A model generated the notes under the pieces. The model did not search any database. It saw only the letters and a program-made list of their open reading frames with translations, and was not told the origin of the DNA. Source: Chamaea fasciata (taxonomy: Eukaryota > Chordata > Aves > Passeriformes > Sylviidae). Taken from it: 64,000 nucleotides of DNA. The position numbers and the translations under genes are program-made. Numbering within the stretch: the first letter of the stretch is position 1; every line of letters starts with the position of its first letter. Positions 1 through 64,000 of this stretch are shown here, piece by piece. The DNA is taken from contig JARCOQ010000026.1 of NCBI GenBank assembly GCA_029207755.1, positions 1,423,001-1,487,000 of the forward strand, written 5' to 3'.

Positions 1-2893
1 TGCACTAACAGAGATGCCTCCTTCCACAGAAGTGATTGATCTGCTCCTGCCTTTGGCTTCCACCCCCAGCCCCAACCTCTCCCCCAGGCAGCACTGCTGT
101 GTTCAGCAGGATGCAATCACCTCCCTCACGCTGGCAAGGGCTGGGGAGCAGCCAGGCAGCTCAGCCCTGCTCCCCAGCAGCCAAAAACCTCTCACCAGCT
201 TGGCTTTGCTGCCAAGGCCCCCCAAGCCCTGGTCCCGGGGTCAGCAGTTGAGCAAACCAGCAGCAGGCTGGCTCCTTCCTCCACCTCTGCCCAGCCTTCC
301 AGAGCTGCGGGAGCAGGGACACGGGATGCAAAACGCAGCAGAGGATCAGAGGGGACTGCTCAAGTGCTGGGTCTTGGCAGCAATTCCTGCAGGATCTGAC
401 AGCAGATCCTCTTCATCCAGCGGGTCTCATGACCCCTGCCCTGCTGCAGGACAGCCAGGGCACAGCTCTGCCCTGCTGCAGCACCCTGGAGACACCACAG
501 GCACCCGGGGCCCCCCATCACTCGGGGGAGAAGGAAGGAGAGGAGCAAGCCAGGTGGTGAGGTGAAACCCACGTCTGTTCAGGGGATGGATTTTGCCGGG
601 GGATTTGCGAGCGCCCTGCGCTCCACAAACCCTGGAACAGAGGCCCTGGAGCGAGTCCAGCAGAACTGGACACAGGACAGAGCCTCTCAAGGCCAGGGTA
701 CAGCCAGATCTTTCCACCCGGGCTGACGTACAGGACGCGAAACTTAAATTTAAAGCCGGGGAGGGAGCGGGGAGAGCGAGAAACAGAAACTCCATGGATG
801 GAGAGCAGCGACAAGAGGCTGCACAGGACCCAACACATGCACATTCTTCCGAGCCCACGTCACCCCATCGGAGAAGGAGGGGCAGGGGGAGGAAAGCGCC
901 GAGGAGCAGCTCCAGCCCCTCCTGGCTGCCGCTTATCTGCGCTCACATACGTGGAGCCGAAGGGAAAAAAACCAAAAAAACCCCAAAAAACGCGGAGCCA
1001 AATGTTGAATGAAATCACCGGAGCGTCACGCTCGCCATCGCATGAGCGTCAGATGTGCCAATTCCCCCTCCAGCACCGGGGCAGCTGAGCCCCGGGCAGG
1101 GCTGACCACAACTCCTGGCAAAGGAAGGAGTGACTGAGAGTAACCCCTGACCCAGGGCGAGGTGATGAAGGCGCTCGGAGGCGGCTGCCGTGACGTGCCC
1201 CGGCTCCCATTGGCCCCGCCGGATGGTGTGTTCCTTTGTGCCGCTCGCACAGCCCTTCCCAGCCGCCTTGCACTGTCTGCAAACGGCTGCTGCCCCCGGA
1301 GAGAGGTCAAAGCCAGGGGTTTCTCAGTCGCCGACGTCCAAGGGAAAAGTTTCGTCAGCGGGAAGTTCGCGGTGGTCAAGGGAATGGGGATCCCAGCTTG
1401 GAGCTGGGGACAGAGTGACGTCCACGAGGCAGGGGGAAGAAGAAGAGGAAGCAGGCAGTGGATGAGCTGGTGGAAGGAAATGTGCCAAAAAAAAAAAAAA
1501 AAAAGTGTTTGAAACAGAGAGAACCGAAAGGGAGAGAGGTGGTGGCCCTCGGGAAAGGTGAGGAACAAGGAACTGGAACAGCCACGAGCTTTGCGCTGGA
1601 GCCAGCTGGGCTTGGTCCCACAGCTCGGCCCTTTCAGAGCCCGGCAATGAGCCCTCACACACGGCGGGGTCACCTCGCAGGTGCTGAGGGTTGGGGTCAG
1701 GCAGCAGCCTTGAGACCACCCCAGTGCCTACAGCTCACAGGGAAACTGAGGCAGCCACAGCAGCAGCACCAGCCTGGGGCTGGGCGGCCCTGCCGAGCCA
1801 GAAAAACCTGGCTGTAAGAGGTTTAAAATCAGCTCGACTCCATCCAAATTGGACTCAGCGGGCAGCCCTTGAGCCACGCACAACAGCAGCGAGCGGCGGC
1901 TGCCCCGGCGCTGCTGAGGGGCCCAGCGCCGAGCCCAAAGCTCTGGCTAATTTTAACGAAGCAGGAGCCGCTCGGAGGAATGCAGCCGCTTCAGTCCCAC
2001 CCCCTGCCTCGAGATTAGGGCGAGCCGAGCTCTCCCACACAGCCCCGCGCTAATCTCCGGACCCCAGACCCTGCTGCAGGCAGGGGAAAAAAAAAAAAAG
2101 CTATTCCAGGCCACGTGTGTGGAGCCCGCCTTCAACAACTGCCCAGAGCTATTCCAGGAAAGGCAGGAAGCAGAGGGTATAATCTGTGGGGGAAAGCACC
2201 GCGTCCCTCCGGCTCCGCTCCCCCCTCCCCGTGCCCACCCTCTGCGTATTTCAGCGATCCCAAAAGCGCGCGGGGTTATTTCAGCCGCCCCGTCCCCGCT
2301 TTAGGCACTAACGCTCCCCATCCCGCGCAGGAACAGGTGCTCCGGGATGTCCTAAGCCTTGCCCTGGGTGCAGGAATGCAGTTGGGGGGTTCGCAAAGCC
2401 CATCCCATCTGCTCCTTCAGCCAGCCCGGGAGCACCCACGTGCAGACACCCAGATCCATGACAGCTGTTTCCCGGCACCCTCGTGACCGTCAGCCGCCAC
2501 TTCCAGCACCACGGCTCGGCCCCACACACACCCCCGGCCCTCCTCCCTGTGCCTGTGATGCCGTCTGCTCTGGCTGCCACCAGCCAGGGCTCTGCAGCCA
2601 CCACAGGGACAAAGTCCAACACGGCGCCAAGGACGCTGGAGCTCGCAGGTGCAGCGACATCGAGGTCACCCAGGCCCAGATTGGCACCTGCCAGAGCAAC
2701 AGGCACGGTTTTGAGGCCACCCAGCTGTTGGTGGCACCTGGGGCTTTTTGGAGCTCTTGGCACCTCACCTGGGCGAGCCAGGGCGTCAGCACATCCCGCC
2801 CTGCACGCCTCGTGCCAGGGGATACCCAAAAGCTGACTGGAAGGGCTGTGACACATCAGGCAGGGAATGCAGGGTGCCACCAGCAGCTCTTAC
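1..2893 (-). other. MFSD2A: MFSD2A intron 3 (partial)
   Basis: This is intronic sequence downstream of the third MFSD2A coding exon on the minus strand. I looked for the next transmembrane-encoding exon and did not find it, so the rest of the gene lies beyond the left edge. The stretch is GC-rich with A-runs at about 1486-1504 and 2088-2099. It holds a CACGTG E-box (2112-2117) flanked by two copies of AGCTATTCCAGG about 48 bp apart, and a CCAAT-type element near 1208. All open frames here look like chance GC-rich frames. Confidence 0.7.
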
Positions 2894-3868
2894 CAGGGCA
2901 TCAGGCGGCCGAAGCGGGTCCAGGAGGTTTTGCTGATGAAGAATCCCACCATGGGGTCCGTGATGGCATCCCACACCCGTCCAGCAAAAAGGATGATGGA
3001 GGCATAGAAAGCGTCCACCTGCAGGAGGAGGAACTCGTGTCAGGATATGCAAACGCCCGGTGCTCCCAGCTCTCCTTCCCGAGCCCCTCAGGACCATCCC
3101 CACTACCTGCTGTGACCCCACAACCATTTGGGAGCAGTCCCTCGGTCTCTCCCTCTAGTTCAGACAGATTTGAGGCTCCCAGTACCTCGGAGGGCTGCCC
3201 CACCACAGGGAATCCCCACACCTCAGAGCAGGGTTCCCCAAACCCAGCACGAGGGAACGCACGGCCTCTCCTCCCACGCTTTTCTTCCGTGTTTCACACG
3301 ACCCAGCACGCTATGGGTCTGTAGGACGGGTCCTTTATCCCCCCAAAACAGCCACCACGACCCCGCTTTGTCCCGTGGGGACCCCAAGCACGGAGCGGCC
3401 GCACGGCAAAACCACGCGTGGGACCGGCCCGGGGGAAACGCGCGTCCCCCGGGGCTCTGGGCACTGCCCAACCCCGCGCAGCTCCATCCCTGGGGCAAAG
3501 CAGCACCGGGAGCTCCGGAACCCCCTGCCCCAGTGGCAATCCCGCCCCCCAGCCCAGCCCAGCCCCATACCTGCGCCACGTCCAGGAGGTAGATCTGGAG
3601 GAAGAAGCCGAGGGCGCAGCCCGTGATCTGGTACGGAGCTCCCCCGACGGCGTAGCACAACTTGCTGCACACCGTCAACCTCTCGCGGCTCTCCTGCAAC
3701 CGGGATCGGTGTTAGCGACACCGGGAAGACCCCCCCCCCCCGCCCTCCCCAGGCAGCCCGGAGCCCCCTCGGCGTGTCCCCGGGGCTCACCCTGCGGCGG
3801 TGCTGGCGGAGCGCGGGCGGCAGGAGCCCGCCGGCCCCGGGCGGCTCCGCGCCGCCGCCCCCGGCCAT
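2894..3868 (-). CDS. MFSD2A: MFSD2A, first three coding exons (partial gene)
   Basis: Sodium-dependent lysophosphatidylcholine symporter of the major facilitator superfamily; it imports LPC-bound omega-3 lipid at the blood-brain barrier and in other tissues. Coding exons on the minus strand are 3791-3868 (residues 1-26), 3571-3693 (27-67) and 2894-3018 (68-108 plus two bases). All have GT-AG borders and compatible phases. The start is the ATG at 3868, giving the short Gly/Pro-rich cytosolic N-terminus MAGGGGAEPPGAGG seen in this family. Exon 2 encodes KLCYAVGGAPYQITG, leading into helix 1. Exon 3 encodes FAGRVWDAITDPMVGFF, with the two acidic residues (D84, D88) corresponding to the family's sodium-site aspartates, then FGRLMPW. 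The remaining helices are outside the window. It is transcribed divergently from MYCL, as in human. Confidence 0.95.
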
Positions 3869-3980
3869 GCCGAGCGATGAATGAGCCGAACCTCCGCCGC
3901 CGCCGCCCGCCCTTGTACCGAAGAACCCGCCCCGAGACCCGCCTCTACCCGCCTCCTCCTCCTGCCGTCCCGGCCCTTCC
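3700..3980 (-). promoter_or_regulatory. MFSD2A: MFSD2A 5' end CpG-rich promoter region
   Basis: The first coding exon and the sequence just upstream of it (minus strand, about 3870-3980) are strongly GC- and CpG-rich, with GC-box-like runs and no TATA box. This fits a CpG-island promoter. The transcription start cannot be fixed from sequence. Confidence 0.5.
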
Positions 3981-6900
3981 CCCCAGCGTCTTTTAGTCGC
4001 CTCTCCTCTGTCCCACATCCCCTTCATCGCTCTGCTCGTTCCCCCCGGTCTTCATCCCTCAGCCCCCCCCCGCTCAGTGCCTTCCTTCCATGCCAGCCCT
4101 TCATCCCTTGGGATGGCACGAGGGTTTGGGTTGGAAGGGGCCTTGCAGCCCGTCTCATCCCACCTCCCAGCCGGGTTGCTCCGAGCCCCGTCCTCGCTGG
4201 CCTCGAGCACTTCCAGGAATGGAGCACCCACCACCTCTCTGGGCACCCTGTGCCAGTGCCCCACCGCCCCCATCGTTAAAAACTCCCTTTATATCTCACC
4301 TAAATCTCTTTACAGTTTAAACCATCGCCCCTCGTCCTGTCACAACAGGCCCTGCTCAAAAGGATGCAGAGGACACTGGCAGTGTCCCCCTCACTGGGTG
4401 GGACATCGATGCCAGCCCCTCCCAGCTGTGCCAGGTGCTGTTTGCCCACCTGTGAGCACAGGCATACCTACCTGTGTCAGTGTCACCACCAGCCGCCCTC
4501 AGGCCACCAGGGTTCAAAGATCACCTGGGATGAGGATGCAGAGCAGGGCTGAGCCAAGGGGGCCAGCGTGGCACCAGTGCCATGCCCCGAGTGCCACTTG
4601 GAGCTGGGCGTGGCGACAGCACGGAGGACAGGAGCTGGGATGCAGCAGAACCTGAGAGATGAGCAGGGTGGGTGGCCCAGCAGCTCCAGGCACTCCCAGT
4701 TTTTGGGATCATCGAGCTGGTTGTCACCACTGGCTCACAGTTTCTGGCCCCTCACACGCCTGCAGTGGGTTCCCCTGACACTGCCTTGTGTCACCCCCCA
4801 GGGATGGGGTCCTGTGTGAAGCTTCAGGGTGCCCAAAGTGACACAAAATAGCTCAGAAAAGGAGAGCAGTGAGATGCCTCAGTTTCCTTTTTCACAGGGA
4901 AAACCTCTTGCCCAGGAGCAGAGGGGACTCCCGTGGTGGCACTTGACCAGCTCTAGGGACCAGACTCCCCAGCACCATCACTCTGCTCCCTTTGTTCCGG
5001 GGGCTCCGCAGCTCCTGGGAATGCTTTTAGCACTCCTGTCCTTGAGCAGAGCACTCAGGAGCTGCCTCCTGGGCAAACACGGCTTTAGGGGAACAAAGAG
5101 ACGGCCTTTGAGTCAGAGATTGTGCAGAAAGGCCACAGATAGGTGAACCCAGCCTCGGGTATGAAGAGGAGAAGTAGGCAGAGCAGGATTTCCCTGGATT
5201 AGGGGGATTTTCTCCCCCAGATCTGGCATTGCACAATTTCCGGCGGGGGATTTGAGCCCTTCCTCCTCAGCAGATGCTCTGAGGGACCCTCACGGTGATA
5301 AATGAGCCACCAAGGGCTGATCCCCGCAGGGATGTCCGTGCAGCAGCTCCTGCCAAGCCCGGGGACTCCAGGGATCCACAGGTGACTGGGGCTGGGCCAC
5401 TCACAGGGTCACCCTTGTCACCAGGACCCCAAATACCCCTCTGAGAGTGGCACTGCACCAGCCTGGCCTCCACACCCCTCAGCTGGGGACACCACGGGGG
5501 CCTCTCTGGGGATGGGACCCAAATGCTGGCCCTGGGGACATGGGAGGATGGAGGCTCCAGTGCACGATGCCATCTCCTGCCACCCACACCTCCCGCTGTC
5601 ACACATCCGGCACAGCCTGGAGCCGGATCTGAGCAAGTGTGAGAGCATCCGAAACCAGACAGCCCTGCCAGGCCGGGCCAGCCCGGACACGGAGGGTGGG
5701 CTCGGGGGCAAACAGCACAGAGGTGATCCCAGAGCTTTTGGGGAACCCACAGACCTGCCTGAGCGTGGGGATGAGCGCTGCCTGACCCCACGGAGCTTCT
5801 CCAAGGCTCAGGGCACCTCCTGCTGTCGGGCAGAGACAAAATGAGGGGAGGGAGTGAGGAGGCAGCCGGGCCGGAACCAGCGGTGCATTTTCCTCTCCTC
5901 TTCTCTGCGCTCTCAGAGTGGGTGGCTGCACGCCCAGGGGGCTGGGGCTGGTGTCACCCCAGGGCTGTGGGCTCTGTCCCCCTCCCTGTCAGACTGGGCA
6001 GCGTTTATTGATGTTCCTGCAGCCCAAAGATGCTTGGGCTGGCGTTTTGCAAACCTCCAGCCAGATTGGTGCCTCATACCCAACAGCTTCTTGGGGACAA
6101 AGGGGACTCAGGGCATGGCTGCACTGTGCTGCCCACCCCTGTCCTGTGTGGGACCCTGGGGACAGTGTCACAAGGCGGAGGGGGACGAGATGGGGCCAGG
6201 ATGTGTTGGCACAGCCTCTGCTCCCTCCCTGAGCATCCCAGACTCCCGTGGGGATGGCAGAGTGGCTCAAGGGCTGCTGCCGCAGTGGCATGGGGACAGC
6301 CAGAGGCAGAGCCCCAGCCCAGGACACCCTGAGACACCTGTGAGGCTCCGGGGGTGGCTTCCCACTACGGGGAAGCACTCTGGGGTCTGGGGCTTCAAAG
6401 CTCGGCCCTGCTGGAAGTGGGGATCCAAAGGGCACGGGGCCACGGGGAGATGCCCTTGCATCATGCGTGGAGCCGTGCCAGCCTCCAGCAGGGCCAGGCA
6501 GCTCCCCTGGAGCCGTGCCAGCACCGGGGACACGCACCGTGGGCACCTGTGCCAGCACCCTGCAGCTGTGGGGCACGGTGAGGGTCATCCTGTCCCGTGG
6601 GAGTCCCCTCTGTCGCTGTCACCGTGCCCCCCGGGGCTGTCACCCACCCGCCCGGCGCCGCAGCCAGCGAGAGCTCTCGGGTCTGTTTGCTCAGCGCCTG
6701 GAGAGGCCGCGATGAAAGAGCCGCGGCCTCTCCGCAGCGGTGCTCCCGCACCTCCAAAGCCTCCGGAGCCCCTGGAAGCCGGGACCAGCTCCTGCCTCGC
6801 CCTGGGAAAAGCCGGCGGCGTCGCGGAGGCCAACGGGGAGGAAGGAAAGGAGGGAGGAAGGAGACGTGGCCGGGCGCTATAGGCGGCAGGAGGGCGTGCT

Positions 6901-7390
6901 CCTGGGCCTGCCGATGAGGTGGCGTTGGGACAGGCGGCTGGGGACAGTGCCAGCAGTGTCCCCAACCGTGACCGCTTGTCACTGCGGGTGCTGGGACAGC
7001 GCGAAGTGGCGGCTCAGCCTCTGCCCTCAGCTCAGGGAGATTTGTGCAGGAGGAAGAGATGCTTCCCGAAGAGGGGAAAGGGCAGGAGCAGCCCTGAGGT
7101 GGGAGGACTCCGGCCGGTGACACCCCGGGGCCATGCCCGCGGCTACCAGCGTGGCTGGGGACTGCGCCAAAGCTGAGATCGTTGTACAAAGGGAACATCA
7201 GCTCGGGCTGCACTGCGATTCCCGGACCCCGCAGCTCCTGCCCCGGCCCCGCGGGCGTTACGGGCAGGATTGGGATGCTCAGGGCTGCTCTGGAAGGGCC
7301 AGGAGAGCGTTTAGGGCGCTGTGGCCATCGCGGGGACCCCACGGCTGGGAAACTCCAGCCTTGGGTCGGCAAGGGAAGGGCAGGAACTGC
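3981..7390. other. Intergenic, MFSD2A to MYCL (left part)
   Basis: No coding exon is recognisable. The stretch holds a CR1 LINE fragment at about 4113-4365 and otherwise unique GC-rich sequence. Open frames here (for example 5854-6882 on the plus strand) lack family resemblance, splice context and codon bias. Confidence 0.6.
4113..4365 (-). mobile_element. CR1 LINE fragment (3' region)
   Basis: Read on the plus strand, the stretch follows the reverse complement of the bird CR1 3' region: a block like GGTTTGGGTTGGAAGGGGCC, then 'cacttccaggaatgg', 'ctctgggcaccctgtgccag', 'cacctaaatctcttta' and 'cagtttaaaccat..cccctcgtcctgtcac'. It is diverged and 5'-truncated. CR1 is the dominant interspersed repeat of bird genomes, which supports an avian source. 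Confidence 0.85.
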
Positions 7391-7710
7391 CCCGGGACAC
7401 ACCGGGACACACCGGGGCCCACCGGGGCCCACCGGGGCTCACCGGGACACACTGGGGCACACCGGGGCACACCGGGGCACACCGGAGCTCACCGGGACAC
7501 ACCGGGACACACCGGGGCCCACCGGGGCTCACCGGGACACACCGGGACACACCGGGGCCCACCGGGGCTCACTGGGACACACCGGGACACACCGGGGCCC
7601 ACCGGGGCTCACCGGGACACACCGGGGCACACCGGGACACACCGGGGCACACCGGGGCACACCGGGGCACACTGGGGCACACCGGGGCACACTGGGGCAC
7701 ACCGGGGGAC
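7391..7710. repeat. Minisatellite: 32 units of exactly 10 bp
   Basis: Thirty-two consecutive 10 bp units with consensus ACCGGGGCAC run without a single insertion or deletion. Units differ at position 3 (C/T), position 7 (G/A) and positions 8-9 (CA, CC, CT). A 40 bp higher-order pattern (ACCGGGACAC twice, then ACCGGGGCCC and ACCGGGGCTC) recurs at 7491-7530, 7531-7570 and 7571-7610. Because 10 is not a multiple of 3, the array reads open in several frames as TGHTGAHRG-like peptides; these are not genes. Confidence 0.97.
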
Positions 7711-9240
7711 ATCACCTCCTTGGGGACCCCGGGACAGCCGCCAGCCCAGCGCCCACTCCCAGTCCTGCTCCTCTGCCCGGTGCCCGCTGGCAATGGGGAA
7801 ACTGAGGCACGGAGCGATGGGCAGCGCTGTCCCCGCGGGCGAGGAGTGCCCGGTGCGGTGTCCCCCGCGCGTCCCCGTCCCCGCCGCCGCACGGACGGAG
7901 CTCCCGGGGCCAGCAGGTGGCGCCCCGCGCCCGCCGGTGGCGGCGGATGGGGACAGGGACCGGAGGGGACCGGGGGGGACCGGGGGGGACCGGGGGGAGC
8001 TGTGATGGACCGGTCTGGGCTGGGCTGGGCTTGTCTGTGCTGGGCTGGACTGGGCTGCACTGGTCTGAGTGCACTGGGCTTTACTGGGCTGTGCTGGTCC
8101 AGGAAGGGCATTGCAGGGCTGGGCTGGACTGGGCTGGACTGGTCGCTGGACTGGGACAGTTCCCTCCCTCCAGGGCCGGTGCTGCACCCCGGGCACCGGC
8201 TGCCAGCCCCTCCAGCTCCCAGCGCTGCCGGCTGGGGGGCAGATCCCGCGGCCTCATCCACACCGGGGGGCACAAGGAGGGTGCTGGGGCTGAGGTGGGT
8301 TCGCACACACTGAGAGGGGAATCTGTTGGTTCCGGGTGGACTTTGTACCTCTGTGTGTGTGTGTGTAACATTTAAGTGCAGGAGGTGAAAGCCCCGCTGT
8401 GTTTTCACAACATTTATTGCCCTTTCGAGAAGGAACTTGGCGTTGGGGAGATGCAGCATCCTGCTCAGCTCAGCCGTGTCCCCAAGGACACAGCGTGTCC
8501 CTCCGGGCCCCAAGGCTGGATGTGCCAGGTGCTGCATGGGCAAAATGCTGCTGGTGGGAGCTGTTTGTCCCAGGACACCCCAACTTTCCTGCAGCCCCTG
8601 GGGGCTCCCAACCCTTCCACGGCCCTTCCTCCGTGCACAGACCTCGTTCCTCTTGGGCACTGTGTCCCCCAGCTCTGTTTTTCTGGTGTCCCCACAGCCC
8701 CTCCTTGTTTTACCCAGCGTTTTTCTGGAGTCTTTCGGGGGGGGGGAGATTGTTCCCAGGGGTGTGTGGGGGCTTTGGGAAGGAGTGGGGATGCCCCCAG
8801 GTGGCATCCAGGGTGGCACCCTGAGCTGGACACACACACTGGGTGACCCCAGTGCCGGAGCAGCTCTCCTGCCACCCAGTGTGAGCTGGGCAGCCCAGCA
8901 GGAACTGGGGCGACAACAGGGGACAGATGAGAAAAGCCCTCAAAAATCACCCCCGGCACCAGCTGATGCCTCCTTGTGACTTGTCCCCTCTTCTCCAGTT
9001 AGCTTTGCCCCGGTGCCCGGCTGGTGGCACAGCTGCGTGTCCCTGCTCGGCGCTTGCAGAGGGGGACCCCCCAAACCCTGCCCCTCCCGGTGGGCGCTGG
9101 GGGCAGCGAGGAGCCCCCTGCCCAGCGCACGGGGTGGCTGCTGCTCCAGAACCCCGTGAGCATCCGCGGTAGCGACACCGGAGACCCCTGGGGTGGGGGG
9201 CTCGCACCCCCCTGGCCGTGTCCCCTCGGTGGGCGGGACA
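7711..9240. other. Intergenic upstream of MYCL with further short GC repeats
   Basis: Just after the 10 bp minisatellite there is a second short 10 bp periodic tract (GGACCGGGGG-like, about 7966-8000). A CTGGGCTGGA-type tract follows (about 8014-8150), then a short TG run near 8351-8366. No coding exon is seen. CpG density rises toward the MYCL promoter. Confidence 0.65.
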
Positions 9241-9261
9241 CTGGGCTTGATCACGCCTTTT

Positions 9262-9322
9262 ATGCAAATATTAATGCTGCGATTGGCAGGGGCGGGGCCG
9301 GGCTCCGCGGCCGGGTTATAAG
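9262..9322 (+). promoter_or_regulatory. MYCL: MYCL core promoter
   Basis: A compact promoter lies 135-195 bp before the start codon. In order: an octamer ATGCAAAT (9262-9269), an inverted CCAAT box (ATTGG, 9282-9286), a GC box GGGGCGGGGC (9289-9298) and a TATA-like TTATAAG (9316-9322). Transcription would start near 9345-9350, leaving a 5' UTR of only about 110 nt if the leader is unspliced. Confidence 0.7.
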
Positions 9323-9456
9323 AACGGGGGAACAATGCGCCCGCGGTCCCGGCTCGGGGGCTGGCGCCGGGGTGGGGGTCCCCCCTCATCCCTGGGGCTG
9401 CCCCTCTCCTGAGCGCCCGTTCTTCTCTGGGCCTCCCCCTTTTTCCCCGTGCCGAG

Positions 9457-12400
9457 ATGGAGTTTGATTCGTACCAGCATTACTTCTACGATCACGACGC
9501 CCAGGAGGATTTCCACCGCTCCACGGCGCCCAGCGAGGACATCTGGAAGAAGTTCGAGCTGGTGCCCACGCCGCCGCTGTCCCCGCTGGGCACCCCCGGG
9601 GAGAAGGGGTGCTGCTCGGGGGCGGAGGAGCGGCCGGGATGGCTCTCCCGGTACTGCCTGGCCGGGGAAGAGCCGGAGTATCTCATAGGCACGGGGCAGA
9701 TCTTCGGGAACCTGAGCGCTTTCATCCTCAAGGATTGCATGTGGAGCGGTTTTTCGGCGCGGGAGAGACTGGAGAAGGCGATGACAGAGAAACTTTCCAC
9801 GGGCACGCAGAGAGCCACCCCGCACAAACCGTCCTTCGCGCAGGATTTTGGCTTCAGCAGCTCGGTCAGCGAGTGCGTGGATCCCGCTGCCGTCTTCCTT
9901 TGCCCGCTGGCCGAGAGCAAGGTCCCCCCATCCTCGGGGTCCGAGGGCCAGAGCGATTCCGGTAAGGGATGGAGCCGCTCCGCCGCGCAGCCGAGGTGCC
10001 CCCAGCCCTGCTGGAGCCCGGCGTGGGGAACACGCGCGTGCACACATGTGTGTGCAGGGATCGTCCCAGCCGGGCTGCGCCTTTGTTGAGACTCCAAGGG
10101 AGCCCCGGTCCCGGCCCCACGAACAAAGCGGGCTCGGCTGCTCCCCTTTCCCGCTGGGTTTCTGCTCGGGAAGCCCCTGTCCCTCTCGGGAGGGTGCGTG
10201 GGGCTCCTTCCGGCTGTTGCGTGGGGCTCTGGTGGCCCCTTTCCCCCGTCCCGGCCCCACGGAAACCTCGTGGGAAGGTTGAAGGGCAAGTTTGCAGCTC
10301 ACCGTGCAAAGTTTTGGGGGTTTGAGCGCTGCACCGCGCTCTGCCGCCGGCTCGAAATTCGGCTGCTCCCCCTTCTCCTTCCCACGGCCCACCCGGGACG
10401 GGCTTCCCTCGGGACAAAAGGCAAAAGATGCCCTGGGGGCAGCAGGTTCGGGAGCAGCCGCGTGTCCCCCGAGGCGGTGGCTCGGTAGGACGGGCAGGAA
10501 CAGCCACCCCGTGTCGCAGCCCAGCCCCGGGGCACGTCTGTCTGTCCCGCGTGGGGTTTGTGCGGGTTTTAACACGAGGAGGGTCGGGCTGGGACGCGGA
10601 TACCTCCGAAACCCACCCGCCAAGGGCAGTGCGGTGCCGCTGCCCCGCGTCTCTCCGATCTCACGCCAATTTTCGGCGCTTATTTGCAAACACCCTGCGG
10701 CTCTCCACACACACCCCCCCGCCCCGCAGCCCCGGGCGTTGTTTCCCTCGCTCTCTCTCCCGCGGAGGCCGGGCTGACTCGGCTGCCGTGGGAGCGCTGA
10801 CGCGGTGCCGTGACCCCGTTAATAAATCTGCCGGTGGCCGCCACCTGCGCCGGTGAGTCACGGCGCGGGGCTTAATGCCATTAGTAGCCCGGGCACTGTA
10901 AGCCAGGTCGCGGGCGTTAAGAGGCTTAACCCAAATATGCCGGGGCCTGGCGGGGGCCTCGGGGATGCCGGTGGGGTCCCGGGGCCGCGGGGGTCCCGCA
11001 GGGGTCCGGCCGCGCCACGTGGGCGCCGAACAAAAAGCAACAGATTGCAAACAATGAGAGGGGCCTCGCTGATGGACAGGAGCGCGGGCCAATGGGATGG
11101 CGGAACAGCCGGCCGGCCCCGCGGGACAGCCAATGGGCGCCTGCAGGGGGCGGGGCTACGCTGTCTGACTTTTTTTATTAATGAGCGTGTGTGTGTGTGT
11201 GTGTGTACGGGGCTGAGGCCGCGCGGGTTGTGACACTGATGAGTGTCCCCCAGCCCAGTAGCTCCAGTATCAGGGGGGTTTGGGCTTTCTGGGCCGAACC
11301 CTAAAGCCTGGAGGGTCTGGGGTATCGGCTGGGGCCGCTATCAGAAGCCCACCTCACAGGAGAGTGGGGGCCGAGCCTCTGCCCGCGATGCTGGTGGGGG
11401 TTTGAGCATCTCGGGGCACCTTTAGCAAGTGGCTGTGTTTTCCCCCAAAGCCTGGGAAAGAAGTTGGAGGCCCATCCCCTAAAGTGAGAGCAGTCGCGGC
11501 CGATCTGTCCGGAGCCTGCTCACCCCGCTGTCCCCAGAGCCAGCTCCCTGCCACTGCGCTTTGCTGGGACAACTGCAGTGGCAACGGGCAGAGCGCTTTG
11601 GGGCCAATTAGGCTTTATTTAGGTCTTTCTGTTTCTGGGCTTGGGATGCCTTTGAGGTTCAGAGTCTGCTGGAGGGACCTCTTCACCTCTCCCTCCCTCC
11701 CTGCACAGTGGGGGATTGTCCCCTCTGTCCCCGGGAAGCCGGGGCTGAATGGGCTTTATCACTTGTGAAAAGTAACAAGTCACCGAGGTGGGAAGCTGCA
11801 GCCAAGGGGAACAAAGGGTAGTTCTGCCCTTAAATCCCTCATTTACAATTCCAATGGGCCATGAAAGCGCCCGACCGGGATGAACTTTGGAACTAGGCTG
11901 TCCCAGTATCCTGCTCCTCCAGTTCCCCCCTCCAGCTCGCAGGAGGGCTCGGGGGTTTCTTTCCTGATGGTCCTTTATGATGAACACATGTTGCTCCTGG
12001 TGCTGAAGTGAGGCGGAAGTAAAGCCTCCCGGTCCAATTTTGAGGGACCAGGCGCATGAAACCGGGAAGGAATTCCACTCCTTCCCACGTGATGGTGTTG
12101 GAAGGGCACTTAAATCACTCAGCCCCTTCTGGAGGTCTCAGAGTTCACAGTGCATGAGCAAATTTAGTGGGGAGGTTGTGCAGGGAGCTGTAGGGACCCC
12201 CAGAAAGTTGATAAAAGGCGATGAGAGGTGACTGGGCATTCCCAGCTGACGGGCCATTTGTTCTTTCTTTGCCACGAGAGCAGAAGGCGAAGAGATCGAC
12301 GTGGTGACGGTGGACAAGAGACAATCGCTGGGCCTGAGGAAGCCGGTCACCATCACCCTCCGTGCCGACCCCCTGGACCCCTGCATGAAACGTTTCCACA

Positions 12401-12852
12401 TCTCCGTGCACCAGCAGCAGCACAACTACGCCGCCCGCTCACCTCCAGACTCCTGCCCCCCTCCCGAGTCACCCCAGCAGGACCAGGAGGAGGACGAGCC
12501 ACCCAGCGCTGCGGAGCCTGTCACCCCTGCCGTCACCCTGCCTGAGCCTGCCTTGCCAAAAGCCAGCAGCAGCCCCGGCTCGGACAGCGAGGACGTGGCC
12601 AAGAGGAAAAACCACAATTACCTGGAGCGCAAGAGGCGCAACGACCTGCGCTCGCGTTTCCTGGCCCTGAGGGACCAGGTGCCCGGGCTGGCCAGCTGCC
12701 CCAAGACCCCCAAAGTGGTGATCCTGAGCAAATCCTCCGAGTACCTGCAGTCCCTCATCAGCGCCGAGAGGAGGATGGCAGCAGAGAAGCGGCAGCTGCA
12801 GCTGCGCCAGACCCAGCTGCTCAAAAGGATTGCTCACCTTAAGGGGCACTAG
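9457..12852 (+). CDS. MYCL: MYCL, L-Myc bHLH-zipper transcription factor
   Basis: L-Myc pairs with MAX and binds E-boxes to activate growth genes in the nucleus. Two coding exons, 9457-9961 and 12284-12852, join at a split Glu codon (donor G|GTAAGG, acceptor GCAG|AA) to give 357 residues; human L-Myc is 364. The start is the ATG opening MEFDSYQHYFYD. Myc box I is DIWKKFELVPTPPLSP (residues 29-43), with the Thr38/Ser42 phosphodegron pair. Myc box II is around LKDCMWSGFSARERL (91-105). A nuclear-factor-like acidic stretch (GEEID, then EEDE) follows. The basic region KRKNHNYLERKRRNDLRSR starts at residue 275, followed by helix-loop-helix and zipper to the end (IAHLKGH). The 2.3 kb intron is CpG-rich. 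It is next to TRIT1 on the same strand, as in human. Confidence 0.98.
10848..10945. promoter_or_regulatory. Candidate regulatory element in MYCL intron
   Basis: Within the MYCL intron, a block holds TGAGTCA (AP-1/MAF-type, about 10854-10860), homeodomain-like TTAATGCCATTAG, and an inverted TTAAGAGGCTTAA. These AT-containing motifs stand out in GC-rich surroundings. Function is inferred from motif density only. Confidence 0.3.
11085..11160 (+). promoter_or_regulatory. Promoter-like module inside the MYCL intron
   Basis: Two CCAATGGG boxes on the plus strand (about 11089 and 11130) and a GC box (GGGGGCGGGGCT, about 11146-11157) form a classical CCAAT/GC promoter arrangement between the two MYCL coding exons. 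A TG repeat (about 11188-11207) follows. It could drive a shorter MYCL transcript containing only the bHLH exon, or an unrelated non-coding RNA. No evidence of use is visible. Confidence 0.35.
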
Positions 12853-14069
12853 CAACCGGTGTGCCCCCTACTCTGGTCCCCACAACCCCCACCAGCTCCT
12901 TCTCAATTTGCACATTTTTTTTTTTTATTATTATTTTTTTGGTTGCTTGTCAAACTGTTGGCCCCGGGGGCTGGAGCACGTGGCAGTGGCTGCGGGAATG
13001 GGTCCACAGCAGGGACCCACCCCCCCAGCATCACCTACCCGGGGTTGGCTTCCTGGCGCCGGGTATTCCAAGATTTCCCTTGTCCCTGCTGTGAAGCCTC
13101 CTCAGTGACTGCTCCAGTTCAAGAGCTCAACTTTATTCCCCTTCCCCAGCAGCCCCTGCACCCCTCTCTGCCATTTGCCACTGACAACATCGCTGGGCAT
13201 CCACCTCGCCCTAAAAATCCCAAGCAACCACGCCTGCCTTGGATCCTGGAATCAGGCAGACACAGAGCCCAGCACGGGGCTCACCTCTGGATGGATCCCA
13301 TGGAGGTGGTGGTGGCAGGATGTGCCTCTCACCGGGATGAGCAGCACCCCGTGGGCAGTCCCCTTGCTCGGCTGGACCGTACCTCACTTCCTCGTCACTT
13401 CACGCAGTAGCTGGTCCTGGATTTTATGTTCTAGAAACTGCTGCTGTAACTGCGAGTCTTATACTGGAGGCTGTGTTTTTTATACTGTATTTTTGTACCA
13501 CTTTTTGAGAAGTATTGGTAAAGAGTTTGCTTTTTTATATATATATAAATATATAAAAAACTTTTTTTTTTTTTTTTTAAGGGGGATTTCCTGCTGTGGG
13601 GGAGGGCTCAGTCCTGCTGCACTTTAGGGAGATCAGGAAGGGGCTGGTTCCTGCTGGACCCTTGAGCTGAGTCCTCGCAGAGGCCATTCACCCCCTTGCA
13701 GCTCTCCAAACCACCCATTTGCAATAGCAGGGGATTTTACCCCTTTCCCATCCTTGTGAGCATCCTTGTGACCCCTTTTCCCACCTTTGCGCGTTTTCCT
13801 TCACCAGCAGCCACTTAAAATCCCCGGCGAAGCTTTGGGCTTTGCAGGGGGCGGGTCGGGCTGCGCTGCCTTCCCTGTCTGTGCCCTCCTGCTGCCCAGC
13901 CTGTGGGGAGGTGTGTGGGTGACAGTCCCCTGTCCCCTCCCAGGGGTGTTGGCAGGGGTGGTCCTGCAGGAATGGCACCCTGGGGTCCCTGCTGACCTGC
14001 TGAGAACGGTTAGAGTTAACACTGGTTGGATTTAGCACTTTCTTCATTACCTCATACTTCATAAATAAA
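12853..14069 (+). other. MYCL: MYCL 3' UTR with poly(A) signal
   Basis: About 1.2 kb of non-coding sequence follows the MYCL stop. It contains T-rich runs, a TATATATATAAATATAT tract at about 13535-13556, and a long T-run. AATAAA at 14064-14069 is followed by a GT/T-rich element, giving the likely 3' end near 14085. AU-rich stretches fit a short-lived MYC-family mRNA. Confidence 0.75.
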
Positions 14070-14089
14070 TAAGTTTGCAACAGCCTGGG

Positions 14090-15703
14090 TTGGCTTTTTC
14101 CATGCAGTCGGCTCTGGGTTTTCCATGCATCGCCTCGGTGCTCCTGGGGGGGCTGCTCTGGCCCCTGGGTTTTGGGGTATCCTGGGCACGAATGGAAATT
14201 AATCTATTTTGCACCAGGGCTCAGCTGCACCAAGACTGAGCCCTTTGTCCTGGTTTTCTCCCAGCGCTCGAAGAAGAAGTGGTGGCGGTGGTGGGGCCAG
14301 GGAAATGGATCACCTGGATTATTTTTCCTCCTTTTAAGTGGTTTTATTGGCGAGGAAGGGCAGAGAGCCCAGGCTTTGATGTAACTATAAACCCCCCTAA
14401 TGGGGTTTGGGGCAGGGGGTGTGGGGTGATCGCTGCCCCACAGGTCAGGGGCTGGGGCTGTGTCTGGCAGTAACCCTATAGGGAGGGGGGGAATGCAATC
14501 CACTCTCTTCCAGGGGCACCGGAGAACTCCATATCCCAGATCTGCCAAGTGGATGAAATTATATATACGTGTGTTCTCCCTGCTGCCCCCAAACCTGACG
14601 CCTTTGGGTTTCTTTTGTCCTGGCAGCAAAAAGTCTTACTCGAAATGCAGGACGGATGTGGGATTATGTTACTGCTGAGGAGTCAGGAGCGAGGAGCTGC
14701 TGCTGGAGCCTCCATCACCCGGGGGAAACCAGCCTGAAATAGCAACGATGCCGCACAGAAGCCCTTAAACACCCCATCCCCTTCGGTCCCAGCAGCGTTT
14801 CACACTCTGTGTTGCATCACACGGTGTCACCAGCCTTTCAGAGCTGCATTAAAAGGTGCTCCCATGACCCACAGCTTAACCAGGGAGCGGGGTGACCTAA
14901 ATCTGACACCTCGCTCATGCGCAGGAAACAAAGCCCAGATGTCCCAGCCCCTCAAACGGTTATTTTTGCTGTGTTTTTGTGACACTCACACTCGCAGTCT
15001 GTCGTCTTTCCTCAGCTCAAGGTGACCCTCCCGAGAAGGTTTTTAGCAGGCTGGGCTTTTTCTTTTCGTGCTGAAGGTACATAGGAAGTTTAAAACATTA
15101 ATTGTCTTTCTTGGAAGTGATAAGCACGTCCACGGACTGAGCTGAGACTGTCACCAGTGGGAGATGTCCCCAAAGCCCAAATCAAAGGGAAGAACTGAGC
15201 TGCGGTTTGTAAACACCTTTGAGTTCTCCTGCCTAAAGCCTGCAATCCATATGGATCGACCTGAAACTTCCCTGGTTACTGGGGCACGTGTCTCCTCTCA
15301 TATTATCACGGTCAGGGTGAGGGAAGGAGACTGACAGTGCTGTGAAGTGAACAAAATAAGCACGCAGGGCTTTCCTACTCGCTTGTTCAGCACCGCAATT
15401 TGCGAGCGTCAGCTGCAATCACCACAACTCGGCATTGCCAGGGCCTGAATTATTTTTTAATGCACGCTGCCCCGCTAACACCCTGCGCTCTTCGCTGTAC
15501 CCCCCAAAACCACTTCTGCTTGCCCACCACATCACCCCTCCCATCCCTGCGCCGGCCCGGGGGGTGTTGCGGGCGCCGTGCCGCCTTCACGCCTGGGCTG
15601 GCAAATTTTTAGGACAGTTTCCCGAGGCGGCGATAATCCCTTCCCTGCCGAGGGGGGCCGGCTGCCCACACACCCCCCCCCGGCCCGCGGCCTCGCTCTC
15701 CCT
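14090..15703. other. Intergenic, MYCL to TRIT1
   Basis: No gene is seen. The sequence is moderately AT-richer than its neighbours and becomes CpG-rich after about 15530, leading into the X-box-like array upstream of TRIT1. Confidence 0.6.
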
Positions 15704-16001
15704 GTTGCCGCGGCGAGGGATGTGTGTTGCCGGGGAGAGCAGCACCGCGGAGGCGCCATGGCAACGGCCTCCCCTTCTCCCTCCCCTCTGTTGCCGCGGA
15801 GACAGCGGCCCGCTCCCCATCTCCTGCTGTTGCCGTGGCGATGGGAAGGAAGGACGAGCCTCAGTGGAAGCCGCGGTCGCCACGGCAACACGCTCCTCTC
15901 CGTTGCCATGGCAGCGGACCCCCCCCGGCATCATCCCACTCTGCCCCGTTGCCATGGCAACAGCCCCGCTCCTCCGCGCTTTGCCCCGTTGCTACGGCAA
16001 C
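15704..16001. promoter_or_regulatory. Cluster of eight palindromic RFX X-box-like sites
   Basis: Eight 14 bp sites match or approach GTTGCCATGGCAAC, the inverted-repeat X-box bound by RFX factors. They start at 15704, 15752, 15790, 15829, 15876, 15902, 15948 (perfect palindrome) and 15988 (GTTGCTACGGCAAC). Spacing is 26-48 bp, mostly near 40. Others carry one to three changes, for example GTTGCCATGGCAGC and GTCGCCACGGCAAC. The cluster is 330-630 bp upstream of the TRIT1 start codon within a CpG-rich region. It could be a real multi-site RFX element or a decayed tandem repeat built on one site. Confidence 0.75.
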
Positions 16002-16079
16002 AGCATCCTTCCCGCGGGGTCCTGAGAAAGGGACCGCGGGGTCCTGAGCCCCACGCGTGGATAAGGGTGTGAGGGGCTT

Positions 16080-30166
<14,087 letters not shown>

Positions 30167-30596
30167 CCTGGAAAAATGAGCAGTTCTGCATCCACCTGCA
30201 TGGAGAGGAAGCTCCTTAGTCCTGGGCAGCCTTGAACCAAGGAGCTGAGTCATTTTTTGGGGGGATGAGGCAGGTGTGTGACAGCAAAGGCCATCGGCTG
30301 CATGGGATCCTCTTCATGTGGCCTCATCCCTCTGTGTTCCCATGCTCCCCCAGCCCGGGCTGGGCCCCGGGGCAAGGCTGCTGGGAGCTGTCCTCCCATG
30401 CAAAGTGTGAATTCCTGCCAGAGCTGCATCCTTGGAATGGCTGAGCTGCTGGGATGTGGTTGTGTGGATCTCAGAGACACAAATACCTCGACTCCTCCAG
30501 CCTGGCCGGGAGTGCAGCTCCGGAGCCCAGCGAGCTCTGCCTGCCTTTATTGTGGAGAGGATATATATATATATTTTTTTTGTTCTTTTATATGCA

Positions 30597-30602
30597 AATA
30601 AA
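30597..30602 (+). terminator. TRIT1: TRIT1 poly(A) signal
   Basis: AATAAA lies 431 nt after the TRIT1 stop codon, preceded by an ATATATATAT/T-rich tract and followed by a GT-rich stretch. The likely 3' end is near 30620. Confidence 0.8.
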
Positions 30603-30624
30603 GTTGCAGGATTATTGTGGGTTC

Positions 30625-33600
30625 CCCTCCCTGTTAACAAGCGCGGTTTCCTTGCTCTGTGATTCTGCCTGGCCCCAGTTCCCTGCTCTGGGCACAGGGC
30701 AGGAGCTCCAGGTCTGGTTCCTTCTCTCAGTCACCTTTTCCACAGCTCCTGAGGGAGCTGAGCAGATGTTCCCAGCGTGGTGGGGGCAGGGAGCCCTGTG
30801 CGCACAGCAGGTGCAGGAGGAGCTGGCACCTGTTAAACAGGAACTTGGAAATGATCTCATCGAGTTTGCAACAGATGAGCCTGTCCTAGTTAAGGCAGAA
30901 TTCCCCGGGGGGTTACACTGTGGTTTGGCGCTGGCAAGCATCCCCGAATTTGAATCCAAGCTACTGAGCAGCAAATTCCTGGTGCCGTGTCCGCCAGGCA
31001 GTTGGTGTCCCGGTGTTGTTCCAGGAGGATGTGAGTGCCGTTTGTGCCTGGAGTGCCGCTCTGGTGAAACCGGGACAGCCTTTGGGATTCTCCTGGCAAC
31101 TGCAAACCCGGGAGGGTTTGTAGGGCACAAGTTTTTCCCTTGTGCTGCGCCATGTGGCAGGAGCCAGGGCTCATCCTGCCAGGGAAGGGCTGCGTGGGTG
31201 GATTTGCCGGCGCGGGCTCTGGAGATTCCTGCTTTGGTGGGGATTAGATTAAACCTCCGGTTTGTGTTCCTCGGCGTGGAATTATTCCTGTAGCGCCCCG
31301 TGGGGAGGCTGCCTGGAGCTGCGTGATGGGGGTGTGGGAGCTCGGACTGAAGGGAACGTGGAGGGAAGAGCTGGGAATTTGGCACTGGGCAGAGCTGGGC
31401 ACCAGCTTTGGCACGCTGGGCACTGCGGTGTGGCTGGGTCTCTTCTCCAGCCCAGACTTGTTTGCCATCCGTGCTGACTCAACCCCGTGGATGTGGGCTC
31501 AGCCCAGTGCTGGAGCGCACAGCCACGAGGTCGTGGCGTGGAATTGTGTTCTCCCAGCCTGGGCGGACGATGCGTGAGCTGGGAACGAAGCCCCATGTGC
31601 TGAGCTGGTCTGTGACAGACAGCTCTGAGATGTTGAGTCATCTCCCCAGGCCAGGCTGGGATCACTGGGGCAGCGCTGGGAAGGAGGGCTGGGATTATCT
31701 GCCCCGGCTCCTGAGTGCAGTCAGATGTCCATGCTGTTGGAGATGGATTAAATATCCTTAATCGGTTTAATATGAACTTTGTTATCCCCGCGAGGACATG
31801 TTATTCCTCTTCCACAGCAGCCTGTTCTCTTCAGGAGCCTGCTGGGCATGGGCTGTGCCGGGCAGGGTGGGCAGGGGCTCCCAGGCCTTTTCCCCCTTGG
31901 CTCCCAGATGTTCCAGGTGAACAGGGTGTGCCACACTTCCTTGTCCGTGCAGTGCAGTGGGAAGTGGAGGGAGGACGGGCGCCCTGGTCCTGCCAGCACC
32001 ACAATACAGGTGTGTTTTCTTCCTTGGAGAGGTGGGAGCTGCCACTGAGAACAGTTTATTTAAGCAGAGCCAGGGCAGCATCCCTGCCAAAGGAGGTCAC
32101 TCTCAGTGTGTTGGACCTCTGCTGTTTGAAGATCTCCAGGCAGGGACTGGGATCGAGCTCCTGGCAGGGTCACACCAGTTCCTGGTGCTGGCACCAGCTC
32201 CTGCTGCTCTGGGCCCTGCAGAAGGGGCAAACAATGCAGGAATCGCTCGCCAGTCCCAGCCAGGGCTCGCTGAGAAAGTTGTTGTGGTCTCACGTTTCAG
32301 GCTGCTGTCAGTGCCGGGAGGTTTGGGGATGGCGAATGGCACTTCACTCCATCTGCCCTCCGCTAATCCCCAGACAAACGCGGCTCTTCCATCTGTGCAG
32401 CCGGAGCCGCCGAGCCCATCACACCAGCCACTTAATCTAAATGGCTTTGGCCAAAGATAAGGTCATTAATTACACTGGGATTAGAAAACAGTCCAGGCCC
32501 GGCGTGGCTTGGCTCGCCATCAATTAAAGTCTTCGGCACCGTGGTCTGGCTGAGAGGACTGAGCCGGAGGAGCTCCGTGTCCTTGCTGAGCGGGCACCAT
32601 CCCGGTGGCACTGCCTGTCCTGGGGGCAGTCCCCTCCTTGGACACTGGCACGGTGCTGGTGTGCTCCTGTCCCAGGCAGGGCTGGGTGCCAGCTGGAGCA
32701 CAGGCAGATCCAGGGGTCCCCTGGCGCCGTGGCAGCCCAAATCCTGGTGCCCAGCACCTCCTCATCTGCATCCCGCTGTGTGCCGCCTCCAGCAGCCCCT
32801 GCCAGGCCTCCACACCGAGCTGCCCGCGACTTGCTGCCCACACGGGTGGCCACTGTCCCCAGAGCTCAGAGCTCAGATGTCTGTGATGATCAAGCAGTTG
32901 TACATCCCCCTTGGTTCCCTTTTCTCCCCCTGTTTTGGCTCTAAAGTGCTCTGGCAGGAAATGTCTCACCCCTGCAGTGCTGCCCTTTGCCAGGCTGGCA
33001 CGTGCCACCTGCTCTGCCCTGGGAAGTGCCACGTTGGGGACAGCCAGGCCTGGGATGTGGCACGAATTCGGCCTCATCCCTCCCCTCACAAGCAAGGGGC
33101 ACCACAGGGGGGATGTTGTGGGCTCTGTGCCAGGACCCCAGGGGCACTGGGACACCGGGACACAGCTGCCACCTCTCCCAGCACCGGTGACCAGCTGCTC
33201 TCTGTGCCCGTGCTCACCGGTGGCTTTAAAGGATCCGACGGTCCCTTGACTCCTGCTGGAGGGTCCCGGGTGGTGATGCTGTCCTGGCTCTTCCCAGCCC
33301 AGTTCCCACACTGCAGGGACACTCCTCGGATGGGCCAGGGACCATCTGGGTGACGGTGTCACCTGGGGACATCAGCTCCCGCAGACACGCAGCAGCTGCA
33401 GCCACCGCACTGAGCCGTGTCCCGGCCTCATCCTCAGCTCCCAGGTGGGATCCTCGTGCTGTGGAGCACCGGGGGGATTTAACGGGACCCTCGGCGTCCG
33501 TGGGGGCTCCGCAGGGCTGAGTGGCACCGCTGCCACCACAGGGTTGGCAGGTCAAAGGAGCTAACGGGGAAACTGAGGCACGGCCGGGGCGCGGAGCGGC

Positions 33601-34655
33601 TCGGGAGCAGCGCAGGGCGTTGGGGAGCCCGTGGCCCATCCGATGCCTTGGCACCATTTCAGGCGGTTGTGGCAAAGCCGAATGTCGCAAGAGCCTAAAA
33701 ATAAAAGGAGCTGTTGGCCGGGGTTGTGCAAGAGCGTGTCCCCGTCCCGCCCCGCGCGGGAGTTCGGAGGATTTGGCGGCAGAGGCGGCCGTGCCCGGCA
33801 GGATCCTGGCGCTGCGCCCAGGAAATGCCAGGATCCGAAGGGCTGGGGGCTGTCCCCCCTCTCTGCTCCCCCCGGGCCACCCTGTGTCTGGGGAGGGGTG
33901 TCCGTGTAGGTTTGGGGACATGGGGGCCGAGCTGGGCTGCAGGTGGGTGGGATGGTGGCACGCTGAGGAATTCCAGAGGGGTGCAGAGCTCGGGGAGCCG
34001 GGGGGGCATTGCCCATGCGCCCACCCAGGGGCCGGTGGGGAAACTGAGGCAGAGCCGGCCAGAGTCGCCTTGCACGAGGCTCTGGGTCTCTGGTGTCACT
34101 TGTGGGGTGCCCATTGTCCCCCCCCGGACACGCAGGGCAGAGGGGGGGTCAGCGGGGCCGCTATCTGCCGTGTGCCAGGCGGGAAAGGTGGCGGGAAGGA
34201 GGGGGCTGGCAGGACACCAAACCCCAGGGGACTTGGCCCCGAGCCACAGCAGCGCAGCCGCGCTGGGGACAGTCCCCTTTGGGGGGGGGGGGTGACACAT
34301 CCCCGGCCGAAGTCCTGCCCTGCCGGGGTCTCCCCCAGCTCGGGGGGCTGCGGGTGGGGCTGCGGGGCCGAGTGTGTGTCGCCGGGGTCGGCCTGGCGCG
34401 GGTGTGGCCGGGGTGGCCGCGTTGTCGCGGTGTCACAGGGCCATCTGCCGGCCAAGGCTCCGGCCCGTGGCGCCCAGCCGCAGCCTCCAGCCGCAGCCCG
34501 GCCCTCCCAGTCTGCAGCTGCACCGGGGAAGGAGGGAGCCCTGGGCGGCACCCCGGCCTGTTGTCCCTCTCGGTCACCGCGGGAGGTGGCATTTATCCCA
34601 CAGGGTGTCACGGTCCCTGGGATGGGACACAGTAGAGACAGCCCCGCTGCGGCCA
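30625..34655. other. Gene-free stretch between TRIT1 and the CYRI-family gene
   Basis: Convergent intergenic space of about 4 kb. In human, OXCT2, BMP8B and PPIE lie between TRIT1 and HPCAL4; I see no cyclophilin (PPIE) or TGF-beta family (BMP8) sequence in any frame here. A motif-dense block at about 32425-32535 is listed separately. A long plus-strand open frame at 33521-34720 is GC-driven and not a credible gene. Confidence 0.6.
32425..32535. promoter_or_regulatory. Candidate enhancer: AT-rich, palindromic motif cluster
   Basis: In otherwise GC-rich sequence, this block packs a 12 bp palindrome CTTTGGCCAAAG (NFI/nuclear-receptor-like), AGATAAGG (GATA-like), TCATTAATTA (homeodomain), GGGATTAG (OTX/CRX-like) and CAATTAAAG within about 110 bp. 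Motif content alone supports it. Confidence 0.3.
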
Positions 34656-34674
34656 CGAACAGATTAAATGTCAT

Positions 34675-34680
34675 TTTATT
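34675..34680 (-). terminator. Poly(A) signal of the CYRI-family gene
   Basis: TTTATT on the plus strand reads AATAAA on the minus strand, about 590 nt after the stop codon at 35266. This gives a compact 3' UTR. A CCT/GGA triplet-rich tract (about 34829-34880) lies inside that UTR. Confidence 0.7.
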
Positions 34681-34828
34681 TCACACACCCCCCCCACCCC
34701 GCCAAAAAAAACAAAAATAAAAAGGTAGAAAAGAAGAGGTGAGTGTGGATTTAATTGCTCATATTAAAAATCTACCAGGTGAGACTGAGCCGTTTCCTCC
34801 AGAGTCAGTGCAGATCCACAGGGATACT

Positions 34829-34880
34829 TCCTCCTCCTCCTTCTCCTCCTCATCCTCTCCCTCCTCCTCCTCCTCCTCCG
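34829..34880. repeat. (TCC)n-rich tract in the CYRI-family 3' UTR
   Basis: About 50 bp of TCC triplets with few interruptions on the plus strand. On the minus-strand mRNA it reads as purine-rich GGA repeats. Confidence 0.9.
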
Positions 34881-35265
34881 CTTGGGGACCAGCATGGGGA
34901 CCGGGCCACCACCTGCCCCCTCCCCAAGGTGCCCCCGTGCCATGGGCACCCTGCTGCCAGCCCCACCAACACTTCCCTTGCCCGGGTCCCTCCTGCCCGG
35001 CCCCGGCCCCCCCGGCGCGGTGCCCCACGGTGCCACCCACACCTCGTGTCCAGGAGCGGGCGCTGATTTTGGGGGTGGGAAAAGGGTCGGGGGGGGGGGC
35101 AGGAGCTCGTGGCGGGGGGGGGGGTCGGCCTGGGGCCGTTTCGGTTTGCTTTTTAGTATTTCTGCGCATTCCTCGCTGTCCCTTTTCCCTCTGTACAAAA
35201 TGAGCTGTATGGTCATGGGCGTCGGTGACACGGTGACACGCGCGGCTCCGGCGGCCGCCCCGCGC

Positions 35266-38200
35266 TCACTGCAGCAGGGCCCGGATCTGTTTGGACGTCG
35301 TGTCATCGTTGAGGTGCCGAGTGGTGTACCTGGACGGGGAGGGGACACGGGTCACACTCTGCCGTCACCCCTGGGTGCTGCCAGGGGACGCCACGTCCCC
35401 GCTGTGTCCCCAAGCCCCCGTCTCACCTCAGAGCGTTCAGGAGCCCCTCGGTGCTGGTTGAGGGTTGGTCTTTCAAGACTTTAATGCAGCCTTTCATCTG
35501 ATGGAGGCAAAGAGAGGGACTGTGAGCTCCCCGAGGGGGCTGTCCCCCTTCCTCCCCATCCTCATCCTCGCTGCTCAAGCCAGGGAGAGGGACCCCGGCG
35601 ATCACAGCTCCTGGGACGAGTGGCACGGCCTGCGACCCCACAGCTGTGACCCCACGTTGACTCACATCGATCTTGGAGGTCTTGGCGAAGGCCCCCACGG
35701 GGTGGACGTGGTCGTAGAGGATGATGACGCCCACCATCACCCTCATGCAGAAGAGCAGGGTCTCGGTGTTGGTGAAGCGGCTCCGGTACTCCCTGTGCCA
35801 GGAAGAGAGGCTGCCTGAGCCCGGGCAGGGTGGCAGAGGGACCCCAGGGCTGGGATGTCCTCCCAAAGCCCGGCGTGGGGTACTCACGGGGTCTCCAGCA
35901 TCACCCTGCACACACAGGCCATGGTGCTCAGGCAGTCGGTCGTGTCCTCGATCGGGAGGGTCTTGTTCTGAAACCCAGCAGGTCCCAGCTGCTGTTTCCA
36001 GCCCCAGCCCCACGTGCGGGTGGCTGGAGGGGATCTCTGCCCGCCCTGAGGGTCTCCCCCAGCCTCCCTCACCTCTGAAACGAACTTGGTGGTGGCGTTG
36101 CTGAGGGTTTTCAGCATGGGGGTGGCCTCGGCGTAGAAGAGGGACATCCTGTTGGCCATCTCGTTGTTCACCTCGCTCTCTGCATCCAGCTGGGGGGGGG
36201 GTGGTGTGATGGGGGTCACTGGGGTGGCCGAGCCCCCCCGGGCCATTCCCAGCCCTGTGAACCCCTGGGGAACAGCAGAGCCCTCTCACCTGCAGGTTGT
36301 TGATGCGATTCCGGCTGATGGTCCGTCTGTAGTAGCTGAAGTCGTTCTGGATGGCGGGGTTGGTCATCTGAGGGGGGAGACACCAGGGTTAGGGGTCCCA
36401 AGGGGCTCTGCTGGCTCACAGGGTGTGGGGGACTCCCCTCGTTGTCCCCCCCGGCACAGGGAGGCACCTTGAGCTCATCGAAGCTGAGGGTGAAGTGCAG
36501 GATCTCAGCGAACTGCTTGGCCAGGGCTTGCTCCCGCTCCAGGTGTTGGGTCGGGGCGTAGGGAGGGCTGGTGAGCGCCTCCAGCAGGCTCCGCAGGGCG
36601 TTCTCTGCGGACAGAGCACTCCCGGTCCCCCTCCGCACCTCCACACCCCCCTCCCGAGGGGAAACCGAGGCACAGCTCAGCGTCCCGAGCTGAGCACACA
36701 CTCCAGGGAAGGGCGCGGGATGCACGGCGGGGGATGCAGCGGGGGAGCTCAGGCACTCACCCAGCCGCAGGGAGAACTCGTAGAAGCGTTTCAGCTTGGC
36801 GACCAAGGGGCACACGGCGCTCCAGGCGCGCTCCTGCAGCCGCAGGTCCCCGGGGTTTTGGATGGCCTGCGAGGGGAGAGCGCCAGCGGTCGCCCCGAGC
36901 CGCGGTGGGTGGGCGGGCGGGCGGGCGGGGGGCGCCGGGGCTTGCACCCACCTCTCGGATCTCCTGCCCGGCGCCCGTGTAGGACTGCAGCTCGGCCAGG
37001 ATGGTCTGCGCCTCCTCCAGCACGGCGTTCACCTGGTTCCACACCGCCGTCTCGGCCTCCGTCGGCTGCGCATCTGCAGGGCAGCGCCCCGGGGAGAGAA
37101 ACCCGGAGGGCTCTGAGCGGGGCCCGGCGCGGCGAGAGCCAGAGCGGGGTGCCAGCACCCCATGCCACGGCTCCCCCGCCGGCCCGCAGCCCTTCCTGGC
37201 GGGATTCTCCCCCTGATCCGTTCTCCTTGCCCGAGCTCAAGTCAAGCCGTGGAGCGGGGAGGGCAGGTGGGGGTGACTCCTGGCTGCCCTGTGACCGCGG
37301 TCCTGCTCACCGCGAGCGGTCCCCGAGCAGCCCTCGGCCCCAAGGAGCTGCGAAGTGCCCCGGGGGAGAGGTGAGGAGCGACAGCCCCCGGCCACGGGTC
37401 TGGCCCCCCCCTCCCCGGGGACACCCCCGGATGGCAAAGGTGGCGGGAGGACGTCTGGGATGGGCGCGATGCGATGGCGACGGGGACAAAGAACTCAAAA
37501 TGGTGTGTGGATGTGGAACTCAGGATAAGGACGAAACGAAAACGGAAAATAAAAATCCCATCTCACTTTCAAAGTCAAGGAAAAAATTAGGGCCTTGGTC
37601 AAGTTCGTTATAAGTCAACACTTTTAGAAGGTTCCCCATGTGAAACCTGCAAGAGAAGAAACAAGAGGAAAAAAAGCATGATGGTGAGGTGGAGCCCGGG
37701 GAAGAGGTGCTGGGCTGTGGGCAGCGGCGGCGGCCGGAGCCCCGTCCCCCCCCCGCTGCTCCCCGGGGGGCTCGGGGGGCTCCGGGGGTGACCCCGCGGC
37801 TGCTCCCGGCCCCGGGTGTGCAGCCTCTTCCCCCCCGATGGTGATGAGCGCTGGCGGATGCGGTGATGGACAGGGAGGAGCGAAGGGAGGAGAAGCCGCC
37901 GGGAGGTCCCTGAAGTCCCCGGAGTGTCGGCTACAGCCAAACCCCAACTTTAGTGCGGAGCCAGCCCCGAAATGAGGGGTCCTGGCGAACACCCAGAACC
38001 TGTGCCGGGGGGCTGTGGAGGGGGGCTGGAGGCAGGAAAATTCGTGCTGCCTGAGAGGAGCCAGGAGGAGCAGGAAGGTCCCTCGCCGTGGGAGTGGGGG
38101 GCTGTGTGACCCCAGCCCCGGGTATTTCGGGGGGTGCCGGAGTCAGGGGGGGCGCGGGGAGCTGTGCACGGCCTGTCCCCGCTGGGGATGGGACTGGGGC

Positions 38201-38917
38201 GAGCAGATGCCGCTGGACTCTTTTCACCCTCCTCGCACTCGCTCTGTCTGAGCTGTGCCCTGGGAGGAATGGCGGGAGGGAGAGCCAGAGGAGCCCTGGG
38301 GCTGTGCCCGGCCTGGCATCCTGTCACCGTGTCCTGTGCCCTCCGTGTCCATCCCGGGGCGAGAGCTGTCCTTTCCTGTCCTTTAGATCCGTGGGAAAGC
38401 TGAGGCACGTCCCCGCTCCCCATCGCTTGCTGCAGGCTGCGGCCACCGCACTGACCTTCCCAGCAGTGCAGGTGGTGGCACGGATCATTCCCTCCTCCTT
38501 TCCCAGCCTCCAGGCTGTCCCTGTCCTGGCCGTGTCACGGGACGTGCCACACGGCCACCGCTGCCATCGGCTGACGGCAGTGGGTGTGTGCCTGAGGTGG
38601 TCCCGGGCCGGGTCCTGCGGCATCCTGCATCCCACCACTCAGCCAGGACGTCTGCCCCACTCTTTGAGGGATGGGGGCATCTCCCGGGGGTCCCCTGCCC
38701 CATTTTTGAGATTTTTCAGGGCCCCCCAAGGCACCTGGGGGACACGGGGCTGCTCGGGGACAACGTGCTTGTCCCCATCCTCTGGACGGCAGCCGCGGTG
38801 GCAAGCCCTGGCGCCCTCCCCATGCCCACCCTGCTCATGGAACTTACTTTCAAAATCCAGGAAAAAATGAGGACAGTTTTCTAAATCTTTGCCCAATACC
38901 TTTATCAGGTTGCCCAT
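35266..38917 (-). CDS. Third CYRI (FAM49) family gene, CYFIP-related Rac1 interactor
   Basis: CYRI proteins are N-myristoylated, bind active Rac1 and restrain the SCAR/WAVE complex at the leading edge. Coding exons, minus strand: 38848-38917 (1a), 36952-37073, 36761-36866, 36468-36604, 36290-36367, 36073-36189, 35888-35967, 35666-35792, 35427-35497 and 35266-35329. They give 323 residues, the length of human CYRIA. Gly2 is in MGNL (myristoylation). Hallmarks are [86 protein letters not shown] and [10 protein letters not shown]. The Rac1-binding arginine pair is R159/R160. Several residues ([22 protein letters not shown]) are closer to CYRIA, but the gene beside MYCL is neither CYRIA (beside MYCN) nor CYRIB (near MYC). 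An alternative first coding exon (1b) is at 37567-37639. Confidence 0.95.
37567..37646 (-). CDS. Alternative first coding exon (1b) of the CYRI-family gene
   Basis: An ATG at 37639 opens [20 protein letters not shown] and ends with FLDFE plus one base (donor GAAA|GTGAGA), the same phase as exon 1a. The exon has its own acceptor (CTTGCAG|GTTTCAC, exon from 37646). It therefore splices onto the common exon 2 to give 324 residues, the length of human CYRIB. Its '[11 protein letters not shown]' looks CYRIB-like, whereas exon 1a ('[12 protein letters not shown]') looks CYRIA-like. Joining 1a to 1b would read into a stop within eight codons, so the two must be used one at a time. Confidence 0.9.
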
Positions 38918-39305
38918 GGCCAGCAGACCTGAGCGAGAGAAACAGAACAGAGTGGAACAGCACCGGTGCCACCGGCCGGACACCCCAAATGCCACCCCCG
39001 GGCCCCCAAGTGCCACCACCATGGCACCGCCCTGTGCCCACCCCGCTCCCTCCTGGGGCACCCCTGGCCATGCTGCCACCCCTGAGACACCCCAGTCCCC
39101 CAGTCCTGGTGTCCCCAAGGGATGGGGGGCTGCCCCAGGTGACCCCCACGGCGCCATGCCATTCCCCTGGGCTGTGGGGCTGGGCATTCCCCATGGACAG
39201 GGGAAGGCCCCAAGCGGGAATTGTGCCCCACAAACCCGGGTTGGGGGTCTGGAGCCCGCGCCAGAGCATCCCACCCACCCCACAGCCGTGCCCTGGGGTC
39301 CTTAC

Positions 39306-39390
39306 CTCAGCGCCTGGTGTGGCAGTGGTGGCTAGGGCAGGAGCAGGGGCTGTGCCACCCGCCTGGGTCACTTCATGGGCCGGCAGGGAC
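39306..39390 (-). other. Candidate 5' UTR exon of the CYRI-family gene
   Basis: On the minus strand an acceptor-like CCTGCCCACAG precedes 39390 and a good donor GAG|GTAAGG follows 39306, enclosing 85 nt without a long frame. It contains a three-codon upstream ORF (ATG AAG TGA at 39376-39368). It is plausible as a leader exon upstream of exon 1a, but no transcript is available. Confidence 0.4.
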
Positions 39391-40209
39391 CTGTGGGCAG
39401 GGGGGCAGGAGGGTCAGGGCGCCCCACTGGGCACCTCCCTGCCCTGGGGACCCGTGGGGAAGCACGGTGGGACACTGGCTCTGCCCCTCCACCTCACGCT
39501 GCCACCAGCCTTCACCTCATTTACCTCGATCATTTTTTATTGCCACCAGGAGAGCTCACCGGGCTGAGCATCCCCGTCCCTCTCCACCCTTTGTGGGACC
39601 TGCCAGCAGCTCGGGGACAACCCCAGAGCGGAGCCATCTGTCCCCATCTCCCCTTGGAGAGGCCAAGGCCCCCAGGGATGACTTTGCCGGCTCTTTCCCG
39701 GGCGCTGTCTGAAGGTCCCTTTATGCCGCCGGTGAGCCACAACCCAAAATCCTGCAGGCAATGGGGTGCTCCCCCAGATCCCCGCACCCCACCTTTCCTA
39801 CAGGGACGTGGGGGGGGGTCGGGGTTGGCCCCGTGGTGTCAGCAGGCGCCAGGAAGCAGCCGCGGGACTCAGCAGGTTGTAATTAAGCGCTTGGGTTTAA
39901 TTAATGAGGCTGGGGAAGGGGAGAGGGAGAGTTGGAGCGGCAGGGGGGAGGGATGGGGTGGTCTCGTGCCTGGAATGGGGCTGTGCCCCCCCCGGCCCAG
40001 CGCTCCTCACTCAGCCCCAGCACAGACCCTTGGCATCAACACTGATGGCTCTGCCTTCCTCCTCTTCCTCCTCTTCCTCCTCCCGGCCCCAGTGAGTGCT
40101 GGCTTTACGCTGGGGCTGCAAGAGCCTGAAATGCAGCTGGTTTTTGGGGCAATACACCAAATACACCCAGAGCTGCTGCAGTCACGCCGAGGTTCATCCT
40201 GCTGAGCAC

Positions 40210-40291
40210 TGGGGTGTTTTGAAAGGGTGCTGGGGGGGTCCCTGGGATGCTGGGGGGGTCCCTGGGGTGCTGGGGGGGGTCCCTGGGGTGG
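40210..40291. repeat. Short G-rich tandem repeat
   Basis: About three to four copies of a 20 bp unit like TGCTGGGGGGGTCCCTGGGG. It lies in the 5' region (long first introns) of the CYRI-family gene. Confidence 0.8.
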
Positions 40292-41945
40292 GAGATTGGC
40301 ACCTGCCCTGCTCTGGTACTGGCACACAGGCTGTGACCGGCGTGGGGACATCCTCGTGCCCGCGCCACCCTTGTCCTTGATGGGCAGCTCGGGGCTGGGA
40401 TTTGTCACTGCTGAACTCTGCCTGTGCCCAGGGAAGGGCCACGGGTGGGTGCCCGGTGTGACGACACCCCGGGGTGACTCCAGAGCTGTGGCACAGGGGT
40501 TGGGTGCCAGGTGGGGGTTTGGGGATTGCTGCAGCCCCCTGGGCTGGAGGGTGGCTCCGCTTGGGGTTCAGCCCCTGTTTTGTGCCATTTCCTTGGTCCC
40601 AGAGGCTTAAAACCCCCCCCGTGGCTCTTGGGGGGGCCACGGGACATCCCTCCCGGGGGGGTTGTGCCCAGGGCGAGGGGCTTCCCCCAGTGCAGGCTGC
40701 CCACCGCTGAACTGGGGGAACGGTGTGCCCCAAATCCTCCGGGAGAGACACCTCCAAACCGGCAGCGCTCCCAGAGGAACGTGCCGCCACAGGAGGGCTG
40801 GGAACAGCAGGCTCCCCGTCCCCAGCCACACCCGAGGTGGCCCCGGCTTCTGTCCCTCCCTGCGGTGGCCCCGTTGCACCCCAGCCCTGCCCTCTCTTGC
40901 CGCACCGCCGCCTCTCCTGCCCCATGGGGACCCACGGCGGGTGTCACCTCCCTGGGGACACCCCAGCCGATGGGGTGAACCCCCACTCCTGCTCCGGGCA
41001 GGACCAAATCCTGCATCCAGGAGCATCCCTCCCGCGAGCCGGCAGTGCCCGGGCTGGCCACGCCGGAGGGGCAGCGATGCCCGCGGGCTCAGGCCACCCG
41101 GTGTCACCGTTTCGGGGCTGTGCCCCTTCGCTGCCGGCGCAGCATCGCCCTGGGCACCGCAGCCTGGTGCAGCGCCGCAGCCCGGGCCGGGGGCTGCCCG
41201 CCCCTTCCCCCCGAGCTGGCCCCGCTCCCCGCAGCCCCCGGCCCGCCGGGTGCCCGCCGGGTGCCCCCCGGGTGCCCCCCAGCCGCCGCCGAGCCCCCCT
41301 TGCCGCTGCCCCCCGCCCATGGCCGCGCCGCCGGCGCCGCAGCCGCCGCAGGGTCGGGAGCGCGGTGCCTGAAGGATTTTCCATGGGGGAGCGCGGCTCA
41401 TCCCGGGAATGGGGGCGCCGGGGCCAGATCCCAGCCCAGGATCAGCCGGGGCACCCCCAGCCCTGAGCAGGGTGGAGTTGGGGGTTTCTCAGCGCGGTGA
41501 CCCCCCCCGCCCCCGGTTTGGAGATCTCCGTGGTCGGAGAGATGTGTGAGCCCCCCATGGGGCTGACCCGCCCCTCGAGCGGGGCCGGGGGGCTCAGGGG
41601 GCTCCGCCGTGCCCGGCTGCGGCTGCGGCTGAGCAGCCGGATTTACCGCAGGGCTGCCGAGCCGCAGCACCCCGCCGGCGCGGGCGGGCACCCACCCGTG
41701 CGCCCGCACCCAGCCGGGGCCACCGCGGGGCTGCAGCCAGCCCCAGCCGGGGCCGACCCACCCCAACCATCGCCCACCCCATCAGCGCCCACCCCAGCAC
41801 CCCCCAGCGCCGGGTGCCGAGAGGAGAGAGGGGCTCCTCTGCCAGGGGTGGCTTGCGGGGTCCCCGGGGGACACAGCCAGCCCCTCGCCCCGCTCCCAGG
41901 CCCGGTGGCAGCCCTGTCCCCGTGCCCGTGGCGGCCCGCGCTCAC

Positions 41946-42145
41946 CGTGGCGGTGGGTGGGAGCCCGCGGCGTGGGCAGGCGGCGGCGGCGGCGGCCGGG
42001 AGGCTGCGGATGCTGCCGAGCGCGGGGTGTCGGGGACGAGCCGCCCGCCGTGTGCGTGAGCCGCCCTGCGCCAGCTGCCGAATGCACCACAAAGACCACC
42101 ATAGCCCCCCGGCCCCCCCCACGCCACTGGTGACGGTGACGTCTC
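41946..42145 (-). promoter_or_regulatory. Candidate promoter and first leader exon of the CYRI-family gene
   Basis: The region 41000-42145 is a CpG island. On the minus strand there is a strong donor CACG|GTGAGC (exon end 41946), and near the likely start a CRE-like TGACGTC (42137-42143). The start position is inferred. Confidence 0.4.
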
Positions 42146-44520
42146 AAGTGTGAGGGAGACGGGGAGGCTTAACCCCCTGCGCGCCGGCCGGCAGAGCTCT
42201 GCGGCCTTGGAGGGGAGAGGGGTCCGGCTGCTGCTCCCCGGGTTTGGGGGACACGGGGACATCGAGAGGGTACCTCCACCCCCGCAGCTCCCAGCAAAGG
42301 GGAGAGAAAACCCAAATATTCCCAAATATTCCTTCGCTCCTGCCCCAGTCCATGGGTGGCACGGCTTGCCCCGGTCCCCTCTCCGGGGATGGGGACAAGC
42401 ACCGGCCCCGCCTGGTGCCACCGCAGCGGGGACAAACCGGACCCGCGTGCCGGGACCGCCGTTTTGGGCAGGCAGCACCCTCTGTGCCTCATCAGCTCCC
42501 CCAGGACCGGGGCAGAAGGGGTTTGGGTGGCACGAACCAGCGCAGAGCCGTTCCCGCAGGGCTGATGTCAGAGGAAGGGAACCCCAAAAGGGGACCCCAA
42601 AATTGGGCTATTCCTGCTTTTCTACCCTGACTGCCCCCTTTTCCCAGGCCTGACAGTGGGGGCATCAAGAGGGACCCCCCGATTTAAGGGTCACCCCAGG
42701 TCCAGCTTGCCCAGTGGCACGCAGAGCTGTCCCTCAGGGACGTGGGGTGGGTGACAACGGCTCCTCGTTCCTTTACAGGTGTTTTTGTGCTGGGGGGGGG
42801 GGTCACAGAGGGGCTGGCTGAGCCCCCAGTGCCCCGAGCAGTGACAGTGTCACAGCTGGGTGACCCGGCAGGGCAGTGGGACCAGAGCTGTCGGGATTCT
42901 GGGACCAGCAGCGATGACTCCTGCTCCCCACAGCCCCCCGCAGTCTGTGGGGCGCTGACCCGGCCGCAGCAGCCCCAGGCAGGGGGGATCTCTCCCATCG
43001 GGCACAGCCCCCCGGGCCGTGCTGCTGCAGCCCGTAGCCGCTGGGGGAAGCTGCAGCCCTTTGCATTCCTTGGAGCCGCTGGAGAGGGAGGTTTTTTAGG
43101 AATCAGCAGCGCCCCGGCAGCTCCGCGCCCCGGGGCTTGGTGTTGGGGGGATGCTGCTGCAGGAGTGGCGAGGGCAAAGCTGCCGCGGAGCCAGCGCTGC
43201 CTGCTCAGCGGTGTCCCCCCCCAGGCACACCCTGTTGTCCCCTCTGCAAACCCGGGGCCAATGTCCCGTTCGAACCTGGGCTCACACAGGATTTGAGGCG
43301 CTGGGCTCAGCTGGGTGTTCCAGCGGGTGCTCCAGTGGGTGCTCAGCCCTCCACGACCCCCAGACATCACCCCAGCACCACGACTTGGGGTGCCAGAGCC
43401 CCCAAAAGGACACGTCAGGACCACACGGTCACCCCAGTCGTCATCTCAAGGGCATCCCTGTCACCTGGCACTTCCCCACCTCTTCCAGTCCCCCCCTTAT
43501 CCCTTCGGCACCCCCTCCCCGTGAGCTGAGCCGGGCCGGCCTCAGCCCTGGCAGCCCGTGCCGCTTCAATTAAGCCCTCATTAATTTTTCAGTCCCCCTG
43601 AGCACCCCGGGCACGGGCGGTTGGCAGAGCTGCTAATTGGTGTCTTCTTCTCCACTCCGCATCCAAGAACCGCCAGCAGGGCCGGGGGGGGCTCATCCCA
43701 CCCCCCCCCCCCCCAGCTCTCGGGGACGCTCACGGAGAGGCTTTGGGGCCACACTGAGCCACGTCCCGTGCCCGGCAGAGGCTGTGGAGGTGACCCCAAA
43801 TCCCTGGGGGGGTTGTTCCAGGTGGGGTCCAGCCCTGGCACGAGGATGTCCAGCCGAGGGGGAGTCCCAGCCCTCCTGCCCCCAGGGCGGGTGAAGCCCT
43901 TCAGCCCCACTGCTGCAAATATTTGTGGGTTTTGTAACCCGGCCCTGTCTCACCTGCAGCTGGGGTGGGCCCTGCAGGCACCCCTGCAGCAAGGGTGGGT
44001 GCACACCAGGGCAGGGGCCTTGGAGAAGGGCTGAGCACCCCATGGAACCCCACAGCCCCACCGGGGATGGGGTGGGATGGGACAGGATGGGGAGCAGGCC
44101 TGGCTGGCCGGGGACTTCATCCAGGCTCAGCGGCCACCAGCCACACAGGGCCAGCTGTGGAAGGGCCCAGGTGGCACCGGGATCACAGCAGGACGCCAAG
44201 GTCACCGGGAAAAGCGCTCGGCGATCTCCATGGAAACATTCCACGTTTGGTCCCGGACATCAAAGTGATTTTCTTGTCCCTCTCTCCTCTGTGCTTCAGC
44301 CGTGCCTCTGCCAAGCCACCGGTGCGTCCCAGTGTCCCCAGTGCAGGCAGTGAGGGGCCAGCACCCCCGGGATCCCAGTGCCGACACCCCCCCCCCGCAT
44401 CCCGCTCCCCGCATCCCACCTCCAGCATCCCCCAGCCCCGCGCTCGCAGCATCCCGGCCCCATTTCCCCTCCCAGCATCCCAGTCCCCCCCAGTATCCCA
44501 CCTCGACCCCCACCCCGCCG
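42146..44520. other. Intergenic, between divergent CYRI-family gene and HPCAL4
   Basis: No gene is recognised in any frame. The stretch is GC-rich with several G- and C-runs (for example 42790-42801 and 43697-43711). Confidence 0.6.
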
Positions 44521-44550
44521 CCCCTCCCGCTTGATTGTCAGCGCTCGCAG

Positions 44551-44719
44551 CCAATGGACGAGCGTCGCCGCCGGGGAGGGCGGGGGGCCCGCGGCTACAA
44601 GAGGGGCGGGAGCGGCGGGGGCTGAGCCGGCGGCTGGACCGCGGCCCCTCCGGTACCGGTACCGGCTCCGCGCCCCGCCCGGCCCCGCCGAGCAGTCACC
44701 TGCCCGCGCCGCACCACAG
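44551..44719 (+). promoter_or_regulatory. HPCAL4: HPCAL4 promoter and non-coding first exon
   Basis: A CCAAT box (44551-44555) is followed about 40 bp later by a TATA-like CTACAAGA (44594-44601) and GC boxes. A leader exon then ends at a near-consensus donor ACAG|GTAAGG (exon end 44719). It is joined over a 1.6 kb intron to the coding exon whose acceptor is at 46295. Neuronal calcium-sensor genes usually have such a leader. Confidence 0.6.
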
Positions 44720-45924
44720 GTAAGGGCCGTCGGGGCTGGAGCCGCGCCCACAGCGGGACCCGGCTCCCCCGGTGCGGAGCCGCCGTCGGGGCAGGTGCCG
44801 GCAGCCGCGGCCCCCCGTGGCCCGGAGCTATCCCACAGCGCGGCTGGGCAGAGCATCCCCGAGCCCCCACCCATCCCCGAGCCCCGTCCCTGCTCCCCGG
44901 GGTGCCAGCCCAGGGGTGCCGGGGTGCTCTGTGCTGCCCAGGGTGCAGCCCCGGGGGGGGGACGCCCCTCTTGTCCCGTTTTGGGAGCGGCAGCCGCTGA
45001 TCAGTGGGTGCTTTGGGGCGGGCGTGGGGTGGCCCTCCTGGGTGCTGTGCCCTGCCCTGGCGTGGCTGGTGCTGCTTGGAAAAGGGACTCGAGGGCTGTG
45101 GGGCTCAGGACGCTGCTCTGGCCGCTTTGAGGGCTGGGCTGCGGCGAGGGGCTGCGTCCTCCTGCCGGGGCGGCCGTGGGAGATGTGGGAGGACTTGGAT
45201 CACGGCAGGTTTGCCCGTGGAGAGCGCCTGGCACGGTTTATCAACAATGCCAGCGGTTTAGAACCAGACCTTGGTGCTGAGGGGGCTCGTGGAGCCGGGC
45301 TGGGGTGTCTGGGGAAGCCTTGGGTGCTGCGGGTGCCCGGACATTCCGCCAGTTCTGGCTGCCGAGGGCTGGTGGGTTCGGTGCTGTCGTGGCAGACGGT
45401 GACAGATGCTGGTGGGATGATGGGGCAGGAAGGAGCTGCTGCCTGTGGGATCCACCGGGAGCGGGGCTGGCTGGGAGCATGAGGAACCAACCCCACATCA
45501 CCCACCCCAGGGCGCGCCCCAAGCCCACACGGCCAGGACATCAGACCCCTGAGAGAGGCTGCTTGGTGGGGCTCCAGGTGAACTTTCTCCTCAACTTGAT
45601 GGAGAGAGGAGCTCCAGGAGCTCCTGGAGAACCATCTGCTGCTCCGGCTGAGCGGCGCCGGCAGCCAAGGCTGCGTGGGAGCGGGCACGGCGCGTCTCGG
45701 AGCCGCTCCTGCCCACACAGCCAGGGCCTTGCCAGGGCTCCCTGCTGCTGCCAGCCCCCTGGCCAGAGCCTGTCCCCACCAAGGAGCAGCTTGGGCATCA
45801 CTGTGGCCAGCTGGATGCTGCCAGGGAGGTTTTTACGTGCCCCAGTGGCAGATTCTTCGTTGTCCCATCCTTAGGGAAGGTCTGGCGAAAGGTGTTCCTG
45901 CCCACGGCAGCGTGGCTGGAGCGA

Positions 45925-45974
45925 AATGCTCTTTGAGGTCCTTCCCAACCCAAACTGTCCTAGGATTCTATGGT
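45925..45974 (+). mobile_element. CR1 LINE 3' tail
   Basis: About 50 bp matching the very 3' end of bird CR1: 'tgaggtccttcccaaccca' then 'ctaggattctatgg'. It lies in the leader intron of HPCAL4 on the plus strand. Confidence 0.75.
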
Positions 45975-46303
45975 CATGCCCTGGCAAAGGCAATGGGAAG
46001 AGTTCTGAATTTTTGGTTGCTTTTTGAGGGTTTTCCTGCAGCCCAAAACGAGCCCAGGGGATGAGGTGATGCTGCTGGCTGCCCTGGTGGGCTGGACACC
46101 TCCAGGATCTCCTGGGCATCTCCAGCAGCAAAGGCCACAGCCACATTTCCAGCTGCTGTCCTGCGTGGCTGCCCACCAGCCAGGTGGATCAGCTCCAGCA
46201 AGGAGAAGAGGGATGTGGGATCAGCCAGCTGCCAGGGTGGAGGAGGGCCTGGGAGGCCCATCCCTCTCCAGCCTGGTGTGGATTTCCCTTTCCAGGGGCA
46301 GCC

Positions 46304-47244
46304 ATGGGCAAGCACAGCAGCAAGCTGGCCCCGGAGATGCTGGATGACCTGGTGAGGAGCACGGAGTTCAGCGAGCAGGAGCTGAAGCAGTGGTACAAGG
46401 GCTTCCTCAAGGACTGCCCCACCGGCATCCTCAACCTGGAGGAGTTCCAGCAGCTCTACATCAAGGTGGGCTCCAGCTGGGCGGGGTCTGAGTGCTGCCT
46501 GGAGGGCTGGAGAGCCTCAGGTGCAGCCTCCAGGCCGAGCTCCCCCTCCTCATCTCAATTCCTCTTCTCTCTTTCCCGCAGTTTTTCCCCTACGGAGACG
46601 CCTCCAAGTTTGCCCAGCACGCTTTCCGCACCTTTGACAAGAATGGGGACGGCACCATCGACTTCAGGGAGTTCATCTGTGCCCTGTCTGTCACCTCCAG
46701 GGGCACCTTCGAGCAGAAACTCAACTGGGCCTTCGAGATGTACGACCTGGACGGGGACGGGAAGATCACGCGCCTGGAGATGCTGGAGATCATTGAGGTA
46801 CCGGCGATTCAAACGGGCAGAGTTTGTTTTGCTTTCTCCAGGCTTTTCGTAGATATTGGGTCCCTCTTAGCACCAAAGAATGAGTTTTCCTACCCAGAGC
46901 CTTGTCTGAGAGGTGCTTGATGTGGACCTGATAGAAATGGGTCCTAAAAGAGCAGCAACCCTGTCCCTGTCCCTGTCCCCTGCCTTGTCCTGGGGTCTTG
47001 CGTCCTTCCAACATCCCCTCTCATTCCCACTCTCATCCTTCTCCAGGCCATTTACAAGATGGTGGGGACTGTGATCATGATGAGGATGAACCAGGACGGG
47101 CTGACGCCCCAGCAGCGAGTGGACAAGATCTTCACAAAGATGGACAAGGACAAGGACGACCAGATCTCCCTGGAGGAGTTCAAGGAGGCCGCCAAGAGCG
47201 ACCCCTCCATTGTCCTGCTCCTGCAGTGCGACATGCAAAAATAG
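46304..47244 (+). CDS. HPCAL4: HPCAL4, hippocalcin-like protein 4 (visinin-like protein 2)
   Basis: Neuronal calcium sensor with a calcium-myristoyl switch. Three coding exons (46304-46465, 46582-46797, 47047-47244) all join between codons and give 191 residues, the same as human. The start is the first ATG after the acceptor; it opens MGKHSSKL, where Gly2 is the myristoylation site (human has MGKTNSKL). EF-hand 1 is the usual non-binding form (KDCPTGILN, about 36-44). EF2 is [14 protein letters not shown]3 [12 protein letters not shown] and EF4 [12 protein letters not shown]. The C-terminus [12 protein letters not shown] is identical to the family. HPCAL4 is told from HPCAL1 and VSNL1 mainly by position and overall match. 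AATAAA at 48222-48227 marks the 3' end. Confidence 0.96.
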
Positions 47245-48227
47245 AGCCCTGGGGCTCAGGGCCGGACTGGCTGCAGCCAAACTCTGCCCCCTCTGATGGT
47301 TTCCATCCCCACTTCTCCCCCATTTGGCCCCAGGCATGAGCCACATTCCGTGTCCCTCCTGCTGCCCCCTGCTCCGGGTGCACCCTGGGCAGCCACATCC
47401 CACACCCTCCCAGGGCAGAGCCCGCCCTGAGCGTTGTCAGCCTGTCCCACCCTGGGGCTGGACACCCTGCTGTGTCCTGGCCTGTCCTGGTTCCCACATC
47501 CCCGTCACTTTCTCCCTGCTTTCCCCCACCTGGCCCATCCCCTAATCCTAAGACCAACTCTGTCCCCTTCCTGCTGTTTCCCCCCCTCCCCACACTTCAC
47601 GGCTTGTGATGTCTCCATGGAGGCTGAAAAGTCCCAAGTCCTGCTCCTGGTCCCTCCTTCACTGGAAATTCCCTGGAAAGCGGCCTGGAGACACCAGGGC
47701 AGGGTCTTGCACCAGCTTTAGCTCTTCCACCTCTGCTTTTCCTGCTGGGAACAGCCAGGGTTGGTCTGGACACTTTAGAGGAGAACAGAAGTGTCCAAAG
47801 CCAGCCCTGGACGTGGCCGGTGTCCCATCCCAGCAACCACCTTCCATCCCATCAGGTGGGTGACATCCACAGCTGCCCTGGGTGCTCTGTGGCGTTTCTG
47901 ACCTTCCTGGATAGTGAGGTGAGCCCTCCTGTCCCCAGCTGGAGGCAGGCTCAGGAGTGTGGGTGTGGAAGGCAGGTCCTGGTGCTGCTCCCGGGTGTGT
48001 GGCCCTGCTGTGGGGAGGGATGGGGGCCGTGGGGAGGTGTGGATGGCTCCTGGCAAAGCTCTGAGGCCACAAGAAACGAATCTCTTTCCTCTCCTCTCTC
48101 TCAGCCTGCTGCATCCACTCCTCCTGTCCCAGGTTGATGTTTAGTTTGCACGTTGTGGTGTTGATGGCTGTGGTGTCTGTTAGGAGATGGTGAAGTCCTT
48201 ACCTATTTTTTTAATGGAAAAAATAAA
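47245..48227 (+). other. HPCAL4: HPCAL4 3' UTR with poly(A) signal
   Basis: About 1 kb of non-coding sequence ends in AATAAA (48222-48227), followed by a GT-rich element. No other gene is in it. Confidence 0.75.
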
Positions 48228-48249
48228 CTGTCCCCTGTGTGTGGTGTCC

Positions 48250-50080
48250 CCCTCTGGATGGTTTATTGGGGGTGCAGCTGGCTGGGGACAGCAAGGTGAC
48301 AACACTGCGCTTCTGAGAATATTTTAGGGGTCTCACCTGAGCCTGTGATGCCCCAAGAGGTGGAGAAACCCTTGGGGACAGCAGAGTGGGGCTCAGGCTG
48401 GGAAGCCTTGAAGGTGGGTGGAAGTGAAACCCTCCAGTCCTGCAGGCAACTCTGGGGAAGGGAAAAGTCACTTTTGGGGTGGGGAGGCCCAGACCCCAAA
48501 CCTCCCTGGAAATGGGTTTCATTTGTCAACCAGGAGCTGGCTCCTGGCTGTGCTCTTCCCTTGGGGTTGGTGGCTTTGTCCTGGGCTCCATCTGTCAGCA
48601 GCTGGGACCTGCTCTTGGGTGCATCTTTGTCCTTCTTTTCTCCACCCCCATCTTCCCCGCACAGATTTTCCTCTGGCCTTTCTTCTCCCTCAGCAGCCTG
48701 CACAGACAGTGACTGTTGCTAAGGAGAGCTCTCACCAAATTTTAATCCTCCTCAATAATCAATCCGGCAGCGCTGGCTGTTGGGCAGCAGCGCTGGCTCC
48801 CGGCTCACCCCATCCCACCCGGATCCCGCAATTCCCCGGCCTCTGGTGTGTCCTGCAGCAGCCAGCCCCGGGAGCACGGCGATGGGAGGCTGCCAAAAGC
48901 ACGGCAGGGAGTGTATTTTTAGGAGTGCTGCTGATGGGAGAGCTCTGCACCTCGGCTGTGGCCGCTGCGCTCTCCAGGAGCGCGCGTGTGAATTCGCAGC
49001 TCAGCAGGGCCCGGGGAAAGAGGGAACACGGGGCAGGTTGTCCCACCCTGTGGGAGCTGGGGATGTGCCAGGGCTGCTGCCTCAAAGGGCAGAGACTCAA
49101 AAGCTCAAGAGAGAACTCCCAAGAATAGCCTGGTGCTCCTGGGGCCCTCCAAGCTCCTGCTTCCCTGGGGGCCACCCCAAAGGAAGCTCAGGTGTTTCCT
49201 GGCAGGGAGCTGCAAAGGCCCTGGGGAAAGGAAGTCTGGGAGGCTGAAAGGATGTTGAAGCCCCAAAGGGTTTGGGATTCCAAACAGAGCCAGCTCTTCT
49301 CACCAGCACACAGCTTCCCCTGGCTCGGCTCTGTGCAAGTGGGGTGGTGTTGGATTGATCTCTGGGACAGGGACATGGGGGTCCCCGAGGGTGTCACCTT
49401 GGAGGGTTTTCCTTTAGCTGGAGCACAGGGATTTGGGTAAAACCCTGTTCTGTGACCTCCCCGCAGGAGCTGCCCTGTTCCAGGTGAGATCCTCCATCCC
49501 TTGCCCCTTCCTGGCTCCTGGGTTTTGGTCTCTGGGATGCACCCCCTGCTCTCCAAGGGCTTCTGGTGGAGGGGTCTGCTGGTCGTGGTGGAGATTTTAG
49601 CCTGAGCCGAATGCGCAGCTCTGTGGCTGCTCCCACCAGCGCTCCTGGGAGTGGAGAGCCTTAATTAACACCCAGCACAGGTCACCCCGGCACGGAGCGG
49701 GGTCCCACCGCTCCCTGCTGCCACCGCCCTGGCTGCTCCATCCTCTCCAGCTCCCAGCTCTGGCCACCCCCGTGCCCCTCCCCGCGCTCTCAAGGATGGC
49801 CAAACCCCAGAGACCTTCGACTTGGGACGAGCAGGTGTCCCCCAGCGGTGCCCCGCGTCCTCCCGGGGCTCGGCTGATGCCACCTTTGTCCCCGGCCCCG
49901 TTCCCCTCTCTCCCGGGCTCTCGCTGCCCCCGGCGCTGGCTCTGCCCCGGAGCCGGGACTCTCTCCTCGATCCCCCGCAGCTCCCCGGTATCGCCGGGGG
50001 GAGCGCGGCGGCGGCGGCGAGGAGCCCTCGGTCCCGAAGAGGTTAATCCGTGTCCCGGTGGACTGAAACCCCGGAGCTTC
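48250..50080. other. Intergenic, HPCAL4 to NT5C1A
   Basis: Non-coding as far as I can see, becoming CpG-rich after about 49850. No repeat family was recognised. Confidence 0.6.
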
Positions 50081-50091
50081 ATGGGATGCCT

Positions 50092-50216
50092 TATAAAGCT
50101 CGTTCCGCCGGGCCGGCCCCGGCTCCGGGAGCTCCCGGGACGCGCGGAGCGGCGGCCGCGCACGGACCGGAGCCGCCGGTGCCCCGGAGCCGCCGGTGCC
50201 CCGGAGCCGCCGCGCT
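50092..50216 (+). promoter_or_regulatory. NT5C1A: NT5C1A TATA promoter and 5' UTR
   Basis: A clear TATA box (TTATAAAG, 50091-50098) sits 125 bp before the start codon. Transcription should start near 50122. A TATA promoter fits a tissue-restricted (muscle and heart) gene. A 17 bp unit CCGGAGCCGCCGGTGCC is repeated nearly three times (50167-50214), right up to the ATG. Confidence 0.75.
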
Positions 50217-53200
50217 ATGGAGCCGCCGGGCCCCGCCGGAGCTCCGGGGCGACCCTGGGATGAAGCCAAGGCTTTCTACGACAACCTCGCCCCCAAGAAG
50301 AAGCCCAAATCGGTGAGAAGCCCCCGAGGAGCCGCTCAGCGCTCCCCGCCGCGGGGGGACGCAGCCCTCGCCCCATCTCCTGCGGGTGCCCCGGGGCTCT
50401 GCAGGTTCTCCCATCTCCTGCAAGGTTCTCCTGGGTGTCTCATCCTCTCTGGATTCCCCCATGGAACACCCCCCGCCCCGGGTGTTTGTGGGTGCCCCAT
50501 CTCCTCCAGCCTCTCTGGGGTCTCTCCTGGTCCCCCATTTCCTCCACGTGTTTTGGGGTCCCCGCCTGAGTCTCTCCGTGTTCCCTGTCTCCTCCAGGCT
50601 CCGTGGGATCCCCTCGTGATGTCTTCTGGTGTTTCTTTGACCCCTTTGCCTCCGTCCAGGTCCTTGGGGATGCCCTGGCTCCCTCACCCGCTCCTTCATG
50701 GCATCCCTGGGTTACCCTTGGTTCCCTGGGGTCTCTGTGGGTTCCTGGGGGTCCCCGTGGTGCTCCTGGCTCCCCGCTGGGCTGAGGTGTCCTTGCAGAG
50801 TGGCCCGATGCCCCAAGAGCTGCCAGGCCCGGGGGACAGCCCAGGAGCTGTCACCGGGGTGTAGCTGTCCCTGCCAGGCTCGCCCGCTCTGGGAGATTAC
50901 CGGGAGAAGCCTGTGTTATCTAACGGGGCCTGAGCCTGCCGCCTTGAAACACGGGAAGCGCCTGGAAGTGGAAGTATCCCGGAATAGCAGCGGGAGAGCG
51001 GGGCTGGCAGCCCGGCAGGGCTGGGGGCTGTGCCCGGGCCGGGCTGGCCCTGCCCTGCAGCCTCTGAGCCCCCCGGACACAGCCACGGCCACCCTCGGGG
51101 CTGTGGCACCCCCCAAACCTGAGCTCTGGCAGGGGCGCTGCCCGCGGCGAGGGACCGGGCGACAGCTGGCAAAGCTCTGTGTGTCACCGCTCCACCGGGG
51201 GACAGGTCCAGGCCCTCACTTGGGGCAGCCCTTGTGCTTTCCCTGCCGCCACCCCCGGGCCTGCACCCGCTGCCAGCTCACGCTGCTGCCGCCTGTGCCC
51301 TTGGCAGAGGGGAGGGACAGCGGGGCTCGGTGGCGGGATGCAGCCACTTGTCTTTCATGCCATGCTTCGCTCATGGATGTCGGCCCGGGCTCCTCCTCTT
51401 CCTCTCCTCGCTGCTGACCCATCCCTGCTGTACCACTGGGGAAACTGAGGCACGGGGGCAGCCATGTGCTTCCACCGCTCTCTGTGGGGCTGGGGGTGAC
51501 ACCAGGGGCTGTGCCACCGCTCTCCGTGGGGCTGGGGGTGACACCAGGGGCTGTGCCACCGCTCTCTGTGGGGCTGGGGGTGACACCAGGGGCTGTGCCA
51601 CCGCTCTCTGTGGGGCTGGGGGTGACACCAGGGGCTGTGCCACCGCTCTCCGTGGGGCTGGGGGTGACACCAGGGGCTGTGCCACCGCTCTCTGTGGGGC
51701 TGGGGGTGACACCAGGGGCTGTGCCACCGCTCTCCGTGGGGCTGGGGGTGACACCAGGGGCTGTGCCCCTCTTGTGGGGCTGGGGATGACACCAGGAGCT
51801 GTGCCCCTCTTGTGGGGCAGGCTGGGGGCCCTGTGCCTGCCGGCAGCCAGCTCAGCTGCCCTCACCCAGCCAGGCAGCTGCCAGCCCGTGATGGATGGTT
51901 GCAAGGCGCTTTTCTGCAGTATAAATAATGTTCCTGGAAATCTCCAAACCACCCTGGCCACCGCCCTGAACTTTAATCCGATCCCGAGCAGGGGGCTCGT
52001 GGTGCTCCCTGAGGAAATGGGGTTTGGTGTCGTCTGTCTGCGCCCTTGGGGGTGCTGGGTCTGTCTGTCCTGGCCAGGCAGGAGCAGGAGAGAGCTGTGA
52101 GGCGACAGGAGAAAAGGGGGATTTTGGGGATGGGTTTTTGGCTGGAGAATGGGTTAGTGGGACATTCCTGCTTTGCAGCGGTCCGAGCTCTTCCCAGGCT
52201 GCTCCAGCTCCTGCCAGGGAGGTCAGCGATGAGACCTGTCACCCTTCAGCAATGCTGGAAATGTCCCCCAGCCTGTCTGGTGACGCCGGGTGGGGTCAGT
52301 GGGAGCTGGTTTTCTGCCGGCTCCCTTCCTCTGGGCACCCTGCTCGTCCCCTTTGGGACCCACCCGTTCCTTGTGCCTGATTTTTGGGATGCTGTAGCTG
52401 GAGTGGGGACAATGCTTGGCCCTGGAGCAAACCCTTCCTTTTCTGTGACCAAAATCCACCTCCGAATATTGAATTAATCGCAAGGATTTGATCCTCTGCA
52501 GCAATCCAGGGAAGTGCCCGGGGCTGCCAGAATTCCCACAGGGTTTTAGGATGGAGTTGGGTCCAGCCCCAGGCAGCCCAAAAGGATCAAGGGGTGCAGA
52601 ATGAGGTCCCCACTGTGGCTGCAGCCGGTGGTGGCCTCCAGGGGTGGCAGTGAAGCTCCTGGGGTTGGTGGCACTGCGGGCACCTGTGGTTGGGTTGTCC
52701 CACTGCACGTCCCTGTGGGATTTCCAAATGTCTGCCTCTAATCCTTTGGGGGGCTGCTTAGGGTTTACATCCGATTAGAGCAGCCATTTAAAGGCTGCCA
52801 GCTGTTGGATCCGCAGGGAGAAACTCGGGCTGTTCCCAGTCACTCCTGAAACACACCTTTGCCCCAAAACTGCGGGGTTTGGGGTCCGGGATGGGGTTTG
52901 CACTTAGAGGAGCTGGAGCCTGCTGGAAAGGTCTTTTTACACTTCTGAGGTGAGGTTTGGACCGCGTGGACCTCCTGGAGCTGTGCCAAGGGCTGATGTT
53001 CCTCTTCAGAGGGCTGGGCTGTCGGGACATGTCCCTGGTTGTCCCTCCTGTTTGGCTGACCCCTGGGATGGGCCCAGGATTGGGGTGGGACCTTCCCCCA
53101 CCCTGTTCATACTCCTCTTAGACCCGTCATTAACCTCCTGCTCGAGGTTCGGGAGGGGGCTGGACCTGACCTTCCCGTGGGGAGGGAGAGGAGCTCACCA

Positions 53201-56200
53201 TGAATCCCCAGGCAGCAAATTCAGTCGGATTCGGCCGAGCAGAGCCTGGACTTGTGTTGGATGAGCTTTCACTGACCTTGGCTGACCTTGGGTGCTTCTC
53301 TGAGGGCAAAACAGAGTTTGTGATTCAGCCCAAACCCTCCAGGGCTCCAGAGCAGGAGGCTGTGGTGGGATGGGGGCTGTGGGGCCAGGACTGGGAGTGG
53401 GACCCCTCCCATGCACAAAAGGAGAGTGTTTGCCTTGAAACATGACAATTTCTGGGGAAAAGCGGGCTCGGGTGGCTTGTTTGCAGCACTCGGACGGAGG
53501 ATTTGAGGTGCTGTGGTTCCCGAGGCTTTCTAAAGCTCATTTTTTGAACGTCGTAATGACCATCTGCAGCACTAATGGGGACGGAGAGGCATCCAAACAA
53601 CCTTGAGGAGGGAACGCTTCCAAATGAAACCTCCACTTGAAAGAAATGTCAAAATGCAGATCCCTCCTTGCAGCGCAGAATCGCCTCGTTTTCCAAATGT
53701 CAGCGTTTCCCAGAGAACAGCAGGGCTCTTCCAGCCCAGCCGGGGCTGGGAGCTGCCTCAGCACCCGGGTGAGACTTTCCTGCCCCCGAGTGCTCCACAA
53801 AAGGTGCAAATTTTCCTCGGCAGGATCCGGCAGGTCCCATTCCCAGAGGCTCCCTGCCCGCAGGCACCTGGGGCTCCAGCAGCCCACGCTGGGGCACAGT
53901 CGGGCCTGGAGCTGAGGGTTATTTTTATTGCTGCGTTTATTGCCTCTTAAATGAACCTCCCGGAGGGGTTGGTGCCTTTCAGAGGCGGGGAAGGGACCTT
54001 GAGCAGCCGGGGCTGTTGCGCAAGGTGCCCAAGGTGTGTGCCAGGGGGAAGAGGGAGATGGAAATTCCCTCTGGGCTTGGCTTGTGGCCCCAAACATCCT
54101 TCTCACCCCCTTGAACACGCCTCGGTGCTGTGACATCTGGGCTGCTGACCTGTTTTCTCTCCTGGGAACCTCCTTCCAGGGCTGACCCCGGTCCAGGATC
54201 AGGGAGCAAACACCTGGAAGGTTTCCTTGTACCCGGCGCTGCAGGGACTCGGCAGCAGGATGGAGCAGCAGGACTCCAGCTAATGGCCGGATGCCCCAAG
54301 ACCTTTCAGAGTTATTAATATTTTCAGCTGATAAATGGCCCATGACACCAGAGTTATTAATTAATGAGCTGAAGTGCCAAGGCTTGGCCCGTGACCAGTT
54401 AATTGCTGACACTCCTTGGGGACCTGGCTGTGCTTCACCTGGAGCGGTGCTGGTGTCGTGGATCCAGGTCCTGCCTGTCCTGGGGGTTGTTCCCTTGCTT
54501 TCCTAAAAGAGCCACTTCCCCACGGGATCTGATTCCCCAGGAAATGCTGTGGGGAAAGGGATCCCTGTGGCAGCAGTGATCTTCTCAGCCCGAGCTAATC
54601 TGGGTCTCGTCCTAATCGCCCGCTGTTTCATCGCTTTGCTGGGGATTTAGGGGATTTTGGGGACGGACGCAGCCTTTGGAGAGGCGCCTGGGACGGACCT
54701 GCAGCGGGGCTGGTGCTGGGAATTGCCTCTGGAGGCTCCCACTGACTCACCCTTGGGTGCGGCTGGGAGCAGAGCGAGCCCAGCCCTGCGGGGAGCGAAC
54801 CCCGGTGTGGATGGGCCACCTCGGCCTTGCCAGGCTGCTGCTCCTGGAGAGTTCAGCCCTGGGCACGGTGGGAGCTTGAACTTTGGAGCAGCTGGGTGTG
54901 CGGAGCAGCTGGAGGAGGCGGCCTCCACCCTGGGCAAATGGCACTGCCAGAGGATTACTCGTGGATAACACGGCATAACAGGGGATCCTGGAAGTCACAG
55001 AGGAGCAGGGGGTGAGGTGTTCCCGCAGTGCTGACAGCCCCAGGATTTCTCAGAGATCCCCCCAAGCCCTGTCCTGCTGGCTGGACTCCTCTGTAGGGGA
55101 CAGGGCTCCCTGTCCCTCTGTAGGACTCGCTGTCCTGGCAGCCAGGATTTCTCACTGGCCGTGGGTAATTAAGTTATTTTTGTGCTTGCGAGTGAGTGAT
55201 GGGGATTAACACCCTCCCTGCCCTGCAAGGGGAGACAGGGAGGACGGCCGGGGGTCAGGATGAGCTTGACTTTCCCCCTGTCCCCTCTGTCCCTGCCAAG
55301 TCCCTCTGGAGGCGCCTCGTCGGCTTCAGCTGGAGGAGGTTTGGGATTCGGGTTTTGGACCGAGCCCTCCGACGTTAATAACAATGACTCATAAATCGTT
55401 GCTTGCACCACCTGTTTGTCATGTTTCCACCCACAATAACTGTATCAAGTGTTTGTGGGAGCTGAGCTGGCACGGGCTGCGTGTCACATCTGGACGGCAT
55501 CACGGGATGCGGATCTGGCTCAGCCGCAGAGCGCGGCGCTTTCATGGCTGGGGTGGGGGGGAGCGTGCTGGGAAAAGCCACGCAAATTCCTTCTGCATGG
55601 GCTCCAGCGCTTCCCCCTGGGGTCTGCACGGCTTCTGGGAGCCTGTCTGCAGCGGGAGGGCTTGGCAGTGGGATCTGAGGTGTCCCAAATGTGTGGGGAC
55701 GCAGCGTCAGGGCTTCATCCGTCGAAGCGCTGGCGTGCAGCCGCTCCGTTGTTCCCCGGATCGTTTCAGAGCTGTCGCCCACCTCGTGGCCCGTCGTGCT
55801 GGGGGTGAGCAGATGCCAGCCCAGGCTGGGAGCAGGGGGCTGCCTCCCTGATTTGCCCCCTCTGCCCGCACAGCCCAAGCCCGAGAACGCCATCACCATC
55901 GCGGTGTCCTCGCGGGCGCTGTTCCGCATGGAGGAGGAGCAGAAGATCTACACGGAGCAGGGCGTGGAGGCCTACGTGAAATACCAGCTGGACCACGAGA
56001 ACGAGCCCTTCCTGCCCGGGGCCGCCTTCCCCTTCGTCAAGGTGAGCGGCCACGGCGCCCTGCTCCCCAAAAATTTTGGGGAGAGGGCAGGGGTCATGTG
56101 GGGCCAGGATGGACACGAGCAGTGGGGCAGGAGGGATGGAGCCACGGAGCAAACAGAGGGCGGATGAAGCTCCCAGCAAGTGATGTGCTGCTTCCAGGGC

Positions 56201-58956
56201 TGGATTTTCCATCTTGAGCCCAAGAATTGAGCAAATCATTCTTCTTGGATCACATCTAAAGTTTCCCTTTAGGGAATAGTCTTTTTTTTTTTTTAAATTA
56301 CGGTTATTATTACAATTTATTTATTTATTCTTGTAAATTGGCTGAGTTTAGCCTTGCTCTCGAGTCGGCCAGTTTCTAATCCTGACGTGTTGAAGCGAGG
56401 CACTTCAAATTTGAAAAAATATTTTCTAACTCCTGTAGCAGTTAGTGCAGCTTTGGGTGCTGGAGCCCGTTCCCAGTGAATAAATAAATTAACCAGCTCT
56501 GTGGGGCCAGACTTGTTTCCGATTGCTTGAAAAACACTTTTCTGTAACTTGGAGCCAACTTATCCTCATTTGATATCTCCAAACCCTTTGTGTTTGAAAA
56601 CAGAAGAGCAGCTAGGTGGATTTTTTTTCTCCCCCAAAAACGAATCTATTTTTTCCCAGCCGATGTCAGCTTGGCTTGGGGTGTAGTTGAGGTGGAGACT
56701 TTGGTGACCAGGAGTGTTTTTTTGATGGGAAGGAGGTCAGGACATCAGCTGGGGCTGGCCAGATTTGTGGATTTGGTGACCAGGAGTGTTTTGTTGATGG
56801 GAAGGAGGTCAGGACATCAGCTGGAGCTGGCCAGACTTGTGGATTTGGTGACCAGGAGTGTTTTGTTGATGGGAAGGAGGTCAGGACATCAACTGGAGCT
56901 GGCCAGATTTGTGGATTTGGTGACCAGGAGTGTTTTGTTGATGGGAAGGGGTGAGGACCACACCTGGGGCTGGCCAGACTTGTGGATTTGGTGACCAGGA
57001 GAGTTTTGTTGATGGGAAGGAGGTCAGGACATCAGCTGAGGCTGGCCAGACTTGTGGATTTGGTGACCAGGAGTGTTTTGTTGATGGGAAGGAGGTCAGG
57101 ACATCAACTGGGGCTGGTCAGATTTGTGGATTTGGTGACCAGGAGTGTTTTGCTGGGTGGGAGGGGAGGTCAGGGCCGCGCCTGGGGGGGCCTGGCTGAC
57201 ACCCACCCCTCTCCCCGGGGTGCTGCAGGCTCTGGAGGCAGTGAACGCTCAGCTCCGTGAGCTCTACCCCGACAGCGAGGAGCTCTTCGACATCGTCCTC
57301 ATGACCAACAACCACGCCCAGGTTGGGGTTCGCTTGATCAACAGCATCAACCACTACGGTGAGATTGGGGACAGAGCTGCCCTTTGGTGGCTTTTGGGTG
57401 CTGTCATTGCCCGGCACCAAGAAAAGGAGATGTTTTCTCCCATTTTCTCCCAGATTTTCTCCCAGATTTTCTCCCAGATTTTCTCCCAGATTTTCTCCCA
57501 GATTTTCTGGGTGTTGGGCAGGAACTGGCTGGTGGGGAGGGGCTCTGGCTGCTGGCCCCGCAGAACCAAAATTAACCCCGGTCCTTCCAGCAGCAATGCT
57601 GGGTTTGGGGGGCAGCCAGGCTCACCCCAGGGTCCCTCCTGCCCTCAGATCTGTTCATTGAGAGGTTCTGCATGACGGGAGGGAACAGCCCCATCTGTTA
57701 CCTCAAGGCCTATCACACCAACCTCTACCTCTCCTCCGACGCCGAGAAAGTGAGTGGGGCCATTGAAGAGGGTGAGTCTGGGGTCCAGCTCAGGGGGGGC
57801 AGCGGGGGGAGCCTGGAGCCCTCAGGGGGTTGATCCCAGGAAGGAAAACTCCAATATCCACATCCCTAAGCCGACACTCACTCAAGGTTTGCCTTGCCCC
57901 GCATCACCTGATGCTCCAAAGAGCCTCCAGTTTCCATAGAAATGAGCCTTTCCTGCAGCTCCGCGGCTCTCCCGAGGCGAAGGCGGTGTTTTTTCCCTCT
58001 CCTTAACTCTCGTATGCAAAGGCTGTTTTGTCATCTGGGGGTTTGTTTTTGCCGTGGGAGCTCTCGGGGGGGCCCAAGCTGCAGGTGCTCCCCGGGCGCG
58101 TTTCCCCTCGCGGCCTTTCGCTCCCAGCCCCGTCGCGTTTTCGCTCTGCCCCACGAGGACGGATCCTTGGATGACTGCCACCTCTTGCCTCGCCCTCAGG
58201 GATCGCTGCAGCCACCATCTTCAGCCCCAGCAGGGACCTGGAGGTGTCGGAGAAGCAGCTGCGGGTGGCGTTCGACGGGGACGCCGTGCTCTTCTCGGAC
58301 GAGTCGGAGCAGATCGTGAAGGCTCACGGGCTGGACATGTTCTTTGAGCACGAGAAGGCTCACGAGAACAAGCCCCTGGCACAGGTAGAGCTGGGCTGAA
58401 GGCAGGAGAAGGCTCTGGGAGAGACGCAGCCCCTCATGGGATCAAGCCAGGGTGAGGGGCGAGGTGGGGTAGGAGCTGCTGGCCCGGGGGACGGCTTTGG
58501 GGTCATTTTTGGGGTGTGTGGCTCACAAGGTGAAGGGATGGTGACAGCGAGGTGGCGACTGGAAGGGTGACAGGTTTCTTCTCACCCCACCAGGGCCCCC
58601 TGAAGGGCTTCCTGGAGGCTCTGGGCAAGCTGCAGAAGAAGTTCTACTCCAAGGGGCTGAGGCTGGAGTGTCCCATCCGCACGTACCTGGTGACGGCGCG
58701 GAGCGCGGCCAGCTCGGGAGCCCGGGCCCTAAAGACTCTGCGCAGCTGGGGCCTGGAGACGGACGAGGCTCTGTTCCTGGCCGGGGCTCCCAAGGGTCCT
58801 CTGCTCAGGAAGATCAGGCCCCACATCTTCTTCGACGACCAGATGTTCCACGTGGAGGGAGCGCAGGAGATGGGCGCCGTGGCCGCTCACGTCCCCTACG
58901 GCGTGGCCCAGAAGCACAAGAAGCAGGACAAGCAGCAGAGCCCCAACAGCAAATAA
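50217..58956 (+). CDS. NT5C1A: NT5C1A, cytosolic 5'-nucleotidase IA
   Basis: Cleaves AMP to adenosine in the cytosol, mainly in skeletal and heart muscle. Six coding exons (50217-50312, 55874-56041, 57229-57358, 57649-57771, 58200-58384, 58594-58956) give 354 residues; human has 368, with a longer N-terminus. The start ATG opens [18 protein letters not shown]. Family marks are [65 protein letters not shown], and the acidic motif [15 protein letters not shown] with D198 and D200. The C-terminal half has [54 protein letters not shown] and [11 protein letters not shown]. The tail [14 protein letters not shown] is more basic than in human. Intron 1 (5.6 kb) holds a 42 bp minisatellite, intron 2 a 72 bp minisatellite and intron 3 a 12 bp one. 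Confidence 0.97.
51472..51830. repeat. 42 bp minisatellite in NT5C1A intron 1
   Basis: Seven full units of exactly 42 bp start at 51472, 51514, 51556, 51598, 51640, 51682 and 51724. Two shortened copies follow (to about 51830). Units differ mainly at one base (CTCTCTGTGG or CTCTCCGTGG). Because 42 is 14 codons, long open frames cross the array on both strands; they are repeat artefacts. Confidence 0.97.
54307..54390. promoter_or_regulatory. Candidate enhancer with duplicated CAGAGTTATTAAT
   Basis: CAGAGTTATTAAT occurs twice (54307-54319 and 54349-54361), 42 bp apart. The second copy runs into TTAATTAATGAG. These are homeodomain-type motifs in NT5C1A intron 1. Function is inferred only. Confidence 0.3.
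55372..55450. promoter_or_regulatory. Candidate enhancer near NT5C1A exon 2
   Basis: A cluster holds TTAATAACAATGACTCAT (SOX-like ACAAT and AP-1/MAF TGACTCA), an E-box CACCTG, and CCACAAT. It is about 430 bp before exon 2. The E-box would suit a muscle gene, but this is motif reading only. Confidence 0.25.
56700..57190. repeat. 72 bp minisatellite in NT5C1A intron 2
   Basis: Units begin TTTGGTGACCAGGAGTG at 56700, 56772, 56844, 56916, 56987, 57059 and 57131. The period is 72 bp, with one 71 bp unit that is also the most diverged. The array ends about 40 bp before the acceptor of exon 3. Being 24 codons long, the unit creates open frames on the plus strand that are not genes. Confidence 0.96.
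57433..57511 (+). repeat. 12 bp repeat resembling serial splice acceptors, NT5C1A intron 3
   Basis: ATTTTCTCCCAG is repeated with an exact 12 bp period; CAG ends fall at 57453, 57465, 57477, 57489 and 57501, with degenerate copies at both sides. Each unit is a pyrimidine tract followed by CAG. The true acceptor of exon 4 is at 57648. Confidence 0.95.
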
Positions 58957-61480
58957 CGGGGTTGGGGGTGATCCCACAGCCTCCCCCACCCCTCTGGCAT
59001 GGACCTCATCCCGTGCTCGTGCAGGGGATGTTTGTTCTGGGAATGGGAGTCCATCCCCACCCCAAGGCGGGGGCAGGGGGAGTTTCCCTGGTGCCTCTGT
59101 TGGTGTCGGGGTGTTGTGGCGTTGTCCCTGTTCCTCGTGGGGCTGGAGGCTCCTCTGTGCCAGGAGATGTTTTCCCAGCCCGTCCGTGCGCTCTGCGCTC
59201 GCTTCGGGCAAATTCCCTCGAGGATGGGAATTCTGCCTTGTGCGGAATCTTTGTGCCAGGCAGGTTTAACCTATTTATTTAAACCCCCCCTCAGTGACTC
59301 CCAAAGCCTTCTGGCTTTCCCAGGCAGATGTTTAGGCTGAACTGTTTGAACTGGGAAGCTGGGAGCACCCGAAAAACCTTCCAAGCAGCTTTGAAACTAA
59401 ATTTTGTCCCTTTTAACCGGAATTAAACTGTGATATTGTTCCTTCACAGCCCCAGTTGTTGCCCCCCCAACCAGAAAATACTCAATGTCTGTCCTTTCAC
59501 CAAGATTTTGCCAGCTTGAGTTTGGAAAAATAGAAACAAATACTTAATGTGTTAAAAAAAAAAAAAAAAAATCCTGTTTCCTGCTTGGAGCTTTGGGCTG
59601 GTGTATTGTTGGCCCAGGTTTTTACATTTGGGTTTCACACTTGCATGATTTAGCACTTAAAACTAATAATCTCAGTGAGCATCCAAAGCCCAGCTTGTCC
59701 AAGGGCTGCAGACGCATGCCCAGGGCTTGAATTAAGTTAAAAGCAGGCCCTGATCTATTAGGGGCATCATTTGAAGTCCATTTAGGTAAATCTGCAGAGA
59801 ATTTCAGCCTGGGGATTTCAATTAAAGGATTTTTTTTTTTCCTCCCTTTCTAGGCTGAGCCCATATGAGTTGATAATCTTTTTCTCCTCAGCTTCTTAAA
59901 ACCTCTGGTGTTTCCTAAAATAGACGCTTCTGTTAGCGATGCTGTGAGAGAACCAAATCTCTGATTAAAAAACAGGATGGGAAATCAATGGGAGAGAAAC
60001 CGGTGTGAAAATCACACTGACATTTCTGCTCAAAGCCCCGTCCCAAAGGAGACTCTCGGGAGGAAAATTTAAAGATTATTTCTGCCTTGTGGGTTTTTCT
60101 TTTCCTCTAATTTTTTTTTTTTTTTTTTTTTTTTGCACGACACCCCACGGCTGAGCAGGAAGGATGTTCAATATTATCAGACAGTTTTCTACAAATTCCA
60201 AGGGCTGAAATTTTCCAAGCTGTGTGTCTGCCTCTTTCCAGGGAAGTCTCAGCTCAAACGGTGAGGTTGGAGCTAGAGTTATCACCCCTCTGAGGAATAT
60301 GTAAATAACCAAGCTGGAGATGCCTTCAGCGGCTCGGGAGATTTTTCTCATTGCACTAAATCCTGCTTCTAGCGGCGAAAAGCAAATTGCACTTTTCCCC
60401 ACCCAAAAAGAATTCTTTGGCAGACTGTTAACTGTCACATCTGGGTGACAAACGCCTCGGAGGAAGGTCTAAAAATCCAAACAAACAAACGAAAAATCTT
60501 GGGAGAAACGAGTCTCTGAGTGTCACATCCGCCGGCGCTCAGGTTTATAGGAAGGCCTCGTCTTTTTTTTTTAAATGCGAACCCAAGATTTTGGGATCTG
60601 AACTGGATCTTGGGAGACCTTTTTTGGCAGCTGGGAGAAGGGAGAGCGCAGCCAGTAAACATTTCCAAGGTGTTTCCTGAAGATCGTGGAAGCCCGGCCA
60701 AGGCCGGCTTGTGCAGGGGAGAGGATGTTGCAGGAGGAATGGAATTGTCAGCCAGCCCTGGGGGTCAGGGGAGGGTGCCAGGGGGACTGGGGACATGGGG
60801 ATGAGTCCTTGGCATGATCCAGAGGCGATGCAGGAGGTGATGGATGCCCAGGGAAGCAATGGGTTGTGGTTTTGGGGCAGAACCCTGGATTTTAGCAGAT
60901 TTCCTGCTGCCTCTCCAGGCCCTGAGGTGCACAGGGAGCTGGGTGCAAGCTGGGGACGGGGTTTTTGTGACCCTGCATTGGGTCCTCCTGCTGCCAGGGC
61001 AGCTCAGGGGCTCCCTGGGGGCTGTGGGGCTCAGGAAATGGGCCCCAGGTGAGCCAGACCTCTCCAAATCCTTCCCGAGCAGGGAGGATTTTCCATTCCC
61101 ACCACGGCTGCCGCTTTTGCTTTTGTCCACGTGGCTTCCTCTGTTCTCGGGTTGGTTTTGTTTTTGTTTTTGCTCTTCCATTACTACAACTGGAAGACAA
61201 GAACTTGCTGCTTGTGTTGTATTTCCCTCGTGTCCCCCTGGACTGGGGAGTGTCCCTGGGCTCATCCCCTGGGATCATCCCCTGGGATGGGCACTTCTCC
61301 CGCAGGGTTCTGCCTCTCCTGCCGTCCTGGCTGACAACTGGACTTTTCCTGCTGTGTGTTGTTGCTGTGGATTTCACTTCATCGTCCTCCGATGGGGTTT
61401 TTTTTGGGTTTTTGGGGTTTTTTTGCCATGTTAATGGGATCCCTCGGGGTGTTTTTCCACAAATAAACCGTGTTGGTCCC
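58957..61480 (+). other. NT5C1A: Possible NT5C1A 3' UTR
   Basis: No further exon is seen. Two possible ends exist: ATTAAA at 59422-59427 (470 nt after the stop) and AATAAA at 61462-61467 (2.5 kb after). The part from about 59380 to 60520 is clearly AT-richer than the rest of the window, with an A-run (59553-59570) and a T-run (60112-60134). Which end is used cannot be decided. Confidence 0.45.
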
Positions 61481-62796
61481 AGCCCCAGCTCCCGCTGTTC
61501 TCACAATGAGTTTTTGGCTGCCTGGTGCGGGGTCTGAGCTCCCCGCTTGGGACCTCCCAGGTTTTATGGTGACGGGGTGTGGATGACAAGAAGGAAAAAG
61601 GGGTTTGGGGGTTTAAGGGAATCCAGAAAATGTGATTAAAGCTCCCACTTCGGGACTGCAGACCCGTGGGAGAGGTGGGATTCCAGGGGTGGGATGCGCT
61701 GTGACACAACCACCTCCCTCCGCTTCGTGAGCGGCTTTTGTGGGGCACCTGGGCTCGTGATGAAGCCCTGGATAAAAATACAGCTCGGCAGGAGACTTTT
61801 GTCAAACTCGATCTTCTCCCAGCCAACAGGTGGGAGGCAGCACAAGCTCAGCAGAGGAGATTTATGGCTGCTGAAGTACCGGCTCCATCCGAGCAGCGAC
61901 ACTGCAGCTCTGGCGCCGGCTCCTCCCTGCCGATGAGGGGAACAGATGGACTTGAGGGGAAGCAACAAATTCTCCATCCATCACCAAATATAGCCAAGGA
62001 ATGTCCGTAGGCCCCAGGGCAGCGTCCCTGCTACGGGTCTTCATTTTAAGGGATGGATGGCCCTCAGCAGAGCAGCTCCTGCTTTGCTGGAATGCTTTCC
62101 CCCTCAGCCCCATCCCTGATCCTGCTGCGTTCTTCCACCAGATGCTTGGAGGGAGGGGAAAAAAAAAAATTAAAAAAAAAGCAAATTCCAGCCCAGATTC
62201 CAGCCTGTGATACACCAGGGAAAATCCAGGTGCGTCCATCCCGTCGTGGGAGGTCGGGGTGTCCACGGCGAAGCCAAAAGCTGCGAGGACAACCCCAAAC
62301 AACCAGCCCTTGACTGGGAGGGTTGACGCTGAGATCAGGCAGGGGCAGGGGGAGGTTTGTGCAGGTGGATTTGGGATGCCTGGCTCGGCTTTGCTGCAAG
62401 CCTGAGGTTTTGATTCTGCTGCCTCTTTTCCAAGCTTTTTTTTCTTTTTTTTTTCCCCTTCATCAGGCATGGCAGGGCTTTGCAGGGAGCGTGCTTTGAA
62501 ATAAAGCCCGTGGAGGAGGAGGAGGCGGAGGCAGAGCTGGTGGGAATTATGCTGCCACTCAGCAATTGTCAGCACAGATGTTCCCGAGGTAATCGCGGCC
62601 CTGAATAGCAGGAGCTGCTTTTCATGAGGAATCCAGGATTTAACCCCCAGAAGTTGTGGGGTGACTTGAGAGAGTGGGACACCCCTGATGAACGTGGCAG
62701 GGAGGTCGGGCAGAGCGAGGACTCTGCTCTCCTGGTCCTTTGGGTGCTCCAGGCAAGTTGTGACATCTCCCTGCCTCAGTTTCCCCGTGGCTGTGA
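61481..62796. other. Gene-free stretch downstream of NT5C1A
   Basis: Nothing recognisable except simple A- and T-runs near 62159-62180 and 62437-62455. Confidence 0.5.
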
Positions 62797-62942
62797 CAGA
62801 ATCACAGAATCCCAGACTGGTTTGGGTCGGAAGGGACCTTAAAGCTCATCCAGTGTCACCCCCTGCCATGTGCAGGGACACCTCCCACTATCCCAGGGTG
62901 CTCCAAGCCCCGTCCAGCCTGGCTTTGGAGACTTCCTAGGAT
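62797..62942 (-). mobile_element. CR1 LINE 3' fragment
   Basis: The plus strand reads as the reverse complement of the bird CR1 3' end: 'cagaatcacagaatccca', 'ggtttgggtcggaagggacc', 'ttaaagctcatccagt', 'ccatgtgcagggacacctcc' and 'cactatcccagg'. It is less diverged than the copy at 4113. Confidence 0.92.
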
Positions 62943-64000
62943 GGTGAGTCCAAAACTGACGAGTGATCCAGAGGGAATGGAGGATGATTCCAGCTCCTTA
63001 GGGAGGGAAAGCAGAAGCCCGGGAGTGCTCTGGAGTGCAGTGGAACCCCTGCAGATCCTGCAAATTCATGTCTGTCCTGTGGCCCAGGTGGGAACTCCTC
63101 TGCAGCGCGTTTAGCTTTACATCCCGAGCAGGAACCTGCAGCCATCCCAGGGGGATAAAATGTCAGGGCAGGGGAGCTGGTGACAGGGTGACAGAAACAC
63201 CCGGAGCTGGAAGGACAGATAAGGGGACCTGGCGGCAGCAGAACAAGCAAAGGCCACTTGCTATCAGCGCCGGCGGGGCCGTGCCAGGATTTGAGCAGCC
63301 CCGGCCATCTCGTCCCTTCGACACCGCTATTTTTAGCCGGTGGCTGCTGACACCTCTGTCACCAGCGCCTAAAATGGTCCCCCCTGAGCTCACCCAGGGC
63401 CACCCCGCGCCGCCGAGGCCACCAACGAAGCCGTGACTCAACGGGGTGTGTGTGGAGCCGCTGGCTGGCGGAGGCAGCCGGAGCCTCCCGCTGCCAAGAG
63501 GCAGCTCCGTGCTGGGCCAGCTCCTCGGGAGATGCTCCAGAAGGTTTGGGTTTAGGGCCTGGCCCCTCTCCAGGAGGAGTCAGTGGGGTATGTGCACCCA
63601 CCTTCCACCTCGCCCCACCTTCCACCTCGCCAGAACTGGGAATTGTCCAGCCCTGGCTGGGAATCGTGGCTGGCCCTTGGTGTTGGTCCTTAAGGGATGT
63701 CTCTGCGGGGGTGAGCTTCCACCCACGCTGGTGGGAATAACCCTTTGGCTCCTGGGCTGCAGCAACACACGAGAGGGCAAAGAGCTTGGAACCACAGAGC
63801 AAACCCACCCTGTTCCCTGCCTGGAGATTCCCCTTTTATAAAAAAACGGCCTCGTTTTCCCAGTTGTGCCCAAAGCTGCGAGCGACGGAGGCGGAGATCT
63901 CCCTGTCCTGGCGTTTTCCCATTCCTGCAGCCAAGGCTCCGTTACCGGGGCTGCACTTCAAAGCTTTGCTGGCAGCGCTGTGCCGGATGGGGCTGTGCCA
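62943..64000. other. Right-end stretch without recognised genes
   Basis: Unique GC-rich sequence; no exon or repeat family is supported. The next gene lies beyond the window. Confidence 0.5.

Follow-up and report, generated by a model that had tools for sequence, protein, structure and literature searches.

The minus strand of the window, the whole 64,000-nucleotide stretch of Chamaea fasciata DNA that was analysed, carries a third vertebrate CYRI gene, which we name CYRI-C. In our best explanation, which we hold at a probability of about 0.85, it is one of three CYRI duplicates that arose before the living jawed vertebrates split, most likely through 2R, each near a MYC gene, and it would work like CYRI-A and CYRI-B and make use of two first exons. 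The three pairs would be MYC-CYRIB, MYCN-CYRIA and MYCL-CYRI-C. Sequences of the gene are already known from databases under A-like names; what appears to be new is CYRI-C as a third paralogue. The gene and its clade are well supported, and its function we infer.

An intact CYRI gene

The sequence-only reading had described an intact CYRI gene on the minus strand at 35266..38917, and our model recovers the same coordinates. The coding sequence runs from an ATG at 38917 to a stop codon ending at 35266 (972 nt, 323 aa) in ten coding exons, with GT-AG introns throughout and no internal stops. The protein matches Pfam PF07159, the CYRIA/CYRIB Rac1 binding domain, over residues 18-319 (477 bits against a cut-off of 23.1, E 2.4e-143), and two CYRI-B constructs of known structure, from whale shark and human, align with it at full length (E 2.4e-173 and 5.2e-173). 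The gene is confirmed as a complete member of the CYRI (FAM49) family, regulators that brake Rac1. Its closest database protein among the matches listed, P0001 from Passeriformes, is 100% identical to it. GC content of the coding sequence is 0.55, 0.39 and 0.87 at first, second and third codon positions. The features of the gene, all on the minus strand, are as follows.

42019..42102, minus strand: probable first leader exon, at least its coding-like part; matches to P0002 and P0017
39306..39390, minus strand: possible leader exon; acceptor cccacag, donor gtaagg; match to Gallus model P0006
38848..38917, minus strand: first coding exon, type 1B; 3' splice site ctcgctcag, 11 nt before the ATG
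37567..37639, minus strand: alternative first coding exon, type 1A; 3' splice site tcttgcag, 7 nt before the ATG
36952..37073, minus strand: coding exon 2; acceptor ctgcag, donor gtgggt
36761..36866, minus strand: coding exon 3, from the gene model
36468..36604, minus strand: coding exon 4; contains Ser140
36290..36367, minus strand: coding exon 5; contains the Rac1-binding arginine pair R159-R160 (R160-R161 of CYRI-B)
36073..36189, minus strand: coding exon 6, from the gene model
35888..35967, minus strand: coding exon 7, from the gene model
35666..35792, minus strand: coding exon 8, from the gene model
35427..35497, minus strand: coding exon 9, from the gene model
35266..35329, minus strand: coding exon 10, stop codon included, from the gene model
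34675..34680, minus strand: possible polyadenylation signal AATAAA, a pattern match alone

The leader sequence of CYRI-C probably extends as far upstream as about 42.1 kb. Two models point there: P0002 from Harpia, which continues into 1B, and P0017 from Aptenodytes, which continues into 1A. In both, the initial 28 residues match 42102-42019 at 96% identity, and the surrounding stretch, 41001-42500, is CpG-rich (CpG o/e 0.69-0.72). The possible leader exon nearer the gene comes from residues 46-70 of the Gallus model P0006, which match 39390-39325 at 60% identity (E 7e-4). Scans of the window with Rfam at gathering thresholds and for tRNAs found nothing. A search for tandem repeats in 27000-46500 returned 12 rows, but these were not informative for CYRI-C.

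Place among the CYRI paralogues

Protein searches with the window protein, a wombat protein and an invertebrate-like protein returned 1920, 1914 and 1733 proteins; 120 of each were listed, and the matches listed comprise 240 different proteins. By best score against references, these are 109 CYRI-C, 14 A, 61 B, 55 invertebrate-like and 1 lamprey. Residues of the first exons were left out of the trees to keep differences in exon use from affecting them. The first held 43 rows including the window and was rooted on seven invertebrate rows, x_Grus and x_Rhynochetos having been dropped from 44 trimmed rows; the second held 47, with six of the seven invertebrate rows removed, ten others added and amphioxus as the sole outgroup. 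The remaining fetched proteins were scored against the references only, outside both trees.

CYRI-C forms a single clade (100/97 in both trees) apart from CYRIA and CYRIB, made up of birds, reptiles, frogs, ray-finned fish, two cartilaginous fish and a wombat. In the 47-row analysis, A, B and C are each separated by a single branch from all other rows in every one of the 200 bootstrap trees (100%). The cartilaginous members are Pristiophorus P0119 and Callorhinchus P0124 in both trees; at the base of the clade the sawshark protein branches first and the elephant-shark protein next (80/23), teleosts are apart from tetrapods, and the wombat falls among the latter. Trees that place the window with CYRIA alone are rejected (p-AU 8e-122), and those that join bony-vertebrate C to A without the cartilaginous rows have p-AU 0.0012. 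The sequence-only reading had called this a third CYRI gene, and the trees agree: the window protein is not nested in bird A, and its clade speaks against CYRIB as well. Plain identity points otherwise for the cartilaginous rows, since elephant-shark CYRI-A is 85.3% identical to the window and the cartilaginous C rows are 82.9% and 80.6% identical to it; the clade rests on the tree model and a few fixed residues. By these comparisons CYRI-C is a third paralogue, an ancient duplicate compatible with 2R and about as old as the jawed vertebrates.

The neighbouring genes bear on how that duplicate arose. They were placed by tblastn with probe sequences.

12607..12849, plus strand: MYCL bHLH-zipper exon; tblastn, 75% identity to the probe, E 2e-33
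16384..27298, plus strand: TRIT1, span of matches; tblastn with a probe
46304..47241, plus strand: HPCAL4; tblastn with a probe
50256..58911, plus strand: NT5C1A, span of matches; tblastn with a probe

CYRI-C thus has TRIT1 on one side and HPCAL4 on the other, with MYCL about 22 kb away, a linkage observed in this window alone. We take human NT5C1B to lie close to MYCN and CYRIA (2p24), and HPCAL1 to lie on 2p25. In chicken, HPCAL4, TRIT1 and MYCL fall within about 30 kb of chromosome 23 according to the available text of PMC6062655. From excerpts of other papers, human FAM49A adjoins MYCN at 2p24.3 (PMC4766096) and human FAM49B lies in 8q24.21, the same band as MYC (PMC7865353, PMC4228273). 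With CYRI-C by MYCL, each of the three MYC genes therefore has a CYRI neighbour, as the sequence-only reading had proposed. Contigs fit A, B and C being on different chromosomes: chicken CYRI-C is on a 6.2 Mb contig, chicken B on one of 149.9 Mb and crowned-crane A on one of 126.5 Mb, although falcon CYRI-C is on contigs of 121-122 Mb, so that size alone is no proof.

The strongest competitor, which we consider unlikely, is an old single-gene or segmental duplication before the jawed vertebrates in place of 2R, with the MYCL neighbourhood partly an accident. The branching order leaves room for it, as several arrangements of A, B, C and lamprey fit: sister pairings of A with B (p-AU 0.12) and of B with C (p-AU 0.16) are both acceptable, support for A with C is 93/85 with lamprey and 75/10 without it, and the lamprey row is about equally good beside A, B or C (p-AU 0.46, 0.33 and 0.37). 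The single window showing the MYCL linkage is also in its favour. Against it stands the count of neighbours, three of three MYC genes, with MYCN and the MYC band taken from human (PMC4766096, PMC7865353, PMC4228273) and MYCL from the window. A 2R origin of CYRI-C would account for that pattern, and it is the reading we prefer.

Very improbable is the idea that CYRI-C is an intact-looking silent relic, or a retrocopy. Its introns rule out a retrocopy and its open frame a broken gene. Over the 299 core residues the window protein is 98.0% identical to chicken and 92.3-93.0% identical to four teleost rows. The Myiozetetes model P0051 includes some of the intron that precedes exon 2. This intronic piece shows 64% identity to the window, whereas the exon part of the model is 100% identical over 93% of the query; an intron that has diverged where the exon has not suggests that CYRI-C is under sequence constraint. 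A recent bird copy of CYRIA, for which the source names of entries such as Gallus P0006 and Cuculus P0012 might speak, is ruled out for practical purposes by the rejection of the window with A alone, by the fish and cartilaginous-fish members of CYRI-C, and by bird A rows that fall within the A group (Aquila in the 43-row tree, Balearica also in the 47-row tree).

CYRI-C resembles both known paralogues. CYRI-A (FAM49A/CYRIA) has the same domain, the same 12 interface positions and both first-exon types, and is 79.9-85.3% identical to the window over the core in 7 A rows; it differs in forming a separate clade, in carrying Arg and Glu/Asp where CYRI-C has Ser140 and Thr246, and in lying by MYCN in human (PMC4766096), whereas CYRI-C lies by MYCL. 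CYRI-B (FAM49B/CYRIB) has relatives of solved structure that align at full length, and the human protein is 81.6% identical over the core, but it too is a separate clade, and its human gene is in the MYC band (PMC7865353, PMC4228273). Positions 73 and 109 separate CYRI-A from CYRI-B in the available text of Kaplan et al. At the first, the window has Leu against Glu or Asp in CYRI-B; at the second it has Glu, as in CYRI-A.

Database names hide the status of CYRI-C as a third paralogue. Its entries are called 'CYRIA', 'CYRIA-like' or 'FAM49A-like' and others 'FAM49B', with Gallus P0006 and Cuculus P0012 under plain 'A', and these names invite confusion with CYRIA. The available text of CYRI papers describes a pair of CYRI proteins, either in mammals or across many species (PMC6682259, PMC8236918). 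Literature searches, judged by titles and the starts of abstracts (the best 20 of 528 and the best 20 of 259 in two of them), found no published description of a third CYRI. Work in fish, frog or chicken that assumes two CYRI genes could miss a third one that masks knockouts.

CYRI-C in mammals

The sequence-only reading had CYRI-C kept in birds and lost in mammals. The first half stands, and retention extends to reptiles, frogs, and ray-finned and cartilaginous fish. Loss in all mammals is ruled out by the wombat protein P0018, so that a mammalian orthologue exists to the extent of one protein, and absence fits placentals alone. Over the core, P0018 and the window share 95.0% identity when the missing end of P0018 is scored as differing. 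It is the sole marsupial record among the matches listed, has a divergent C-terminal tail, and sits beside frogs with weak support (80/74). Residues peculiar to P0018 make contamination from a bird look unlikely.

None of the 108 named CYRI-C entries listed (one more is unnamed) is placental, these being representatives of 90%-identity clusters whose members are hidden. Among the entries listed, placentals account for 24 of 61 B and 6 of 14 A by our own count, those of B coming mostly from another query. Such counts are suggestive of an absence confined to placental mammals, and loss of CYRI-C in that group would explain it. The same reading had noted that a CYRI gene is missing from human 1p34, and the gene tables bear this out as far as they go: in the excerpts of PMC2362006 and PMC3617176, the tables around MYCL list HEYL, NT5C1A, HPCAL4, PPIE, BMP8, OXCT2, TRIT1 and others, and no FAM49 gene.

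First exons, Rac1 interface and predicted function

A second first exon, absent from the sequence-only reading, is exon 1A (37639-37567), which joins exon 2 in the same phase as 1B and gives a 324-residue protein. These exons supply alternative N-termini, both starting MGN and keeping Gly2, a site at which a lipid would be attached. Since a pyrimidine-rich 3' splice site lies a few bases 5' of each ATG, both exons look internal, spliced from an upstream leader. When both are spliced in, the frame from the 1B ATG ends after 30 residues; the 1B ATG therefore gives the full protein only if 1A is skipped. The ostrich model P0024 and the Anolis model P0029 seem to hold both first exons, with 1B in a different frame.

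Among the proteins listed, an N-terminus pattern was recognised in 84 of 109 C, 14 of 14 A, 32 of 61 B, the 1 lamprey and none of 55 invertebrate-like proteins, and the grouping is uninformative on invertebrate first exons. Grouped manually, the CYRI-C proteins comprise 49 of type 1B and 35 of type 1A; the 23 residues of the window 1B recur identically in 47 of the 84, and the 24 residues of its 1A in 29. Chlamydotis, Ascaphus and Sphenodon each have CYRI-C entries of both types. In the same manual grouping, CYRI-A has 1B in 11 of 14 and 1A in 3 of 14, CYRI-B has 1B in 10 of the 32 recognised and 1A in 22, and the one lamprey row has a 1B-like start. Because A, B and C proteins all show both N-terminal types, the exon pair would most simply be older than the three paralogues.

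The exon pair may also matter for published comparisons of the paralogues. GFP was inserted at residue 16 (a proline) of CYRI-A and residue 17 (a proline) of CYRI-B, as given in the available text of PMC8236918. These points would fit a 1B-type N-terminus for CYRI-A and a 1A-type for CYRI-B, and so paralogue and N-terminus perhaps varied together when A was compared with B.

The excerpt of Yelland et al. (PMC7955166) describes CYRI-B as binding the switch-I loop of active Rac1 through an interface common to CYFIP. Twelve positions at or near that interface, taken from the same text (R64, Q68, P150, Q153, N154, S157, R160, R161, N185, S188, L189 and A192 in CYRI-B numbering), are all identical in the window and unchanged in 13 other bony C rows and the 2 cartilaginous rows. 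Gly2 and R159-R160 (323-aa form) are present in the window protein, in keeping with the earlier statement that the myristoylation glycine and the arginine pair are kept. The protein is thus predicted to be active, and CYRI-C would be expressed, myristoylated and able to bind Rac1.

By analogy with CYRI-A, which has a role at ruffles and macropinocytic cups (PMC8236918), CYRI-C is likely a third Rac1 brake at these sites. As a myristoylated helical protein it would bind GTP-Rac1 through its PF07159 domain, keep Rac1 from the CYFIP subunit of the Scar/WAVE complex, and in this way limit branched actin at ruffles and macropinocytic cups, with exons 1B and 1A offering a choice of N-terminus.

Ten columns separate the 14 bony C rows from all aligned A and B rows. 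The clearest are Ser140 and Thr246: all 14 bony-vertebrate C rows, the window among them, and both cartilaginous C rows carry them, whereas neither occurs in the aligned rows of A (7), B (12), lamprey (1) or invertebrates (7). Position 140 is Arg or Lys in all aligned A, B, lamprey and invertebrate rows and Ser in C. CYRI-B Met147 contacts Rac1 through its main chain (PMC7955166), and position 140 is six residues N-terminal to the corresponding site. Since a basic residue is replaced so close to a Rac1 contact position, an effect of Ser140 on Rac1 binding is possible.

A broader and tentative reading is that jawed vertebrates inherited three CYRI brakes, one per MYC gene and each with the older 1A/1B pair, that CYRI-C was separately tuned by the ancestral Ser140, retained from sharks to birds, through a change in Rac1 affinity or dimer formation, and that it was then lost in placentals. 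If so, the two-gene CYRI system of placental mammals would be a reduced one. Of the seven CYRI-B dimer-contact positions compared (165, 166, 168, 169, 320, 321 and 324), the window departs from human CYRI-B at three (166 Asn, 320 Arg and 321 Ala), and most A rows have the same residues as the window. Position 147 is Met in every aligned row, unlike the M147N that the excerpt of PMC7955166 gives as a CYRI-A difference.

Paired first coding exons of CYRI-C

The alternative first coding exons of CYRI-C, the third CYRI (FAM49) paralogue, are of N-terminal types common to the paralogues:

37639-37567, minus strand: first coding exon 1A
38917-38848, minus strand: first coding exon 1B

Because both types are found alike among CYRIA, CYRIB and CYRI-C proteins, the exon pair probably predates the split of the three genes. 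When a transcript includes both 1A and 1B, the 1B frame reaches a stop after 30 residues.

Several bird protein models, such as P0051 (Myiozetetes), P0053 and P0057, begin in the intron preceding exon 2 (37072-37450) and lack the MGN start. These models may represent real alternative starts or prediction artefacts; forms without MGN could not be myristoylated at Gly2.

Upstream CpG-rich stretch

Positions 41001-42500 are CpG-rich (GC 0.70-0.80, CpG o/e about 0.7), and leaders from models of other birds map within them. This stretch is a probable promoter.

Neighbouring genes

A selective sweep common to domestic chickens and red junglefowl is reported to cover HPCAL4, TRIT1 and MYCL (PMC6062655), a paper whose main text does not contain the word FAM49. 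The counterpart in the window is 12607-47241; if chicken gene order is the same, the CYRI gene falls within the swept stretch.

The start of an NT5C1A probe matches over 19 residues, about 5.5 kb ahead of the next match (50256-55865), a gap suggesting a long intron.
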